In this document: piece after piece, positions 1 to 64,000 of the stretch
Layout of the letters: every line of letters begins with the position of its first letter
Position numbering within the stretch: position 1 is the first letter of the stretch
Assembly: GCA_021413735.1 (NCBI GenBank)
Contig: JAIOPV010000155.1
Location: 1 to 64,000 of the forward strand
Length of the DNA: 64,000 bases
Source: Planctomycetota bacterium
GTDB taxonomy: Bacteria > Planctomycetota > Planctomycetia > Gemmatales > Gemmataceae
Direction of reading: 5' to 3'
The notes under the pieces: model-generated
What the model was told of the DNA's origin: nothing
Database searches by the model: none
What the model saw: the letters and a program-made list of their open reading frames with translations, nothing else
Position numbers and translations under genes: made by a program

Positions 1-465
1 CCGCCCGGCATCGAAGTTGACGTTCGTCGTGGCGTTGATTTCCAACTCGCACCCGTTGCACCCACCGGCCGATACCGAGCGCAGTTTCAGCGAGCGCCCG
101 AACATCTGCCGGATGCGGGCCGACGCCGCGACGGCGGACAGCTTGGCCTCGCCCTCTTTCATCACCAGTCCGTCCCGAGTTCGGGCTGCCATCCGATAGC
201 CCGCCGTAAACTTGACCTTGTGTTGCGGACAGATGCGGGCGCACTCGTCGCAGAACACACAGCGGCCAAGATCGAGGGCGAACGGGGTCAACCGGATCGC
301 ATCGCTGGGGCAATCGTCCACGCATGCCGTGCAGCCTTCCACACAGGGATTCGCCTCGATCACTGGAAGTCCGCGAAACCCCACCGGGTTCGCTGTTCGA
401 ACATCGGGCACGAACTGCCGACCCTGGGACGACCGGACTCGGAGCGATTCGAGGATCGGTATCAT
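1..465 (-). CDS. HyfI/NuoB-like subunit with N-terminal ferredoxin domain (partial)
   Basis: The last visible gene of the hydrogenase-4-like operon; it runs off the window edge, leaving 155 residues. Two 4Fe-4S cluster motifs are visible: CVEGCTACVDDCP (first spacing CxxxC instead of CxxC) and CVFCDECARICP. They are followed by SVSAGGCNGCELEI, the CxxC entry of the NuoB/[NiFe]-hydrogenase small-subunit fold that holds the cluster nearest the active site. In Hyf/Hyc operons the ferredoxin (HyfH) and small subunit (HyfI) are normally separate genes, so here they appear fused. The ATG at 465 is preceded by a GGGAGAG Shine-Dalgarno. It lies 58 bp downstream of the large-subunit gene. Inferred role: electron transfer in a membrane-bound Ehr complex, on the cytoplasmic side. 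The remaining NuoB cysteines are outside the window. Confidence 0.85.
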   Translation of the reverse strand, partial: MIPILESLRVRSSQGRQFVPDVRTANPVGFRGLPVIEANPCVEGCTACVDDCPSDAIRLTPFALDLGRCVFCDECARICPQHKVKFTAGYRMAARTRDGLVMKEGEAKLSAVAASARIRQMFGRSLKLRSVSAGGCNGCELEINATTNVNFDAGR

Positions 466-523
466 GTCTCACTCTCCCTCGACGGCGGAACACCTGGGCA
501 GGGCACTCATCGTTGTCCGGACA

Positions 524-2002
524 TCACAAGTCGTTGCCGCAGTACGACAGGTCGAAACTCTTGTTGCAAATCGGGAAGTCGGAGATTGCGTTGTCGCGGA
601 CGGCTTGAGCGAGGCCGAACCAGTTCCGCAGCGATGGGTCCTGGACCTTGTAATGGGCGATACGACCCTGGGCGTCGGTTTGGATTGCGTGCATCACCTC
701 GCCGCGCCACCCCTCCTCGAACGACACCGCTGTGTAATTCGCCTTGGGTGTCAGCTTCGCTGGCGGGTCGGCGGGGACATCGGGTAAATCCTCGACCACC
801 CGCAGCAACCAACTCAACGATTCATACATCTCGCGGAGCCGGACCACGGCCCGAGCCTGACAATCGCCCGCCGGTTCGGTGACCAGTGGCATCGCGTGCT
901 GTTGGTACACGCCGGTCTGTAATTCGTGGCGGAGATCGCAGGTCAGCCCCGAGGCACGTGCCGCCATCCCCACCATGCCGATCTCTCGCGCCAACCCGGT
1001 CGTGACGATCCCTGTGGTTTCCAGTCGATGGCGAACCGAGCGGGATTTCCCGAACAGGTCATTGATGATGGCGAGGTCGCGGCGAACGAGTTGCAATGTG
1101 TCCCGGACGTCGTCTTTTTGCTTGGGTCCGAAGGGGGAGCGGAGTTCACCGGGCCGGAACCAGCTTCGCCCAAAACGACTTCCGCAGAGCCTCATGGTGA
1201 GGTTGATGATGGAGGTTCGCAGACGGCCATAGGTGGAACTCCCGGGTAAAAACGCCACGTCGGTCGCCAATCCGGCGACCCCGACCAAATGCATCGCGAT
1301 TCGCTCCAGTTCGATCGCGATGCCGCGGACGGCCTCCAGTTCCGGGCGGGGCGGAATACCGCAAAGTGCTTCCCAGGCCCGACAGAACGCGACCGCGTAC
1401 ACGACCGCCGTGTCCCCGGCAATGCTTTCGACGAGGGGGGGGAGCTTGCGGGGGTGGGTCTTCGCAAGAAGTGCCTCGGCCCCGCGGTGCTGGTAGCCGA
1501 GTTGGATTTCCAGGTGGTGGACGGTCTCTCCATAACACATGAACCGAAAATGCCCCGGTTCAATGACGCCTGCGTGGATCGGACCCACGCCGACCTCATG
1601 GACCTCCTTGCCAGCGAGTTGGTAGAACGGGTAGTCGTCCATTCGGCCCAGGTTTCGCCCCTCGAACCGAATCGGTTTCAGCCACGGGTGGCCTGGGAAT
1701 GACAACCCGAACTGCTCGTGAATTTCCCGCTCGAAGCAGTGCATCTGAGGGTACAGAGCCGAAAGCGAGGGGAACTCATCGCCGGGATTTCCCCGTCCGC
1801 TGAACCGTTCCAGGCCCGTCAGACCAAGGATAATTGCGTGAAGAACTGGCGGCCCCGTTGGCGCATCGGCCTGTGGAGTACCAAAGCAACTCAGCACCCG
1901 CCTGCCGTCGGTCAGATGGCCGGCGAGGCGGTTGCGGAAGCCGGAATAATCCAGCGTCTCAATCTCGTCGTTCGCTCGGAGGAGAACGGTACTCGGTAGC
2001 AT
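524..2002 (-). CDS. HyfG-like large subunit (NuoC-NuoD fusion) without NiFe cysteines
   Basis: 492 residues. The N-terminal third is NuoC/30-kDa-like (HCFEREIHEQFGLSFPGHP); the rest is NuoD/hydrogenase large-subunit-like (LEIQLGYQHRGAEALL, GIAIELERIAMHL). At the first nickel motif (RxCGxCxxxH in HyfG/HycE) this protein reads SIAGDTAVVY. At the C-terminal DPCxxC motif it reads DPSLRN. All four Ni-ligating cysteines are therefore absent, and it cannot carry a [NiFe] centre. This matches the described Ehr (energy-converting hydrogenase-related) group. The ATG at 2002 has GGAG seven bases upstream; a GTG at 2029 is an alternative. It lies 33 bp downstream of the HyfF-like gene in the same operon. 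The reaction catalysed is unknown. Confidence 0.9.
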   Translation of the reverse strand: MLPSTVLLRANDEIETLDYSGFRNRLAGHLTDGRRVLSCFGTPQADAPTGPPVLHAIILGLTGLERFSGRGNPGDEFPSLSALYPQMHCFEREIHEQFGLSFPGHPWLKPIRFEGRNLGRMDDYPFYQLAGKEVHEVGVGPIHAGVIEPGHFRFMCYGETVHHLEIQLGYQHRGAEALLAKTHPRKLPPLVESIAGDTAVVYAVAFCRAWEALCGIPPRPELEAVRGIAIELERIAMHLVGVAGLATDVAFLPGSSTYGRLRTSIINLTMRLCGSRFGRSWFRPGELRSPFGPKQKDDVRDTLQLVRRDLAIINDLFGKSRSVRHRLETTGIVTTGLAREIGMVGMAARASGLTCDLRHELQTGVYQQHAMPLVTEPAGDCQARAVVRLREMYESLSWLLRVVEDLPDVPADPPAKLTPKANYTAVSFEEGWRGEVMHAIQTDAQGRIAHYKVQDPSLRNWFGLAQAVRDNAISDFPICNKSFDLSYCGNDL

Positions 2003-2035
2003 TCGATTCACTCCGTGGGCACTTCGCACCTGCAG

Positions 2036-3487
2036 TCACTTCCCGTCCAGGGTTGCTGCGACTTCCTGAAGCAGAGATGTCACCGGCTCGGGGGTATAAA
2101 TGCCGAGCGACACCAGCACGAGGATGTAAAACGCGCTCGATGCAATGGACCAGACCGGCTCTTTCACTTCGACCTCGTCTTCCGGCGTGTCGCCCCAAAT
2201 CATCGGGAAGAGCGCTCGCCCAGTGGCCACCAGATTGACCGTCAACATCACGCACAAGAACAGGAACAAGACCAGATACCCGCCCTCAGCCATGTTGCTC
2301 AGGATGATGATCTCGCCCAGAAAGCTACCGAAGGGGGCGAACCCCAACAGTGCAAACGTCCCGAGCATGAACGCCCAACCACTGAATGGCATGACCCGGA
2401 TCAAGCCGCGGAGGGAGGCAATCTGTTTCGTGCCGTAATGGTCCTTGATGTTCCCGCAGGTCAGGAACAAGACTGACTTGACGAGTGCGTTGCTGACGAC
2501 GTACAGAACGACCCCGTAAGCCGCGTTCTTCCCCATGCCCAGGCCGACCGCGATCGTCCCGGCGTGGTTGATCGAGGCATAGGCGATCAGTCGTTTGTAG
2601 TTGTCGGCCCGGACGATGTGAAAGCTGGAAATCGCGATCGACAGCACCCCCATCCCGATCAACTCGATGCTGACCAAGTCGGGGTCGAAAGACCGCAGTA
2701 GTCCAACCTGACGAAACAGGAACAAGAGCACGCAGTTGAACTGGACGGCCGCCAGCATCGTCGTCACGACGGGTGGGGCTTCGTCGTAGGCGTCGGGAAG
2801 CCAGGCGTACATCGGGGCCAATCCCAGTTTCGTGCCAAGGCCGAACACCATGAGGGCCAGACCCAGTTCCCACCAGATTTTTTCTCCCAGCGTGGATAAT
2901 GCCTGCAACTCGTCGAGGAAAAACGTGACCGCGTGCTCGCCGTGGGCACCCCCCATCCCCCGGGCGAGACACATCAGACCGACCAGGTTGAACCCCAGTC
3001 CGAGCACTGAGAATTTCAGGTACTTCCAGGATGCCCGGATCGCGACCGGGCCGCGATTGAAGAAGATGAGCGGGGCGATCGTGAGCGTCCCCACTTCCAG
3101 CAGGACCCACATTGCAACCAGGTGATTGCACAGCACCGCAAGGACGCACGACGCGAGGAAGAAGAGCGATCGGATGACAACGAACTCGTCTCGCGCCTGT
3201 GTGGAACCGTTCGAGAGTCGTTTCCGGGGGTAGATGGAAATCCCGAAAAACACAATCGCGATCAGGCTCAGGAAGAGTGCCGATGTCGCGTCCAACACGA
3301 AATACTGCCCGGCCAAGTAGGTGACCGAACCGACAGGGCGAGTGGCCGTCGTGATGACGGCCGCCACGAGAACGATCACCGCACACAGGATCAGGACGGA
3401 TTTTGCGGCCACCTCTCGTTGTCGTGGGGCGATCAATAAGACGATCGCTCCCAGAACGGGAACCACGGCACAGGCCAGGGCGATCAT
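2036..3487 (-). CDS. HyfF-like (NuoN/MrpD-type) proton-translocating subunit
   Basis: Polytopic membrane protein of the complex I antiporter family (483 residues). The proton-channel residues are present: a glutamate in LLEVGTLTIAPL and a lysine in GTKLGLAPMYAWLPDAYDEA. The ATG at 3487 overlaps the stop of the HyfE-like gene by four bases (ATGA), which indicates translational coupling; a longer frame to 3559 would overlap the upstream gene by about 76 bases. Probably one of two antiporter-like subunits that pump H+ or Na+ in the Ehr complex, the other being the HyfB-like protein. It ends 33 bp before the large-subunit ATG. Confidence 0.9.
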   Translation of the reverse strand: MIALACAVVPVLGAIVLLIAPRQREVAAKSVLILCAVIVLVAAVITTATRPVGSVTYLAGQYFVLDATSALFLSLIAIVFFGISIYPRKRLSNGSTQARDEFVVIRSLFFLASCVLAVLCNHLVAMWVLLEVGTLTIAPLIFFNRGPVAIRASWKYLKFSVLGLGFNLVGLMCLARGMGGAHGEHAVTFFLDELQALSTLGEKIWWELGLALMVFGLGTKLGLAPMYAWLPDAYDEAPPVVTTMLAAVQFNCVLLFLFRQVGLLRSFDPDLVSIELIGMGVLSIAISSFHIVRADNYKRLIAYASINHAGTIAVGLGMGKNAAYGVVLYVVSNALVKSVLFLTCGNIKDHYGTKQIASLRGLIRVMPFSGWAFMLGTFALLGFAPFGSFLGEIIILSNMAEGGYLVLFLFLCVMLTVNLVATGRALFPMIWGDTPEDEVEVKEPVWSIASSAFYILVLVSLGIYTPEPVTSLLQEVAATLDGK

Positions 3488-4107
3488 CGAGTTCCTTCCC
3501 GTTCGTTGGTGCCGAGTGGTGGGGCCATCTCCGGGAACCGAGTCAGGTACTGACCGCACGTGAGGACGAAGAAGACTTCGAGTGCCGAGACGCCGAGTTG
3601 CACAGGGAATGGCATCGCGTGCGGCGAGAGCAACTCCACCAGAGTGACCCCTCCTTCAAATGTGAACAAGCCAATGAGTTGAGCTGCCGGTTGCCGTTGG
3701 TTAGCGATCATCAGCATCCCGATGAGCAAGCTCGATGCCGCGGTGCTGATCTGGGCGACCTCCCGAGTGTCTCCTCGCCCCATCACGAGCCCCGCACCGA
3801 ACCCACAGGCCAACAGCAGCAACACCAGCGACCGCTCACCCAGGGTTGTTCCGACCAGTGAGAAATCTCCTGGGGCGGGCTTCGGGCCAGTCTTTCGGAG
3901 CAGATACCAGGGGACGAACACGGCTCGGATCAACAGCAGGCAAATGAATTCCATCACGACCGCAGGCGAATCAATCTCATGGCTCGTGAGAAGGACGAGC
4001 GACAGCATCAGACCTTGAACGCCCAACGCGAGAACGGCGACCCGCCACGATGGGAAGAACACCGGAACCACAACCGCGGCCATGTCGAGAATGAGCAGAT
4101 TCGTCAT
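3484..4107 (-). CDS. HyfE-like membrane subunit (NuoK-related)
   Basis: 207 residues with several hydrophobic segments (MTNLLILDMAAVVVPVFF, VLALGVQGLMLSLVLL, FICLLLIRAVFVPWYLL, LVLLLLACGFGAGLV). Size, order between the NuoH-like and NuoN-like genes, and the VPWYL stretch after the third segment fit HyfE, the small membrane subunit of hydrogenase-4 complexes whose N-terminal part is related to NuoK. Its ends overlap both neighbours by ATGA, so HyfC-, HyfE- and HyfF-like proteins are probably translated in a coupled way. Assignment rests mainly on topology and operon position because the family is weakly conserved. Confidence 0.8.
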   Translation of the reverse strand: MTNLLILDMAAVVVPVFFPSWRVAVLALGVQGLMLSLVLLTSHEIDSPAVVMEFICLLLIRAVFVPWYLLRKTGPKPAPGDFSLVGTTLGERSLVLLLLACGFGAGLVMGRGDTREVAQISTAASSLLIGMLMIANQRQPAAQLIGLFTFEGGVTLVELLSPHAMPFPVQLGVSALEVFFVLTCGQYLTRFPEMAPPLGTNEREGTR

Positions 4108-5042
4108 TCCAACCCTCCCTGGCGAGCAACGACAGCCACGAGGGCGATTACGACTGCGATGAACGCGGTCAGGATGAACAGCGGCAACGCGCGGAACCGG
4201 AGTCGGGCGGTGAGTGACTCAAGCAGTCCGACGACCAACGCTACCGCGCCGAGCATGGCGAGGGAGGTCACCATTGAGAGCATCACGATGAACCCACCCT
4301 CGGCGACAGAGAACGGGTTGATGACCGCTGCGATCACCATCGCGAACACGGTCATCTTCATCGCCGCAGTGTACTGGATCACTCCGAGTTCCGGTCCGCT
4401 GTGGTCGAGCACCATCACTTCGTGAACCATCGTCAGTTCAAGGTGTGTGGCTGGGTCATCTGCCGGAACTCGTGCTGATTCGACCACGAGGAGTACAAAC
4501 AGGGCAAAGACGATGGCGGTGAGGACGGTCCGGTCGAACTCAGTCCGCGTGCCCGCCGAGACGATATCCTGGAACGACAAGACATTGTTCAAGCAACCAA
4601 GCGTCCCGAGCGTCAGCAGGAGGACGGGTTCCAGGAGTGCCGAGTACGTGGCCTCACGACTGGCCCCCATCCCTTCGAAAGCGCTGGCGGTATCCAGGGC
4701 GTTGAGCATGAGCAGGACGCGGCCGAACGCCAGGAGGTAGGCGAACGCGATCAGATCGCCGGGGAATGCGAAGATGGCAAACCCAGGCACGACCGGCGCG
4801 ATCAGTGCTGCGGTGATGGTTGTCGCCAGGACGAAGTACGGTGCCAACGGAAAGATCCAGCTCGTGGCCTGACTGTACACGGGCGTCTTCCGCAACAGTC
4901 GGGTGAAATCGAACCACGACTGAATGAGTCTGGGTCCACGCCGCCCAGCCCAAAGCGACTTGACCCGGTTGATGATCCCGACCATGAAGATCGGGGCCAC
5001 CAGCATCACCGTGAGATGAAAGATCAGAACCGCAATATTCAC
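4104..5042 (-). CDS. HyfC-like membrane subunit (NuoH family)
   Basis: 312 residues with about eight hydrophobic segments. NuoH/HycD family signatures are visible: the cytoplasmic loop RRGPRLIQSWFDFTRLL after the first helix, the SREATYSALLEPVLLLTL segment, and ESARVPADDPATHLELTMVH, the acidic loop near the quinone or cluster interface. It anchors the peripheral (HyfG/HyfI-like) arm to the membrane arm. The start at 5042 overlaps the stop of the HyfB-like gene by four bases. Retention of the acidic loop suggests that coupling between redox and membrane arms is preserved even though the NiFe site is lost. Confidence 0.9.
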   Translation of the reverse strand: MNIAVLIFHLTVMLVAPIFMVGIINRVKSLWAGRRGPRLIQSWFDFTRLLRKTPVYSQATSWIFPLAPYFVLATTITAALIAPVVPGFAIFAFPGDLIAFAYLLAFGRVLLMLNALDTASAFEGMGASREATYSALLEPVLLLTLGTLGCLNNVLSFQDIVSAGTRTEFDRTVLTAIVFALFVLLVVESARVPADDPATHLELTMVHEVMVLDHSGPELGVIQYTAAMKMTVFAMVIAAVINPFSVAEGGFIVMLSMVTSLAMLGAVALVVGLLESLTARLRFRALPLFILTAFIAVVIALVAVVARQGGLE

Positions 5043-7042
5043 ATCCCACCCCTGGACTTCGTGGCCACGATGGTGAAGAGGATGACGAGGACGACGAGGC
5101 CGAACCCGATCGAAGCCCGCGAAGTTTCGGGAATCCAGCGGAGCACCCTCGCTACAAACCGCTCACCCAGGTGCAACACGTTGAAGACGGAATACTCCAC
5201 TGTGTCGACGCAGTGTGTTTCCAGCTTGCCGTCTGACGGGAACGGTCCTTTCGGCAACGTTTCGTTCCGCAAGTACCGCAACAGGTCACGGAACACGAGC
5301 GTCATGGGGTGCGAAAACGATGAGCCAGAATACTGCATCCTTGTGTTCGGCTTCGTGTACCCACAGCCCCACGTCACGTGTCGGCGATCACAACGAGGCA
5401 GCAAGAGGAAGCGGAGACCCGCGAGTAGGACGAACAGGCCTAACAGGATTGCACCGATCCAGGTGAGCGACTCGATCAGAGTGCTCGGTACGAAATCACT
5501 CAGGAGGTAAGTCGACGAACCGGACAGCTTCAACATCATGGCGGTTGGTTCGGACACAACGGTCAACCCGATCCATGGAAAGAGGCCGACGAGTAATATC
5601 CCGACGACATGGATGACCATCGGGATCAGCATGAGCGGGTGCTCCTTCGCGGCCGGGTCCGCATGGTGGGAGTCACGGGGCACGCCCAGAAAAATCAGGC
5701 CGAACGACCGCGTGATCGACAAGGCCGACAGGCCGCCGACCAGAGCCAGCAGTGAGGCGGCGAGTAACAACGGGAGGCGGGCGACTCCAAGCGTTGGACT
5801 CGGCTGAAGCAACCCGAAGTAGATCAGAAACTCACCGACGAACCCGTTCAGGGCGGGCATGGCAGCACTCGCCAGGCTCCCCAGCAGGAACAGTGGGGCC
5901 GTCCACCGCATGACTTTGATCAGACCGCCGAGTTTCTCCAGGTCGATCGTGTGAGTGAACCGGTAGACCGCCCCGGCCCCGTAGAAGAGCAGGCACTTGA
6001 ACAGGGCGTGGTTCAGGATGTGGAGGATGCCTCCGCCGAACCCCAACGCCACAAGGACCGGTTGATCGAGGGAGAGGCCGACGCACCCCATGCCGAATCC
6101 CATCCCGGCGATCCCCACGTTTTCGGTGGACGAGTAGCCGAGCATACGTTTGATGTCTCGCTGGGTGATCGTGTACAGCACACCGACGAAGGCCGATGCG
6201 GCTGACACAGTCAAGAGGTACCAGCCCATCCACGGGTCCGGCTTGCCGATCAACAGGATAAACTTCAACATGCCGAACAGCCCGGCCTTGTGGATGACTC
6301 CCGACATGAGGGCAGACACATGAGCGGGGGCGGCCGAATGCGCCCGTGGAAGCCAGGTGTGGAATGGGAAGAACGCCGACTTCAGGCCGAACGAGGTCAT
6401 GAGCAGGACGAATGCGAGCCCCCGCCGGATGCCGGGGGTGGTCAGGAACCGTTGGTAGTCTGCGAACTGAAAACTGTTTGTCTCCCCGTGCATGATCATG
6501 ACGGCTGCGACTAAAAACAAAAGGCTCAGGTGGGTCGAGACGAGGTAGTTGAATCCCGCGAACCGGATCTTCTGATTTCGGTGGTTCCAGATGACCAGCA
6601 ACCAGGCCGACAGAGCTGCGATCTCCCACCCGACGAGGAAGGCGAATGCGTTCTGGGCGGTGTACACAATCATGTAGGACATCTGCACCGACGACAGCAG
6701 GGCGAAGTGAGTCCCGACGTGACGAGGACCACGGATGTCCTCCGCCAGATACCCGACGGCATAGACGGAACCGAGGAATGTCATCGGCAACGAGAAGGTC
6801 AGAAAGAACGCGCCCAGAGGGTCGAGGCGAAGGTCGATTCGCTCCACCGGATAAGACCACTGGACGAACCCGGTCAGACACTCGCCGCCGAACAGGACTG
6901 GAATTGTCTGGGACAACACAAAGCCACATGCCACTGCCTGACAGGCGAGATTGACAAGGATACGGGCGCGGTTTCCCGGCACGAGCAGTGCGAGCAAACT
7001 CCCCAACACGAAGACCAAAAAACCGATCAGCATGAAGTCCAT
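5039..7042 (-). CDS. HyfB-like (NuoL-type) proton-translocating subunit
   Basis: First gene of the Ehr operon, about 667 residues and 14 or more hydrophobic segments. Antiporter-family residues are intact: Glu in VGWEIAALSAWLL and Lys in GLKSAFFPFHTWLPRAHS. The length matches HyfB/HycC rather than the shorter NuoN type, with a C-terminal extension after residue 480. The ATG at 7042 gives an N terminus (MDFMLIGFLVFVLGS) that begins at the first membrane helix; the in-frame GTG at 7081 would add a polar leader. No sigma-54 type promoter was seen upstream. Divergent neighbours are the ArsR/GAF/PAS genes. Confidence 0.9.
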   Translation of the reverse strand: MDFMLIGFLVFVLGSLLALLVPGNRARILVNLACQAVACGFVLSQTIPVLFGGECLTGFVQWSYPVERIDLRLDPLGAFFLTFSLPMTFLGSVYAVGYLAEDIRGPRHVGTHFALLSSVQMSYMIVYTAQNAFAFLVGWEIAALSAWLLVIWNHRNQKIRFAGFNYLVSTHLSLLFLVAAVMIMHGETNSFQFADYQRFLTTPGIRRGLAFVLLMTSFGLKSAFFPFHTWLPRAHSAAPAHVSALMSGVIHKAGLFGMLKFILLIGKPDPWMGWYLLTVSAASAFVGVLYTITQRDIKRMLGYSSTENVGIAGMGFGMGCVGLSLDQPVLVALGFGGGILHILNHALFKCLLFYGAGAVYRFTHTIDLEKLGGLIKVMRWTAPLFLLGSLASAAMPALNGFVGEFLIYFGLLQPSPTLGVARLPLLLAASLLALVGGLSALSITRSFGLIFLGVPRDSHHADPAAKEHPLMLIPMVIHVVGILLVGLFPWIGLTVVSEPTAMMLKLSGSSTYLLSDFVPSTLIESLTWIGAILLGLFVLLAGLRFLLLPRCDRRHVTWGCGYTKPNTRMQYSGSSFSHPMTLVFRDLLRYLRNETLPKGPFPSDGKLETHCVDTVEYSVFNVLHLGERFVARVLRWIPETSRASIGFGLVVLVILFTIVATKSRGGM

Positions 7043-7405
7043 GTCTCGCAGGCCCCATTCGCAACTCTCAGCCTTCCTCACACGCTTTTCGGGGCACTTC
7101 AGTCTGCGCTGCCTTCGCGGACCGGAGGAGTTCCTCGAACCCGTATTTCGCCTGAGATCTCACAACCAACCGCACGTCATTCGAACTGCGAGGTTGGGTC
7201 ATGTCGAATCAGTCGCCCCGTCCCCAACTTGGACAAACCCCACACGGGAACCGGGTCCTTGTGATCAAGGACCGGGCTGGGGCTCGCGACTCTTCTGCGA
7301 CACTGTCGCACACGAACGCGGTGGACTTGCTTCTCCCGGAAACGTACGCTCGGACAACAATTTGGTTTTCTCGCCCGTCGTTGGCCATCAGTTCGGCAGG
7401 CGTGG
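7043..7405. other. Intergenic region with one hairpin
   Basis: No convincing gene. A dyad at 7251-7276 (arms GGTCCTTG and CAAGGACC around TGAT, extended by one or two further pairs) lies between the acetyltransferase end and the Ehr operon start. It could end transcription of the acetyltransferase gene, but no T-run follows on either strand. The promoter of the Ehr operon must lie here, but I see no clear -35/-10 or -24/-12 element. A 66-codon minus-strand frame (7209-7409) has no family features. Confidence 0.4.
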
Positions 7406-7891
7406 TCATGACGGCATCACGTTCACATCCGAAATCTCGGATTGTCGCCCGTCCTCGACAAACCGCTTGCCCAGACTCAGCACGTCGTCGACCACGTAAT
7501 CGAGCCGGCGGTAGAACGCCACAACCTCGGCGTTCTCGGCTCTCACCTGGAGGTTCACTTTCGGGCAGCCCACGGCCCGAAGGAGTCGCTCGGCCTCCGC
7601 CATCAACAGGCGGCCGATCCCCCGGCGACGATGAACGAGTTCAACCGCGAGGTAGTTGACCCACCCGCGGTGTCCCTCGTAGCCAGCCATGACTGTGCCA
7701 ACCAGTTGCCCGTCGACAACCGCGACCAGGAAGAGATCCGGAGCGATAGCGAGCTTGCGAGCAATGTCCTTCTGTGGGTCGTTCCACGGCCGGACCAGCC
7801 CACATCGGGCCCACAGGGCAACCACGTCCCTCTCATCGGGGACACAGAATGGGCGGATGATCGGGATCAAACTCACATTCGCACTCGACAC
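7406..7891 (-). CDS. ypeA: YpeA-like GNAT family acetyltransferase
   Basis: 161 residues, a single GNAT domain. The sequence follows E. coli YpeA closely in its landmarks: LWARCGLVRPWNDPQKDIARK, the VGTVMAGYEGHRGWVNYLAV strand-turn, the acetyl-CoA loop HRRRGIGRLLMAEAE (R/QxxGxG/A), and VLSLGKRFVED at the end. The substrate is not known for this subfamily. The GTG at 7891 is preceded by GGAG about eight bases upstream. It lies between the Ehr operon and the divergent ArsR gene, and no functional link to either can be shown. Confidence 0.9.
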   Translation of the reverse strand: MSSANVSLIPIIRPFCVPDERDVVALWARCGLVRPWNDPQKDIARKLAIAPDLFLVAVVDGQLVGTVMAGYEGHRGWVNYLAVELVHRRRGIGRLLMAEAERLLRAVGCPKVNLQVRAENAEVVAFYRRLDYVVDDVLSLGKRFVEDGRQSEISDVNVMPS

Positions 7892-7951
7892 TTGTGATCT
7901 CCGGATCGTCGAGACCGCACTTGGCTTTTTGCGGAGCCGATGGTAAGGTAT

Positions 7952-7967
7952 ATTCGAAATTACGAAT
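7952..7967. promoter_or_regulatory. Candidate ArsR operator
   Basis: The dyad ATTCGAAATTACGAAT (5-bp arms ATTCG/CGAAT around 6 bases) sits in an AT-rich patch just before the ArsR-type gene and between it and the divergent acetyltransferase. ArsR/SmtB proteins typically bind AT-rich dyads of this size overlapping their own promoter. If it is the operator, the longer ArsR reading frame beginning at 7940 would not be used. Confidence 0.5.
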
Positions 7968-8005
7968 TTTCAATATCGATTCAACATTGGTTTCGGGGTG
8001 CAGCC

Positions 8006-8347
8006 TTGGGTGATCAACTCCGCGAGTTCAAGGCGGGCATTTTCCAGGCCCTCGCCAACACGACTCGGGTCGCCATCGTCGAACTGCTCCGGGATGAGGG
8101 CGAGGTTGCGGTCTCTCGCATCCTCGAGTCACTCGGAATCGAACAGGCGAACGCGTCCCAGCACTTGGCAATACTGCGGAGTAAGTACGTCGTGGTTGCG
8201 AGGAAGGAGGGTAACCAGGTGTTCTATCGGCTCCGCGACAAGACCCTTGGCCAGATCCTCGATCTGATGCGGAAGTACTTCCAGGCCCAATTGGTGGAGG
8301 CGAGCGGCTTGCTCGCCGACATGAATGCGACCCCGCCTCGGAAGTGA
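8006..8347 (+). CDS. ArsR-family winged-helix transcriptional regulator
   Basis: About 113 residues from the TTG at 8006 (SD-like GGGG upstream); an ATG at 7940 is in frame but would place the palindrome 7952-7967 inside the gene. The ArsR wHTH is clear: FQALANTTRVAIVELLRDEG, the recognition helix region ANASQHLAILRSKYVVVAR and the wing KEGNQVFYRL. The protein has no cysteine, so it cannot sense metals or thiols through Cys ligands as ArsR, SmtB or BigR do. The following GAF gene begins 41 bp downstream on the same strand. The target is unknown; the divergent Ehr operon and acetyltransferase are the obvious candidates. Confidence 0.85.
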   Translation: MGDQLREFKAGIFQALANTTRVAIVELLRDEGEVAVSRILESLGIEQANASQHLAILRSKYVVVARKEGNQVFYRLRDKTLGQILDLMRKYFQAQLVEASGLLADMNATPPRK

Positions 8348-8387
8348 ACTTTGCCACACCACCGTTGTCTCAGTCCGGAATGACAGC

Positions 8388-8900
8388 ATGCCAATAATCC
8401 CGTTGCCGACTTTCGTCTCGGACCAACCGCGATTGACTTTGGTCAGGAGCGAAGCCCTTCTCTCGGCCGCATCCACGGTCGAGGAGGTCGTATTCCAACT
8501 GGCAGGCGCGGTCTGGTTCCGGCTCGGTTATTCCGCTGGTCAACTCTGGCTTCCGGAAGTGGACACCGGGCGGCTCCTTCGGGTTGCCAGGTGGCAGCCC
8601 GAAGTAGGAACCAAGCCGTCGGGTATTGACGACCGAATTGTGCTCCTTGAAAAGGGGCAGGGTTTGGCGGGTTTGGCGTTTGAACGATTCCGAGCCGAGT
8701 GGGTGGGTCGGTACACCCTGTCGAAGGGAAAACCTCGCCCGGAGCACCGCGTGTGCACACCCCTCCAAGGACCTGGAATCGTGATCGGTGTTCTCGAACT
8801 CGTCAGCGAGCAAGTAGCGGAGCCAACCGCCAGCCGTCTCACGCTCCTTGAGCAGTTGGGCCGACGGATCGGTTCATTCCTTCACCGGATGGGGGCGTGA
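8388..8900 (+). CDS. GAF-domain protein
   Basis: 170 residues that read as one GAF fold: LVRSEALLSAASTVEEVVFQ helix, LWLPEVDTGRLLRVARW strands, GQGLAGLAFERFRAEWV turn, RVCTPLQGPGIVIGVLELVS strands and a closing helix. No output domain. The next gene, a PAS/kinase-like protein, begins three bases after the stop, so the two are probably cotranscribed and the GAF protein may act as a sensor module in trans. The ATG at 8388 was chosen because upstream codons belong to the region overlapping the ArsR stop. Confidence 0.75.
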   Translation: MPIIPLPTFVSDQPRLTLVRSEALLSAASTVEEVVFQLAGAVWFRLGYSAGQLWLPEVDTGRLLRVARWQPEVGTKPSGIDDRIVLLEKGQGLAGLAFERFRAEWVGRYTLSKGKPRPEHRVCTPLQGPGIVIGVLELVSEQVAEPTASRLTLLEQLGRRIGSFLHRMGA

Positions 8901-8903
8901 CAG

Positions 8904-10052
8904 GTGCCAAAGCCACGCGACGAACGATTCCGAGCATTTGCCGATTCGCTCCCGGTTCCTCTCCGGCTCCTGACTCCAGCTGGCAGAGCCGTGTGGTTCA
9001 ACAGCCCCTGGTTGTCATTCATCGGTCGTTCCGCGAGGGAATTGATGGGAGACGGGTGGACCAACGTCGTTCACCCGGAGGAGGCGAGCAGCTGCCTTGC
9101 AACAGTCGCAACCGCAGCCACCGGTGGTCTGCCGTTCAGCCTTGACTACCGGCTTCAGCGGGCCGATGGGGAGTTCCGGTGGGTAACAGAAACGGCAATT
9201 CCAGCGAGCGGCTCAAGTGGGACAGTCACGGGCTACGTTTGCTCGATGACCGACGTGACCGAGGCAAAGCTCGCCGAGGCCAGATTGCGAGCCGCTGAGG
9301 ACGACAAAGCCAGGTTCTTGGCCGCCGTTGGGTACGCAATTCAGAGCCGGCTCGCACCCGCTGCCGACGCCCTTGATCTGCTCGACGGGTCGATTCCCCA
9401 GGTGAAGCGGCGGCGGGTGCGAGCTGTCGTCCGTGAGCAGATTGAGCACGCCCGCGTGTTGGCGGGGGATTTCCTCGATGTGTCGCAGATCGCACTTGGG
9501 AAGATTCAGCTTCACCTCGAACGAGCATCGATGCAGGCCATACTTGAGCGTGTCATTGCCACCGTCCGCCCGACGCTCGATTCTGTAAGACAGAAGGTCA
9601 TAATGCGGCTGCCTGCGGCCTCGGTCTCGGTCATTGCCGACGAGGCCCGATTGTTTCAGGCGTTCGCCTTGCTGATCCGCTTTGCCAGCGAATTGACACC
9701 CGAAGGGAGGAAGATCTCAATCTTCCATACCTTGACCACGGAAATCATCCTGATCCACATTCGGGACAGCGGTCGTGGACTGGCGCAGGAACGACTCGCG
9801 GGCCTGTTCGACTTGTTCGCCCAACGAGAACCGTCCCGCCGCGGGGTTTCCCCGGAACTGGGGATGGCGCTCTTCACCGCACGCCGATTGATTGAGTTGC
9901 ACGGTGGGACCGTCCAGATTGCGAACGTCGAGCCCGCCGGAGGCTTGCTGCTCACTGCTCGCATCCGCTTGGCTCCGGACAACGGACAAGGAGCGATCTG
10001 GGCTGGAAATTCTGGCGGGCCTCAGCAAGTGCCCCAAAATTCGACGACCTGA
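8904..10052 (+). CDS. PAS-histidine-kinase-like protein lacking the phospho-acceptor His
   Basis: 382 residues from a GTG. Residues 1-120 form a PAS/PAC domain (WLSFIGRSARELMGDGW, VHPEE, ADGEFRWVTETAIP, VCSMTDVTEAKLAE). A dimerisation and ATPase region follows, but the H box reads FLAAVGYAIQSRLAP where FLAxxxHELRxPLAP is expected (His to Tyr). The N box reads DEARLFQAFALLIRFA (catalytic Asn replaced). The G1 box DSGRGL is kept and the G2 box is degraded (ELGMAL). It is therefore probably a pseudokinase sensor. Its 3' end overlaps the convergent small frame at 10022-10276. Confidence 0.8.
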   Translation: MPKPRDERFRAFADSLPVPLRLLTPAGRAVWFNSPWLSFIGRSARELMGDGWTNVVHPEEASSCLATVATAATGGLPFSLDYRLQRADGEFRWVTETAIPASGSSGTVTGYVCSMTDVTEAKLAEARLRAAEDDKARFLAAVGYAIQSRLAPAADALDLLDGSIPQVKRRRVRAVVREQIEHARVLAGDFLDVSQIALGKIQLHLERASMQAILERVIATVRPTLDSVRQKVIMRLPAASVSVIADEARLFQAFALLIRFASELTPEGRKISIFHTLTTEIILIHIRDSGRGLAQERLAGLFDLFAQREPSRRGVSPELGMALFTARRLIELHGGTVQIANVEPAGGLLLTARIRLAPDNGQGAIWAGNSGGPQQVPQNSTT

Positions 10053-10276
10053 GTGTCTTGCTCGGATCGATCGCAAAGCCGCAGGTATTCCCCGGTCAGG
10101 AGGTCGTGAATGGCCTGATCGATATCCCAGTTGAGAGCATTTGCTTGGCCTTTGAGGTTCTTGTGCCACTCTTGGGTCAACCCGGCCCCACGCTTCCGAC
10201 GCCACGGTGAAGCGAGAACGAATTTCGTCTTATCATTCCCGCGAAGCCCACAACCCCACGGGTTGAGACAACTCAC
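10022..10276 (-). CDS. Possible small protein, unknown
   Basis: 84-codon frame beginning with GTG that overlaps the stop of the TIGR03066-like gene (GTGA). The translated C-terminal half (ALNWDIDQAIHDLLTGEYL, then CDRSEQDTQVVEFWGTC) looks protein-like, but I recognise no family. It overlaps the end of the convergent PAS-kinase gene by 31 bases. It may be an unidentified gene cotranslated with its neighbour or chance. Confidence 0.3.
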   Translation of the reverse strand: MSCLNPWGCGLRGNDKTKFVLASPWRRKRGAGLTQEWHKNLKGQANALNWDIDQAIHDLLTGEYLRLCDRSEQDTQVVEFWGTC

Positions 10277-10647
10277 TTCACCCGCTTGAACTCGAAGGTG
10301 ATTCCCTTCTCCACACTCAAGACCAACTCCTGTTCAGAGAGTTTCTTGATTGTGAGGGGGTCTTTCTTCTCGTCCCTGTCGCCCAGCTTCAGGGTGAACT
10401 CGATTTTGTCGCCCTCGACCGTGTAAACCGCATCGACGCTCTTGTTCTTCGCGGTGATCTTCATCTTGCCATCCTTGCTGAACTCGATCACGGAACCAAC
10501 CGGCAACTCTTTCTCGGCCTTCGTCACTTCCCACTTCCCGACGAGCAACTTGGTGTTGTCGGGTTTGTCCTTCTTGTCATCCGCCTGAGCGATGAACGGA
10601 AACACACAGACAATCATCCCGGTCACGAGGAGACGCAATGCGTTCAT
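10273..10647 (-). CDS. Exported TIGR03066-like planctomycete protein
   Basis: 124 residues from the ATG at 10647, which has a strong AGGAGG; the frame is open to 10686 but that start has no SD. A Sec signal peptide (MNALRLLVTGMIVCVFPFIAQA) is followed by a Lys/Asp-rich linker and a small beta-sheet domain: LLVGKWEVTKAEKELPVGS, IEFSKDGKMKIT, YTVEGDKIEFTL, LTIKKLSEQELVLS. The GKW opening and the alternating strands resemble the TIGR03066 family, described as a paralogous family in Gemmata, and lipocalin-like 'GKW' domains. Function unknown; likely periplasmic. Confidence 0.8.
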   Translation of the reverse strand: MNALRLLVTGMIVCVFPFIAQADDKKDKPDNTKLLVGKWEVTKAEKELPVGSVIEFSKDGKMKITAKNKSVDAVYTVEGDKIEFTLKLGDRDEKKDPLTIKKLSEQELVLSVEKGITFEFKRVK

Positions 10648-10784
10648 CCAATCCTCCTGGGAGACAAAGTTGCGAAGGTTCCGCAACGCTCCGCCATTTC
10701 ACACCACCACCCGAACCGTCGCAACTTGTTTCCCGAGTCTTCGCGGATCGCGGATCTCGCTGCCGTGCAACCCGTTCATTCACG

Positions 10785-12340
10785 CACCCGGGAACGGTTG
10801 AAGAAGTTCCTTCACGCCAGCATTCGTTTCGTGGTTTCAAGACGCCGAAGTCTTGCGAACTCTTGTCTTCGAAGCTTGTTCCCGCAGATCGGGAGAAGAA
10901 AGAGATCGTTCCCCGAGGTGCGTTGCCGAACGTGACGACAACTACCGGGCGAGGTGAAAGAGGTTCAACGCCACTGACAACCCTTCAACTTGAAGAAGTA
11001 CGTACACCCGGAGCGATGAAGAGAATGTTCCCCGGACTCGACTTCACGCACCTTCAAACCTTCAAACCGAAGACAACCACCCGGAGAGATGTAAGAGATT
11101 CCCGACCGATTTTGCCATGTTGCGTCAGCTCAGCGAGCAGTGCCAGAACTTCACTCCCGAGAGATGAAGAAGAGGAAACGGCCCCAGTGAAATCAGTGTC
11201 GTCGTCCACGTCGACTCACTGACAACGACACGGCAACTACCTGGGCTACGGTGCGTCGCCAGAAGGCAGAACGCCGGAAGGAAGCGGGAAACGGAGAGCA
11301 ATCATACTGAACCCGGAAGAGGTTCCGGGGAATCACAAGCAACAACCATCCCAGATACAAATCTCACACAGAAAACCGTCGCCAACTCCCGGCGAGATGA
11401 GCCGGATTCACCACCGAGTTCGGCCTTCGAATCGAAGACGTTCACCCCAGACAGATGAAAGTGAACCACTACCAAGTTCACTCCCCGAGTCATGAACGAG
11501 AATTCTCCCCGGAGCGAGTTCACGAGTACCTTCAAACCGAAGAACTTCCCGCCGACGAGAAGAAAGAGAATGTTCCCGGACACGAACCCGAAACGGAAGT
11601 CGAACACCCCGACGAGAAGAAAGTGAATGTTCCCCGAAACCGATTCCCACCAACCTTCGAAGTGAAGACACTCACCCCGGAGGGATGAAAGAGACTCCTC
11701 CCCGAGGGGTTCCCGTACCCGATCCTGAAACCCGCCGGAAAGAAAATCGCCACAGACAATCCAATCATTCGAACCGAAGGCGATCACCCGGGAGAGATCA
11801 AAGAGATGTTCCCGGACACGAAGCCGAAACCGAAGAAGACTTACCCCGGAGCGATGAAAGCGATGCAGCATCGTGTTCGCTCCGCCAAACCGAAGTCGAT
11901 CACACCCCAGAGATGGAAGATGAAAGATGAAAGAGAACGTTCCCCGGAGTGAGTGGTTGAACCTGACGACAATTACCCCGGCGAGATGAATGAGAAGGTT
12001 CCCCGGAGAGCATTGCCGAACCTGATCCAGAAATCTGCCGGAGAGAAAAACGCCACGGACAAACCTTCAAACTGAAGATGATCCCCCGTGTGAGATGACC
12101 GGAGCTGTCGAGTTCACTCCCCGAGTACCTTCAAACAGACGAAGTTCAGTCCCGGAGCGATGAAAGAGAATGTTCCCCCGAGTGGTTCCCGAGCACCTTC
12201 GAGCAGAAGACACTCACCCCGGAACGATGAAAGAGAGAAAGAGATGTTCCCGGACACGAAGCCGAAACCGAAGAAGTTCATCCCACAGAGATGAAAGAGA
12301 ATTCTCCCCGGAGTGGGTTGCCGAACCTGCCCACAGAACC
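10785..12340. repeat. Degenerate tandem repeat array, about 58-72 bp units
   Basis: Some 20 imperfect units share the core CCCCGGAGNGATGAAAGAGA, usually followed within ten bases by GTTCCCCGG. Cores lie near 10943, 11007, 11079, 11151, 11311, 11384, 11442, 11480, 11550, 11608, 11674, 11786, 11844, 11906, 11971, 12084, 12148, 12216 and 12284. Between cores recur secondary blocks such as ACGAAGCCGAAACCGAAGAAG without its last base, CCTTCAAACCGAAGA and GTTGCCGAACCTGA. Spacings are mostly 58-72 bp and not multiples of three, so continuous coding through the array is unlikely. No CRISPR-like constancy. Function unknown. Confidence 0.8.
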
Positions 12341-12356
12341 GCCAGAAGCAAAATCA

Positions 12357-12475
12357 GCACAGCCATCGAGGTCAAGGGCGACACGTTGCTGTTCACCGTC
12401 TTCGTTCGGAACACCGAAGCCGAGCCGCAACCGGTGAAGTTGAAAGTGCTGTGTCATACCGGCGACGAAGGCTAA
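12357..12475 (+). pseudogene. Gene remnant at the end of the repeat array
   Basis: Directly after the last repeat the plus frame reads STAIEVKGDTLLFTVFVRNT and continues with a beta-strand-like stretch ending CHTGDEG before a stop; a few codons later PVITVLMPDEV follows. It reads like the tail of an exported beta-rich protein whose 5' part is gone or replaced by repeats. No start with a ribosome-binding site. I do not recognise the family. The 12476-12656 stretch holds nothing else I can support. Confidence 0.3.
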
Positions 12476-12656
12476 CCGGTGATTACGGTGCTGATGCCTG
12501 ACGAAGTCTAACGCTCGAACTGTTTGAGCGCAAACCGAGTTCGCGAGGTGAAACCGCCGGGAGAAGAACGAGAGAGGATATTACCAGGCCCGAGCCTACC
12601 GATTCCCTCTCCGACTACCGGATAGATATTCCACCAACTCACCGAAAGCTGATGCC

Positions 12657-13034
12657 TCACTGCCTTCGGCCGCTCGACTCGATCAGCATCGACAGGATCG
12701 GGGCAAGTGTCAGTAAGGCTTCACGGTCGGCGGTCTTGAGCAACTCATCGAACATCCGACGGGATCTGTCCTGCAGATCCTTCAAACCATCCGGCGGGTC
12801 CGCGTCCGGCAGCAGTTCGCTTAACGTGGTGCCCAATCCCTTCGCCAGCCGGGCGACCAGGTCGATTCCGGGCGAAGTGTCGCCGCTTTCCAACTCTGAG
12901 ATGTAACTGACCGATACCTCGGCTTCAGCAGCCAGATCGGCCTGGGTGATACCACGCAGGATACGTAGTTCCCTCAGCCGGTCAGCGAACCGCCGGATGA
13001 CCTGCTCGCGTTTCTTGGGCTTGCGTTTTGGCAT
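12657..13034 (-). CDS. XRE-family transcriptional regulator
   Basis: 125 residues. A basic N terminus (MPKRKPKKREQVIRRFADR) is followed by a Cro/C1-type HTH, ITQADLAAEAEVSVSYISEL then ESGDTSPGIDLVARLAKGLG. The C-terminal 50 residues are helical (LQDRSRRMFDELLKTADREA). The ATG at 13034 has GGGAAGA close upstream; a TTG at 13058 is in frame. It is transcribed divergently from the HEAT-repeat gene, with 217 bp between them. The target is unknown. Confidence 0.85.
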   Translation of the reverse strand: MPKRKPKKREQVIRRFADRLRELRILRGITQADLAAEAEVSVSYISELESGDTSPGIDLVARLAKGLGTTLSELLPDADPPDGLKDLQDRSRRMFDELLKTADREALLTLAPILSMLIESSGRRQ

Positions 13035-13251
13035 GGGTCTTCCCGGCACAATGGCCAACCGGGAGACCCACTGGAATCAATTTTTTACGAACCATCATTC
13101 TGTTATAGTCGTTCTGTATCCGACTTCGCTTCCAGTTGCCCGTGATCGACGCCTCGACGTTCGAGGCCGTCTCTGGGGTCTGGAAGCGTTGATGTGTTCG
13201 TTACCCTCGGGTTCTTCCACAACCGATGATCCAACTTCTCGAGGTGATACC

Positions 13252-14262
13252 ATGCACAGCCCTTTCTTCGTCATCAGCTGCCCATACTGTCGGAATGCCC
13301 TGTCGTGCGACCCGCGAATGGGAGGGCAGGTCGTCGGATGCCCGCACTGCCGGGGATCGGTCATTACACCGACCGTAACCCCCACGATGACGGCACCCGC
13401 TCCAGCTCAAACACCGGGGGATGACTATGTGGTCTTTACCGTGGGTCGGAAGCCGGTGGGGCGAGGGGGCAACAGAGGGTCCAATGCCAGAGGAACACGG
13501 ATCTTGGCTGCGTGCGGGGTACTCGCCATCGGGGTTCTCGGTATTGCGACCGCCCTGTGGGTGTCGTCTGGATCGAAGCAACAAGGGGGACTCCCCGAGA
13601 AACGAGAGAACTTGGTGGAAACCCCGCCCAGCAAACCTGCGGTGCAACCCGAGGTCCGGCCCCTGAGCTACTGGGTCGGCGAACTTCGGGAACCCGAGCC
13701 CCGACGCTCGAAGGCGATCGAAGCACTCGCCAGGAACAGAGACTCGCTCCCACTCCTTATTTCCGCGATGACATCGGGGGACGTCGAGACGGCCAACGGA
13801 GCTATCGCAGCGATTGGGAAGATTGGTCCCGCTGCGCGGGCTGCGATCCCTCATCTGACAGCTGCTCTGGACAATCCGGTGTTACGCCGTTCGGCCGTCG
13901 TTGCCCTTGGCGACATCGCCGTCCGCGAGCCGACCGCGCTAACGCGACTGATCAGCCTGCTCGTCAAGTATGAGGAGGACCCGACGGTCATACTTCCGGC
14001 GATGAGAAAGATCGACGACCGAGTCGCGCAATTCTGCGGTCGGCTCGTCCAAATCGATGGGGAGCTTCGAGTCCTCGAAGCCCAAACGAAACTGGCTGAG
14101 GCCCAGTTTCGCCGGGCGAATGCTATTGGTGATGCAGCCGGCGTTCAGCGAGCCGCCAACGATCGCGCCGCGATTGCGAAGAAGCGGGCTGTCCTTTTCG
14201 AGGAAGCTGAAACCGTTCTCACCCGTGCATACGCTTTGGCCGAGAAAGGTGGCACCATGTAG
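13252..14262 (+). CDS. Zinc-ribbon, membrane-anchored HEAT-repeat protein
   Basis: 336 residues. The N terminus has a zinc-ribbon pair CPYCRNAL and CPHCRGS, then a Thr/Pro/Ala linker, a membrane segment near residues 85-105 (RILAACGVLAIGVLGIATAL) and an outside domain. That domain begins with LSYWVGELREPEPRRSKAIE and HEAT-type helices (LPLLISAMTSGDVETANGAI, AIGKIGPAARAAIPHLTAAL), ending in a coiled-coil-like Ala/Arg/Glu helix. The ATG at 13252 has GAGGTG upstream. Combinations of a zinc ribbon with a membrane segment are frequent in planctomycete proteins; the function is unknown. Confidence 0.75.
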   Translation: MHSPFFVISCPYCRNALSCDPRMGGQVVGCPHCRGSVITPTVTPTMTAPAPAQTPGDDYVVFTVGRKPVGRGGNRGSNARGTRILAACGVLAIGVLGIATALWVSSGSKQQGGLPEKRENLVETPPSKPAVQPEVRPLSYWVGELREPEPRRSKAIEALARNRDSLPLLISAMTSGDVETANGAIAAIGKIGPAARAAIPHLTAALDNPVLRRSAVVALGDIAVREPTALTRLISLLVKYEEDPTVILPAMRKIDDRVAQFCGRLVQIDGELRVLEAQTKLAEAQFRRANAIGDAAGVQRAANDRAAIAKKRAVLFEEAETVLTRAYALAEKGGTM

Positions 14263-14728
14263 AAGCGGTGAGCGACACCACGAGAACCGAGGACGGCAGG
14301 AGCCGGTGACGCCTGAATGGTTGCTCCCTGTTTTCGCTAGTCGTGTTGCACTTCCTCATCTCGGCTTCTGTCCTCGTGCCGATGTTCTGCGGGAGGTGAT
14401 CGCGTAATGGGTTCCGCACGTTTGGTGTGGGCACCTCGTTTCAATCCCCTGTCAGAACTACCTTGTATACGCATCTTTACAGGCCTGACTTCCGTGACTG
14501 GCCAAGAATTCGTCTCGCGCCAGTTCATGTCGCTACGGCAGCCGGAGAGGCCGAGAACAAAGCCAGGTACGGCTGCCGGACGTGACCCGCGAGTACCGAA
14601 AATCACCAACCGTGGTGAAATCAGCGGTGCCGTAATCGCTCAGGCAGGGTTATCCTTGAGGAAGAGCGCCAGCAGGATCAAGTTACTCTTGTGTACGTCT
14701 CGTCGGGATGAGCAAGCCGTAACTGCGG
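14263..14728. other. Intergenic region, nothing recognised
   Basis: A plus-strand frame opening at 14407 runs on into the antisense of the next gene and has no family features. No tRNA fold, long dyad or terminator could be supported here. The stretch separates the ends of two convergent genes. Confidence 0.4.
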
Positions 14729-15604
14729 TCACCGAGTCAGCACGAAGTTATCGAAGAACGCGGCTTCCTCCGCAGGCTTCGCTCGGCCATGCTTCGGGCC
14801 GCCAATCGACGCCTGATAGATCGCCTTGTCGGTCGCCACAGAACGCATCACCCCGTTGGGCGAAACTACCTCCATCCCTTTCTCGCCAAGCCACTTCACG
14901 GTCCGCACCTCGAAACCCATCCCTGCGGGAACCATCTTCTGCGTTTCCTCGGCGCTCCGCGACATGCCTTCACGAACCGCAGACGGAACGCCCGACGGAA
15001 TTCGCGTCACCATTACTTCAATGTGGACGCCGTCGTTGAAGTCGCCCGAGGAGTACATATTCACTGTGCCGCTACCACCGGTCGGCATCCCCGGAAAGAA
15101 GCCGCCGCCGCCACGACCGACACCCATCACGTCTCCCATCTTGTCCACCTTGGGATCCTTCGGGAAATACGCCTTGAAGTTGTCGTCTCGCGATGTGTAC
15201 TCCTTCCAGCCCGCTGGCACCGGAGCTTTCGGTCCGCTCGGTGACGCCAGCCGATAGACGCCGTAACCGACTCCTCCAAGGAGCGCAAGCCCAATCAGAA
15301 CCCCCGCTGCGATCGCGACGGTCTTTCCACCCTTGCCACTCCGTTTCTTTCGTCGCGGACGGTCATCGTCGTCATCTCGTCGTCGGCGACGTGGGCGATC
15401 ATCATCGTCGTCATCGTCATCGCGTCGGCGGTTCCGAGGCCGATCGTCATCGTCCTCATCGTTTCGTCGCGACCGTCGGCGTGGGCGGTCGTCATCGTCG
15501 TCATCGCCATCGCGATCACGCCGTCTGCTGCGAGGTCGTTCGTCGTACTCATCGTCATCGCGTTCGCGTTGTCGGCTACGCGGCCGGTCGTCATCGGTTG
15601 GCAT
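14729..15604 (-). CDS. Arg/Asp-repeat membrane-anchored protein
   Basis: 291 residues. The first 95 residues are a highly charged low-complexity region made of repeats such as DDDDDRPRRRSRR and DRPRNRRRDDDDDDDD, which the cell must keep in the cytoplasm. One membrane helix follows (TVAIAAGVLIGLALLGGVGY) and then a domain of about 165 residues (GWKEYTSRDDNFKAYFPKDP, GVHIEVMVTRIPSGVP, VKWLGEKGMEVVSPNGVMR). The outside domain resembles planctomycete proteins with a 'lipid/quality-control' type fold, but I cannot name it. The ATG at 15604 excludes a leader that would be in frame to 15748. Confidence 0.7.
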   Translation of the reverse strand: MPTDDDRPRSRQRERDDDEYDERPRSRRRDRDGDDDDDDRPRRRSRRNDEDDDDRPRNRRRDDDDDDDDRPRRRRRDDDDDRPRRKKRSGKGGKTVAIAAGVLIGLALLGGVGYGVYRLASPSGPKAPVPAGWKEYTSRDDNFKAYFPKDPKVDKMGDVMGVGRGGGGFFPGMPTGGSGTVNMYSSGDFNDGVHIEVMVTRIPSGVPSAVREGMSRSAEETQKMVPAGMGFEVRTVKWLGEKGMEVVSPNGVMRSVATDKAIYQASIGGPKHGRAKPAEEAAFFDNFVLTR

Positions 15605-15751
15605 GGCCCAACTCCGGGCGAAAGGTGACTGCCCGGATTGTAACTCAGAGAGTTGTGACAGGCGACAGGCGAGCGAATTCAATGCGATTCGACGCAACAC
15701 GAAATGCGAACGGCGACCTTTTGGTCGCCGTTCTTCGGCAAGAAGCAAAAA

Positions 15752-17578
15752 TCAGACGCCGACGTGTGTGTGTGTGTGGCTGCTCGATTTGCGGGCCGCG
15801 AGCGGATGCGACGACAACGCGGTGTGCGTTTCCAGACCAATCACTCTCAGTCGCTTCTCGACGGCACCCAGGTCGAACTCCAGTTGGTGCAACTTCTCCA
15901 TCGTGCTGTGATCCACCAATGTTGTCTCTGTCAAATCCAACACGATTTCGTCGCGACCTTCTGCCTGCTTCAAGATCGCGTTCTTCACGCTGAGCCAGTT
16001 CGCGAACACGGCAGCCTTCCGGACCTTCAACACCACCACCTTGTCGTCGTCGGTACTCGCAACCTCAATGTCCGCGCGGAGGAAACTACTCAGCGGCGCT
16101 CCGTTAATCATGTGGATAATCAACTTCAGCAGAATTCCCGAGATCACACCGACGAGCAGGTCCGTACACAACACAACCACGATCGTGGTCACGAACACGA
16201 TGAGTTGTTCGATTCCGATCTTGTAGGTGTGCACAAACTCTTTCGGCGACGCGAGCCGGAAACCGGTGTACACCAACATCGCACCGAGTGCTGCCAGCGG
16301 AATCATTCGGATCACGAAAGGCAACATCAGCACGAACGCCAGGAGGAAGATGCCGTGAAACATATTCGCATATTTGGTCCGGGCACCGTTGTCGATGTTC
16401 GCCTTGCTGCGAACGATCTCGGAGATCATCGGCAACGCCCCGATTGCCGAACAGAGCGTGTTCGCCAACCCAACCGCGAGCAGATCCTTGTTCTGGTCGG
16501 TCTTCCGCTGCCAGGGGTCGATCATGTCAATCGCTTGGGAACTCAGCATCGACTCGATGCTCGCGATGAGCGAGAACAGAACCACGTACTTGATCCCAAT
16601 ACCGGTTGCCAGACCGCTGAAGTCTGGGAGCATGAACGCGATTTTGAAATTGTCGAACACAGCGGGTATCACGTCCGGAACCGCAACGAGATACTGCATT
16701 GGATTCCCGACTGATTCACCGAGTGCCGTCAGGCTGAGAGCCGACGCCATCGGAATCCCAACAGCGAGCACCACCACCTGAGCAGGCACCGGTTTCAACG
16801 CCGGAATCCGAGCCTTGAGGAACGGGAACGCAATCAGGATTGCGAGGCTCGTCAATCCGATGGCTGCGATGGGCTGACTCCACTCCTTCTTCTTGGCGTC
16901 ATTGCGCATCTTGTCGGCCTTGGCCTTCGCCGCTTGCTTCTCTTCATCCGATTTCGCGTCCGCGATCCCTTTCGCTTCATTGGCGTCCGCAGTCTCGCGG
17001 AGTTTCATCGTCTCGGTCTTCGCGAGCGTCGCAGGGATGGCAGCAATCGCATCGATCGGGGCTCCGGGCGGGGCGCTCACGCCGATGACGACGAACATCG
17101 ACTTGGCCATGATGGTGATCCCGATCGCGGCCAACATTCCGTGAACGGGAGTGAGCGGAACGATTTCCCCAATCTTTGCGGCTTTCACAAGCCCGAACAA
17201 AATCTGTATCACCCCGGCGGTCACACCCACCCCAAGAGCAAGCGGATATCCAAATTGAATCTGGGTCGCGAGATCGGATCCTGGCGGTGCAGCCTGCGCA
17301 CCAAGCTCAAGAACAGCGCCTTCAACGATCACGATGAGACCAGCAGCCGGCCCTTTGATCGTCAGTTGCGAGTTGCTCAGGAAACCGGTGAGGAGGCCAC
17401 CGATAACGGCCGTCCAGATTCCAGCGATTGGTGGGTAGTTGCAGGCTTTCGCGATACCGAGGCACAGTGGCATCGCGATCAGAAAGACCAGGAAACCTGA
17501 GAGGAGGTCGAACTTGAGGTTCGGCAATAATCCGGGAGTCAGTGGCGGAGGTGCGGCGTGAGTCGAATGATCGGCCAC
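15752..17578 (-). CDS. SulP family anion transporter (putative bicarbonate) with STAS domain
   Basis: 608 residues. Membrane part: FDLLSGFLVFLIAMPLCLGI, the SulP opening NYPPIAGIWTAVIGGLLTGF, GPAAGLIVIVEGAV, VPLTPVHGMLAAIGI. Between helices is a charged insert of about 45 residues rich in Lys/Ala/Asp/Glu (ANEAKGIADAKSDEEKQAAK). A C-terminal STAS domain is present (IVLDLTETTLVDHSTMEKLH), and the protein ends in a His-rich tail SSHTHTHV. Bicarbonate SulP proteins of the BicA type belong to this family; the adjacent DAB system favours HCO3- over sulfate, but this is inference. Start GTG at 17578 with AAGG upstream. A sigma-54 promoter lies 43-58 bp upstream. Confidence 0.88.
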   Translation of the reverse strand: MADHSTHAAPPPLTPGLLPNLKFDLLSGFLVFLIAMPLCLGIAKACNYPPIAGIWTAVIGGLLTGFLSNSQLTIKGPAAGLIVIVEGAVLELGAQAAPPGSDLATQIQFGYPLALGVGVTAGVIQILFGLVKAAKIGEIVPLTPVHGMLAAIGITIMAKSMFVVIGVSAPPGAPIDAIAAIPATLAKTETMKLRETADANEAKGIADAKSDEEKQAAKAKADKMRNDAKKKEWSQPIAAIGLTSLAILIAFPFLKARIPALKPVPAQVVVLAVGIPMASALSLTALGESVGNPMQYLVAVPDVIPAVFDNFKIAFMLPDFSGLATGIGIKYVVLFSLIASIESMLSSQAIDMIDPWQRKTDQNKDLLAVGLANTLCSAIGALPMISEIVRSKANIDNGARTKYANMFHGIFLLAFVLMLPFVIRMIPLAALGAMLVYTGFRLASPKEFVHTYKIGIEQLIVFVTTIVVVLCTDLLVGVISGILLKLIIHMINGAPLSSFLRADIEVASTDDDKVVVLKVRKAAVFANWLSVKNAILKQAEGRDEIVLDLTETTLVDHSTMEKLHQLEFDLGAVEKRLRVIGLETHTALSSHPLAARKSSSHTHTHVGV

Positions 17579-17620
17579 GGTCTGCCTTCTTTCCCAAGCG
17601 GAGGAGAAGCGCAGACTGAC

Positions 17621-17636
17621 CGCAACCCATGTGCCG
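17621..17636 (-). promoter_or_regulatory. Sigma-54 (-24/-12) promoter of sulP
   Basis: On the minus strand the sequence is CGGCACATGGGTTGCG, matching TGGCAC-N5-TTGC in all but the first base, with GG and GC exactly ten bases apart. Transcription would start near 17610, about 30 bases before the GTG of sulP. The next gene upstream on the same strand encodes a sigma-54-dependent response regulator. Confidence 0.7.
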
Positions 17637-17785
17637 CTTGGGGAAGCCCGGATTCCCCGCGACGCCTCCCGACGGTGCAAAGCTCTCAAACGTAGTCGAA
17701 TACTGCCAAAAAATCTTACAAAATATCGAACTTCTGTATCTTGTTGGCGAACTCTTTGGAATTTCTGCGATTGTTTTATGGTCGC

Positions 17786-19255
17786 TTACGAATCACCCTG
17801 GTCGTCGTCGGACCAGATTGAACGCGCGATGCTGATGCCGAGCGAACGGATCTTATTTCGCAAACTGCCCCGTGTGATGCCCAGAATGCGGGCAGCCTGA
17901 AGTTGGTTCCCGTCGGTGTGCTTCAAAATGCGAACGAGAACCTCGCGTTCCATTCGTTCCAGGCTCTCGGCGTACAGATTCTCGCTGCCTTCCGCGAGGC
18001 GGCTGCCCACGAACTGATCCCAGTCGAACGCCGGAGGTGGTGGGCTTGCCGTGAGTTCTGCGTTCGGCGTGGGCGTTGTCCCCGGTGAACGGAAGAGGTG
18101 AGGCGGCAGGAAATCGGCCAGCAGAATCGACCCGCTCATCCGGAGAACGGATTGCTTCAGAGCGCTCTGAAGTTCGCGAACATTCCCCGGCCACGGATAC
18201 GCTCGCAATGTGGCAGCGGCATCAGGCGCCAACTCCGCGACAGGCTTTCCAAGTTCCTGCCCAAAGCGACGCAAGTAGTATTCGACGAGCAGATCGACGT
18301 CTTCACCGCGATCTCGCAACGGCGGCAGTTTGATGGTGAAAACGTTCAGCCGGAAGTAGAGATCCTTGCGAAACCGGCCGTCCTCCGACATCTTCTCAAG
18401 GTCAGCATTCGTGGCGGCGATGAGCCGAACGTCGGTCTGAACCGTCTCGCTTCCGCCGACTCGCTCGAAGCGCTGTTCCTGAATCAACCGCAGAATTTTG
18501 GCCTGGGTCAACGGCGTCATTTCGCCGACTTCATCGAGGAAGATTGTTCCGCCGTGGCACTGCTCGAACTTGCCGATTCGCTTGCGGTCGGCGCCTGTGA
18601 ACGCACCCTTCTCGTGGCCGAAGAGTTCGCTTTCGAGGAGCGGCTCTGGGATCGCGGCACAGTTGATCGCCAGGAACGGTTTGTCGGCACGTTTTGAGTG
18701 CTGATAGATCGCACGGGCGACGAGTTCTTTCCCGGTTCCTGATTCGCCGAGAACCAAGACTGTCACATCTTGCCGGGCAACGCGACCGATAGCTTTGTAA
18801 ACCTCCTGCATTGCGAGGCATCGCCCCAGCAACAAATCGCCCAGCGGCGGCGCGGTCTCCGCATCGGGGATCGTCGCTGGGACTCGCATCAGGCGGCTGG
18901 ACTGCACGGCTCGGTCGATCAGAGAACGCAGGTCGGCCAGTTCGAGCGGTTTCAGAAGGTACTCGTAAGCGCCTTCTTTCATCGCTTCGATGGCGAGATC
19001 CGTGGTGCCATGCCCCGTGACCAGCACAACCGGAATACGCGCGTCGATCTCTCGAATGCGGTGGAAGGTCTGAAGACCCGTTGCGTCCGGCAGGTGAATA
19101 TCGAGGACGACCACATCCGGGCGGTCCCGTGCGATGGACGCAAGCCCTTCGGCGGCTGTCGTCGCGGAACGCACGAGGAGGTCGCCGCCACGAAACGCAC
19201 GTTGGAATGCGTGTTGGATCGCCGGCTCATCGTCCACGATCAGCAGTGTTGGCAT
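17786..19255 (-). CDS. NtrC-family sigma-54-dependent response regulator
   Basis: 489 residues. Receiver domain: acidic pocket VDDE, phospho-acceptor Asp52 in VVVLDIHLPD, Thr in VTGHG, Lys in YLLKPLE. The AAA+ domain has Walker A GESGTGKE, the sigma-54 contact GAFTGA and Walker B TIFLDEVGE. A Fis-type HTH lies at the C terminus (NQLQAARILGITRGSLRNKI). It follows the histidine-kinase gene by 100 bp on the same strand and precedes sulP. The two sigma-54 promoters nearby (sulP, dabA) are its likely targets. Confidence 0.93.
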   Translation of the reverse strand: MPTLLIVDDEPAIQHAFQRAFRGGDLLVRSATTAAEGLASIARDRPDVVVLDIHLPDATGLQTFHRIREIDARIPVVLVTGHGTTDLAIEAMKEGAYEYLLKPLELADLRSLIDRAVQSSRLMRVPATIPDAETAPPLGDLLLGRCLAMQEVYKAIGRVARQDVTVLVLGESGTGKELVARAIYQHSKRADKPFLAINCAAIPEPLLESELFGHEKGAFTGADRKRIGKFEQCHGGTIFLDEVGEMTPLTQAKILRLIQEQRFERVGGSETVQTDVRLIAATNADLEKMSEDGRFRKDLYFRLNVFTIKLPPLRDRGEDVDLLVEYYLRRFGQELGKPVAELAPDAAATLRAYPWPGNVRELQSALKQSVLRMSGSILLADFLPPHLFRSPGTTPTPNAELTASPPPPAFDWDQFVGSRLAEGSENLYAESLERMEREVLVRILKHTDGNQLQAARILGITRGSLRNKIRSLGISIARSIWSDDDQGDS

Positions 19256-19355
19256 AGGGAGGCAACGTTCTTGGTTTTCGCCGACTGCAACGCCACAATC
19301 GCCTCAATCAGTTGCAGCACGAACTCGATTTTGCTTACCAATTGTGCAGCGATCG

Positions 19356-20792
19356 TTATTCAATGGGATTTCTCGGCAGGCGAACAAAGAAACTCGCCCC
19401 GTCGCCCGTGTTGGCTGCGCCAAGTGTTCCTCCGTGATCTTCAACGATTCGCCGCGAGATCACCAGTCCCAAACCCAAACCCGTGTCTTTGCTGCTCGCG
19501 AATGGCTGAAACAACCTCGGCATCATGTCGCGGGGAATGCCTGCTCCCGTGTCCGATACTTCCAGTTCGACCCGATCATCGGTCGAGCGCACGCTCACCT
19601 TCAGAGTACCCCCATTCGGCATCGCATCCAGAGCATTCAGAAACAGATTCACCAACACCTGATGAAGTTGATTCGGGTCGGCCGTTAGAGTAACAGGACC
19701 CGCCGGCGAGTTGACTTGTGTCACCACCCGCTGTTTCTCTGCACGCCCCCGGATCAATCCAATCGCGGCACTCACGACCGCGAGCAGATCCACTTGTCGG
19801 CGTTCGGGTTTTGGTGGCCGGGCGAAGTCGAGAAACGTCCGCAGCGAGCGTTCCATCCGGCGAATCTCGCTCTCGATCACGCGGAGATCTTCGGAGGAGA
19901 GTGCCGGATTCGCTTGATCTTCTAACGCAGCCTGAACCAGCATCTTGATTGAGGTCAGCGGATTCCGAATCTCGTGCCCGACTCCGGCTGCCAGTTGACC
20001 GACTGCAGCCAGTTGCTCGGCTCGCATGACTTCTCGTTCGCGATCGTGGAGTTCCTGAACCACCAACTCGATTCGCGATGAAAGGCGTTCGAGTTCTTCG
20101 TGTAAGCTGCCGAATTGGCCTTCTTCTCGCAGGACAATCTCGGGCAACTCCGGCCCAAGTTTCCCGGCTGCATCGCGGATCTGGATTTGGAGTTTGCGAA
20201 TTGAACGGCTCAGTGCCCGCGCCAGCCCGAATCCGAAAACCAGACCGGCCACCGCTCCGAGCCCTCCGACGCCAGCCATTCCCCACGCGAGTTGATTCAG
20301 GACTCGCTCGTGGTGCGAAGTAATCTCATCCAGTCGCCGACCGTTATAGAGCCTGAACTCGGTACACGGAGCCAAGACTTGCGATTCCAGTAATCGCGTG
20401 GCATCCCGCACAGCGGTTTCATGGCCCGGGTTGCTCGGCGGCGGGAGCGACTGCCAGCGTTGCAAGTAGGCGGCATACATCGTCGTCATCTGCTCGGCCA
20501 ATCGCTGCTCTTCGGGTTCGTCCGCGGCGTTCCGAACAGCGGTCAGGTGAGTCTGTGCTCGTTTGTGGAGTTCGCCGACGTTCTCGACCCTCGCATTTTC
20601 CAGGTCGATCAGAGAGCCCAAACACTCCTCCATCTCGACGGCGGCGCGTCTACTCTCGACATTCTCGCGAAATACCCCGGCCAGCATCGCTTGCTGGTGA
20701 AACAGAGAGATGGCGGTGAATACACACAATGCGACCAAACACACAGTAACCAGCACTGCCGGCCAAAGTAACTTCCAGCGAAATCCCGCCAT
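19356..20792 (-). CDS. Membrane sensor histidine kinase, NtrB-like
   Basis: 478 residues. Two membrane helices (LLWPAVLVTVCLVALCVFTA near the N terminus and WGMAGVGGLGAVAGLVFGFG near residues 175-195) flank a periplasmic helical sensor domain of about 145 residues. A HAMP-like linker follows (RALSRSIRKLQIQ). The kinase core is complete: H box AAGVGHEIRNPLTS, N box HQVLVNLFLNALDAMPNGG, G1 DTGAGIP and G2 GLGLGLVISRRI. The start is ATG at 20792 (GAGG upstream); GTG at 20801 is in frame. Partner of the downstream NtrC-type regulator. The ligand is unknown; an inorganic-carbon or pH signal is inference from context. Confidence 0.9.
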   Translation of the reverse strand: MAGFRWKLLWPAVLVTVCLVALCVFTAISLFHQQAMLAGVFRENVESRRAAVEMEECLGSLIDLENARVENVGELHKRAQTHLTAVRNAADEPEEQRLAEQMTTMYAAYLQRWQSLPPPSNPGHETAVRDATRLLESQVLAPCTEFRLYNGRRLDEITSHHERVLNQLAWGMAGVGGLGAVAGLVFGFGLARALSRSIRKLQIQIRDAAGKLGPELPEIVLREEGQFGSLHEELERLSSRIELVVQELHDREREVMRAEQLAAVGQLAAGVGHEIRNPLTSIKMLVQAALEDQANPALSSEDLRVIESEIRRMERSLRTFLDFARPPKPERRQVDLLAVVSAAIGLIRGRAEKQRVVTQVNSPAGPVTLTADPNQLHQVLVNLFLNALDAMPNGGTLKVSVRSTDDRVELEVSDTGAGIPRDMMPRLFQPFASSKDTGLGLGLVISRRIVEDHGGTLGAANTGDGASFFVRLPRNPIE

Positions 20793-20844
20793 GATCGACA
20801 CCTCACATCAGTTCGCGGGTTTCAGAATACACCACGACGCAGGA

Positions 20845-20923
20845 GTGGTCGAACTTGAATCACTCTGGCTCAATGGCGTAATTTGTGGTCGAATAAAAAT
20901 CACACTGGTTTCTGAGAAACCAG
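20845..20923. promoter_or_regulatory. Candidate activator sites upstream of dabA
   Basis: Two direct copies of GTGGTCGAA, at 20845-20853 and 20885-20893, are exactly 40 bp apart. The second begins a nested dyad with CGACCGCAA at about 20928-20936, whose centre is CTGGTTTCTGAGAAACCAG (20905-20923, symmetrical except for the middle base). The group ends roughly 30 bp upstream of the sigma-54 promoter and also upstream of the divergent kinase gene. The arrangement fits enhancer sites for a sigma-54 activator. Confidence 0.45.
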
Positions 20924-20955
20924 ATTCACGACCGCAATCTGTGCGAATGGAGATT

Positions 20956-20971
20956 GGCACATGAGTTGCGT
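20956..20971 (+). promoter_or_regulatory. Sigma-54 (-24/-12) promoter of the dab operon
   Basis: TGGCACATGAGTTGCG matches the sigma-54 consensus TGGCAC-N5-TTGC perfectly, with GG at 20957-20958 and GC at 20969-20970. A start near 20982 would give a leader of about 200 bases that contains the large hairpin at 21041-21101 before the dabA ATG at 21180. Confidence 0.75.
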
Positions 20972-21040
20972 TTGCATCTGAATTGGTTTCCGGGCCGCTG
21001 TACCTCGCACATGAACTCGTTGATGTTGTCGCGTTTGGTG

Positions 21041-21101
21041 TTGGTGGCAGAGGCCTCTGGCCTGTGGATTGGTAACACAGGCCGGAGGCCTCTGCCACCA
21101 A
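21041..21101. repeat. 26-bp inverted repeat in the dabA leader
   Basis: Arms 21041-21066 and 21076-21101 (starting TTGGTGGCAGAGGCCTC) pair over 26 bases with a single T/G difference that still allows a G-U pair in RNA; the loop is nine bases. It belongs to the class of long intergenic hairpins seen through this window. It lies between the sigma-54 promoter and dabA and could modulate the leader transcript. Confidence 0.75.
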
Positions 21102-21179
21102 AGTGGGACACAAATTGACAGTGGGTTCCGGTATCAGATCGTTTCCAGGGACGCTCTGGCCTGGAACCGTAAGAAGAAC

Positions 21180-24100
21180 ATGGTCGCCACTCCAGCGGTC
21201 GTTGACTCTCGGCACGCTGCGAACACAACGGTGACTGTGAACAACCAAATGACTCATTCAGGGCACGACGAGGGACATCAAGTCTCGCCACTGGAACGCC
21301 TTCGCCACGTTCTCGAACACGCCGCGCACTTACTCCCTGCTCAGGGACCGATCACGGTCTTCATTCACCATAACACTCTGCATGCGTTCGAGAAATTGCC
21401 CTTCGAGAAGGGCGTTGAACAGGCGGCGGATTTGTTCGGGTGCCAGCCCTATCTCACCGAACAACGATATCGTGAAGCCCTCAGGCGAGGCCGCATTCGC
21501 TTCTCGGACCTGCGGGAAGTCCTCGTCGATGATCTCGGCGAGGAAGCCACCGAGGCGTTTCCGCCATTCGGCACCAGGCTCGATCTGCGGCTCGCGATCC
21601 TTCAGTATCCTCTCGCGTCGGGGTCGGCCAACGAACTCCGTTGGTTCATGGTGGAGACCGATGCGTTGCGGCGAGTTCACTCAGACGCTTCCGCAGCAGT
21701 TCGCGGAAAGTTGATCTCCGAAACCCGCCGATGGGTCATGCGAGACCTGCGGGCACGCAACGGATCGAACCCGACTTGGGTTCAGGATCTGTTCGCCAAG
21801 TTCCGTGCATCGAACATCGAAAACTGGGATGAATCGACCTGGGAAGCCTTCGCTCTCGAAACCCTTTGGGGCGAGTGTAAGGCTGGAGTCGAAAAGGTTC
21901 CAGATCTGACGCCGACAGCAGCACCACCAGTCCGCCATCGCGATCTGCTGCTGGCCGTGTCTGGCATCGACACCGACCGCTGGGTTCACGACGTCCTGGT
22001 TCGGTTCTCGGCGGCATATCTCGATCAGGGCGTTTCGCAGTGGCGACTGCCTGATCGCGAACTGGGATACTTCAAGGCTTTCTGTTCGCTGTATCGGCGT
22101 CCGAATGGTCCGCCTGATCGCTGGATGCGCGGACTGCAAGCAGAAGCGGCGAGGTTACAGGACGCCGGAGTCGATCCGCTCGTGTCAGTGCAGGAATCGT
22201 TGACCGCACTCGGCGTGGCCGAGACTGAATGGGACGGCTACCTTTCAGCGACGTACCTGGCGCTCCGGGGTTGGGGCGGCATGATCCACGAGGTCGAAAT
22301 CCGGGGAGACCGTGTCGCGCATCCCGTGACGCAGAACAGCCTGATCGGATTCGTGGCCGTGCGGTTGCTGTTGGAGCGATTCGCGCTGGCGTATGCGGCT
22401 CGCGACGCTTTGGAATACATCGGGCCGCTGAACCAACTGCGGGATCATCTCCGGAAGCGGTTCTTGCCTGCCCCGAAGCCGAGCCTTGTCGAGCGTGTGT
22501 TCCCGGTGTTCCAGTTGGCCCAGATCATGGGATGGACACCAGACGAATTGAATCGCCTCACGCCGGATCAATGGGTGCTGCTGGTTCGAGAAATCGAGGG
22601 GTTCACTGCCATCGCTCGTCGCCGGGTGTTTCATCTGGCCTACGAGAAGCGGTTCCGCACGCAGACGCTCGATGCCCTTGCCCTTCACGCTCGCCGGAAG
22701 CCGGTGAACCCGCGATTTCAAGTCATCACCTGTCTCGATGAACGCGAGGAATCGTTCCGTCGGCATCTCGAAGAAATCGCGCCAGACTGCGAGACTTTCG
22801 GCGCCGCCGGCTTCTTCGCCATCGCGATGTACTACAAGGGTGCGACCGACGCGCACTTCGTTCCACTCTGCCCGATCGTCATCACGCCGAAGCACTGGGT
22901 CGAGGAACAGGCCGACGAGGAACTCGCAGGGGCACATCAGCGGTTACGCTGGACACAGCGAGTATTCGGGGCGGTTGCTCACGGGGCGCACGTCGGAACT
23001 CGCAAGCCCGCTCTCGGAGCAATTCTGACGAGTACGCTCGGCGTGCTGGCTTCGATCCCGTTGGTCGCCCGCATTCTGTTCCCTCGCCTGACAGCACGGG
23101 TTCGCAATCAATTGGGGCAGGTCGTGCAGCGTCAACCGCGAACGCGACTTCGCCTGGAACGAAGTCCGGAGTGCGTGCCCGGCGACAGCAAGGAACGCCT
23201 CGGGTATACACTCGACGAGATGGTTGGCATGGCTGAGCGGTTGCTGCGTGACATCGGCATGATTGCCGGCTTCAGTCGGCTCGTGTTCGTCATCGGGCAC
23301 GGTTCGAGCAGTTTGAACAATCCGCACAAGTCGGCCTACGACTGCGGGGCGTGCGGCGGCAGTCCCGGCGCACCGAACGGTCGCGCTGCGGCGAAGGTGC
23401 TGAACGATCCGCGAGTGCGATCACGGCTCGTCGAGAAGGGAATCGTGATTCCGGAGACGACTCGTTTCGTCGGTGGGTTCCACAATACCTGTAACGATTC
23501 GGTCACGCTGTTAGACCTGGATGGTGTTCCGGACACGCACCTGAACGAGTTGAAGGTCATCCGTGAGCACTTTGACCGCGTGTGCGAACGCAACGCACAC
23601 GAACGCTGCCGACGCTTCATGTCGGCTCCGCTGACGCAGACGTTCGCCGAGGCTCAACAACACGTCGAAGGACGCAGCGAGGATCTCGCTCAAACGCGAC
23701 CGGAACTTGGTCACGCCACGAACGCGATTTGTCACGTCGGTCGGCGTGAGCGTACCCGCGGGTTGTATCTGGACCGCCGAGCGTTTCTGACGGCTTACGA
23801 TCCGACGCAGGACGACGAGAACGGCACTATTCTGGCCCGGACGATGGTGGCCGTGTTCCCGGTGTGCGGCGGGATCAACCTGGAGTATTTCTTCTCGCAC
23901 GTCGATTCGCCCGGCTACGGCTGCGGCACGAAGTTGCCGCACAATATCACCTCGCTCTTGGGCGTGATGGACGGCGCGGCGAGCGATCTGCGAACTGGGC
24001 TACCGTGGCAGATGACGGAGATTCACGAACCCGTGCGGTTGATGATTGTCTGCGAAACCACGACAACCATCATGAAGAAGATCCTCGACGGGAATCCGCT

Positions 24101-24296
24101 CGGAAAGACGATGACCGAGAACGGTTGGGTTCAACTTGCCGTTCAGGATCCCATCACGAACGAGATCATGCTCTTCCAGAAGGGCGAATTCCATCCGTAC
24201 AAACCGCAAGCCGACGTGCTACCGACGGCGGGATCGTCTGCCGACTGGTATCGCGGCTGGCGCGATCACCTCGAATTCGCCGTGATCGGGAAGTGA
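21180..24296 (+). CDS. dabA: DabA-type inorganic carbon transporter subunit (DUF2309/UPF0753)
   Basis: 1038 residues. DabA is a cytoplasmic, zinc-containing beta-carbonic-anhydrase-like protein that, with the membrane protein DabB, traps CO2 as bicarbonate. Family landmarks: GPITVFIHHNTLHAFE near the start, and the zinc ligands Cys518 and Asp520 in TCLDERE, His707 in IGHGSS and Cys722 in DCGACGG. The spacings Cys-x-Asp and His-N14-Cys equal those of the characterised Halothiobacillus DabA (C351, D353, H524, C539). Start chosen at ATG 21180; the open frame extends to 21069 but begins inside the hairpin. It is followed after 107 bp by dabB. Confidence 0.93.
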   Translation: MVATPAVVDSRHAANTTVTVNNQMTHSGHDEGHQVSPLERLRHVLEHAAHLLPAQGPITVFIHHNTLHAFEKLPFEKGVEQAADLFGCQPYLTEQRYREALRRGRIRFSDLREVLVDDLGEEATEAFPPFGTRLDLRLAILQYPLASGSANELRWFMVETDALRRVHSDASAAVRGKLISETRRWVMRDLRARNGSNPTWVQDLFAKFRASNIENWDESTWEAFALETLWGECKAGVEKVPDLTPTAAPPVRHRDLLLAVSGIDTDRWVHDVLVRFSAAYLDQGVSQWRLPDRELGYFKAFCSLYRRPNGPPDRWMRGLQAEAARLQDAGVDPLVSVQESLTALGVAETEWDGYLSATYLALRGWGGMIHEVEIRGDRVAHPVTQNSLIGFVAVRLLLERFALAYAARDALEYIGPLNQLRDHLRKRFLPAPKPSLVERVFPVFQLAQIMGWTPDELNRLTPDQWVLLVREIEGFTAIARRRVFHLAYEKRFRTQTLDALALHARRKPVNPRFQVITCLDEREESFRRHLEEIAPDCETFGAAGFFAIAMYYKGATDAHFVPLCPIVITPKHWVEEQADEELAGAHQRLRWTQRVFGAVAHGAHVGTRKPALGAILTSTLGVLASIPLVARILFPRLTARVRNQLGQVVQRQPRTRLRLERSPECVPGDSKERLGYTLDEMVGMAERLLRDIGMIAGFSRLVFVIGHGSSSLNNPHKSAYDCGACGGSPGAPNGRAAAKVLNDPRVRSRLVEKGIVIPETTRFVGGFHNTCNDSVTLLDLDGVPDTHLNELKVIREHFDRVCERNAHERCRRFMSAPLTQTFAEAQQHVEGRSEDLAQTRPELGHATNAICHVGRRERTRGLYLDRRAFLTAYDPTQDDENGTILARTMVAVFPVCGGINLEYFFSHVDSPGYGCGTKLPHNITSLLGVMDGAASDLRTGLPWQMTEIHEPVRLMIVCETTTTIMKKILDGNPLGKTMTENGWVQLAVQDPITNEIMLFQKGEFHPYKPQADVLPTAGSSADWYRGWRDHLEFAVIGK

Positions 24297-24403
24297 CCAA
24301 GGGTTGAGCACCGGTTACCGTTTAGCAGTCGCCCCATCGGGGTGACATGCGGCCTCGTTGGGGCCGCTGCGACACGTCACCATAACACGCCTCTCGCAAC
24401 ACA

Positions 24404-25867
24404 ATGGAATTCCTCGATCCCGACTCGTTAATGCAATTCCTCGGGCGGGTCGTCCTCATCGCACCGGTGACGCTTCTCGCTTTTCTTGGGCTGCCGTCGC
24501 TGGTCGGTTCGCCGCTATCCGAGCGAACCACCGGCCGAGCCGTGCGGTGGGTGATCGCGATCGGCCTGTTCGCTTCAGTGGGCGTCCTCGCACTGATGCT
24601 GATTACCGACGCGAGGCACGTTGTCGTTGATCTCGGGAACTGGGTCGAGATCAAGGATGAAGCGAGCGGCCACTCCACGGACCACGGCCATTACCACTTC
24701 GTCGTGAAGTTCGCGTTCGACCGACTCTCGGTGCCGTTGACCATCCTGTCGTTCGTCTTGTGCGGCACGATCGGAGCGTTCGCGGTTCTCTACATGCACC
24801 GCGAACCGGGCTACAACCGCTTCTTCGTCTTGTACGCGGTGTTCCTGACCGGCATGGTCGTCGCTTCGCTGGCGAACACAATCGAAACGCTCTTCACGGG
24901 GTGGGAACTAGTCGGGCTATCGAGTGCGTTGTTGGTGGCGTTCTTCCAGGACCGGCCCGCTCCCTCGCGAAACGGGTTGCGGGTCTGGGTCGTGTACCGC
25001 GTATCGGATGCTGCGTTGCTATTGGCTGCGGTGGTGCTTCACCACATGACCGGGGAAGGCGACTTCGATCGACTCATGGGCAGTACGTCGTGGCCCGAGG
25101 GCACCGCGGAGATGAACGAATGGCAGGCGTTGCAGGTGGGCTTGCTCCTGCTGGTCGCGGTCGCGGGGAAGTCGGCTCTCGTGCCGTTCTCGGGTTGGTT
25201 GCCGCGAGCGATGGAAGGACCGACGCCGAGTAGTGCCGTGTTCTACGGAGCGTTGTCCGTTCACCTCGGAGCGTTCCTTCTGCTGCGAATGAGCCCGCTG
25301 ATTGCCGTCTCGATGTGGCTGGCCATCGCGGTCATCGCTCTTGGGCTAATCACTGCCGCTTACGCTTACCTCGTCGGAACGGTACAGACCGACATCAAGA
25401 GTGCGTTGTCGTTTGCGTCGCTCGCACAGGTCGGGATCATCGTTGCGGAGATCGGATTCGGGCACTGGGTTCCGTTCTTGTGGTACGTTGCACTGGTGCA
25501 TCTGCTCGGTCACGCCTGTATGCGAACGCTCCAGTTCGTTCGCGCTCCGACGCTTCTCCAGGACTATCGAAACCTGGAGGACGCGCTGGGGGATCGACTT
25601 CCGAAGCCACCCGGACCGCTTGCGTTCGCTCCGGTGTGGGTCCGCACGTTCTTGTACCGATTCGCTCTGGAACGCGGTTACCTCGATGCCATCTTGACCG
25701 ATTACGTCGTTCGCCCGTTCGTGTGGGTGTTCCTCTGGTTCGACCGGCTCGAACGTCGGTGGGCGGCGCTTCTGGCCTGGGGAGAGTTAAGGGGACAAGG
25801 GGACAAGGAGACAAGGAGCGAGACAACTGCGGAATCCGGCTCACCCAAGGCGGAGCAACACCGATGA
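24404..25867 (+). CDS. dabB: DabB-type NuoL-like membrane subunit
   Basis: 487 residues, about 13 hydrophobic segments, of the proton-conducting NuoL/MrpA family. It retains the channel glutamate ([17 protein letters not shown]) and lysine ([19 protein letters not shown]). In DAB systems this subunit is thought to couple cation flow to CO2 hydration by DabA. The C terminus carries a charged extension with a low-complexity [16 protein letters not shown]. The stop overlaps the ATG of the next gene by four bases, so the third subunit is probably cotranslated. Confidence 0.9.
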
Positions 25868-27285
25868 CATTCGATCTGGTTCCCTGGCTCGAATTGTCAG
25901 TCGTGCTCCCGCTCGTCGGTGCCCTCGGGGTGAGTCAGGTCCGGGATGCCTTGACCGCCTCGCGCTGGTGTCTTGCACTCTCCGGGGCGACGCTCGTCTG
26001 TACGCTCGCAGCAGCAGCGGGCGTCGAATACGGCTTCGCTCCAAACGGGAACACCCCGTGGGATGTTCTCCCCAGAATCTTCGGCACTCAGGTTATGGTT
26101 CTCGACCGGTTGAGCGCCCCCCTGTTGCCGTTGGTCGCGTTGTTGCACTTCCTGACGGCTCTGGCAACGGCCCGAACGCAGATGACGCGGTTCTCGTTCG
26201 CGTGGATGCTGGCCGGCGACGCAATGCGGTTGGCAACGTTTGGCTGCGTCCCGTGGTTGCTCGGCCCGTTACTTGTTCTGAACACGCTTCCACCGTATTT
26301 CGAGCTTGTTCGGCGTGGTCGTCCGACTCGCGTGTACGTTCTGCACATGGGCTTGTTCGGCGTGTTGTTGTTCGCGGGGTTGGCGGCTGGCGGAGCTGGT
26401 CCTGAAGCTGGTGCGACTGCGTCAGCGCTGCTGTTGCTCGCGGTGATGGTTCGCAGCGGAACTGTCCCGGCGCACGTCTGGGTGACGGATCTCTTCGAGA
26501 ACTGCTCCTTCGGGACGGCGTTGCTGTTCGTGACACCGATTGCGGGTATGTACGCGGCTGTGCGGTTGGTGTTACCCGTGGCGCCGGACTGGGTGTTGAA
26601 CACCATCGGAATTGCGTCGTTGGTGACGGCTGTTTACGCGGGGGGAATGGCGGTTGTTCAGCGGGACGCTCGCCGTTTCTTCGCATACCTGTTCCTCAGT
26701 CATGCATCGCTGGCGCTGGTCGGATTGGAATTGCACACTTCAATCAGCCTGACGGGAGCATTGTCGTTGTGGATGTCGGTGGCCTTGTCGCTGAGCGGCC
26801 TTGGGCTCACACTCCGCGCTCTGGAAGCTCGCTACGGGCGGCTCTCGTTGATCGAGTTCCGGGGGCTGTATGCGCACTCGCCATCCCTGGCGATCTGTTT
26901 CTTGTTGACGGGTCTCGGCAGCGTCGGCTTTCCGGGAACGCTGGGTTTCGTTGCGGCCGAGGTGCTGGTCGATGGTGCGATTGAAGTGAGGCCGGCCGTC
27001 GGCGTGGCAGTGGTGCTGGCGTCCGCGATCAACGGTATCGCGGTGCTGCGGGTCTACTTCCTGCTGTTCACCGGAGCGCGGCCGACGAGCGGAGTGTCTC
27101 TCAGCATCACCTCACGGGAACGGTTCGCGGTGCTGACGCTGGCCGCTTTGATCCTGGGTGGTGGCCTTGTTCCGCAGATTCACATCAATTCGCGACACAA
27201 GGCAGCCGAGGAACTTCTGGAACTCCGGGCAAAACGGTTTCCGGATACAGAAACACCGGTTGTCGTGGCGGAACACGATACATGA
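25864..27285 (+). CDS. Third DAB-operon membrane protein, NuoL/M-like with altered channel residues
   Basis: 473 residues with about 13-14 hydrophobic segments, translationally coupled (ATGA) to dabB. It aligns in pattern with NuoM/MrpD, but at the channel glutamate it reads [15 protein letters not shown] (no Glu), and at the lysine site it reads [19 protein letters not shown] (Arg in place of Lys). The region [19 protein letters not shown] and [20 protein letters not shown] is NuoM-like. It may be a structural partner of DabB or an altered ion channel. The described minimal DAB system needs only DabA and DabB, so this gene is an addition. Confidence 0.8.
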
Positions 27286-27355
27286 ACCTACAGCGCGAAC
27301 TGTACGAGCATCGTGGGCCTCCGGTATAGTCAGCAAGACTTCCCGGAGGCCTGCG

Positions 27356-28297
27356 ATGTTTCCTGTTCCAACCTTGATCGGTTCGAGTCGGGCAATTGCT
27401 GGCGTCCGTCGTGCGATTTCGCAGGTCGCGAGCACCGACGCAACGGTTCTCATTCACGGCGAAACCGGGACCGGAAAGGAACTCGTCGCCAGTTCCATTC
27501 ATGCGCACTCCCGGCGAGCGGCGCGACCATTCATCGCGGCAAACTGCGGGGCATTCGTTTCGGGACTGGCCGCCAGCGAACTCTTCGGGCACGAGGCCGG
27601 AGCGTTCACCGGTGCCATCAAGCGACGAATCGGTCGGTTCGAGGCCGCACACGCTGGCACGCTATTTCTCGACGAGATCGGTGAGTTGCCGACGGGCCTT
27701 CAGCCGTTGTTGCTGCGAGTGCTTCAGGAGCAGATCATCGAGCGAGTCGGCGGTGATGCGGTGTCGGTTGATGTGCGAGTGATCGCGGCGACGAACTGCG
27801 ATCTCGCAACGGAAGTGAAAACCAGTCGCTTTCGGGCTGATCTCTTCTACCGACTGAACGTGTTTCCGATCACGATACCGCCGCTGCGGGAACGCCGCGA
27901 AGACATCGCAGTGCTGGCGGAACAGTTCGTGAGGCAACTCGCGACAACGCACGACCGACTGGTTTCACGGATTTCACCCAAGACGATGGAACTGTTGGTT
28001 GCGCACGACTGGCCGGGCAACGTTCGCGAACTCCGCAATGTAATCGAGCGTGCGGTGATCGTATCCGTCTCTCAGGAATTGGAAGTTGACCCGACATGGT
28101 TCACGCCGAGTGCGCCGACGACTGGGCGAACGTGGGCAACGCAGGAGAAGACTCGCATTCTTGAGGCGTTGCGGGCGGTGGGTGGTCGCATTTACGGTCC
28201 CGGCGGCGCGGCCCATCGTCTCGGGCTTCGACCAACCACGCTCTACGGCAAGATGCGGAAGCATGGCATCAGCAAGGAACCGTCTTCGTGGCAGTGA
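27356..28297 (+). CDS. PspF-like sigma-54 activator without receiver domain
   Basis: 313 residues beginning directly with the AAA+ domain: [19 protein letters not shown], Walker [15 protein letters not shown] loop, Walker [10 protein letters not shown], sensor II region [17 protein letters not shown]-terminal Fis HTH follows ([18 protein letters not shown]). No N-terminal sensory domain, as in PspF and HrpR, so its activity must be controlled by a partner or by expression. The ATG at 27356 has GGAGG eight bases upstream. It lies 70 bp after the third DAB gene on the same strand and may belong to the operon. Confidence 0.9.
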
Positions 28298-28400
28298 GCC
28301 GCTTGCGGTTGGTGTGCCACCGGTTTCCAGAGTCAACGCTTTGCGGGAGTCAAGCGTGATACTCGCTGCAATTTGATTCCGGGCGACTTCCCCACCCCAC

Positions 28401-28470
28401 GTCCGGAACCAATCGTTTCAGACCCGGAACCATCGTTTCAGGTCCGGAACCATCCACTCTCGTCCGGAAG
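28401..28470. repeat. Short direct repeats of about 20-21 bp
   Basis: Three full copies and one partial copy of GTCCGGAACCATCGTTTCAG (with one-to-few base changes) follow each other at about 28401, 28422, 28442 and 28462. They lie in the 334-bp gap between the sigma-54 activator and the DUF1501 gene, about 160 bp upstream of the latter. The spacing of two helical turns is what a regulator binding in tandem would give. Nothing else was recognised in the gap. Confidence 0.6.
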
Positions 28471-28631
28471 AAACTACATTAGAACGACATCATTCCCCAC
28501 GGCTTCGTAAACCCGGAAAACCGTTTGCGACCCTTCAGGCAGCGCGGTAAACTTCTAACACCTACCCGAATCGCGGGCGTTGCGTTCATTGCGCCCGCCG
28601 CGCTTGCTCTCTTCCCTCGGAGCTTATCCAC

Positions 28632-30104
28632 ATGCTCGTCATCCCCGGTGCTGGTGGTGCTAACGACTGCGACCGCGTGACACGTCGCGATCTCCTCCGA
28701 GTCGGTGGCTCGGGCGTTCTCGGCATCAGCCTCGCGCAGATGTTCGCGCTCGAAAAAGCGTCCGCCAAGGCCGATGTGAAAGTCGAAGCCGGCCACGGTC
28801 CCGGGTTCGGCAAAGCGAAAAGCGTCATCTTTATCTATCTGCAAGGTGGCCCGAGTCACCTCGACCTGTGGGATCCGAAAGACAACGTCCCCGACAAGGT
28901 GAAGAGCATCTTCAAGCATCAAGACACGGTGCTGCCCGGCACGCACGTCACGGAGTTGCTACCGAAGATCGCGAAGGTGCTCGACAAGACCACGCTCATT
29001 CGCACGATGAGCTACACCCCGAACGGGCTGTTCAACCACACGGCCGCGATCTACCAGATGCACACCGGCTACACCACCGACAAGGTGTCTGCGTCGGGCC
29101 AGCTCGAACCGCCAAGCCCGAAAGACTTCCCGACGCTCGGCTCGAACATCATCAAGCTGAAGCCGCCGACCGTGCCAATGCTGCCATTCGTGGCAATGCC
29201 GCGACCGCTGCAAGAGTCGAACGTGGTCGGGAAGGGCGGCACCGCTGGCTTCCTCGGGAAGGCATACGATCCGTATCTGCTGTACCCGACCGGCGACGAC
29301 ATGGACATGACGAAGATGGACCGCGTTCGCACGGAAGACCTGAAGCTCCGTGAGGAACTGTCGGCGACCCGCATGGAACGCCGTGCGACGCTGCGCGACA
29401 CCATCTCGAAGGGTATGCCGGAAATGGAAGAGGCCGTCGCGAAACACGACCTCGACGAGTATTACGGCAAGGCGCTCGGGCTGGTCACATCGGGCCGGGC
29501 GAAGAAGGCGTTCGACCTGAACGACGAGAAGCCGGAAGTTCGCGAACGCTACGGCAAGAACACCTTCGGCCAGTGCCTCCTACTTTCACGCCGATTGGTG
29601 GAAGCGGGCACGCGGTTCGTCGAAGTCGTGTGGCCGAAGGTCGCGAACAGCGACAACCACTCGTGGGACGTTCACGCTGGCCTCTCGACCCGCATGAAGA
29701 ACCAGGCCGCTCCTATGCTCGACGGTGGCGTTTCGGCGCTGATCGAAGACCTCGAACAACGTGGCTTGCTGAAGGAAACGCTAGTGGTGGTGGTCGGCGA
29801 GTTCGGCCGCAGCCCACAGCGTGGCGTCAGCACGTCGGGCAACCAGAACCAGGACGACGGCCGCGATCACTGGCCATACTGCTACACGGCACTGGTGGCG
29901 GGTGCGGGCATTCGTCGCGGGCACGTTCACGGCAAGTCGGACAAGACCGCGAGCGCTCCGATTGAGAATCCGGTTCACCCGACGGAACTGCTCGCGACGA
30001 TCTACCACTCGGTTGGCATCAAGCCGGACACGATCGTGTACAACCACTTGAACCAGCCGCGTGAGCTGGTGAAGGGTGAAGTTGTCAGCGGCATCTTGAG
30101 TTGA
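28632..30104 (+). CDS. DUF1501 family Tat-exported protein
   Basis: 490 residues. N-terminal twin-arginine signal ([20 protein letters not shown]) and then the DUF1501 pattern, an alkaline-phosphatase/sulfatase-like fold: [88 protein letters not shown]. This family is strongly expanded in planctomycetes, often beside DUF1549/DUF1553 cytochrome-like proteins; no such partner is adjacent here. The ATG at 28632 has GGAG upstream. The substrate is unknown. Confidence 0.92.
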
Positions 30105-30125
30105 TTGGCGAGCGGTGGTTAAGTT

Positions 30126-30188
30126 GTAGGTCAGGCTTTCGAGCCTGACTCCGAAGACCTCAGAGTCAGGCTCGAAAGCCTGACCTAC
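30126..30188. terminator. Perfect 26-bp inverted repeat, probable terminator
   Basis: Arms 30126-30151 and 30163-30188 (starting GTAGGTCAGGCTTTCGAGCC) are perfectly complementary with an 11-base loop, and a run of six T follows from 30189. It lies 21 bp after the DUF1501 stop. The stem is longer than ordinary intrinsic terminators and matches the style of the other hairpin elements in this window. Confidence 0.7.
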
Positions 30189-30287
30189 TTTTTTCGCCGC
30201 GATGGACCGTGCGGGTGGTTTAGCTCGCTGCGTTGCAGCAGGGCGATGTTGCGTCGCCCGAGCAAATTACTTCGTCTTACATCCCGA

Positions 30288-30415
30288 GGAAGGCTGTTCC
30301 AGCACCGCTTTCGCGAGCCGGCTCGACGTGCGACATGCGGTCTGGAACAACCCCGAGTATCGCGGTTCCGCATGCCGCACGTCGAGCCGGCTCGCGGCGG
30401 TGCCGTGAGCCTTCC
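30288..30415. repeat. Intergenic inverted-repeat element A
   Basis: Arms at about 30288-30332 and 30376-30415 pair over most of their length (shared core CGCGAGCCGGCTCGACGTGC), enclosing about 43 bases. Non-coding, located between the DUF1501 and C39-peptidase genes. Confidence 0.6.
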
Positions 30416-30493
30416 GCGATCCAGGTTCAGAAGTAAACCACCCGAAACGAAGCGAGCGGCCAGGAGCAATCCTGGCCGCTCGCGTTGTTTTGA

Positions 30494-30681
30494 AGCCGCG
30501 GACGCGGCGACCGAGTGTAGCCAGGGGTGCAGCGAACTTGGTTCGCAAACCCCTGGTGAGCGATGACGACAACCAATAAGCCCCGGAGGGGCGGCAGATT
30601 GTCCCACATTGCTTCGGGACCAGGGGTTTGCTCGCAAAGCGAGCAAACCCCTGGCTACACTCGGTCGCCGCTTCCGCGGCT
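30494..30681. repeat. Intergenic inverted-repeat element B
   Basis: Outer arms of about 32 bases (core CGACCGAGTGTAGCCAGGGG) at about 30494-30527 and 30648-30681. Inside are smaller dyads (CCAGGGG...CCCCTGG) and the stretch AGCCCCGGAGGGGCGGCAGA, a motif I recall as common in planctomycete intergenic repeats. It lies just after the stop of the C39-peptidase gene on its strand. Confidence 0.6.
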
Positions 30682-30697
30682 ACGAAGAAGCAGCAAT

Positions 30698-31525
30698 TCA
30701 GCGAACGAGCCGGATTGCCATGCCGTCCCAGTCCTGCTCGAAGTCGCGCCGTGTCACTTGGTGTGCGTGCCCGTCGGCTGGGTCGAGTAGAAGCACGTTC
30801 TCCGGCGTGACACTAACGACAGTCACCGCGTGCCCGAGATAGTGGCCCTTCACGTGCGCGATGAACGGCTCGTCGCGATGGATGCACTGCTCGTAAGTCG
30901 TCGGGCCAGCTTCGACTCGCCAGCCATGCGTCGCGGCCTTCGCTTCAAGAGCCAGACTCATTCCCGGTGCGTCCGTTCCGAGAACCGATGTTCCCGACAG
31001 ATACGCCATCTCGCCTTCGCTCGCCGGGATGCCCGCCAAGCCCAGCAGCATCGTTGCCGCTGTTGGCGAACACGTCACGCTGCTCGATTGCTGAAGCAAA
31101 CCGCCGCTGTTGGGCGTGCGGTTCCAGGTTGCAGGTGCCGCGAATCGCCACCACAATCGACCGCTCGATTCGATGCACACGAGGACAACCGCGATTCCGG
31201 CAAGCGTGACAAGGAACCCCGAACTGAGGCTTCGCCCCGGCACGCTCCACACAACACCCAGCAGAAACGTGGCGACCCAACAGAGGAGCGTCGTCATACC
31301 GCCGAGCTGGAAGCCGATGCGTTCGACGTTCGCGGGCAGCACACGAGCTAGCGAAGCCAGCCCAAAAGCGATTCCCGCCAGCGCGATCACGAGCGCCACG
31401 GCCCGCAATGGCTTCGACCAACCTGAGAAGCGACGCCCCAACAGAAACAGCAAAACGCACAGCACACCGGGTAGAAAAAATGCCATGACATCGAGGGCCA
31501 GCGGACGCACGATATTCACCTTCAT
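30698..31525 (-). CDS. Membrane protein with C39-type peptidase domain
   Basis: 275 residues. Four hydrophobic segments occupy the first 150 residues (LDVMAFFLPGVLCVLLFLLG, AVALVIALAGIAFGLASLA, GGMTTLLCWVATFLLGVVW, FLVTLAGIAVVLVCIESS). They are followed by a C39 papain-like domain: catalytic Cys in QQSSSVTCSPTAATMLL, His in LGHAVTVVSV and Asp in LLLDPADGHA. C39 domains usually process double-glycine leader peptides and are fused to ABC exporters. Here the domain stands alone on a membrane anchor with no exporter nearby. The ATG at 31525 was preferred to one 33 bases upstream because it starts the hydrophobic stretch. Confidence 0.75.
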   Translation of the reverse strand: MKVNIVRPLALDVMAFFLPGVLCVLLFLLGRRFSGWSKPLRAVALVIALAGIAFGLASLARVLPANVERIGFQLGGMTTLLCWVATFLLGVVWSVPGRSLSSGFLVTLAGIAVVLVCIESSGRLWWRFAAPATWNRTPNSGGLLQQSSSVTCSPTAATMLLGLAGIPASEGEMAYLSGTSVLGTDAPGMSLALEAKAATHGWRVEAGPTTYEQCIHRDEPFIAHVKGHYLGHAVTVVSVTPENVLLLDPADGHAHQVTRRDFEQDWDGMAIRLVR

Positions 31526-31699
31526 AATGGAGTCGTGGGCAGACCGCCGTTGACACAACTCAAATCTGCCCTAATCATAACCATTCCTTCGCCCCTGGGC
31601 GCACGCAAGACGGTGGCGCGAACCCCACTCGGTCCCCAGACTGTCTCGACTCCGGTGACTCCCGAAGCCGACCCGCGCAGCCAAATAAGGACGCTGACC

Positions 31700-34600
31700 A
31701 TGACTTCGTCCGACTCGACACCCACGCCGGAATCTGCCGCGACTCCCACGGCCGACACTCCAAGCTCGCCTCAGCCTGAAACGGCGCCAAGTCCGCAGCC
31801 GGAAACTGCTGCCGCGACTCCCACGGCTGATGCTCAGGGTTCGGCTCCTGCACCCGCTCCCGCACAGCACAACGACCGCCGGGCTGTCGCGTTGCCAGCA
31901 CTTCCCGCACAACCCGTGCCGGTCGTTCCGCCAGCGCCACAGCCCCACGACCTGTCGCGAATCGCCCAGGACTTGCAGATTCGCAAGGCCCAGGTCGAAG
32001 CGGTCGTGCAGTTGCTCGACGACGAGAACACGGTGCCGTTCATCACGCGCTACCGCAAAGAGCGGACCGGCGGGCTGAACGAAGAGGCGATCGGGCGGAT
32101 TCAGGAACGGGTCGGAAACCTTCGCGATCTCGCCAACCGCAAGCAAACCATCCTGAAGAGCATCGCCAACCAGGGGCGGCTCAACGACGGTCTCACGCAG
32201 GCGATTCTCGCGGCGGAGTCGCCGAAACGCCTCGAAGACTTGTACTTGCCGTTCAAGCCGAAGAAGAAGTCGCTCGCCACGGAAGCCCGCGAAAAGGGAC
32301 TCGGGCCACTATCTGAAGCGATCTGGAACCGCGACCCGGCTGTGAACAACCTCGCCGAAGTGCTGCCGGGGTTGATCGACCCCGATAAGTGGCTGCTGAA
32401 CGTCGATGACGTCATGGCCGGCGTGCGGAACATCCTCGCCGACATGGTCTCCGACGCAGCCGATGTTCGCGGACCACTGCGGGCGTTCACCTGGGACACC
32501 GGCGCAATCGTCGCCGTGAGAATCGAGACGTTGCCGGAAGGAAAGGGCAAGGAGTACGAACCGTACTTCAACTTCCGCGAGTTGGTGAAGGAGATTCCGC
32601 CGCACCGCGTTCTCGCAATCAACCGAGGCGAGAAGGCGAACGTCCTTCGCGTGCGGGTCGATACCGATGTGCTGATGGCGAACGAGATCGCGCAGTATCA
32701 CCTGAACATCGCCGACCACCCGCATCGTGGGTTGCTCGTCGAGATCATCAAGGACGCGCTCGAACGCCTCGTGCTTCCGGGTCTGGAACGTGAAGTTCGT
32801 CGCGAACTCACGGAACGTGCCCAGGATCACGCGGTTCTCGTGTTCGCCCGGAATCTCAAGAGCCTGCTGCTGCAACCGCCGCTGCGAGGCAAGAAGGTTC
32901 TGGCCGTGGATCCCGGCATTCGCACAGGCTGCAAACTGGCGGTGCTGGATGAAACCGGCAAGCTGCTCGAAGACGCGGTTGTCTATCCGCACGGGCAGAA
33001 GAAGGGGCAGCAGGACGCGAAGCGAAAGATGGAACAGCTCGTGCGCAAGCACCAACTGACCGTCATCGCGATCGGCAACGGCACTGGTTGCCGTGAGACC
33101 GAGCAACTCGTCGCGGACCTCATCGGCGATCTCGAACATCGTCGTCTGAATCCCGCGCCTGCGGTTCCTGTCGCCACGAGTGAAGCGAGTTCGACGCCGA
33201 GCGTGCCCGCACCTGCGGAAGCTTCGACGCCGGTCCATTCGCAGCCGCAACCGAGCGAAAGCCTTGACTCCTCGCCAGCGGGAATGGCCGGGCACGGTGA
33301 TTCGATCAGCTCCGGCATTATCATCACGACGCCAGCCGTGGTTTCCACGGGCGAAACGGTTCACACGGGCGAATCGGTTCACACGGGTGCGTCTTCGGAA
33401 GCGGTTACGACCGGCGAACACACGGTGAACCCGGCAGCCACGCCAACTCCGGCACCGCCGCCGCAAGCTCCGCAGCAACCGCCGATCAGTCTGGAAGGAC
33501 TGCCCGACGCACCTGCCGATCTCGCTTACGTGATCGTCATCGAGGCTGGCGCGAGCGACTACTCGGCAAGTGCTGTGGCTCGTGAAGAGTTCCCGGACCT
33601 CGATGCCACGACCCGCGGCACCATCAGCATCGGTCGTCGGCTGCAAGACCCGCTCGCTGAACTCGTGAAGATCGACCCGCAGCACATTGGCGTCGGGTTG
33701 TATCAGCACGACGTGAAGCAGAAGCATCTCAAGGAATCGCTGGAAGTCGTCATCGGGTCGAGCGTAAACACGGTTGGCGTCGATCTCAACACAGCGAGCG
33801 TTCCGCTGCTTCGCCATGTGTCCGGGTTGAACCAACTCGTGGCGCGTGAACTGGTGAACTTCCGCGAGAAGAACGGACGGTTCACGTCGCGGTCGCAGTT
33901 GCAGGAAGTGTCGGGGCTTGGCGAGAAGCGGTTCACGCAGGCTGCCGGGTTCCTCAAGATTTCCGACGCGGCCGATCCGCTCGACGCGACCTGGATTCAC
34001 CCAGAAAGCTACGGCATCGCCCGTCAGATTCTGGCTGACCTCGGGTTTACGCCAGCCGATCTTCGCGACAAGGTGAAGCTCGACGAGATTCGCAGCAAGT
34101 TCAACGGCGCGAACCTGACCGAGATCGCGACTCGCCTGAACACGGGCGAGCCGACCGTTCGCGATATCTTCGATTCGCTGGCTCGCCCAGGCCGCGACCC
34201 GCGTGAAGACCTGCCGCCGCCGATCTTCAAGAAGGGCGTACTGAAGCTCGAAGACATCAGTCCGGGTATGGAACTCAAGGGAACCGTGCTGAACGTCGTT
34301 CCGTTCGGTGCGTTCGTGGACATCGGCCTCAAAGAAAGCGGTTTGGTTCACATCAGCCAGATGGCGAACCGCTACATCAAGAGCCCTTACGATGTGGTCG
34401 CCGTTGGCGATGTCATCACCGTTTGGGTGATGGAAGTGAAGCCTGGCGAGAAGAAGATCTCGCTGTCGATGATTCCGCCGGGTCAGGAGCGTGGTCGTGG
34501 CCCGGGTGGTGGCGGTGGTCGCTTCCAGGGTGGTCAGCAGGGAGGACCGCCGCAACGCGGCGAACGCGAAGAACGCCAGGAACGCGGAGGTCGCGGCGAC

Positions 34601-35107
34601 CGTGGGGATCGTGGCCAGGGTGGTCCACCACAGCAACAACCGCAACCGGCAGGCGACCGACCCGGCTTCCAGCCGCGTGGTGATCGTCCGGCGTTCCAGC
34701 CTCGTGCCGAACGTCCAGCAGGCGGTGGATATCAGCAGGCCCGCGGCCAAGGTCAAGGACAGGGCGGACAGCGGTTCGGGAACCGTGGGCCGGGTGGTCC
34801 GCCTCGTCAGGGTGCAGGGGCAGTTCCGCAGGGTCCGCAACAGCCCGCGGGTGGCGTTCCGCCTGCCGGGGCGGGGGCAGCACAACCGCCAGCATCGGCG
34901 CAACCGCCACTCAAGCCGAAGCCGGCGGGCAAGCCGAAGCCGTTGCCGAATCTGTCGGCCGACAAGAAGACGGGGAAGGCCGCGCTGAACACATTCGCCG
35001 AACTGGCCGCGTTCTTCAAGAAGGAAGAACCGAAGCCACCCGAAGCGCCGAAGCCGCCCGAAGACGAGGCACCCAAACCGGAGGGTGAATCACCGCCGTC
35101 GGCGTGA
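31700..35107 (+). CDS. tex: Tex-family RNA-binding transcription accessory protein, enlarged
   Basis: 1135 residues against about 770 in E. coli Tex. Order: a Pro/Ala/Thr-rich leader (residues 1-85), Tex N-terminal domain (LDDENTVPFITRYRKERTGG), YqgF/RuvC-like domain (KKVLAVDPGIRTGCKLAVLD, near 400), helix-hairpin-helix (VGVDLNTASVPLLRHVSGLN), and S1 RNA-binding domain (about 854-924, GTVLNVVPFGAFVDIGLKES). Two oddities stand out. A disordered insert of about 110 residues (near 482-594) lies inside the YqgF domain. A C-terminal tail of about 210 residues is rich in RG/GGQ and proline. Tex binds RNA and is linked to transcription-translation and stress. The ATG at 31700 has AAGGA upstream. Confidence 0.93.
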   Translation: MTSSDSTPTPESAATPTADTPSSPQPETAPSPQPETAAATPTADAQGSAPAPAPAQHNDRRAVALPALPAQPVPVVPPAPQPHDLSRIAQDLQIRKAQVEAVVQLLDDENTVPFITRYRKERTGGLNEEAIGRIQERVGNLRDLANRKQTILKSIANQGRLNDGLTQAILAAESPKRLEDLYLPFKPKKKSLATEAREKGLGPLSEAIWNRDPAVNNLAEVLPGLIDPDKWLLNVDDVMAGVRNILADMVSDAADVRGPLRAFTWDTGAIVAVRIETLPEGKGKEYEPYFNFRELVKEIPPHRVLAINRGEKANVLRVRVDTDVLMANEIAQYHLNIADHPHRGLLVEIIKDALERLVLPGLEREVRRELTERAQDHAVLVFARNLKSLLLQPPLRGKKVLAVDPGIRTGCKLAVLDETGKLLEDAVVYPHGQKKGQQDAKRKMEQLVRKHQLTVIAIGNGTGCRETEQLVADLIGDLEHRRLNPAPAVPVATSEASSTPSVPAPAEASTPVHSQPQPSESLDSSPAGMAGHGDSISSGIIITTPAVVSTGETVHTGESVHTGASSEAVTTGEHTVNPAATPTPAPPPQAPQQPPISLEGLPDAPADLAYVIVIEAGASDYSASAVAREEFPDLDATTRGTISIGRRLQDPLAELVKIDPQHIGVGLYQHDVKQKHLKESLEVVIGSSVNTVGVDLNTASVPLLRHVSGLNQLVARELVNFREKNGRFTSRSQLQEVSGLGEKRFTQAAGFLKISDAADPLDATWIHPESYGIARQILADLGFTPADLRDKVKLDEIRSKFNGANLTEIATRLNTGEPTVRDIFDSLARPGRDPREDLPPPIFKKGVLKLEDISPGMELKGTVLNVVPFGAFVDIGLKESGLVHISQMANRYIKSPYDVVAVGDVITVWVMEVKPGEKKISLSMIPPGQERGRGPGGGGGRFQGGQQGGPPQRGEREERQERGGRGDRGDRGQGGPPQQQPQPAGDRPGFQPRGDRPAFQPRAERPAGGGYQQARGQGQGQGGQRFGNRGPGGPPRQGAGAVPQGPQQPAGGVPPAGAGAAQPPASAQPPLKPKPAGKPKPLPNLSADKKTGKAALNTFAELAAFFKKEEPKPPEAPKPPEDEAPKPEGESPPSA

Positions 35108-35123
35108 CAACGAAGGTGATTTG

Positions 35124-35175
35124 ATGAGCCGCTTGCGGCGTAGCGCTCCGGAGCGCTACGCCGCAAGCGGCTCAT
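35124..35175. repeat. Perfect 52-bp palindrome
   Basis: Two 26-base arms with no loop (ATGAGCCGCTTGCGGCGTAG opens the left arm and CGCTCC|GGAGCG is the centre). It starts 16 bp after the tex stop and probably forms a hairpin or cruciform. It shares CCGCTTGCGGCGT with the element at 52619-52668, so both belong to one repeat family. Confidence 0.8.
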
Positions 35176-35319
35176 GCATTGAAGAATCCGCGCCGACGGG
35201 CGCAACCCCACCTCTCAGCGCTCCAACTTGAGGCAATCTGAGCAAATTTCGTGATGACGGAGAATCGGGGACGTTAAATTCGGATGTGAGCGTTGAATCG
35301 TTTCACCGGAGAACTTCCC

Positions 35320-35895
35320 ATGCGAAAATTGCTCTTTGGTATGTTGGTGCTGATCGCAATGACCGCAACCAGCGGGCGTGCCTCGGCGTGGCAGTACGGC
35401 TACACTGGCCCCTGGGCCACTTCAGTCGTCTTCCCCCTCGCAAACCCACCCGGATGGTACACGAACACGTATTGGTATGCCTGGCAGTATCCGTGGTTCG
35501 CGTATTACAACTACAGCCACGGCCCCTACGCGAACTGGATGGCTGGCGGCGGCTATGCCGGGTACAATGTCCCTCGTTATGGCTATCCGATGTATCACGG
35601 CGTAATGGCACCAGCCCAACTCGGCGGCAAATCCGCGTCCTGCACGCTGACGATCAATCTGCCGACCGACGCGAAACTGCTCTTCAACGGCTCGGTCGCG
35701 AACGGCACTGGGAACGTGCGAACCTTCACCACGCCACTGCTTGAGCCAGGCATGGACTACGCTTACGACCTGACGGTCGAAGTGACGCGAGACGGGCAGA
35801 CCGAACGGGCGACCAAGCAAGTTGTGGTTCGAGCTGGCGAGAAGACAAGCGTGACGCTCGCCGCTGGCGTTGTGAACGTGGTTGGGACACGCTGA
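35320..35895 (+). CDS. Exported protein with TIGR03000 planctomycete domain
   Basis: 191 residues. Signal peptide (MRKLLFGMLVLIAMTATSGRASA), then a Tyr/Trp/Gly-rich segment (YTNTYWYAWQYPWFAYYNYS) and a C-terminal beta domain. That domain shows the TIGR03000 pattern: INLPTDAKLLFNG, TGNVRTFTTPLLEPGMDYAY and VEVTRDGQTERATKQVVVRA. The domain is confined to planctomycetes and its role is unknown; the aromatic-rich segment suggests a wall or surface protein. Start ATG 35320 has GGAG eight bases upstream; the ORF is open nine codons earlier. Confidence 0.85.
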   Translation: MRKLLFGMLVLIAMTATSGRASAWQYGYTGPWATSVVFPLANPPGWYTNTYWYAWQYPWFAYYNYSHGPYANWMAGGGYAGYNVPRYGYPMYHGVMAPAQLGGKSASCTLTINLPTDAKLLFNGSVANGTGNVRTFTTPLLEPGMDYAYDLTVEVTRDGQTERATKQVVVRAGEKTSVTLAAGVVNVVGTR

Positions 35896-35949
35896 CCAAA
35901 CGAACGAGCGGCAACCAAATCGGCTGCCGCTCGCTCATTATTGGGAAAG

Positions 35950-36339
35950 TTACTTCCGGGCGTCGGCACACGCCTTCGCACAAGTTCGACACGCCTCGGC
36001 ACACTTCTTCATCTGCGGGTTGCTGCCCTTGTCGCATGTTGCGGCGCACTGGTTGCAAACCTTTTCACACGTTTCGCAAATCTGCCACGCTTGAGGGTTC
36101 TTGCTGCCGACAGCAAGTGTACACGCCAGACATGCGTGATGGCAGATTTCGCATTCGCGGGCCACGTCTTCCATCTTGTTGTCACGGCAGTGTTTCATGC
36201 ACGCGGCGCACTCGTTCGCACATTCTGCGCAAGGCTTAACGCATGTGTCTTTCGGGATCTTGACTTCTTCCGCAAGGGAAGTCGAACTGAGAGTTGCGGC
36301 GAGTCCGAAAGCAAACAACGCGAGCAGGATTCGGCTCAT
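35950..36339 (-). CDS. Csp-type copper-storage four-helix-bundle protein
   Basis: 129 residues with an N-terminal signal peptide (MSRILLALFAFGLAATLSST) and 19 cysteines in the mature part, arranged as CxxC and CxxxC along four helices (CAECANECAACMKHC, CEICHHACLAC, CETCEKVCNQCAATC, CAEACRTCAKAC). This is the signature of the Csp family, whose bundle core binds many Cu(I) ions. The exported form corresponds to Csp1 rather than cytosolic Csp3. The ATG at 36339 has AAAGGAG upstream. No copper exporter or regulator is adjacent. The gap 36340-36606 holds nothing I recognise. Confidence 0.88.
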   Translation of the reverse strand: MSRILLALFAFGLAATLSSTSLAEEVKIPKDTCVKPCAECANECAACMKHCRDNKMEDVARECEICHHACLACTLAVGSKNPQAWQICETCEKVCNQCAATCDKGSNPQMKKCAEACRTCAKACADARK

Positions 36340-36606
36340 AACTGGCTCCTTTGGTGTTCGACGAGTCGGTGGTGTTGCTGAGCGGAACGCTCTTGGATTC
36401 ACCGATTACGACGATGATGCGGAGGCCAGTTTAGCACTGCTCGTGCCAAATTCGCTTATTTGTCAAAGCTTTACTACTCGCATGACCTAAGAGATGTTTG
36501 CTCCCAGCTGAGACTTCAACCTGCGGAAATCTCTCGCCGGTCTCGCACAACTGCGGATATCTTCGTCTCGTCTATCCTTTCGGATGGTTCCCTTCCGGAG
36601 ACGAAC

Positions 36607-37281
36607 ATGAAGAGACTTCTGACGATGGTGGTGGCACTGTTGGGAGCGAGCGTGGCGCTCGCGGACATCGGACCACCACCAGGATTTAAGCGAGTTCCGC
36701 TCGAACACAAGGTCACGACGGAGAAGGACTACCCGGATTACCTCTTCTACTCCATCACAGGAGTTGGCACGCCAGCCGTCGAGGTGAAGCTCGATTCAAA
36801 GACTCCCGCAACGCTCACAGCCGCCGGTGGTGGTCCAGGTCGGGCAGCGCGGCTCGTTGCCGTGCCGAAGGAAGCGAGCAAGAAGTTCGACAACGAGAAA
36901 GAGTACCTCGCGGCCGTCGGGAAGGGGAAGGTCGAGGGAATGATCCGTGCGAAGACGACATTCTGGGCGTTCAATGAGGTGAAGGAAGCCGACGCACCCA
37001 AGGTCATCGTGAAGGAATACAAGATCGAGAAGATCGACCCGAAGGAAGGGATTGTTTACACCAGCGACAAAGACGCGAAGGACGCACCGAAACTGCCGCT
37101 GCCTCCGCCGCGACCGGGGGTGAAGCCGATACCCGATGGATGCGATGAGTCTGACGAAGAGCCCACACCGATCGCGTACACTCCGAAGGGCGGCACCTGG
37201 ATCGCCGGCCTCGCCGGCGCGTGTGCGTTCGTGTTCGGCGGCTTGTGGATCGTCCGCCGTGGACGCCGCGAACTAGCGTGA
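36607..37281 (+). CDS. Exported, C-terminally anchored protein of unknown function
   Basis: 224 residues. Signal peptide (MKRLLTMVVALLGASVALA), a soluble domain (RVPLEHKVTTEKDYPDYLFY, VEVKLDSKTPATLTAAGGGP), a proline-rich linker (KLPLPPPRPGVKPIPDG) and a C-terminal membrane helix with basic tail (WIAGLAGACAFVFGGLWIVR, RGRREL). The C-terminal plan resembles proteins anchored by a sorting-type tail, but no recognition motif was seen. Several planctomycete hypothetical proteins start with DIGPPPGFK-like mature ends. Start ATG 36607 is in the middle of an open frame that reaches 36460. Confidence 0.65.
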   Translation: MKRLLTMVVALLGASVALADIGPPPGFKRVPLEHKVTTEKDYPDYLFYSITGVGTPAVEVKLDSKTPATLTAAGGGPGRAARLVAVPKEASKKFDNEKEYLAAVGKGKVEGMIRAKTTFWAFNEVKEADAPKVIVKEYKIEKIDPKEGIVYTSDKDAKDAPKLPLPPPRPGVKPIPDGCDESDEEPTPIAYTPKGGTWIAGLAGACAFVFGGLWIVRRGRRELA

Positions 37282-37295
37282 TGTCTTTCGGCCTG

Positions 37296-37438
37296 TTTTT
37301 GCCCTCTCCCCTTGCGGGAGAGGGTGGCCGCGCTTCGCGGACGGGTGAGGGGTTAAGCTCCAACATCTTGGCAGGCTTTCCCCTCACCAGCTCGCAAAGC
37401 CTCGCTCGCCCCGAGCGCAAGGGGAGAGGGCGAAAAAC
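37296..37438. terminator. Inverted-repeat element between convergent genes
   Basis: Outer arms TTTTTGCCCTCTCCCCTTGC and CGCAAGGGGAGAGGGCGAAA pair over about 21 bases, with inner GGTGAGGGG/CCCCTCACC pairing. It fills the space between two convergent genes, with T-runs on both sides, so it can serve as a bidirectional terminator. The same pyrimidine/purine style recurs at 39830-39912 and 42575-42680. Confidence 0.65.
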
Positions 37439-37442
37439 CAAC

Positions 37443-38963
37443 TCACACCCGGGCAAGTTCCTCGTCCAACAGCCGTTGGACGAGGTCATTCGGCACGCCC
37501 TTGTTCGCCTTCATCACCTCGCCCTTGATCTTGTTCGCAGCCGCCGTCTTCCCGCTCTTGAAGTCGGCCACACTCTTCGGATTCGCGGCGATTGCCTGAC
37601 ACACCGCGGCCCGCAACGCTGACTCGTCCAGTTCCTTGATGCCTGCAATTCCTATCGCTTCCTCGACGCTGACGCCCTTCTCCAGCATGATCTTGAACAC
37701 GTCGCGACGATCCTGAGAGTTCGTTGGCGCTTTCTTCAGGAACTTGGCGAACGCCGCGGCATCAATCGGGAACTCGGTGATCTCTTCCTTGCGTTCGGCG
37801 AGCGCCGGATAGATCAAGTCACTCATGCGGTTCGATGCAGCTTTGCCATCGCAGATGGACTCAGCCACGATCTCGAAGTACGCGACAGTCGGACGCCCCT
37901 TCGCGGTCAACACCTGCGCATCGTAGGCGGTCAGGCCGTAATCCTTCTGCAAGCGATTTCGCTGCACCGACGGCAACTCGCCCGTCTCGGCCTTCACGGC
38001 TTCGATGAGTTCTGCCGTCACGATGATCGGCACCAGATCCGGCTCTGGGAAGTAGCGATAGTCGGCCGCTTCCTCCTTGTGCCGCTGCACGACGGTCACG
38101 CCCTTTGCGTCGTCCCAACCGGCCGTCGTCTTGAGCATGTAGCCGAAGCGGAACGTGCCCTTGGTGTCGGCTTTGAACTCGTCGTAGTGCCGCTTTGCTT
38201 CGTATGCGATCGCTCGCCCGACGCCACGGAAGCTGTTCAGGTTCTTCACTTCGACCAACGGCGTGGCAACGTAGCCCTTCGGCTCGTCGGCCTTGGGAAT
38301 GTGGATGTTCACGTTCGCATCGCAACGCAGCGAGCCTTCCTGCATCTCACAATCGCTGACGCCGATTTCGCGGAGCAGCAAGCGAATCTCTTCGAGGTAC
38401 GCGATGGCTTCTTCGGGCGAGTTCATGTCAGGATGCGACACGATCTCCAGCAGCGGCGTGCCCGTGCGGTTCAGATCGACCAGCGTATCGTGACCCTTGC
38501 CGGATTCGTCGTGCAGGTTCTTGCCGGCGTCTTCTTCGAGGTGCGCCCGGATGATGCCGATGCGTTTCGTTTGTTCACCCCCGGCCTGACGGCCGGGGCT
38601 CGCCTGACCGATGTTGATGTCGAGATAGCCGTCGTGGCTGAACGGCAAATCGTACTGCGAAATCTGGAAGTTCTTCGGCAGGTCGGGGTAGTAGTAGTTC
38701 TTGCGGTCCCACTTCGTGAAGCCGGGAACCTGGCCTGGGTGCGACGCGATCTGACAGTTGAGCGCGATCGCGGCCCGCAATGCCAATCGGAAAGCGTGTT
38801 CGTTCATGACCGGCAGTGCGCCGGGCAACCCGAGGCACACCGGACACGTCGCAGAGTTGGGCGGCAATCCGAACTTGTTCAAGCACCCGCAGAATAGCTT
38901 CGTCTTGGTGAGTAACTGAACGTGAACTTCCAGCCCGATCACGATCTTGTACGGCTCGGCCAT
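37443..38963 (-). CDS. gatB: Aspartyl/glutamyl-tRNA amidotransferase subunit B
   Basis: 506 residues, full length. The B subunit of GatCAB, which converts Glu-tRNA(Gln) and Asp-tRNA(Asn) to the amidated forms. Landmarks: IVIGLEVHVQLLTKTKLFCG (zinc-site Cys pair with NSATCPVCLGLPGALP), KNYYYPDLPKNFQISQYDLP and the YqeY-like C-terminal helical tail (ANKIKGEVMKANKGVPNDLV). gatA and gatC are not adjacent. It lies 59 bp downstream of the purine nucleoside phosphorylase gene on the same strand. Confidence 0.96.
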   Translation of the reverse strand: MAEPYKIVIGLEVHVQLLTKTKLFCGCLNKFGLPPNSATCPVCLGLPGALPVMNEHAFRLALRAAIALNCQIASHPGQVPGFTKWDRKNYYYPDLPKNFQISQYDLPFSHDGYLDINIGQASPGRQAGGEQTKRIGIIRAHLEEDAGKNLHDESGKGHDTLVDLNRTGTPLLEIVSHPDMNSPEEAIAYLEEIRLLLREIGVSDCEMQEGSLRCDANVNIHIPKADEPKGYVATPLVEVKNLNSFRGVGRAIAYEAKRHYDEFKADTKGTFRFGYMLKTTAGWDDAKGVTVVQRHKEEAADYRYFPEPDLVPIIVTAELIEAVKAETGELPSVQRNRLQKDYGLTAYDAQVLTAKGRPTVAYFEIVAESICDGKAASNRMSDLIYPALAERKEEITEFPIDAAAFAKFLKKAPTNSQDRRDVFKIMLEKGVSVEEAIGIAGIKELDESALRAAVCQAIAANPKSVADFKSGKTAAANKIKGEVMKANKGVPNDLVQRLLDEELARV

Positions 38964-39022
38964 CGCGTTACCCCGTTCCCAACATCACGAGAAGAACAGC
39001 AGGAATTGTAGGGACACGTCGG

Positions 39023-39772
39023 TCACTTGATGAGTTCGCCGAGCAGCGCCGCGAGTTGATCGACCGCCAGTTTCGCATTCACCAACACTTCCGTGTGATC
39101 GAGCGGAGCAGCCGACAAGCCCGCAGCCTTGTTCGTGATGCACGAAATCGCAGCCACTTCCATTCCGAGTTCAGCCGCAGCTTCCGCTTCGAGCGCCGTG
39201 GACATGCCAACCGCATCCACACCACTGGCCGCGTATGCTCGAATCTCGGCAGGCGTCTCGTAGCACGGCCCGGTGAGGGCTGCGTACACGCCAGCGAGCA
39301 AGCACATTCGCTCAAGCAAGCGAGAAGAATACGGCATCTTCACGGCAGTTCCGACTGCCAGCGTTCGCCACGCATTCGGGCCGATGAGCTTGATGTGCCC
39401 GCAAATCGCCATCAGCGAGCCGGGGTTCAGCGACGGATGAATTCCACCTGCTGCGTTGGTCAGAATCAGTCTTTTCACGCCGAGATCGGCAGCCCTGCGA
39501 ATCGGTGCTGTCACCGCGTCTTGCGAATGGCCTTCATAGAAATGCAACCGCCCGAGGAAAAGAAGCGTCGGCGTGCCGTGCCAGTGCCCGACCGCGATTC
39601 GACCGTGATGGCCTTGCACGGTGGTCTGCACCAATCCCGGGACATCAGCGAACGAGACCGTGGCGACTTCCGAGAAGCCGGCCGTGACGCCCCCAAGCCC
39701 GGAGCCAAGCACGATAGCCGTCTGCGGAGCGAAGCTACGAGCGATGCGCGAGAATTCGGTGAAGACAGACAT
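39023..39772 (-). CDS. Purine-nucleoside phosphorylase (trimeric type)
   Basis: 249 residues. Phosphorolysis of purine nucleosides in salvage. Class I PNP signatures are visible: TAIVLGSGLGGVTAGF (phosphate loop), VQGHHGRIAVGH, GRLHFYEGHS, LILTNAAGGIHPSLNPGSLM, TGPCYETPAEIRAYAASGVD and VGMSTALEAEAAAELGMEV, ending with an Asn-containing base-binding SCITNKAAGL. Somewhat short between the phosphate and base motifs (a stretch after GTAVKMPYSSRLLERM). The ATG at 39772 has AGGTG upstream; GTG 39781 is in frame. Confidence 0.93.
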   Translation of the reverse strand: MSVFTEFSRIARSFAPQTAIVLGSGLGGVTAGFSEVATVSFADVPGLVQTTVQGHHGRIAVGHWHGTPTLLFLGRLHFYEGHSQDAVTAPIRRAADLGVKRLILTNAAGGIHPSLNPGSLMAICGHIKLIGPNAWRTLAVGTAVKMPYSSRLLERMCLLAGVYAALTGPCYETPAEIRAYAASGVDAVGMSTALEAEAAAELGMEVAAISCITNKAAGLSAAPLDHTEVLVNAKLAVDQLAALLGELIK

Positions 39773-39788
39773 GGTTTGCACCTACGGA

Positions 39789-39824
39789 GAAGCCCCCTGA
39801 CCCACGGATGAGTCAGGGGGCTTC
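39789..39824. terminator. Hairpin upstream of the PNP gene
   Basis: Perfect 13-bp arms GAAGCCCCCTGAC and GTCAGGGGGCTTC around a 10-base loop. It lies 17 bp before the PNP start on its strand and after the Gfo/Idh/MocA gene; an attenuator or a terminator for the upstream gene is possible. Confidence 0.5.
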
Positions 39825-39829
39825 ATCGG

Positions 39830-39912
39830 AAGAACCTAACCCCCCAGCCCCCTTCCCTGGAAAGGAAGGGGGAGCCGGATTTAAGCCCCTCTCCCCTTGG
39901 GGAGGGGTTCTT
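39830..39912. repeat. CT/GA-rich inverted-repeat element, copy 1
   Basis: Ends are AAGAACC and GGTTCTT. Inside are CCCCCTTCC/GGAAGGGGG and CCCCTCTCCCC-type pairings. The reverse complement matches the element at 42575-42680, including the terminal heptamers, so the two are copies of a dispersed element. Non-coding here. Confidence 0.7.
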
Positions 39913-39919
39913 CTTTTTC

Positions 39920-41245
39920 TCAACCAACGGCTGGCGGCAGACGCCACGAGCCTGGGGTCGGTGCGGCGTTCACCTTCAAGCTCGCTTCGAGCGTCAGGTT
40001 CTTCGGCATCGAGTCATCGTTTGACTTCAGCACGTCGTCCCACTTCAGGGTGCGGCAAGCGTAGGAAGCGTTGCGGCCGAGGATCGCCGTGAAGGTCGAG
40101 TCGGTCACGTTCTTCAGCTCGTTCAGTGGCTTGCTGGCGCGGATGCTGTTCAGCAGGTCGATATGCTCCTGCACGTAGGCGTCGATGTCGTCGGTCGCGA
40201 CCTGCTCGTTGTTGATGACATACGAGCTGACGCGGCACTTGCCCTTCGTGCCGACGACCGCTTCGGAAACGTCGTTGTCGCCTGGAATGTGGCGGCAGTA
40301 CGAGTACATCTTCACGCCGTTCTTGTACTCGAACTCGACGGCGTAGTGATCCCAGATGTTGCCGACCTGGTTCGGGTCGCCTGCGGGGCGGGATTCGTTG
40401 CCCGCGGATCGACCGCCCATGCCGATCGCCTTGATCGGGTGGTCGTTCATGATCCAGTTGATGACGTCGAGGTTGTGGACGTGCTGCTCGACGATGTGGT
40501 CGCCCGACATCCACAGGAAGTGGTACCAGTTGCGAATCTGGTAGTGGGCGTCGGCTTCGTCCTTGGCGCGACCATGGAACCAAATGCCGTTGCCGTTCCA
40601 GGCGCAGCGGGTTGCGACGATGTCGCCGATAGCGCCGTCTTGCAGCTTCTTGATCGTCTCGATGTAGCCCTTCTGGTGACGGCGTTGCGTGCCGGCGACG
40701 ATCGCGATGTTCTTCTTCTTCGACTCTTCGACCATCTCGTAGCACTTGCGGATACCGGCCGCGTCCACGGCGACAGGCTTTTCGCAGAAGATGTGCTTGC
40801 CAGCTTTCACGGCTGCTTCGAGATGCACCGGACGGAAGCCTGGAGGCGTGGCGAGAATCACGAGATCGACGCCCGCGCTCAGGAGTTTCTGGTAAGCGTC
40901 GAGACCGTCGAAGGTCGTTTCGGGGGTCACCTTGATCTGAGCGGCGTACTTCCCGAATGCCTTGTTCTTCGGGTCTTTGAACGACTTGACCGCGTTATCG
41001 GCCTGGCTCTTGAACACGTCGGCGACGGCGACGATCTCGACCTTCGGGTTCACGCCGTTGATCTTGGCTTCTGCGTCGAGCAGGTTGCGGACCGCGCCGG
41101 TGCCGCGACCGCCGCAGCCGATGAGCCCGACCTTGATGGTTTCGTTGCCAGCGGCTGCGAACAGGTTCGTGCCGGTTGCGGACACAACAGCCCCGGCCGC
41201 AGCCGTGGACTTCAGGAAATCACGACGATTCTTTGCGCTCGACAT
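39920..41245 (-). CDS. Gfo/Idh/MocA family oxidoreductase, Tat-exported
   Basis: 441 residues. Twin-arginine signal (SSAKNRRDFLKSTAAAGAVV) followed by an NAD(P)-binding Rossmann fold (IKVGLIGCGGRGTGAVRNLL), the EKP motif (GKHIFCEKPVAVD) and a substrate domain (WNGNGIWFHGRAKDEADAHY, WMSGDHIVEQHVHNLDVINW). This exported subgroup is very abundant in planctomycetes and acts on sugars or polyols, with substrates mostly unknown. The ATG at 41245 has GAGGTG upstream. Downstream on the same strand lies the PNP gene, separated by the repeat element. Confidence 0.92.
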   Translation of the reverse strand: MSSAKNRRDFLKSTAAAGAVVSATGTNLFAAAGNETIKVGLIGCGGRGTGAVRNLLDAEAKINGVNPKVEIVAVADVFKSQADNAVKSFKDPKNKAFGKYAAQIKVTPETTFDGLDAYQKLLSAGVDLVILATPPGFRPVHLEAAVKAGKHIFCEKPVAVDAAGIRKCYEMVEESKKKNIAIVAGTQRRHQKGYIETIKKLQDGAIGDIVATRCAWNGNGIWFHGRAKDEADAHYQIRNWYHFLWMSGDHIVEQHVHNLDVINWIMNDHPIKAIGMGGRSAGNESRPAGDPNQVGNIWDHYAVEFEYKNGVKMYSYCRHIPGDNDVSEAVVGTKGKCRVSSYVINNEQVATDDIDAYVQEHIDLLNSIRASKPLNELKNVTDSTFTAILGRNASYACRTLKWDDVLKSNDDSMPKNLTLEASLKVNAAPTPGSWRLPPAVG

Positions 41246-41317
41246 GGAGACACCTCGAATTGAGAGAGGTTTCGCCGCGATCAGAAACGGAGCGTGGCGA
41301 AACGGGAGACGAATCGA

Positions 41318-42433
41318 TCACTCGGACTTCTTCACAACCTTCGGCTTCATCGCCACGAGATCAGGCTGTTCTTCCTCCGCCAGCACCACGCGGAAACCAA
41401 TCACATCCATCTTCGTGAGCCACCAAATGCTCCGCGGCTCCTGCGGATCATGCTTCTGCCAGCTTTCCTCCGACACCCGACGACTCGCACTGCGAAGTTT
41501 CTCGGGTTTATCGGCCCACGAACCACCGCGAACAACGTGTGCCCACTTCTCGGCCGTCGGCACATTCACGGGGTTCAAGTTCAGGGCGATCTTCGCTCGC
41601 TTCTCGTAAGTCTTCGCATCGTACTGGTCGAGCGTCCATTCCCAGACGTTGCCGTACAGATCGTGAACGCCGAACGGGTTCGCTTTCTTGGTGCCGACCT
41701 TGTGCGTGCAGCCCTTCGGCTTCTCGGGGAAGTCGTCGTCTTTCGAGTTCTCGACGAACCATGCGTATTCGCCAAGGTCTTTCGGATCGTTGCCGAAGAA
41801 GTAAGCCGTGTCGCCCTTGCCGGCGCGTGCCGCGTATTCCCACTCCGCTTCGGTGGGCAACCGGTACAGCCGGCCGGTCTTCTTGCGGAGCCATTCGCAG
41901 TACACCATTGCGGCATGATGCGTCATGCTGAGCGCCGGGTGACCGTCGCGGCCGTGGTCGTAGGTTTCGTCGAGGAAGGTGTTGGTCGGACGGGTGACCG
42001 CATCGGGGCCGAGTTTTGCGGCGTCCTTGTGGTCGGCCTTCAAGAAGGCTTCGTCGTACCAGAAGATGTCCCAGTCGTTCCAGGTAACTTCGACCTTCTG
42101 CATCCAGAAGTTGCCGACCTTCGCCTTGTACTGCGGCCCCTCGTTCGGCAACCGACCTGCTTCGGTTTCAGGGCTGCCAACGGTAACTTCTCCACCGGGA
42201 ATGAATATCATCTCGAACTGCCCCTTCAGGACAGCCTTGGTGATTTCCTTGGTGTTGGCGTCCGTGAGAACCTTGAAGCTCTCTACCTTCTGCGCGAAGT
42301 TCTTTCGCTCCAATTTCGCGGCAACCGGAGGAGCGTCCTTTTTGTCAGCGGGTTTCTCGGCTGGTGTCAGCGAAATGGCCGCCAGGGGAAAGGCGATGCA
42401 CAGAAACAGCGAATAGGTGAATCGACGGGACAT
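41318..42433 (-). CDS. Exported formylglycine-generating-enzyme-like (SUMF1) protein
   Basis: 371 residues. Signal peptide (MSRRFTYSLFLCIAFPLAAI), a Lys-rich linker and an FGE-sulfatase domain: MIFIPGGEVTVGSPETEAGR, FWMQKVEVTWNDW, LPTEAEWEYAARAG, NPFGVHDLYGNVWEWTLD and VVRGGSWADKPEKLRSASRR. In true formylglycine-generating enzymes a catalytic cysteine precedes RxAxR; here it is Leu (KLRSASRR). Copper-dependent FGE activity is therefore unlikely, and a binding or other oxygenase-like role is more probable. No sulfatase gene is adjacent. It is divergent from apbE. Confidence 0.88.
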   Translation of the reverse strand: MSRRFTYSLFLCIAFPLAAISLTPAEKPADKKDAPPVAAKLERKNFAQKVESFKVLTDANTKEITKAVLKGQFEMIFIPGGEVTVGSPETEAGRLPNEGPQYKAKVGNFWMQKVEVTWNDWDIFWYDEAFLKADHKDAAKLGPDAVTRPTNTFLDETYDHGRDGHPALSMTHHAAMVYCEWLRKKTGRLYRLPTEAEWEYAARAGKGDTAYFFGNDPKDLGEYAWFVENSKDDDFPEKPKGCTHKVGTKKANPFGVHDLYGNVWEWTLDQYDAKTYEKRAKIALNLNPVNVPTAEKWAHVVRGGSWADKPEKLRSASRRVSEESWQKHDPQEPRSIWWLTKMDVIGFRVVLAEEEQPDLVAMKPKVVKKSE

Positions 42434-42499
42434 GTCTGCTAGATTCTCCGATAGCAGCGGCAGTGTCAACAACCGAACAGCCGCGTGAGAGGGAATACC

Positions 42500-43645
42500 G
42501 TGTTGGGATTCGTCACAATTTTCGTGATAGGCACTTTGGGTCATGTTATTCCAATTGTGTGTTCATGGCCCGAGAAGAACCCCTCCCCAACCCCTCCCCC
42601 AAGGGGAGAGGGGCGTAAAACATTAGGCTTTCTTGCTCCCCCTTCCTTTTTAGGGAAGGGGGTTGGGGGATTAGGTTCTTCGGCAGAACCAATGCGATTC
42701 GAGTTTGAATCGAAGCACATGGGAACCACCTTCCGCATCGTGCTGTACGCACCCGATGAAGCCACCGCCAAAAAGGCTTCCGCCGCCGCTTTCGAGCGAG
42801 TTGCCGCAATCGACAATTGCATGAGCGACTACAAACAGACCAGCGAACTCATGCAGCTTTGCAAGGCGTTCGCCACTGAAATCGGCGAACCCCGGAAAGT
42901 CAGCGATGATCTGTTCTTCGTGCTCAGCAAGGCGGAAGAACTCTCGAAACGCTCCGACGGTGCATTCGACGTGACCGTGGGGCCGGTCGTGCAGCTCTGG
43001 CGACACGCGAGACGCACGCAAGAACTTCCAGACGCCAAGGAATTCGCCGCTGCCCGTGCCAAGGTCGGCTACCAAAAGGTGAAACTCGACCCCGCCAAGA
43101 AAACGGTGCAACTCACGACGACCGGGATGCAACTCGACCTCGGCGGCATCGCCAAGGGATTCGCGGCCGACGAGGCATTGAAACTGCTGCGTGAGAAGTT
43201 CGGCATCAAGTCGGCGCTCGTCGGCGCTTACGGTGACATCGCGTGCGGTGATCCGCCACCGGGCAAAGATGCGTGGACCGTCGATATCGCACCGATTGCG
43301 AAGTCACAGAAGGCGCGAACGCTGAATCTCGCGAACGCGGCCGTTTCGACTTCCGGCGATCTCGAACAGTTCGTGGTCATCAACGGCGTCCGCTATTCGC
43401 ACGTTCTCGATCCGAAGACGGGCCTCGGACTCACCGGCCGCCGCAGTGTGACCGTGATCGCCCCCAACGGCACCACCGCCGACAGCATGACGAAAGCCGT
43501 CAGCGTGCTACCTCCCGAGCAGGCGTTGAAACTCGTTGAAGTGACGCCGGGCGCCGCCGCGTACATCGTGATCCTCGACAAAGATGAAAAGCCCGTCATC
43601 ACGGCGTCGAAGCGATTCCCGAAGTTCGACGCGAAGAAAGAGTAG
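42500..43645 (+). CDS. apbE: FAD:protein FMN transferase (ApbE)
   Basis: 381 residues. ApbE attaches FMN to Thr in flavoproteins such as NqrB/C or RnfG in the periplasm. Landmarks: FESKHMGTTFRIVLYA, AFDVTVGPVVQLW, LDLGGIAKGFAAD, YGDIACGDPPPGKDAW, STSGDLEQFV and HVLDPKTGLGL (Mg site). An N-terminal membrane or signal segment (FVTIFVIGTLGHVIPIVCSW) is followed by about 35 low-complexity residues encoded by a repeat element (42575-42680). Start GTG 42500 has AGAGGG upstream; GTG 42485 is in frame. Confidence 0.9.
   Translation: MLGFVTIFVIGTLGHVIPIVCSWPEKNPSPTPPPRGEGRKTLGFLAPPSFLGKGVGGLGSSAEPMRFEFESKHMGTTFRIVLYAPDEATAKKASAAAFERVAAIDNCMSDYKQTSELMQLCKAFATEIGEPRKVSDDLFFVLSKAEELSKRSDGAFDVTVGPVVQLWRHARRTQELPDAKEFAAARAKVGYQKVKLDPAKKTVQLTTTGMQLDLGGIAKGFAADEALKLLREKFGIKSALVGAYGDIACGDPPPGKDAWTVDIAPIAKSQKARTLNLANAAVSTSGDLEQFVVINGVRYSHVLDPKTGLGLTGRRSVTVIAPNGTTADSMTKAVSVLPPEQALKLVEVTPGAAAYIVILDKDEKPVITASKRFPKFDAKKE
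42575..42680. repeat. CT/GA-rich inverted-repeat element, copy 2, inside apbE
   Basis: Bounded by AAGAACC and GGTTCTT and related in reverse orientation to the element at 39830-39912. It lies between the signal segment and the ApbE domain and is read through in frame, producing Pro/Gly-rich residues (NPSPTPPPRGEG ... GKGVGGLGSS). It looks like an intergenic-type element that entered a gene without destroying it. Confidence 0.7.
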
Positions 43646-43660
43646 CCACGGATGAACTTG

Positions 43661-43841
43661 GTGAGCGTCGAGGCGTCAGCCCGACGGTGTTGTTCAGAAC
43701 CGCGTGCAAGCCCGTCGGTGTTGTTCAGAACCGCATGCAAGCCCGACGGTGTTGTTCAGAACCGCGTGCAAGCCCGTCGGTGTTGTTCGAAACCTGTTTG
43801 GCTCAGAGGAGCAACCGTCGGCCTGACGGCTCGACGCTCAC
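43661..43841. repeat. Composite element: inverted ends around four 31-bp direct repeats
   Basis: Outer arms 43661-43688 and 43814-43841 (left arm GTGAGCGTCGAGGCGTCAGC...) pair with two mismatches. Between them a 31-bp unit (containing GGTGTTGTTCAGAACCGC) is repeated four times, starting at about 43683, 43714, 43745 and 43776. The element fills most of the gap between apbE and prkA and is non-coding. Confidence 0.75.
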
Positions 43842-44023
43842 AACACCAGCATCTGCCCTTGGTAGGCGACACGCGGACGGGGTAGAATACCTCCACCCCA
43901 CTCACACCAAGTGGTCAGTGACGTTTCCGCGACTTGAACCTGTGCGGGCGAAACGTTAGGCTGATGCGGTTTGTTCGCAGCCATGCATCTCTGGCGACGC
44001 TCACACGGAGGAAATCAAAACCC

Positions 44024-46069
44024 ATGGCCACAGCCACGGCAATCCTCGACGGCCTTCGCGCCCAACTCGATACGACGGAGTACAGGAAGCTCCACCGCGA
44101 AGGCTCGTTCACCGACTACCTCAACATCGTTCTCGAAACGCCCGGCGTCACACGCACGGCGTTCCAGCGCCTGTACGACATGATCCTGTCGCACGGCACC
44201 GACGACGTCTACGAGAACAAGGACCGCATCAACCGGTTCAAGTTCTTCACGGACTTCGCCACCCGCCACGGCGACGGCATCTACGGGCTCGATCGCTCGC
44301 TGATGCAACTCGTCAACACGTTCAAGAGTGCTGCCCTCGGGTATGGCACCGAACGCCGCGTGATTCTGCTGCACGGCCCTGTCGGCAGCGCGAAATCGAC
44401 CATCGCCCGCTTACTGAAACGCGGGCTGGAAGAGTACAGCCGCACCGACGCCGGGATGCTGTTCAGCTTCTCGTGGAAGGGGCCGGACGGCACATGGGTG
44501 AAAGACCCAATGCACGGCGAACCGCTGCAACTGGTTCCCGAGGAACAGCGGGCCGCGTTGCTCGCTTCGCTCAACGAGAAGTGCACGAAGCCTTACGCCT
44601 ACGATGTGAAAATCAAGGGCGATCTCAGCCCGTTCAGCCGTTACGAGTTCAAGACCCGCCTCGCCAAGTACGACGGCGACTGGGTGAAGATGCTCGAACA
44701 CGAGGTGAAGATTTATCGGCTGGTCCTCAGCGAGAAGGACCGCATCGGCATCGGGACATTCCAGCCGAAGGACGAGAAGAACCAGGACAGCACCGAACTG
44801 ACCGGCGACATCAACTACCGCAAAATCGCCGAGTACGGCAGCGACAGCGACCCGCGAGCGTTCAACTTCGACGGCGAGTTGAACATCGCGAACCGCGGCA
44901 TCGTCGAGTTCATCGAAGTCCTGAAGCTCGATGTCGCGTTCTTGTACGACCTCCTCGGGGCGTCGCAGGAACACAAGATCAAGCCGAAGAAGTTCGCACA
45001 GACGGACATCGACGAGGTGATCCTCGGGCACACGAACGAGCCGGAATATCGCCGGCTCCAGAACAACGAGTTCATGGAAGCCTTGCGGGACCGCACGGTG
45101 AAGATCGACGTGCCGTATGTCACGCGGCTTCGCGACGAAGTGAAGATTTACGAGAAGGACTACAGCCCCGCGAAGGTGCGAGGCAAGCACATCGCCCCAC
45201 ACACCGTCGAGATCGCGGCGATGTGGGCCGTGCTGACCCGACTGACGCCACCGAAGCACGCGAGCCTCAGCGTGTTGCAGAAGATGAAGCTCTACAACGG
45301 CAAGACGCTGCCGGGCTTCACCGAGGACAACGTGATCGAACTGAAGCGTGACGCGGGCCACGAAGGTATGACCGGCATCAGTCCGCGTTACATTCAGGAC
45401 AAGATTAGCAATGCGCTCGTCGCGCACCCGGATGAGGACAACATCAACCCGTTCATGGTGATGCACGAACTGGAGTCCGGATTGCGGCACCATTCGCTCA
45501 TCAAGGACGAAGACCAGTATCGGCACTACAAGGAACTGCTGGCGGTGGTTCGCGAGGAGTACGAGGACATCGTGAAGAACGAAGTTCAGCGTGCGATCGC
45601 CGCCGACGAAGACGCGCTGATGCGGCTCTGCGGCAACTACATCGACAACGTGCGGTCTTACACGTTGCGGGAGAAGGTGCGCAACAAGTTCACGGGTGCG
45701 AACGAAGACCCGGATGAACGGCTGATGCGTTCGGTCGAGGAGAAGATCGACATTCCGGAGGGCCGCAAGGACGACTTCCGCCGCGAGATCATGAACTACA
45801 TCGGGGCGTTGGCCATCGACGGCAAGCGGTTCGACTACAAGACCAACGAACGGCTGCAAAAGGCCCTGGAATTGAAGCTGTTCGAGGACCAGAAGGACAC
45901 GATCAAGTTGAGTTCGCTGGTGTCGAACGTGGTGGACAAGGCGACGCAGGAGAAAATTGATGTGGTGAAGAGTCGCCTGATTCGGAACTACGGATATAAC
46001 GAGTCTAGCGCGACCGACGTTCTGAACTTCGTGGCGAGCATTTTCGCCCGCGGACAGACGAAGAAGTGA
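44024..46069 (+). CDS. prkA: PrkA-type serine protein kinase (YeaG)
   Basis: 681 residues (E. coli YeaG 644). An AAA+-type ATPase core with Walker [13 protein letters not shown] is followed by the PrkA-specific C-terminal kinase-like half ([40 protein letters not shown]). The N terminus is [20 protein letters not shown], typical for the family. PrkA/YeaG works with YeaH (DUF444) and SpoVR (YcgB) in nitrogen/carbon-starvation and stress responses; both partners are in this window. Start ATG 44024 with GGAGG upstream; the frame is open to 43934. An SRP RNA gene follows. Confidence 0.95.
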
Positions 46070-46129
46070 TTGTTAGCCGCGACCCGCAAGGGGAGCGTGT
46101 CTGATACAACCCGCCGGGGTCGCGGCGGG

Positions 46130-46220
46130 TGGGGGCCTGACCGACTTGAAGGTGTGAACCTGGTCAGGTCCGGAAGGAAGCAGCCATAAGCTCTGGAGAG
46201 TGCGGCTCAGGGCACCCCCA
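46130..46220 (+). ncRNA. ffs: Small SRP RNA (4.5S-type)
   Basis: The conserved SRP domain IV is present (GGTCAGGTCCGGAAGGAAGC and then AGCC), with the GGAA loop that binds Ffh. The ends pair: TGGGGGCC/TGA... at 46130 with ...TCAGGGCACCCCCA ending at 46220. At about 91 nt it is the short bacterial form without the Alu domain. Boundaries are judged from the terminal helix. An intrinsic terminator follows. Confidence 0.93.
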
Positions 46221-46247
46221 TCCGTCCCGCCCCTGGCGGCGAAACAC

Positions 46248-46278
46248 GAAAGCCCACCCGAGAATCGGGTGGGCTTTC
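46248..46278. terminator. Intrinsic terminator after the SRP RNA
   Basis: Stem GAAAGCCCACCCG/CGGGTGGGCTTTC with loop AGAAT. It is placed to end the SRP RNA transcript and also that of the convergent gene at 46305. Confidence 0.75.
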
Positions 46279-46304
46279 TGCTTTCTTCAACTCGTTTTGT
46301 TATT

Positions 46305-47234
46305 TCACGGAGTCGCGAGCAGGTCATTCCAGTCGGCAGTTTGGAGAACCCGCTTCACGAGCTGCGCAAGTCGGTTACTGTCTGTAATCGCAAGGATAGC
46401 GGCCTCGGTGATTGTGGAGGCGGGGCCGAATCGTTCCCTCCCGAGATCCAGCAAAAGCGAGCGTGTCGCTTCCATCCGCCCGTGTGCTTCGCCTCGTGCC
46501 TCGGCGCGAGCCGTTGCGGTAGCGAACCATTCATTTACCACGGGAGATTCTTCCACGTTCCAGCCCTCCAATTGGGTTTGCCAGAGATCCTTCCGACCAA
46601 CTCTAGCAGCGAACACCAACGCAATCGCGGCGTAGTCCGCTCGCCGTCGTGAATTCGGTTCGGTTTCCGCAAGTCGCTTCCACTGATCGATTACCGACGG
46701 ATCGTCAGCACACGCCATCAGCGAAATCCACGGCAACAAGCACCGCGACCAACGCCCCTTCTCGATTTCCGAAAGCAACTCGGCCGCAGATTCGCTTTCC
46801 AGATTTCGCTCGACGATATCGAGTTGCGTCGCCAGCCCCGTTCCTGGCCAACGCATCGAACGCGACGCAACGCCCCCTCCCGTCAGATTAACCACTGTGG
46901 CCCCCACCGAGAAGCGACTTCCTCGTTCTGCATCTGGCCGAAGTGTCAGCCACAGCCCTGACAGATAGCCCATCAGGCGGCCAAACATCTCCGAATCGGG
47001 GACCGTTTGAAATTCAACGGCCAGGGCCCACGGGACGCCATGTTCTGCCACGTTTTCAAGGTGCGCGACGGTGTCGCCCGTGCGGTCGGGGTTGCCGGGG
47101 AACGGCACGTCGCAGGTGTCCAGCCAGCCTCGAAATTCCAATGTTGCCGCTGGCAACCCCAGAAGCCAGCCCAGAAAGCCCGGTGGGTCGAGCTTTGCCG
47201 CGTATCGGCTCGCTCTGTCGTAATAGTTTGGCAT
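46305..47234 (-). CDS. Rpn/PD-(D/E)XK nuclease-like protein, putative
   Basis: 309 residues. VPWALAVEFQTVPDSEMFGR resembles the E-x-Q nuclease motif of the Rpn/'transposase_31-like' PD-(D/E)XK group. The end ESSTITEAAILAITDSNRLA-like region (ITDSNRLAQLVKRVLQTADW) resembles the C-terminal tail often seen in that group. The centre (LRPDAERGSRFSVGATVVNL, WSRCLLPWISLMACADDPSV) matches planctomycete hypothetical proteins of this size. The first catalytic Asp could be in GWLDTCDVPF. A second start ten codons earlier (47264) exists; no SD decides. Function uncertain. Confidence 0.6.
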   Translation of the reverse strand: MPNYYDRASRYAAKLDPPGFLGWLLGLPAATLEFRGWLDTCDVPFPGNPDRTGDTVAHLENVAEHGVPWALAVEFQTVPDSEMFGRLMGYLSGLWLTLRPDAERGSRFSVGATVVNLTGGGVASRSMRWPGTGLATQLDIVERNLESESAAELLSEIEKGRWSRCLLPWISLMACADDPSVIDQWKRLAETEPNSRRRADYAAIALVFAARVGRKDLWQTQLEGWNVEESPVVNEWFATATARAEARGEAHGRMEATRSLLLDLGRERFGPASTITEAAILAITDSNRLAQLVKRVLQTADWNDLLATP

Positions 47235-47350
47235 GGCGTTGCTCGAAGCGGGTGCCGTCACCATTTGAGTTCATCGGCATGAGCGGAATTGCAAGATGAA
47301 CCAATCCGGACACTCGTTTCACTTCTCCGCCAACCCCTCCATCTGGTACG

Positions 47351-48499
47351 ATGGGGTATCGGATCAGCGAACACAACCACCCGAGGCACATCGCCGTGGG
47401 ACAAAAGATCGAACAAGACCTCCAGCGGTTCCGCAAGATCGTCCGCGGGAAGGTGAAGAGCAACCTTTCCAAGTACATCGGCCGTGGGGAGATGATCGGG
47501 AAGAAGGGGAAGGACTTCGTGTCCATTCCCGTGCCGTCGATCAACTTGCCGCAGTTCCGCTACGGCAACAAGAACTCCGGTGGCGTCGGCGTCGGGCCTG
47601 GACAGCCAGGTCAGCCGCTGACGCCGCAGCAAGGTGAAGACGGCGAGCCGCAGGCAGGCGATCAGCCGGGTGGCCACATCCTCGAAGTCGATCTGACCAT
47701 GGAGGAGTTGGCCGACATCCTCGGCGAAGAGCTCGCGTTGCCACGCATTGAGCCGCGTGGGCAGAAGAACGTCGTCACCGAGAAGGACAAGTACACGAGC
47801 ATCCGCAGCGTCGGCCCCGAGAGTTTGCGGCACTTCAAGCGGACGTACAAGCGCGCCATCAAGCGGCAAATCTCGGCCGGCACCTACGACCCGATTATGC
47901 CGAAGGTCATTCCGCAACGCGAAGACAAGCAGTACCGAAGCTGGAAGGAAGTTCAGAAGCCGGACGCCGTGGCGTGTGTCATTTACATGATGGACGTTTC
48001 CGGCAGCATGACCGACGAGCAGAAAGAGATCGTTCGCATCGAGGCGTTCTGGATCGACACCTGGATCAAGCGGCACTACAAGGGCGTCGACACCGTTTAC
48101 ATCATCCACGACGCGGTTGCCCAGGAAGTGGACGAACACCGCTTCTACCACACTCGCGAGAGCGGCGGCACGAAGATCAGTTCCGCCTACGAGATGTGCA
48201 ACAAGATCATCGACTCACGGTATCCGCCGTCGCAGTGGAACGTCTATGCCTTCCACTTCTCGGACGGCGACAACTGGGGCGATGACGTTCCGAAGTGCGT
48301 CGATCTGCTCACGACGCAACTGCTTCCGAAGTTGAACCTGTTCGGCTACGGGCAAGTCGAATCGCCTTACGGCAGCGGCGAGTTCTTCGAGCATGTCAAC
48401 GAGTTGGTAGATGACCACGAGAACGTGGTCGTGAGCAGAGTGCCCGACCGCGACGCCATCCTCGGCAGCATCAAGGAGTTTCTGAAGACCGGCCGATAA
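47351..48499 (+). CDS. yeaH: YeaH/YhbH family protein (DUF444)
   Basis: 382 residues. Family of unknown biochemistry that contains a von Willebrand A-like domain and works with the kinase PrkA. Landmarks: QDLQRFRKIVRGKVKSNLSK, KGKDFVSIPVPSINLPQFRY, the MIDAS-like DVSGSM at about residue 217, and the C terminus DRDAILGSIKEFLKTGR. A Gly/Pro/Gln linker replaces the usual basic segment. It lies 1.3 kb from prkA, from which it is separated by the SRP RNA and a minus-strand gene, so the usual yeaG-yeaH operon is broken here. Confidence 0.93.
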   Translation: MGYRISEHNHPRHIAVGQKIEQDLQRFRKIVRGKVKSNLSKYIGRGEMIGKKGKDFVSIPVPSINLPQFRYGNKNSGGVGVGPGQPGQPLTPQQGEDGEPQAGDQPGGHILEVDLTMEELADILGEELALPRIEPRGQKNVVTEKDKYTSIRSVGPESLRHFKRTYKRAIKRQISAGTYDPIMPKVIPQREDKQYRSWKEVQKPDAVACVIYMMDVSGSMTDEQKEIVRIEAFWIDTWIKRHYKGVDTVYIIHDAVAQEVDEHRFYHTRESGGTKISSAYEMCNKIIDSRYPPSQWNVYAFHFSDGDNWGDDVPKCVDLLTTQLLPKLNLFGYGQVESPYGSGEFFEHVNELVDDHENVVVSRVPDRDAILGSIKEFLKTGR

Positions 48500-48636
48500 T
48501 TCATCATCGGAAATACACTCGTGTGCCGCGAGAAGTGAAGCTACAATCGACCGCGAGTTGAAACTGACGTCCCGAATTCGCCCGTTCGGGATACATCAAC
48601 TCAGCGTCGGAGCCGAACTTACCCAAGGGCTACACC

Positions 48637-49092
48637 ATGTCACTGCCACAATCGTTCGTCGCCGGTCCCACAGAAGGCCAAACGTTCACCGCGGGTCCAT
48701 TCTTCATCGTGAGCCGAGTCGAGGGGCCACAATCCAACGGCATCTTTGAGCTGTACGAGCTGTCGCTCGGTGCCGCCACCATCGACTATCACGTTCACGA
48801 CACGATGGACGAAACGCTCACGGTTCTGGAAGGCGAAATCGAGTTCAACGTGAAGGGTCACAAGTTCCTGCGGCCCAAGGGTTCCGTGGCATACGTCCCG
48901 CGTGGCGTGCATCACGGCTTCACGAACCTCGGGCCCGCCAAGGCGAAAGTACTGATTCTCTTCACGCCGTCGCGTTCGCAGCACGAATACTTCCGCGAAC
49001 TGGAGAAGTTGTTCGCCGCGCCCACGCTCGACACGGCAGCGCTCACGGCCTTGCAGAAGAAGTACGATCAGGCGCTCATCAAGGGCGAATAA
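48637..49092 (+). CDS. Cupin-domain protein
   Basis: 151 residues. Double-stranded beta-helix with cupin motif 1 DYHVHDTMDETLTVLEGEIE (metal-binding His, His, Glu) and motif 2 PRGVHHGFTN (His). A helical tail follows (LQKKYDQALIKG). Similar single-domain cupins are quercetinase-like or sensor proteins; the substrate is unknown. The next gene starts two bases after its stop, so it forms a transcript with the two small genes that follow. A weak hairpin (TCCCGAA/TTCGGGA, 48570-48591) lies upstream, after yeaH. Confidence 0.85.
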   Translation: MSLPQSFVAGPTEGQTFTAGPFFIVSRVEGPQSNGIFELYELSLGAATIDYHVHDTMDETLTVLEGEIEFNVKGHKFLRPKGSVAYVPRGVHHGFTNLGPAKAKVLILFTPSRSQHEYFRELEKLFAAPTLDTAALTALQKKYDQALIKGE

Positions 49093-49094
49093 TC

Positions 49095-49448
49095 ATGTTC
49101 AAGAACGTCGAGTACGCTGATTTCGACCGCCAGCCCGAACTGGAGGCGAAGGCTCGGGAGTTGACACCCATCCTCGCGAACGAGATTCGCACTTGGCGTG
49201 AGGATGTCAGCGTTCGGTGGAGCCCACACAAAGATTCATCAAGCGGCGTTCTCGACCTCACTTTGTCGCTCGCATTACCCAACGGCGTTGCGGAGATGCG
49301 GACAGGAACGCTGCTCGCGGAGGATTTTGAGCGAGAACGGCGACTCGCGAGCCGTTGTGGGCAGGTGTGGTCCGATCTGCTCGGTGGGTTGATCGGACAA
49401 CTCGACAACCGAGTCCAAGAATTCTTCCTCGAACCAGCGGAGGCGTGA
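49095..49448 (+). CDS. Hypothetical protein, 117 residues
   Basis: The ATG follows two bases after the cupin stop. A mixed alpha/beta small domain (DRQPELEAKARELTPILANE, LDLTLSLALPNGVAEMRTGT, WSDLLGGLIGQLDNRVQEFF); no family recognised. Coupling to the cupin and to the coiled-coil gene that begins two bases after its stop suggests one operon leading to the receptor kinases. Confidence 0.65.
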   Translation: MFKNVEYADFDRQPELEAKARELTPILANEIRTWREDVSVRWSPHKDSSSGVLDLTLSLALPNGVAEMRTGTLLAEDFERERRLASRCGQVWSDLLGGLIGQLDNRVQEFFLEPAEA

Positions 49449-49450
49449 TC

Positions 49451-49744
49451 GTGGCAAAATCGCCCACCGAACAGCTCAAGGAAATGGCTCTGGAACTCCG
49501 GGCGATTCGAGAACGTGAGGAGTATCAGGGGCGCGAGATTACTCGGTTGCGTGATGAAATTGCAGACGACCGAAAGGCTCCCATTGCGTTGGAAAAAGAA
49601 AACGCCATTCTCCGGCAACAGCTTCAGGAGCATATCAAACAAGTAGAACTGTGGGATAGCCGCCGGTGGGGTCTGATCGTGCTGTTGCTCGGGGCGGTTC
49701 TCTCCCTCGCGTCCGGATTGATCGTTACCCTCGCCAAGAAGTGA
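49451..49744 (+). CDS. Small coiled-coil membrane protein
   Basis: 97 residues from a GTG two bases after the preceding stop. Residues 5-65 are a charged coiled coil (EQLKEMALELRAIREREEYQ, EKENAILRQQLQEHIKQVEL), followed by one membrane helix near the end (RWGLIVLLLGAVLSLASGLI). Type of protein: tail-anchored, cytoplasmic coiled coil. Function unknown; the receptor kinase gene lies 142 bp downstream. Confidence 0.65.
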   Translation: MAKSPTEQLKEMALELRAIREREEYQGREITRLRDEIADDRKAPIALEKENAILRQQLQEHIKQVELWDSRRWGLIVLLLGAVLSLASGLIVTLAKK

Positions 49745-49886
49745 TTCGACGGTCTGTTCAACCGCCACAATGCATTTCGCATCGCCAGTCCAAGATTCGG
49801 CGCAGGAACGGGAGGCGAAAGATGAGTCGTCATGATAACCTAGACTGACGGGGTAAGGCTGCACTCCCCGGTTTGCGGAGAGCGCG

Positions 49887-52610
49887 ATGACACCCGATAA
49901 GCCCGACAACGCGACGAAATTCCACTCTCCCGATCCCTCCGTCGGCAATTCGACTCAGGATAACTCAGAAAACCAGATCGATGCGTCCGCACCGCCGGAC
50001 CTGTCTTTTCTTGGGCCACCACTCGAAGATGGTGACCTCGGACAACTCGGCACCTACCGAATTCGCCGCATCCTCGGCGTCGGCGGAATGGGCATCGTCT
50101 TCGAGGCCATCGACTCACAACTTCGCCGCCTGGTCGCGCTCAAGGTCATGCGCCCCGAGATCGCGGCGTCACTCGCCGCTCGAACCCGTTTCCTCAAGGA
50201 AGCGCGAGCAGCGGCCGCACTCAGTTCCGATCACATCGTCACCGTTTTCCAGGTCGGTCAGGATAACGACGTTCCGTTCATGGCCATGCAACTCCTGCGT
50301 GGAGAGGCACTGGATACGCGGCTGAATCGCGAGCCGAGGCTCGCGGTGCAGGATGCGCTGACAATCGCGATTCAGGCTGCGGCCGGATTGGCAGCCGCTC
50401 ACGACGCCGGACTCATTCACCGCGATATCAAGCCCGCGAATCTGTGGCTGGAAATCAAGGACGAAGGTGCGAAGAAATCAGCCGATTCGGGAAGGTTGCT
50501 CACCACCGGTTCCGGGCCAGATACTTCATTCCGCGTCAAAATTCTTGATCTCGGGTTGGTGCGGGGCGGCGGCGGTCCGCGTTTAACAACTGCGGGGGTC
50601 GTCGTCGGAACGCCGCACTTCATGGCACCCGAGCAGGCAGGCGGATCGGAGATCGACCACCGAGCCGACCTGTTCAGCCTCGGTTGCGTGATCTTCACGA
50701 TGCTGACCGGCGAATTGGCGTTCGGTGGAAACAACACCATGGCCGTGCTGATGGCGCTGGCAAACCACACGCCGCCACTGATTCACGAACGGAACGAAGC
50801 TGTTCCGCATGAGTTATCGCAGTTCGTTGCTCGCATGATGTCCAAAACCGCTGCGGGGCGTCCGCCATCCGCGCTCCAGGTCATCGAGCATCTCACGGGG
50901 ATTCTCGACGCAGAGAATGAGAGAAAAAGTAACACCCCGCAGCCACGGAAGCCAGGTTCGAGCAAAGTCAGTTGGGCGGAAGCAGTGCGTCGGCAACCCA
51001 TCCCAGAATTGAAGAGTCGCTCGGGGATTGCATCGCCCGCAACCACGCAGTCGATCCGCACTGGCACGGGTACGGGGGCAACCCCGACGCCAGCCGACAG
51101 CGGACCGTTGGCCGTGGCGACGCCTTCGCCTTCCGATCTGCTCAGGGTTCCGCCGCAGGCGTCTGCGCCCATTGTTATCGCGCCCAGCCCTCCGACGGCT
51201 CCACGCATTCCGACTCCCGTTCCTGTTCCGATTCCTTGTGCCGATGTGCCGCCGCCCGTGGTGCCGGGTTCTGGAAGTACGATTCCCGCAGCAACGCCGC
51301 CTCGCGAACATGCGCAGCAGTCGATCAGCGTCGGGATTGGGCTGGTCGCAATCGCAATTGCGATCGTCTCGCTGGGCCTGATTCTCGGAGTTGGCGGGCG
51401 ACTCAGTCCGACACCCGCCCCGTCCGAAACTGCCGAGGCCATTAAGATTGGAGTGCTGCATTCCAAGACGGGGTCGCTGGCACTCAGCGAGTCTCCGGTT
51501 ATCGATGCGACCCTGCTGGCGGTGGATGAAGTGAATCAGGCTGGCGGTGTGCTTGGCCGCCAGCTTCAACCGATCGTGGTCGATGGGAAGTCTGACCCCG
51601 ACACGTTCGCGATGGCGGCCGACAAACTGCTGGGCGACGAAAAGGTTGCGGTCGTGTTCGGATGCTGGACGAGTGCGTCCCGGAAGGCAGTCAAGCCGAC
51701 GTTCGAGCGGCGCGGCGATCTCCTGTTCTATCCGGTCCATTACGAAGGGCTTGAACAATCGCCACGAATCGTTTACACCGGCGCGGCCCCGAATCAGCAA
51801 ATCATTCCCGCGATCGACTATCTGACCGGAAAGCTCGGAAAGAAGCGGTTGTTCGTGGTTGGTTCCGATTATGTGTATCCTCGAACCGCTTCGGAAATCA
51901 TCTCGGATTACGTGAAGAAACTGCCCGACGTGAAGGTAGTCGGTGCCGAATTTGTGTCGATTGGATCGAAGGACGTTGTCAGCATGGTCGAGATTCTCAA
52001 GAAATCGAATCCCGATGCGATCGTGAACTTGCTCAACGGCACGACCAACTTCGCCTTCTTCAAGGAACTCAAAGCCGCGGGAATCACGGCTGAAACAATG
52101 GCGATCATCTCGACGAGCATCACCGAGAACGAACTCCGCAGTCTCGACCCGGAAACCACGACCGGCAGTTACCTCGTGGCGAGTTATTTCCAGTCCCTTG
52201 ATCGGCCCGAGAGCCGAGAGTTCGTCAGGAAGTTCCAGGCGAAATTCGGCGCAGATCGTGTCGTCTCCAACGCGATGGCCGCTGCGTACACGGGCGTCCA
52301 TATGTGGGCGAAGGCCGCGAACGCGGCTGGCAAACTCGATTCGGATGCAGTTCTGAGTAAGTTGGGCGGGGCAACGTTTGCAGCTCCGGGTGGCACGGTC
52401 AAGATTGACCCTGAGAATCGGCACACCTGGCAACCCTGGAGAATCGGCAAGGTCCGGGCGGATGGACAGGTTGATATTGTCGCTTCCTCACCGGACAACA
52501 TTGCCCCGACGCCTTTCCCAAATACTCGCACACGAGGGGAATGGGAACGGTTTTTGGAAGGGCTGTACATCGAGTGGGGGAGTCGATGGCAGGCACCAAG
52601 TACACCATGA
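49887..52610 (+). CDS. Receptor-like Ser/Thr kinase with UrtA-type ligand-binding domain, 1
   Basis: 907 residues. A cytoplasmic Hanks-type kinase comprises residues 50-345: glycine loop LGVGGMGIVFEA, VALK, catalytic loop HRD at 178-180 in HRDIKPANLWLE, and GTPHFMAPEQ. The metal motif reads DLG in place of DFG. A Pro/Thr-rich linker and one membrane helix follow (about 480-505, SVGIGLVAIAIAIVSLGLIL). The outside domain from about 520 is homologous to UrtA/AmiC-type periplasmic binding proteins: IKIGVLHSKTGSLALSES, FGCWTSASRKAVKP, LLFYPVHYEGLEQSPRI and GAAPNQQIIP. Ligand probably urea or short amides. The SD GGAGAG precedes the ATG. Confidence 0.9.
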   Translation: MTPDKPDNATKFHSPDPSVGNSTQDNSENQIDASAPPDLSFLGPPLEDGDLGQLGTYRIRRILGVGGMGIVFEAIDSQLRRLVALKVMRPEIAASLAARTRFLKEARAAAALSSDHIVTVFQVGQDNDVPFMAMQLLRGEALDTRLNREPRLAVQDALTIAIQAAAGLAAAHDAGLIHRDIKPANLWLEIKDEGAKKSADSGRLLTTGSGPDTSFRVKILDLGLVRGGGGPRLTTAGVVVGTPHFMAPEQAGGSEIDHRADLFSLGCVIFTMLTGELAFGGNNTMAVLMALANHTPPLIHERNEAVPHELSQFVARMMSKTAAGRPPSALQVIEHLTGILDAENERKSNTPQPRKPGSSKVSWAEAVRRQPIPELKSRSGIASPATTQSIRTGTGTGATPTPADSGPLAVATPSPSDLLRVPPQASAPIVIAPSPPTAPRIPTPVPVPIPCADVPPPVVPGSGSTIPAATPPREHAQQSISVGIGLVAIAIAIVSLGLILGVGGRLSPTPAPSETAEAIKIGVLHSKTGSLALSESPVIDATLLAVDEVNQAGGVLGRQLQPIVVDGKSDPDTFAMAADKLLGDEKVAVVFGCWTSASRKAVKPTFERRGDLLFYPVHYEGLEQSPRIVYTGAAPNQQIIPAIDYLTGKLGKKRLFVVGSDYVYPRTASEIISDYVKKLPDVKVVGAEFVSIGSKDVVSMVEILKKSNPDAIVNLLNGTTNFAFFKELKAAGITAETMAIISTSITENELRSLDPETTTGSYLVASYFQSLDRPESREFVRKFQAKFGADRVVSNAMAAAYTGVHMWAKAANAAGKLDSDAVLSKLGGATFAAPGGTVKIDPENRHTWQPWRIGKVRADGQVDIVASSPDNIAPTPFPNTRTRGEWERFLEGLYIEWGSRWQAPSTP

Positions 52611-52618
52611 CCGCCTGT

Positions 52619-52668
52619 CGCTGCTTGCGGCGTTGCACTACCTTCGCAGCGCAACGCCGCAAGCGGCG
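52619..52668. repeat. Intergenic inverted repeat between kinase genes 1 and 2
   Basis: Arms 52619-52636 (CGCTGCTTGCGGCGTTGC) and 52651-52668 pair with one mismatch around a 14-base loop. It shares CCGCTTGCGGCGT with the 52-bp palindrome at 35124 and may attenuate read-through between the kinase genes. Confidence 0.65.
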
Positions 52669-52690
52669 AACTCAGCGCTCCGAGTGATCC

Positions 52691-55129
52691 ATGAGCGACG
52701 GTAATACCCCATCATCGCCGAAAACCACGCGCGAATTTCTCATCGAGGGCGACCTGCTGAAAGGGAGCTATTCGTTCCTGTCGCCCGCGTTGGCACCGAA
52801 TGAACTCGGGCGGCTCGGAGATTACCGTGTCCTGCGACTCCTCGGCACTGGCGGGATGGGAATCGTTTTTGAGGCCGAGGAACTCGCGCTCGCTCGCCGA
52901 GTCGCGCTGAAGGTACTCCTCCCTGAACTCACGAAAGATCCCGAGAACCGCGAACGTTTCTTGCGAGAAGCCCGTGCGGCGGCGGCTGTCGCATCTGATC
53001 ACGTCGTCACTATCTACAACGTCGCAAGTGGCGACCTACCGTACCTCGTGATGCAATTCCTTGAAGGCGAAACGGTTCAGTCGCGAATTGACAGGCGGCC
53101 TGCACTGACACTTCGGGAAGCTCTCGAAATCACCCGGCAGACCGCACTGGGATTGGCTGCCGCGCACGAGAAGGGGTTGGTTCACCGCGACATCAAACCA
53201 GCGAATCTCTGGCTCGAACCCGTGCAAAACGTGGAACGCGGAACGCAGAGTGAAGCGAGCGAAGAAACGGCCAAACAAGATCTCCCCTTCCGCGTAAAGA
53301 TTCTCGACTTCGGATTGGCACGGCTCGTCAGCGGCGACAACAACCTAACTTCGACCGGCCTCGTGATGGGCACACCGAACTACATGTCTCCCGAACAGGC
53401 GTCCGGGTTGGTTGTGGATGGTCGATCCGATCTGTTCAGCCTCGGGTGCGTGTTTTATGCGATGCTCACTGGGAATTTGCCGTTCCCAGGTCACACAGCC
53501 ATGGGCGTCATGATGGCGCTAGCGACCAAGACACCAGACCGGGTGGATAAGTCGAATCCGGCAATTCCCAAAGCAGTCGCGGATCTCGTGGCGAAACTTC
53601 TGAGAAAGAAGCCTGACCGCCGCCCAGCATCGGCTCGCGAGGTTGCGAAGAACTTGCAAGAACTGCTGGCAAGTCTGGACGAGAACATTCCGCTTCGCAA
53701 ATGTTCACCCAATGAAACCGCGGGAAACTATTTCGTCGGAGAAACCGTCGTTCGGGAGAATCCCAACGCCTCGCTGCCAACTCCGGTGTCGTCCAAGGTT
53801 GTGCTGGTCGATGAACCATCAACCACCACAACCCGCCGGAAACGCCAACGATTGGCAGGTGTCGTGTGGGCGTTGCTCGGGATGGTTGTTCTCGCGGTTG
53901 TGGGTTTCGGTGGTCGGCAACTTTTCTGGCTGCCCGCACCCCTCCCACCCGAACCCATCCTGATCGGCGTGTTGCATTCGCAGACCGGCACAATGGCTGT
54001 GAGCGAAGGGCCGCTCATCGACGCAACGGTTCTCGCGATCGAGGAAATCAACGCGGCTGGCGGTGTTCTTGGGCGACCGCTGCGAGCGGTCATCGCCGAT
54101 GGCAAGTCTGATCCCGTTGAGTTCCAGAAGGCAGCGGAACGCCTGATCGCCGATGATCGCGTGTCGGTCATCTTCGGCTGTATGACGTCGCCTTCGCGAA
54201 AGGCAGCGAAACTGGTCGTCGAACGCGACAATGGCCTGCTGTTCTTCCCGGTTTCGTTTGAGGGGCTCGAACAGTCGCCGCGAATCATCTACACGGGAGC
54301 GCCACCGAATCAGAAATCGCTCCCCTCCATCGAGTATGTGGTGAAGACGCTCAACCGGAAACGGCTGTTCATCCTGGGATCGAATCTCGTGTCGCCACGG
54401 TCCGCGACCGAAGTGATTCGCGACCATATGAAGTTGGTGACCCCTGAATGCGAGATTGTCGCGACGCACTTCGTGCCGCTCGGTTCCACCGACATGACCG
54501 AGGCACTTGACGCGATCGTTGCCGCGAAGCCGGACATGATTCTGAACATCCTCAACGGCAGCAGTAACTTCCCGTTCTACCGCGAACTCCGGAAACGCGG
54601 CATCGAATCGTCGAAAGTTCCGACGCTCTCGATCTCGCTGTCGGAGCACGACCTCGTTGGCCTGGACCCGAAACTCGTGGCAGGGGACTACCTCTCGGCG
54701 AATTACTTCCAGTCGGTCGATCGCGAGGAGAACCGCCTCTTTCTGGTAAAGGTGAAGGAAAAATTCGGCGATCAGCGAGTCGTGACGGACAACATGGTGG
54801 CTGCGTATTCTGGCGTGCATCTCTGGGCGAAGGCCGCGACGAAGGCCGGAACGCCAGACCCTGCCGATGTCGTCAAAGCGATCGGCGGAATCGAGTTTGA
54901 AGGGCCGGGCGGCTTGATCCGGATTGACCCCGAGAACCATTACGCCTGGCGACCGTGGCGAGTCGGGCAGATTCAGCCTGATGGAACGGTGAAGATCGTT
55001 GCGGCTGCCCCCGGAAACGTCCGTGCGGATCCATTCCCAACGACCCGCACTCGCCGGGATTGGGATCGACTTCTGAACGAGCTGTACGTCGAATGGGGAG
55101 GGAACTGGCAAGCGCCTGGCAACCCATGA
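52691..55129 (+). CDS. Receptor-like Ser/Thr kinase with UrtA-type ligand-binding domain, 2
   Basis: 812 residues; a tandem paralog of the gene at 49887, with a shorter linker. Kinase: LGTGGMGIVFEA, VALK, HRD at 165-167, DFG (KILDFGLARLV) and GTPNYMSPEQ, all intact. Membrane helix at about 386-413 (GVVWALLGMVVLAVVGFGGR). Binding domain from about 422: ILIGVLHSQTGTMAVSEG, EEINAAGGVLGRPLRAVIAD, FGCMTSPSRKAAKL and LLFFPVSFEGLEQSPRI. Its N terminus (KTTREFLIEGDLLKGSYSFL) is shared with kinase 3. Differences at the ligand-pocket region (CWTSASRK to CMTSPSRK) suggest another ligand. Confidence 0.9.
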   Translation: MSDGNTPSSPKTTREFLIEGDLLKGSYSFLSPALAPNELGRLGDYRVLRLLGTGGMGIVFEAEELALARRVALKVLLPELTKDPENRERFLREARAAAAVASDHVVTIYNVASGDLPYLVMQFLEGETVQSRIDRRPALTLREALEITRQTALGLAAAHEKGLVHRDIKPANLWLEPVQNVERGTQSEASEETAKQDLPFRVKILDFGLARLVSGDNNLTSTGLVMGTPNYMSPEQASGLVVDGRSDLFSLGCVFYAMLTGNLPFPGHTAMGVMMALATKTPDRVDKSNPAIPKAVADLVAKLLRKKPDRRPASAREVAKNLQELLASLDENIPLRKCSPNETAGNYFVGETVVRENPNASLPTPVSSKVVLVDEPSTTTTRRKRQRLAGVVWALLGMVVLAVVGFGGRQLFWLPAPLPPEPILIGVLHSQTGTMAVSEGPLIDATVLAIEEINAAGGVLGRPLRAVIADGKSDPVEFQKAAERLIADDRVSVIFGCMTSPSRKAAKLVVERDNGLLFFPVSFEGLEQSPRIIYTGAPPNQKSLPSIEYVVKTLNRKRLFILGSNLVSPRSATEVIRDHMKLVTPECEIVATHFVPLGSTDMTEALDAIVAAKPDMILNILNGSSNFPFYRELRKRGIESSKVPTLSISLSEHDLVGLDPKLVAGDYLSANYFQSVDREENRLFLVKVKEKFGDQRVVTDNMVAAYSGVHLWAKAATKAGTPDPADVVKAIGGIEFEGPGGLIRIDPENHYAWRPWRVGQIQPDGTVKIVAAAPGNVRADPFPTTRTRRDWDRLLNELYVEWGGNWQAPGNP

Positions 55130-55171
55130 CAAGGCGGAACGCGGGAGTCCGTTTCGCGAATTGAGTGATTC

Positions 55172-57646
55172 ATGAGCGAAGGCAACTCATCTTCAGCGCC
55201 GAAAACCACGCGAGAATTCCTCATCGACAGCGCCACGCTGAAAGGGAGCTATTCGTTCCTGGCGCCCGCGTTGGCACCGGATGAAATCGGGCGGCTCGGC
55301 GATTACCGGATCCTGCGTCCTCTCGGCGCTGGCGGCATGGGGATCGTCTTCGAGGCCGAAGAAATCGCCCTTCGGCGACAGGTCGCGTTGAAAGTCCTGT
55401 TCCCTGAACTCGCCAAAGACAAAGAGAACCGGGAACGATTCCTCCGGGAAGCACGGGCTGCCGCTGCCATCATCTCCGATCATGTCGTCACCATCTACTA
55501 TGTCGCGAGCGGCGATCTGCCATTCCTCGCGATGCAGTTCCTCGAAGGCGAATCGCTTCAATCGCGGATCGACAGAGACCCTCCACTGACGCTTCGCGAT
55601 GCCTTGGAAATCGCCAGGCAAACAGCGCTCGGGCTTGCTGCCGCCCAGGAGAAGGATCTCATCCACCGCGATATCAAGCCCGCGAATCTGTGGCTGGAAC
55701 CCCTGGCGGAAGGCAGAGGGCAGAAGGGGGACTCAAGTTCGGATTCCGCCCTCCGCCTTCTGCCTTCCGCCTTCGGAAGAGTGAAGCTCCTCGACTTCGG
55801 GTTGGCGCGCCTCACCACCGGTGAAACCAGCCTGACGGAAACCGGCTTGGTCGTGGGCACACCGATGTATATGTCGCCCGAGCAGGCAGCCGGGTTGGAA
55901 CTTGACGGGCGATCGGATTTGTTCAGCCTCGGGTGCGTGCTGTACAAGATGCTCGTCGGAAGCCTGCCATTCCCTGGCAAATCGGCGATGGCGATCATGA
56001 TGGCGCTGGCAACGAAAACCCCGCAGCGTGTCGATGAAGTGAACCCAGCCATTCCTTCGGATGTCGCGGACTACGTTGCTCTGCTGCTGAAGAAGAACCC
56101 AGCTCGTCGGCCGGCATCTGCTCGTGAGGTCGCGTCGAAACTCGGCGAACTCATTTTGCGATCACCAGAGGATCTGACGCTTTCGCAGTTTTCGAGCGCC
56201 AACGCGACCAACGAATTTTTCCTCGGTGACACGGCAGTTCAGGGTCAAAAGAACACGCCATCACCAACGCCACATATCGGCTCGCGAGTGGATACCCCAG
56301 CGCGTCGAAAATCGCGCCGTTGGGTCGTGGGTGGTGGGTTGCTTCTGCTTGCGGTTGTGGTCGCGGCAAGCATGGCTCTCTCGGACCTGTTCACGCCTGC
56401 GGTGCCGTCGCCAACGCCACAGCAGTTGCCTCAGCCGGCGATTGTCGTGGGTGTGCTGCATTCACAAACCGGCACGATGGCCATGAGTGAACAACCGGTG
56501 CTGAACGCGACGCTCATGGCGATCGAGGAAATCAACGCGGCCAGCGGCGTTCTTGGTCGAAAAATCCGTGTCGTGGTCGTGGATGGGAAGTCGGACCCCG
56601 ATGTCTTCGCGAGTGAAGCCGAGCGACTACTTGACGAGGACAAGGTCAGCGTGATTTTCGGCTGTTGGACGAGCGCCAGCCGAAAGGCTATACGCGATGT
56701 GTTCCTTCGCCGCAAGGAAGGGCTTCTCTTCTACCCGGTGCAGTACGAAGGCATCGAGGAGTCGCCGCGGATTGTGTACCTCGGGCCGACGCCGAATCAG
56801 CAACTCCTTCCGGCAATCGACTTCCTCACGCGGCCAGTTGAAGCCGGTGGCCTCGGCAAGAAACGCCTGTACTTCGTGGGTTCCGATTACGTCTTCCCTC
56901 GCGTGACTTATGAGAGCCTGAAGGATCAGGTAAAGCTCCGCGCGAAGGATGGCGTCGAGATCGTGGGAGCGTCGTTCCTGCCGCTTGGCTCGACACAAGC
57001 GATGACGGTCGTGACGGACATCAAACGCCAGAATCCGGACGCGATCATCAACGCGATCAACGGCGGCACGAACGTGCAGTTCTTCCAGGAGCTTCGCGAA
57101 CGGAAACCTCGTGTTACGCCTGCCGAGATTCCGACGCTTTCACTGAGCATCACGGAGAACGAGGTTCGCGGACTCAACCCGGCAGCGCTGGCTGGCGATT
57201 ACATTGCCGCGAGCTATTTCCAGACCATTGACCGTGCGGAGAGTCGCGAGTTCGTTCGCAAACTCCGAACGCGGTTCGAAACAACTCCTGTGGCGACCGA
57301 TCCGTCAGCGGCAGCGTACACCGGCGTGCATCTGTGGGCAAAGGCAGTCGAGAAGGCCGGCACGACCGACGCAATGGCGGTTCGAGAGGCCGTTCGCGGC
57401 TTGGAGTTCGAGGGCGTGCGAACGCGAGTGAAGATCGACCCCGAGAATCTGCATGCGTGGCTGCCTGCACGCATCGGGAAGATTCGCGCCGACGGCTCGA
57501 TCGATGTGATTCCGGGGGCGGGATCGGAAACGCCGCTGCCTCCTACTCCATACCTGCCGACACGCACGAGGCAGGAGTGGGAGACGTTTCTGCACGGTTT
57601 GCAGTTTCAGTGGAACGGGAAGTGGGTCGCACCGGACAAGAAGTGA
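55172..57646 (+). CDS. Receptor-like Ser/Thr kinase with UrtA-type ligand-binding domain, 3
   Basis: 824 residues, third tandem paralog, starting 42 bp after kinase 2. Kinase motifs intact: LGAGGMGIVFEA, VALK, HRD at 165-167, KLLDFGLARLT, GTPMYMSPEQ. Membrane helix at about 383-408 (WVVGGGLLLLAVVVAASMAL). UrtA-like domain from about 426: VGVLHSQTGTMAMSEQPV, EEINAASGVLGRKIRVVVVD, FGCWTSASRKAIRD, LLFYPVQYEGIEESPRI and GPTPNQQLLP. Between the catalytic loop and DFG about 23 residues (AEGRGQKGDSSSDSALRLLP) are encoded by a small inverted repeat. This copy is closest to the UrtA motifs. Confidence 0.9.
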   Translation: MSEGNSSSAPKTTREFLIDSATLKGSYSFLAPALAPDEIGRLGDYRILRPLGAGGMGIVFEAEEIALRRQVALKVLFPELAKDKENRERFLREARAAAAIISDHVVTIYYVASGDLPFLAMQFLEGESLQSRIDRDPPLTLRDALEIARQTALGLAAAQEKDLIHRDIKPANLWLEPLAEGRGQKGDSSSDSALRLLPSAFGRVKLLDFGLARLTTGETSLTETGLVVGTPMYMSPEQAAGLELDGRSDLFSLGCVLYKMLVGSLPFPGKSAMAIMMALATKTPQRVDEVNPAIPSDVADYVALLLKKNPARRPASAREVASKLGELILRSPEDLTLSQFSSANATNEFFLGDTAVQGQKNTPSPTPHIGSRVDTPARRKSRRWVVGGGLLLLAVVVAASMALSDLFTPAVPSPTPQQLPQPAIVVGVLHSQTGTMAMSEQPVLNATLMAIEEINAASGVLGRKIRVVVVDGKSDPDVFASEAERLLDEDKVSVIFGCWTSASRKAIRDVFLRRKEGLLFYPVQYEGIEESPRIVYLGPTPNQQLLPAIDFLTRPVEAGGLGKKRLYFVGSDYVFPRVTYESLKDQVKLRAKDGVEIVGASFLPLGSTQAMTVVTDIKRQNPDAIINAINGGTNVQFFQELRERKPRVTPAEIPTLSLSITENEVRGLNPAALAGDYIAASYFQTIDRAESREFVRKLRTRFETTPVATDPSAAAYTGVHLWAKAVEKAGTTDAMAVREAVRGLEFEGVRTRVKIDPENLHAWLPARIGKIRADGSIDVIPGAGSETPLPPTPYLPTRTRQEWETFLHGLQFQWNGKWVAPDKK
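55706..55775. repeat. Inverted repeat inserted in kinase gene 3
   Basis: GCGGAAGGCAGAGGGCAGAA and, in reverse complement, CTTCTGCCTTCCGCC form an imperfect hairpin of about 20 bp within the coding sequence. It is read in frame as a low-complexity loop of the kinase domain. The purine/pyrimidine style of the arms is that of the other mobile-looking elements. Confidence 0.55.
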
Positions 57647-57701
57647 CAGTGCCGGCGGTGTATGATGGGTTATCGGGCTGACGAGCATCGCGGAGGGAAC
57701 C

Positions 57702-60467
57702 ATGAACCTGGGCTTCTACAACACGAACCTGCCGCCGCACTTACGGGTGCTGAAAGACGAGATCGAGGGTTACGCCCGCGAGTACGGGCTGGACTTCTAC
57801 GAGACGATTTTCGAGGTGGTCGACGCCGACGACCTGAACGAGATCGCGGCGTATGGCGGCTTCCCGACGCGCTACCCGCACTGGTCGTTCGGGATGCAGT
57901 ACGAGGACTTGAAGAAGGGCTACGAGTACGGGCTGTCGAAGATTTACGAGATGGTGATTAACAACGACCCGTGCTACGCCTACCTGATGCGTTGCAATCA
58001 CACGGTCGACCAGAAGCTCGTGATGGCGCACGTTTACGGCCACTGCGATTTTTTCAAGAACAACGCCTACTTCGGGCACACGACCCGCAAGATGATGGAC
58101 GAGATCGCGAACCACGCGGCTCGCATCCGTCATTACGTCGAGCGGTTCGGCGAAGACGAAGTCGAAGGGTTCCTCGACAAGTGCATGTCCATCGACGACC
58201 TGATCGACATTCACTCGGTCGCGATCAAGCGGCGAGACGATCACTCGAAGTACGACTTCACGCCGCCACCAGCCGAGGGCGACGCCGAGGAAAGCCAGAC
58301 GCGACGCTTCAAGGCGAAGGCGTACATGGCGGATTACATCAACCCGCGAGCGACGCTGAAGGCCGAGGACGACGAGCGAAAGCATCTCAAGGAGCAGCGC
58401 GTTTCGCACTTCCCGGAGCATCCCGAAAAGGACGTGCTGCTGTTCCTGATCGAGCATGCCCCGCTGAAGAACTGGCAACGCGACATCCTCAGCATAATCC
58501 GAGACGAAGCTTATTACTTTTATCCTCAAGGTCAAACGAAGATCATCAACGAAGGTTGGGCCTGCCTGATTTCAGGTTCGCTCGTCGCCACGGATCGCGG
58601 CTTCCTGCGAATCGACGACCTCGTGCGGAATCGGCAAGCCGTGCGAGTGGGCGATGGCGTCGGCACGCAACTGGTGTACGACTGGGCACGCTTCGAGGAG
58701 CGCGAAACCGTTCGTGTTCGCACGCGGCGTGGATTACAGGTCGAAGGCTCGTTGACCCATCAACTCATGTTGCCGGATGGAAGCTGGAAGCGGCTTTCGG
58801 AGGTGCAAGTCGGCGACCGGTTGAAGGTCGCCCGTGGCACGAATGTTTGGGCGACCGAAGCCGTGAAACTCGACTGGCAGCCCGAGAGTCGGCTCACGCT
58901 CGAAGCAGCCGCTGCCGAGGCTGGCGTCTCGATCTGGACGATGTTGCGATATCGCGAGGGGAAGCGAGTTCGCAAGCAGGCCGCAATTGAGGCCGTCAAC
59001 GCTCGGTACGAACAGCAACTCAGCACCGTTTCGTATATGCAGAACAAGCGGGCGAAGGTTCGCACTCTCTCGGTTGTGAACGAACAGTTCGCGGCGTTCC
59101 TCGGTTATTTGATCGGCGATGGACACATCAGCGATGTGAAGCGAGTCATCGGACTGACCACCGGCGACGAATCGCAAGCCGATCACTTTGCGGCGCTGGT
59201 CACGGAGTTGTTCGGCATCACGCCCCGCAAGAAGTGGGACGTGTCTAAGTGGCGGGTTCTCTTCTCCTCGCAGACGGTGAAAGACTTCCTCGTTTCGCTC
59301 GGGTTGAAGACCGGATTCGCCGCTCGCGTGAAAACAGTTCCCGATGTGATTCTGCGGTCGCCGAAGCCGGTCGTCGCCGCCTTCCTGCGTGCCCTCTATG
59401 ACTGCGATGGCTACGCTGGTCCGGCGGGGGTGATTCTCTCGACAACAAGCCCGAAGATGGCCGAGGTCGTGCAAATCTTGCTGCTGAACTTCGGCGTTCT
59501 CTCGACGCTCCGACCGCACAAGGACGACTGCTGGCACGTTCACACGCAAGGCCGCTCAGCGAAGGTATTCCGCGAGCAAATCGGTTTCGGACTCGAACGC
59601 AAGCAAGCGAGGCTCGCCGAATACACCGAGAACCGCCAATGGTTCAAGGAAGAGCGCGAAGATGACGTGATTGTGTCGGTGGTACGCGGCAGGGCCGAGG
59701 TGTTCGACGTTTCGGTTGAGGAAACGCACCGCTACGTCGCACAGGGGTTGGTGAATCACAACTCCTTCTGGCATTCCACGATGATGACGCAGAAGATTCT
59801 CCAGCCGTCAGAAGTCATCGACTACGCCGACCACCACTCGGGCACGATGGCGACGAGTTCACGCAGACTCAACCCGTACAAGGTCGGCATCGAGTTGCTT
59901 CGCGACATCGAACGACGCTGGAACATGGGGCAGTTCGGACCCGAATGGGAAAACTGCGACGACATGGAGAAGAAGCGGAAATGGAACACCGAGACCGGCC
60001 TCGGTCGCAAAAAGATCTTCGAGGTGCGGCGGATTCACAACGACATCACGTTCATCGACACGTTTTTAACCCCCGAGTTCTGCAAGGAACACGGTCTGTT
60101 CTCGTTCAATTACAACGAGCCGGGGGCAAACTATGTCATCGAGAGCCGAGAATTCCAGAAGGTGAAGCAACGATTGCTCTTCAGTCTCACGAATTTCGGC
60201 AAGCCGTGGATCTACGTGGTCGACGGGAACTACCGCAACCGCGGAGAACTGATGTTGCGGCACGAGCATAATGGGGTAGATTTGAAAGGGGACGAGGCGC
60301 GCGACACTTTGTCGAACGTACAGTACATCTGGGCGCGCCCCGTTCATCTTGAAACGATTTTCGATGGTCAGCCGACCGTCATGAGTTTCGACGGCTCGGA
60401 ACACACACAACAGGTGATAGGAGGGACCAATGACGCTTCCCGAAACACTCCTTCCAAAGCTAAGTGA
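57702..60467 (+). CDS. spoVR: SpoVR/YcgB family protein interrupted by an intein
   Basis: 921 codons; without the intein 521 residues, near E. coli YcgB (510). The extein halves are complete SpoVR: ITDYADEYGLDFYETIFEVV-like start (YAREYGLDFYETIFEVVDAD), YPHWSFGMQYEDLKKGYEYG, MAHVYGHCDFFKNNAYFGHT, the conserved TKIINEGWA joined to SFWHSTMMTQKI, then PYKVGIELLRDIERRWNMGQ and the C-terminal domain YLWARPVHLET-like (YIWARPVHLETIFDGQPTVM). SpoVR acts with PrkA and YeaH; biochemistry unknown. Intein: residues 288-687. ATG 57702 with GGAGGGAACC upstream. The 3' end overlaps the next gene by 38 bp. Confidence 0.95.
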   Translation: MNLGFYNTNLPPHLRVLKDEIEGYAREYGLDFYETIFEVVDADDLNEIAAYGGFPTRYPHWSFGMQYEDLKKGYEYGLSKIYEMVINNDPCYAYLMRCNHTVDQKLVMAHVYGHCDFFKNNAYFGHTTRKMMDEIANHAARIRHYVERFGEDEVEGFLDKCMSIDDLIDIHSVAIKRRDDHSKYDFTPPPAEGDAEESQTRRFKAKAYMADYINPRATLKAEDDERKHLKEQRVSHFPEHPEKDVLLFLIEHAPLKNWQRDILSIIRDEAYYFYPQGQTKIINEGWACLISGSLVATDRGFLRIDDLVRNRQAVRVGDGVGTQLVYDWARFEERETVRVRTRRGLQVEGSLTHQLMLPDGSWKRLSEVQVGDRLKVARGTNVWATEAVKLDWQPESRLTLEAAAAEAGVSIWTMLRYREGKRVRKQAAIEAVNARYEQQLSTVSYMQNKRAKVRTLSVVNEQFAAFLGYLIGDGHISDVKRVIGLTTGDESQADHFAALVTELFGITPRKKWDVSKWRVLFSSQTVKDFLVSLGLKTGFAARVKTVPDVILRSPKPVVAAFLRALYDCDGYAGPAGVILSTTSPKMAEVVQILLLNFGVLSTLRPHKDDCWHVHTQGRSAKVFREQIGFGLERKQARLAEYTENRQWFKEEREDDVIVSVVRGRAEVFDVSVEETHRYVAQGLVNHNSFWHSTMMTQKILQPSEVIDYADHHSGTMATSSRRLNPYKVGIELLRDIERRWNMGQFGPEWENCDDMEKKRKWNTETGLGRKKIFEVRRIHNDITFIDTFLTPEFCKEHGLFSFNYNEPGANYVIESREFQKVKQRLLFSLTNFGKPWIYVVDGNYRNRGELMLRHEHNGVDLKGDEARDTLSNVQYIWARPVHLETIFDGQPTVMSFDGSEHTQQVIGGTNDASRNTPSKAK
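58563..59762 (+). mobile_element. Intein with LAGLIDADG endonuclease in SpoVR
   Basis: 400 residues, exactly 1200 bp, inserted at NEGWA/SFWHS. It starts with Cys (CLISGSLVATDRGFLRIDDL, block A). It has block B VEGSLTHQLML with S-x-x-H in the usual T-x-x-H place. A DOD endonuclease follows, with LGYLIGDGHIS and FLRALYDCDGYA as the two LAGLIDADG helices, and block F is VFDVSVEETHRYVAQGLV. It ends in His-Asn before the +1 Ser (NHN|S). All residues needed for class 1 protein splicing are present. The endonuclease acidic residues (Asp in IGDG and in DCDG) are kept, so the element may still be mobile. Confidence 0.93.
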
Positions 60468-60906
60468 ATGGCGACCATCGGGCGTTGGTCGGCACAGTTG
60501 GGCCGAGACGTTTCCGGCTGCGGGTTGGACCGTCCAGATTGCCGCCGACAAAGCCGACTCGATGTCGTGTCTGGTGTGGGAATTGACCCTCACCCGCACG
60601 GCCGACGTTCCGGCAGGTACCACACTCACAACGTGGGCTTCTGCGATTGCGAACCGCGTGAGTGGCCTCATGGAACCGCTGAAGGTTCACGAGGTTGACC
60701 AACCCCGCGGCGAGGCGGTGCTGCGAAGCGTGGCCCCCGCGAAGAAGGGTGAAGCCCTCGCTTACTACGAAGTGCGGTTGCCAAGCCTGACGACCGCTGT
60801 GGTTCGTCGGTACACGGCGAGCAAGACCGTCAGCGGCCGCGATCAGGTTGCGTTCGCGCTGACTCACGAGGCGATTGCGAAACTGGTCGGCGACATCGCG
60901 GGTTAA
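60430..60906 (+). CDS. Hypothetical protein, 158 residues
   Basis: It begins inside the end of spoVR with a strong AGGAGG before the ATG, so the two are coupled. A soluble alpha/beta domain (HSWAETFPAAGWTVQIAADK, MSCLVWELTLTRTADVPAGT, WASAIANRVSGLMEPLKVHE, EALAYYEVRLPSLTTAVVRR). No family recognised. Its 3' end (from codon 128) and the following terminator are duplicated at 61959-62110. A partner role with SpoVR is possible but not shown. Confidence 0.75.
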   Translation: MTLPETLLPKLSEWRPSGVGRHSWAETFPAAGWTVQIAADKADSMSCLVWELTLTRTADVPAGTTLTTWASAIANRVSGLMEPLKVHEVDQPRGEAVLRSVAPAKKGEALAYYEVRLPSLTTAVVRRYTASKTVSGRDQVAFALTHEAIAKLVGDIAG

Positions 60907-60927
60907 TCCCGATTGGCCTGTGAACGA

Positions 60928-60959
60928 GAGAAACCCACCCGCAATCGGGTGGGTTTCTT
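60928..60959. terminator. Intrinsic terminator after the spoVR operon
   Basis: Stem GAGAAACCCACCCG/CGGGTGGGTTTCTT with loop CAAT. A duplicate is at 62077-62106. Confidence 0.8.
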
Positions 60960-60969
60960 GCATTTCTTG

Positions 60970-61084
60970 GGCGAACCCCGAGTGCCAGCGAGGGGGTGGC
61001 GTTGTCCCTTGCTGGCGTTCACTCAAGTCTCCATTGCTGACACTTGGGCTCACGCCACCCCCTCGCTGGCACTCGGGGTTCGCC
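60970..61084. repeat. 33-bp perfect inverted repeat, long loop
   Basis: Arms 60970-61002 and 61052-61084 (left arm GGCGAACCCCGAGTGCCAGC...) are perfectly complementary around 49 bases. It fills the gap between the terminator and the SAF-domain gene, and no coding was seen. Confidence 0.8.
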
Positions 61085-61146
61085 GAAAACCCTCGGCTGC
61101 CTGTATGATGGCGCACTATGCCTGCACGCTCCCCACGGAGTCGGTC

Positions 61147-61932
61147 ATGTCTGCGTCATGCTGTGGATCTGATCGCAAAACGGTTGCCCTCATTTCGGTG
61201 TCGGCTCTGTTCATGATCGCTGTCGTCGGTTGGGTGAGAGAAGCAAACAAGGAACCACGAACCGTTGAAGTAATTGTTCAACAGCCCGTCGAAATGGTTG
61301 AAGTGCTTGTCGCGGCCAAGGAGCTCACGAAGGGAACGCTCTTCACCAAACGTAACGTGGACGAACTGACGCAATTCGCAAACGTGCCCAAATCCTCAGT
61401 GCGGCCCGAAGTAAACCTCATCAAGATCAAGGATGACTTGATTGGCAAAAGCCTCGAGAGAGCAACACACAAAGGCGAAGTCTTCAACACCACTGATCTC
61501 AAAGCAAGACCGATCGTGTCCTTCGGCGACTGGGATATCATGAGCCTTCCGTTCCCGCCGGGTCGCCTTGGAGCTATCTGGCCAGGCGCTCGGGTCGAGA
61601 TCTTGGCGAGTTACATTGAACGAAATCGACGCGAGGTGTTCACCCTTGTGCCCGATTTGAATGTCCTCGCCATCAATGGGATAGTTGATTTTGGGCCTCC
61701 AACTCCAGACATGGCAATGGTGTCGTTTTCGGTCGATGAACAACAGGCGAAACTTATCGTTTTGGCGAACCATCTCAACTGCCATCTCGAACTACTCCTT
61801 CGACATCCAGACGCCCCGAAACGCGATTGGAATTACGACAAGACGTTCGCACTGCTTCAATCGTTGCAGAAGCAACAAGAAGAACCGCCACTGGAAGTGG
61901 CACCCGAGCCGCGTGCCAAAGGCGAAAACTAA
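61147..61932 (+). CDS. SAF-domain, CpaB-like protein
   Basis: 261 residues. One N-terminal membrane helix (TVALISVSALFMIAVVGWVR), then the SAF domain typical of CpaB/FlgA: VEVLVAAKELTKGTLFTKRN, VPKSSVRPEVNLIKIKDDLI, GKSLERATHKGEVFNTTDLK and the CpaB-like FGDWDIMSLPFPPGRLGAIW / GARVEILASYI. A helical tail ends in KQQEEPPLEVAPEPRAKGEN. CpaB proteins sit in Flp-pilus/secretin assemblies; no other pilus gene is adjacent. ATG at 61147 with GGAG six bases upstream. It is bracketed by a duplicated segment (see the remnant downstream). Confidence 0.75.
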   Translation: MSASCCGSDRKTVALISVSALFMIAVVGWVREANKEPRTVEVIVQQPVEMVEVLVAAKELTKGTLFTKRNVDELTQFANVPKSSVRPEVNLIKIKDDLIGKSLERATHKGEVFNTTDLKARPIVSFGDWDIMSLPFPPGRLGAIWPGARVEILASYIERNRREVFTLVPDLNVLAINGIVDFGPPTPDMAMVSFSVDEQQAKLIVLANHLNCHLELLLRHPDAPKRDWNYDKTFALLQSLQKQQEEPPLEVAPEPRAKGEN

Positions 61933-61958
61933 TCACGTCGATTCACTTCATCCGTGGT

Positions 61959-62054
61959 TACACGGCGAGCAAGACGGTGAGCGGTCGCGATCAGGTTGCG
62001 TTCGCGCTGACTCACGAGGCGATTGCGAAGTTGGTCGGCGACATCGCGGGCTGA
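61959..62054 (+). pseudogene. Duplicated 3' end of the gene at 60430
   Basis: 31 codons plus stop that encode YTASKTVSGRDQVAFALTHE... and end GDIAG, identical in protein to the end of the 60430 gene but with several silent base changes. The copy continues through the terminator (to about 62110). It has no start and appears to be a leftover of duplication; the silent differences indicate age or conversion. Confidence 0.8.
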
Positions 62055-62076
62055 TCCCGATTGGCTTGTGAACGAA

Positions 62077-62106
62077 AGAAACCCACCCGCAATCGGGTGG
62101 GTTTCT
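62077..62106. terminator. Duplicate of the spoVR-operon terminator
   Basis: AGAAACCCACCCGCAATCGG followed by GTGGGTTTCT; the same stem and loop as at 60928-60959. It ends transcripts of the SAF gene and of the convergent lipoprotein gene. Confidence 0.8.
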
Positions 62107-62125
62107 GCATTTCACGATCTTTGTG

Positions 62126-63493
62126 TTACTTCCCGAGTGCCTTGCGAATCGCTGCTTCGAGATCCGCTTTCTTCGCCGGATGGTCGTTCCACAGAACCGT
62201 ACCGTTCGAGTTCAACAGAACCACACTCGGATACTTTTCGACACCGAATGCATCACGAACCGCACCGGGGTCCACGCCCGGTTCTACGAACACCGGGTAG
62301 TTCGTGCCGTAGTCCTTCGCATACTTCGCGGCTGCAACCGCTCGCTGTTTCACCGGCAGGTCGTCGCACAGCACCGCAACGATTTGCAAACCCGCGTTGC
62401 CATACTTCGCTTGCAGATCCTTCAGGATCGGAACCGCTGTCTTGCACGCCGGGCACTGCGTCGTCACAAACTCGACCAACACCACAGAGCCGGACTTGTC
62501 AGCCGGGAAGTCCCAGTTACGTTCGAGCGAATCGAGCAGGCGGAAACTCATCCCACGACTGTTCTTCACCGGCTTCGGGTCCACGAACGGCGACGAAGGC
62601 AACTTCGGCACCGGCGGACTCGGAATGTTCGTGACCGGCGGCGTGAACGGCGAACGCGGTCCGTCTGCGACGTTCTCGGGGCGAGACGGTTTCGACGGCG
62701 CTGTCAGGTCATCAGGCTCTGGCACCGCACCAGAACCGGGAATCGGTGTTGGCGTCGGTTTCGGAGTTCCACCGCTCGGCGAAGGCAATGGCGTGCTCGC
62801 TCCTGCACCTGGGCTGTAGGCTCCGTCGGAGGTTGGTCGTGGTTGCGTGATGGGAGCAAAACCCATCGGCGGAATGCGGTCGGCGTCGGCGGGCACGGGC
62901 GGCGGTGGGAATCCTTCGACGGGCTTGTCGCCGCCCTTCGGCAGACTCGGTGGAAGCCCCAGATCTTCGCGAAGCACGATGGTCAGCACAGGGTTTGGAA
63001 CGCGAGCCTGAACCAAGCCCGTGAGTTGCCTGCCTTCCTGCGTGGCCTCGGCCGTGAGGTTGTACGTTGAGCCCGGTTTTAGACCGCGTGTGAAGAAGTA
63101 ACCGTTTCCGTCCGTGTAGATGCCCTTGGCGGCCACTCCCGGCGGATCGTTCACGCCCTCAACCCGGATGAAGATGTTCTTCGCAGGGCGGTTGAACACG
63201 TCGACAACTTTGCCGCCGACCCCGTCCTGAGCCTCGGTTTTCGCGTCGAAACTGGCGGTCTTGGGATCACCCCAGGAGCCGCCCTTCGGCACGGATGTGT
63301 TCGTTCCAGGCAGCTTGGCGACCGGATCGAGCCAGGTCGGGCCTTTCGCGTCCTTGTCCTTGCTGGAATCCTTGTTCTTATCCTTGGCCCGACTGCTCAG
63401 CAAACCGGGCGGGTCGGTCTTCGAGTCCGTAGTGCTCTTACAACCGGCGAGTGCCAGCATGGCCGCGATCAGTCCGGCACTATGCCGCCCCAT
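62126..63493 (-). CDS. Thioredoxin-fold lipoprotein with carboxypeptidase-regulatory-like domain
   Basis: 455 residues. A lipoprotein signal (MGRHSAGLIAAMLALAGC, lipobox LAGC) is followed by a Lys/Asp-rich linker. Then comes a beta-sandwich like CarboxypepD_reg (GGKVVDVFNRPAKNIFIRVE, GNGYFFTRGLKPGSTYNLTA), a long Pro-rich linker, and a TlpA/AhpC-TSA thioredoxin domain with CPAC (TTQCPACKTAVPILKDLQAK) near residue 345. Thiol-disulfide exchange in the periplasm is likely; the sandwich may bind protein or wall. The ATG at 63493 has GAGGG upstream; the open frame reaches 63553. Confidence 0.85.
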   Translation of the reverse strand: MGRHSAGLIAAMLALAGCKSTTDSKTDPPGLLSSRAKDKNKDSSKDKDAKGPTWLDPVAKLPGTNTSVPKGGSWGDPKTASFDAKTEAQDGVGGKVVDVFNRPAKNIFIRVEGVNDPPGVAAKGIYTDGNGYFFTRGLKPGSTYNLTAEATQEGRQLTGLVQARVPNPVLTIVLREDLGLPPSLPKGGDKPVEGFPPPPVPADADRIPPMGFAPITQPRPTSDGAYSPGAGASTPLPSPSGGTPKPTPTPIPGSGAVPEPDDLTAPSKPSRPENVADGPRSPFTPPVTNIPSPPVPKLPSSPFVDPKPVKNSRGMSFRLLDSLERNWDFPADKSGSVVLVEFVTTQCPACKTAVPILKDLQAKYGNAGLQIVAVLCDDLPVKQRAVAAAKYAKDYGTNYPVFVEPGVDPGAVRDAFGVEKYPSVVLLNSNGTVLWNDHPAKKADLEAAIRKALGK

Positions 63494-63757
63494 ACCACAG
63501 CCCTCGTTCCTGGACGAATCCAGGCGACCGTCACAACCCGAACAGACATCCATGCGTCAGAGTAATTCCTTGCTGGTATCATTCCGCGTTGGTCGCGCCG
63601 GGTCAAGCCCACGTCGCAACACCGTGAAGTCGAGTTCGGGTTGAGTCTCGGGATGATGCGGGTTATAGCGCACTCGCGGGTTCCGGGTTCCTTGACGCCT
63701 CCGGCCGACAGGTCTATCGTGAATCCGGCCGCATCACCGCGCACGGGATCACTTCAC

Positions 63758-64000
63758 ATGACTGACCGCACTTACCGCTGGCTCCTCATTTCCCTCGCGG
63801 TCGTCGGGCTGACGACGGATCTGGTCACCAAATACCGCGTGTTTCGCTGGCTTTACACCGACGGGCAGATCGTGGAAGGCCACGCAGGCTCCTACAACGT
63901 TGTGCCGAAGTGGTTCATGCTCACGGCACAGTTTGATCCGTCGGCACCGATCTGCGATTGCGGCTTCGACGGTCTTCAGACGTGGAGCGCTCCAGTGATG
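63758..64000 (+). CDS. lspA: Signal peptidase II (partial)
   Basis: 81 residues before the window ends. MTDRTYRWLLISLAVVGLTT leads into DLVTKYRVFRWLY, the LspA pattern around the first conserved membrane Asp/Lys. The loop after it (DGQIVEGHAGSYNVVPKWFM) is near the substrate-binding region. LspA removes lipoprotein signal peptides; this fits the lipoprotein gene beside it. A planctomycete-type extension (DPSAPICDCGFDG) appears before the expected N.GAAF motif, which is outside the window. No SD stronger than CACTTCAC was noted before the ATG. Confidence 0.8.
   Translation, partial: MTDRTYRWLLISLAVVGLTTDLVTKYRVFRWLYTDGQIVEGHAGSYNVVPKWFMLTAQFDPSAPICDCGFDGLQTWSAPVM

Follow-up and report, generated by a model that had tools for sequence, protein, structure and literature searches.

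Three tandem genes for receptor-like kinases occupy positions 49887–57646 of the window, by which we mean the whole 64,000-nucleotide stretch of DNA, from a planctomycete-like bacterium, that was analysed. All three ORFs are on the forward strand, and we refer to their products as K1 (49887–52610; 907 residues), K2 (52691–55129; 812 residues) and K3 (55172–57646; 824 residues); the intergenic gaps are 80 bp (K1–K2) and 42 bp (K2–K3). Each chain carries an N-terminal Pkinase domain (Pfam), a single membrane helix and a C-terminal UrtA-type domain matching Peripla_BP_5 (PF13433) over nearly its full length. In K1, these lie at residues 57–335 (50055–50891; E = 5e-38), 482–500 (51330–51386) and 519–881 (51441–52529; E = 6.6e-140), respectively; in K2, at residues 45–318 (52823–53644; E = 4.9e-44), 388–406 (53852–53908) and 424–786 (53960–55048; E = 1e-123); and in K3, at residues 45–318 (55304–56125; E = 8.1e-39), 385–403 (56324–56380) and 424–798 (56441–57565; E = 2.7e-124). 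The arrangement given in the preliminary description, namely three tandem genes that each join a kinase, one helix and a UrtA-type domain, is thus confirmed by the ORF list, the Pfam matches and the hydropathy scan.

The kinases are of the Hanks type, with VALK (containing the catalytic Lys), HRDIKPAN, DFG and APE or SPE motifs, the DFG being replaced by DLG in K1. The membrane helix separates the kinase from an ectodomain that would be extracytoplasmic, as expected of a receptor kinase. Topology was judged from a simple hydropathy scan and a charge count rather than a dedicated predictor: positive charges are in excess on the kinase side of the helix in K2 (+3/0) and K3 (+5/−1), whereas the flanks in K1 have no charge bias (0/0). 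A cytoplasmic ectodomain, which would speak against a receptor, is not indicated by the scan for any of the three, and we regard both fold and topology as well supported. For the K1 and K2 types, comparisons between orthologs give dN/dS values below 0.19 with synonymous sites saturated (pS 0.57 to 0.74), which shows that the proteins are not decaying and nothing beyond that.

The solved proteins closest in sequence to the K1 and K3 ectodomains are urea-binding proteins (PDB codes: 8TG1, 7S6E, 7S6F and 8HIC), followed by AmiC; together with the PF13433 matches, this supports the earlier proposal that a UrtA-type binding domain was captured as a sensor. The NCBIfam model for UrtA (TIGR03407) also matches near full length, with 442.1, 376.3 and 395.7 bits for K1, K2 and K3, respectively, and because all three scores fall below its curated cut-off of 492.75, the ectodomains are best described as UrtA-like and not as UrtA under that rule. 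It is this sequence evidence that carries the fold assignment; the structure models, built from an alignment of the three window ectodomains alone, are poor (mean pLDDT 45.9 for K3 and 55.7 for K2), and although a Foldseek search with the K2 model returned UrtA and AmiC at the top, the TM score of about 0.41 and rmsd of 12–15 Å earn it little weight.

The pockets of the three receptors differ markedly. Excerpts of the study describing the UrtA–urea crystal structure (PMC10392092) define nine residues surrounding urea, of which F192 is the sole one described there as not highly conserved; mutation of W120, Q144 or Y190 is reported in the same excerpts to abolish or weaken binding. When aligned to solved UrtA, K3 retains all nine of these residues and K1 seven (with Q144H and F192Y), whereas K2 retains four (with W120M, Y141F, Q144S, Y190L and F192S). 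The differing ligand-pocket motifs noted previously are therefore genuine; an absence of the UrtA ligand residues, which had been named as grounds for abandoning the interpretation, does not apply to K3, applies in small part to K1 and largely holds for K2. The altered pocket of K2 is itself kept, since M120, S144, Leu or Ile at 190, and S192 are common to K2 and its two orthologs. In any one protein, pocket retention by itself is not significant: K3 retains 8/8 of the UrtA-conserved pocket columns and 60/81 of the remaining conserved ones (Fisher p 0.19), and K2 4/8 and 61/81, respectively (p 0.20).

Across the order, 52 fusions of Pkinase with a UrtA-type domain occur in 43 of 102 genomes; the design is not unique, and is more widespread than the preliminary description would suggest. 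Under half of these fusions have an intact pocket (22/52 with all nine residues, or 25/52 if F192Y is allowed), and a clade of seven elsewhere in the order instead carries Ser or Leu at 144, S190, Ser or Thr at 246, and H274. Of eight genomes with at least two full-length fusions, six (G000, G022, G006, G058, G068 and G084) pair an intact nine-residue pocket with an altered one, both members of the pair lying outside the spoVR cluster (see below) in G006 and G084. Such recurring pairs could be used to examine how receptors come to differ in specificity.

The strongest clue to the function of the receptors, absent from the preliminary description, is their placement between yhbH and spoVR, with prkA nearby. 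Upstream, on the same strand, are prkA/yeaG (43934–46069, start codon uncertain; PrkA AAA and PrkA C-terminal domains), yhbH/yeaH (DUF444; 47351–48499), a gene for a cupin-domain protein recognized by Pfam (48637–49092), and one for a small protein of 129 residues as listed (49355–49744, start uncertain), which has a hydrophobic C-terminus and no Pfam family; ORFs related to the latter are found in 6 of 10 other spoVR-adjacent loci and in one fusion-free locus. Downstream, and also on the forward strand, spoVR (SpoVR/YcgB family; 57702–60467) begins 55 bp 3' of K3 and carries an in-frame LAGLIDADG intein at about residues 289–690 (ends approximate), and its end is overlapped by the gene for a 158-residue protein (60430–60906) without a Pfam family that is conserved 3' of spoVR in related loci. 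The assignments of prkA, yhbH and spoVR rest on Pfam, NCBIfam and synteny. In E. coli, according to excerpts of PMC4664914, NtrC binds yeaGH, and after sustained nitrogen starvation strains without yeaG recover in the same way as those without yeaH and unlike the wild type. A pattern scan of the window revealed no sigma-54 pattern near the cluster; the one sigma-54-like match in the window, at 8809–8825, is within chance expectation.

Adjacency to spoVR is seen for 15 of the 52 fusions, in no fewer than 11 of the 43 genomes that carry one and in three genus groups, in one orientation and with duplications falling inside the interval; prkA lies near yhbH in just 7 of 11 such loci, as fetched. 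Among 20 fusion-free loci fetched, yhbH and spoVR are close neighbours in all 17 that were readable, and none of these 17 has a receptor kinase between the two genes. We consider it an even chance that K1–K3 are receptors that sense urea or small amides like it and act on or with a PrkA–YhbH–SpoVR starvation module, K2 having been re-tuned; the placement and the pockets point to this reading, in which both ligand and target are inferred. Alternatively, the receptors may serve another pathway and merely be carried in the cluster, a reading that agrees with the lack of a sigma-54-like site near it and with the 37 of 52 fusions that were not found adjoining spoVR. Indeed, since most fusions lie away from spoVR, the link to PrkA–YhbH–SpoVR cannot be general. 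Against this explanation, which we regard as somewhat unlikely, the position is kept in 11 genomes from three genus groups, in a single orientation and with duplications inside the interval.

A second alternative concerns the ligand: the receptors could respond to another nitrogen compound or to a small molecule of an unrelated kind. The UrtA pocket would then be an inherited scaffold for which urea is not the natural ligand. Gene content gives this some encouragement. The available genome, which is 95.7% complete, was searched for PF13433, UrtB, urease and urea carboxylase; the only PF13433 matches are K1, K2 and K3 themselves, no stand-alone UrtA and no urease were found, and neither UrtB nor urea carboxylase reached its cut-off. 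Judged by UrtB, the one UrtBCDE component searched for, the ectodomains are not encoded with permease and ATPase genes of that set, and the earlier remark that no transporter is nearby extends, as far as was searched, to the whole available genome. Across the order, fusion presence is associated neither with urease (4/43 versus 6/59, p 1.0; four genomes with a sole match of at most 25.5 bits were scored as without) nor with UrtB over cut-off (1/43 versus 3/59, p 0.64), and gene content therefore lends no support to urea as the ligand. A link of the receptors to urea catabolism was dropped for want of any such genes or associations. Genome G000 has a formamidase/acetamidase-family match of 67.5 bits (98.2 once the in-frame neighbours are added), which was likewise set aside as ligand evidence, the family being present in 61 of 102 genomes. 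The altered pockets of many fusions elsewhere, including the clade of seven, and the rank of AmiC as the next nearest solved protein also favour a ligand other than urea. Against it, K3 has the nine-residue pocket intact, as do 7 of the 8 single-copy relatives next to spoVR (the eighth differs at F192 alone) and several other fusion clades, and all four UrtA homologues sampled in the excerpted study are reported to bind urea strongly (PMC10392092). We regard this alternative as unlikely. That the ectodomain is a ligand-free dimerization or protein-docking module, with the kinases answering to envelope state or partner proteins, would suit the loss of key residues, including W120, Q144 and Y190, from K2 and several other fusions, but is quite improbable given the complete pocket in K3 and most single-copy spoVR-adjacent relatives, the confinement of pocket changes to particular paralogs and clades, and the conservation of K2's altered pocket between orthologs.

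Returning to urea or a similar amide as the signal, we envisage K1–K3 as single-pass membrane receptor Ser/Thr kinases, with a cytoplasmic kinase and a periplasmic Venus-flytrap domain of the UrtA type. By analogy with UrtA and with solute-binding-protein receptors generally, closure of the flytrap domain on a small ligand would alter kinase activity. For K3, as for its single-copy counterparts at this locus, the ligand would most likely be urea itself or a small amide that closely resembles it; K1 is probably a urea/amide receptor in modified form. K2, which persists in three genomes despite the loss of most urea-pocket residues, most likely recognizes a different ligand or serves as a partner of the other two. 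The sensing of several nitrogen compounds, proposed in the preliminary description, is a tentative suggestion, as the altered pockets may bind another ligand or none; the earlier interpretation as a whole is partly supported. Given that the genome searches revealed no way of taking up or breaking down urea, the ligand would serve as a signal and not as food. The output would most likely reach, or be co-regulated with, the surrounding PrkA–YhbH–SpoVR starvation/stress module, the direction of regulation and the phosphorylation targets being matters of inference. In a stronger version, urea outside the cell, or a compound much like it, is purely a signal, read by receptor kinases whose output sets the PrkA–YhbH–SpoVR module, and the receptors duplicated within the locus have evolved a second ligand. 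This version is tentative and in our view rather unlikely; were it true, a conserved module would gain a known outside input, in bacteria without a recognized route to use urea. The stimuli of bacterial Ser/Thr kinases are seldom known, and in this case nine residues defined by a crystal structure allow a ligand to be proposed, with three natural pocket variants within one gene cluster. The cluster, moreover, suggests an input for PrkA–YhbH–SpoVR, which is conserved, tied to nitrogen starvation in E. coli and poorly understood.

The origin of the fusions was addressed with trees. A single founding event is not favoured: with 55 fusion kinase domains set against 34 other kinases (two of 57 fusion rows were left out owing to incomplete kinase domains), a single clade of all fusion kinase domains is rejected (p-AU 0.0011). 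In the kinase tree, K3 joins the K2 type (support 100/99), and its grouping with the single-copy relatives is rejected (p 0.0022). The best ectodomain tree instead places K3 with the single-copy group, with weak support (60/78); as the test does not reject placing it with the K2 type (p 0.37), a domain swap is not demonstrated, and K3 as a chimera is not upheld. Whether the K2 ectodomain appears to have changed faster since duplication depends on the outgroup: it does with five near outgroups (p 0.0002 to 0.019) and does not with two far ones (p 0.69 and 0.29), so the acceleration is not firm.

No description of a UrtA–kinase fusion was found in the literature searched by title and abstract; the main text of a paper on planctomycete kinases (PMC11032199) contains neither 'urea' nor 'substrate-binding', mention in its supplementary domain tables being possible. 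A contig scan with two kinase patterns gave 80 loci with kinases, none with a detectable ectodomain. Several known systems bear comparison. The K1–K3 ectodomains are homologous over nearly their full length to UrtA of the UrtABCDE ABC transporter, but are fused behind a kinase and a membrane helix. In AmiC, judging from PDB titles, a homologous domain serves sensing rather than transport, in the control of an amidase operon; AmiC pairs with AmiR and has no joined kinase, and in the alignment several of its nine pocket positions depart from those of UrtA. The flanking genes belong to the same families as the YeaG–YeaH and PrkA–YhbH–SpoVR stress and sporulation genes, for which the excerpts of PMC4664914 mention no receptor kinase. 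In the actinobacterial GlnH–GlnX–PknG system, a Ser/Thr kinase is proposed to be informed of external nutrients by a solute-binding protein; as outlined in excerpts of PMC6069109, three separate proteins and aspartate or glutamate are involved, unlike the one chain and UrtA-type domain here. UrtA–histidine-kinase fusions occur in another family of the same class. Finally, Streptomyces encodes Ser/Thr kinases fused to Peripla_BP_6, each a single chain that begins with the kinase and ends with a type-1 binding domain; the ectodomain there is PF13458, with no PF13433 match at E ≤ 1e-6, and the likeness concerns these two domains. Among the six such loci (L241, L244, L245, L246, L248 and L252) are two tandem pairs.

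The three tandem receptor-kinase genes on the forward strand, K1 (49887-52610), K2 (52691-55129) and K3 (55172-57646), agree exactly in the ORF listing with the coordinates of the preliminary description, and the kinase, single helix and binding domain that it claimed were recovered in each by Pfam and a hydropathy scan: a kinase domain of the Hanks type is followed by a linker, a single hydrophobic helix and a near-complete PF13433 (Peripla_BP_5, UrtA-type) domain. The tandem array of three receptor kinases is real, and its members carry the catalytic motifs (glycine loop, VALK, HRDIKPAN, DFG or DLG, and APE/SPE); HRD is present in all 54 other kinase–UrtA fusions read (41 by the first pattern and 13 as variants, e.g. 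HRDIKPDN), and the linker helix went undetected at the scan threshold in 6 of the 57 fusions. The asserted closeness of the ectodomains to UrtA, the binding protein of the urea ABC transporter, was borne out, with neighbours found by sequence for K1 and K3 and only through a poor predicted model for K2: the nearest solved structures are three of cyanobacterial UrtA (7s6e, 7s6f and 8hic) and 8tg1, whose PDB title names it as the periplasmic urea-binding protein of Caldicellulosiruptor saccharolyticus, whereas the amide sensor AmiC is clearly more distant in the same searches. The fold assignment is secure; all three ectodomains score below the cut-off of the curated UrtA model (TIGR03407), and they are therefore UrtA-like domains rather than UrtA by that rule.

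K1–K3 are a variant on a known plan, the Ser/Thr kinase–periplasmic-binding-protein receptor: their sensor is of the UrtA type, and their genes lie within a starvation cluster. Such bifunctional kinase/binding-protein chains have their own name in public annotation. Five genomes of actinobacteria and myxobacteria were searched with PF13458. Of seven long-frame proteins scanned among the matches, six were Pkinase–Peripla_BP_6 chains, all from three Streptomyces genomes (loci L241, L244, L245, L246, L248 and L252), including tandem pairs some 2 kb apart (L246/L241 and L252/L248). These join a kinase to a binding domain as in K1–K3, but the latter is of the Peripla_BP_6 (PF13458) family; the general architecture therefore exists outside the planctomycetes, with another binding-protein family. 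The seventh protein, from Sorangium (L243:1372-3522), joins a type-1 binding domain to a branched-chain amino acid permease domain in a single chain. Experimental data exist for the conceptual relative GlnH–GlnX–PknG, in which a solute-binding lipoprotein has been proposed to act by way of a membrane protein in controlling a Ser/Thr kinase (PMC6069109).

In P. marinus UrtA, nine residues lie near urea, W120, S122, Y141, Q144, E146, Y190, F192, N246 and S274, of which only F192 is not highly conserved; urea binding is lost in W120A and is strongly reduced or lost when S122, Q144, Y190 or N246 is mutated (PMC10392092). This numbering was transferred to K3 through its alignment with 8hic, and to 98 ectodomains with MAFFT (two fragments excluded). 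The pocket motifs do differ among the paralogs, as had been claimed (K1, WSYHEYYNS; K2, MSFSELSNS; K3, WSYQEYFNS), but that of K3 is unchanged, being identical to UrtA. Among relatives adjacent to spoVR, genomes G016 and G022 hold two copies, the first with WSYHEYFNS and WSYQEYFNS and the second with MSYSELSNS and MSYSEISNT, respectively; seven of the eight single-copy relatives have WSYQEYFNS, and the remaining one deviates at F192 only. Across the order, all nine residues are retained in 22 of 52 fusions, or 25 if F192Y is allowed. When compared with the alignment columns that reach 95% conservation or more in 32 stand-alone UrtA-type rows, pocket retention in single proteins is not statistically distinguishable from general conservation (p 0.19 for K3 and 0.20 for K2); the argument therefore rests on the structure-defined positions and the recurrence of the pattern, and no single p-value carries it. 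Urea or a similar small amide is a good ligand proposal for K3, a plausible one for K1 and a doubtful one for K2. Seven fusions at other loci in the order (L065, L067, L068 and L071–L074) form a clade and have another pocket in common, with S144 (L in one), S190, S/T246 and H274; G058 and G084 each encode one of these alongside another fusion with an intact urea pocket.

In a search covering UrtB and PF13433, the lack of a transporter nearby extends to the whole of the available assembly, which is 95.7% complete and comprises 9.8 Mb in 293 contigs: PF13433 matches only the three window genes, and no UrtB permease exceeds the cut-off (best match 139 bits). The urease alpha subunit has no match in this genome, and in none of the order's 102 genomes does a urea carboxylase match reach the cut-off. 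Order-wide, fusions were associated neither with urease (4 of 43 fusion genomes versus 6 of 59 others, the ten positives having matches of at least 160 bits, and G017, G019, G028 and G034, with matches of at most 25.5 bits, counting as without) nor with a UrtB match above its cut-off (1 of 43 versus 3 of 59).

PF13433 has a match at E ≤ 0.001 in 72 of the 102 genomes. We read all 61 matches of at least 190 bits (58 fetched, 3 in the window), which comprise 52 kinase fusions in 43 genomes, 5 stand-alone UrtA and 4 truncated at the edge of a contig; one weaker match (G018) was read as well, and the stretch around it showed no fusion. In a phylum sample of 392 genomes, we examined, among the matches listed, eight others above 370 bits with frames of 790–1080 aa, together with G372 and G478. 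Among the matches listed, kinase fusions occur in at least five genomes (G474, G295, G367, G238 and G253) and hybrid histidine-kinase fusions in at least three (G367, G392 and G125), all from one family in the same class as the order. The latter fusions (L141:7142-10348, L143:9686-12523 and L145:7545-10379) carry an N-terminal UrtA-type domain on HisKA, HATPase and receiver domains, with an additional Hpt domain in L141, and the pocket is complete in two and has F192Y in one. The hydropathy scan found no membrane helix in the three, which therefore look cytoplasmic; they are possibly cytoplasmic urea-sensor-like histidine kinases. In a 1569-aa open frame (L146:7902-12608), a C-terminal UrtA-type domain is the only kind of Pfam match. 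The overall distribution suggests that the window comes from a Gemmatales planctomycete.

A single origin of the fusions is disfavoured by a kinase quick tree from order and class (55 fusions, 34 other kinases): fusion kinases are scattered in several parts of it among ordinary kinases, well-supported branches force at least four fusion/non-fusion changes, and grouping every fusion kinase into a single clade is rejected (p-AU 0.0011). The joining of kinase to UrtA domain, or their re-pairing, has therefore happened more than once. A separate kinase tree unites K3 with K2 and the two K2 orthologs (100/99) and places K1 with its own two orthologs and a pair of fusions from other locations; in an ectodomain quick tree, the spoVR-adjacent group is one supported 18-row set, including two fusions elsewhere and one contig-cut relative.

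The most useful addition is the proposed link to PrkA–YhbH–SpoVR, which is testable. The gaps K1–K2, K2–K3 and K3–spoVR are 80, 42 and 55 bp, and 5' of K1 lie genes for a small protein with a hydrophobic C-terminus (49355-49744) and a cupin, then yhbH and prkA, the last two separated by an ORF on the reverse strand that matches no Pfam family; ORFs related to the small protein occur at L053, L059–L063 and L089, the last without a fusion. A single or double fusion directly precedes spoVR in 10 other genomes (G016, G022, G047, G052, G017, G010, G009, G012, G011 and G019), which with the window fall into three genus groups; yhbH is on the far side in nine of the ten (the G047 contig ends first), and prkA lies within the fetched stretch in G016, G022, G017, G010, G009 and G012. 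The resulting 11 of 43 fusion genomes is a lower bound, given that short contigs carry some of the remaining fusions. Of 79 SpoVR genomes, the 68 remaining supplied 20 fetched loci without an adjacent fusion: in all 17 readable ones, yhbH and spoVR are same-strand neighbours at most 1500 bp apart with no fusion between (another ORF of at least 270 aa occupies the gap in three), and in the other three yhbH was not found. A conserved gene pair has therefore either gained the fusion or lost it. In E. coli, NtrC binds yeaGH, and mutants without yeaG or yeaH resemble each other and depart from the wild type in how they recover from sustained nitrogen starvation (PMC4664914). By guilt by association, a nitrogen-compound receptor would make sense in the same cluster as prkA–yhbH–spoVR.

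The spoVR gene (57702-60467) contains an in-frame LAGLIDADG intein at about 58566-59771, with related inteins in SpoVR of G047, G017, G026, G014, G045 and G044; in many genomes the SpoVR match breaks at around model position 270–277, in others at around 104–109, and in G044 and G027 at both, a pattern suggestive of two insertion sites. Elsewhere in the window, 21069-25867 encodes a DabA-type inorganic carbon transporter and, after it, an NADH-dehydrogenase/antiporter-type membrane protein, and 27158-28297 encodes a protein of the sigma-54 activator type with AAA and Fis-type HTH domains.
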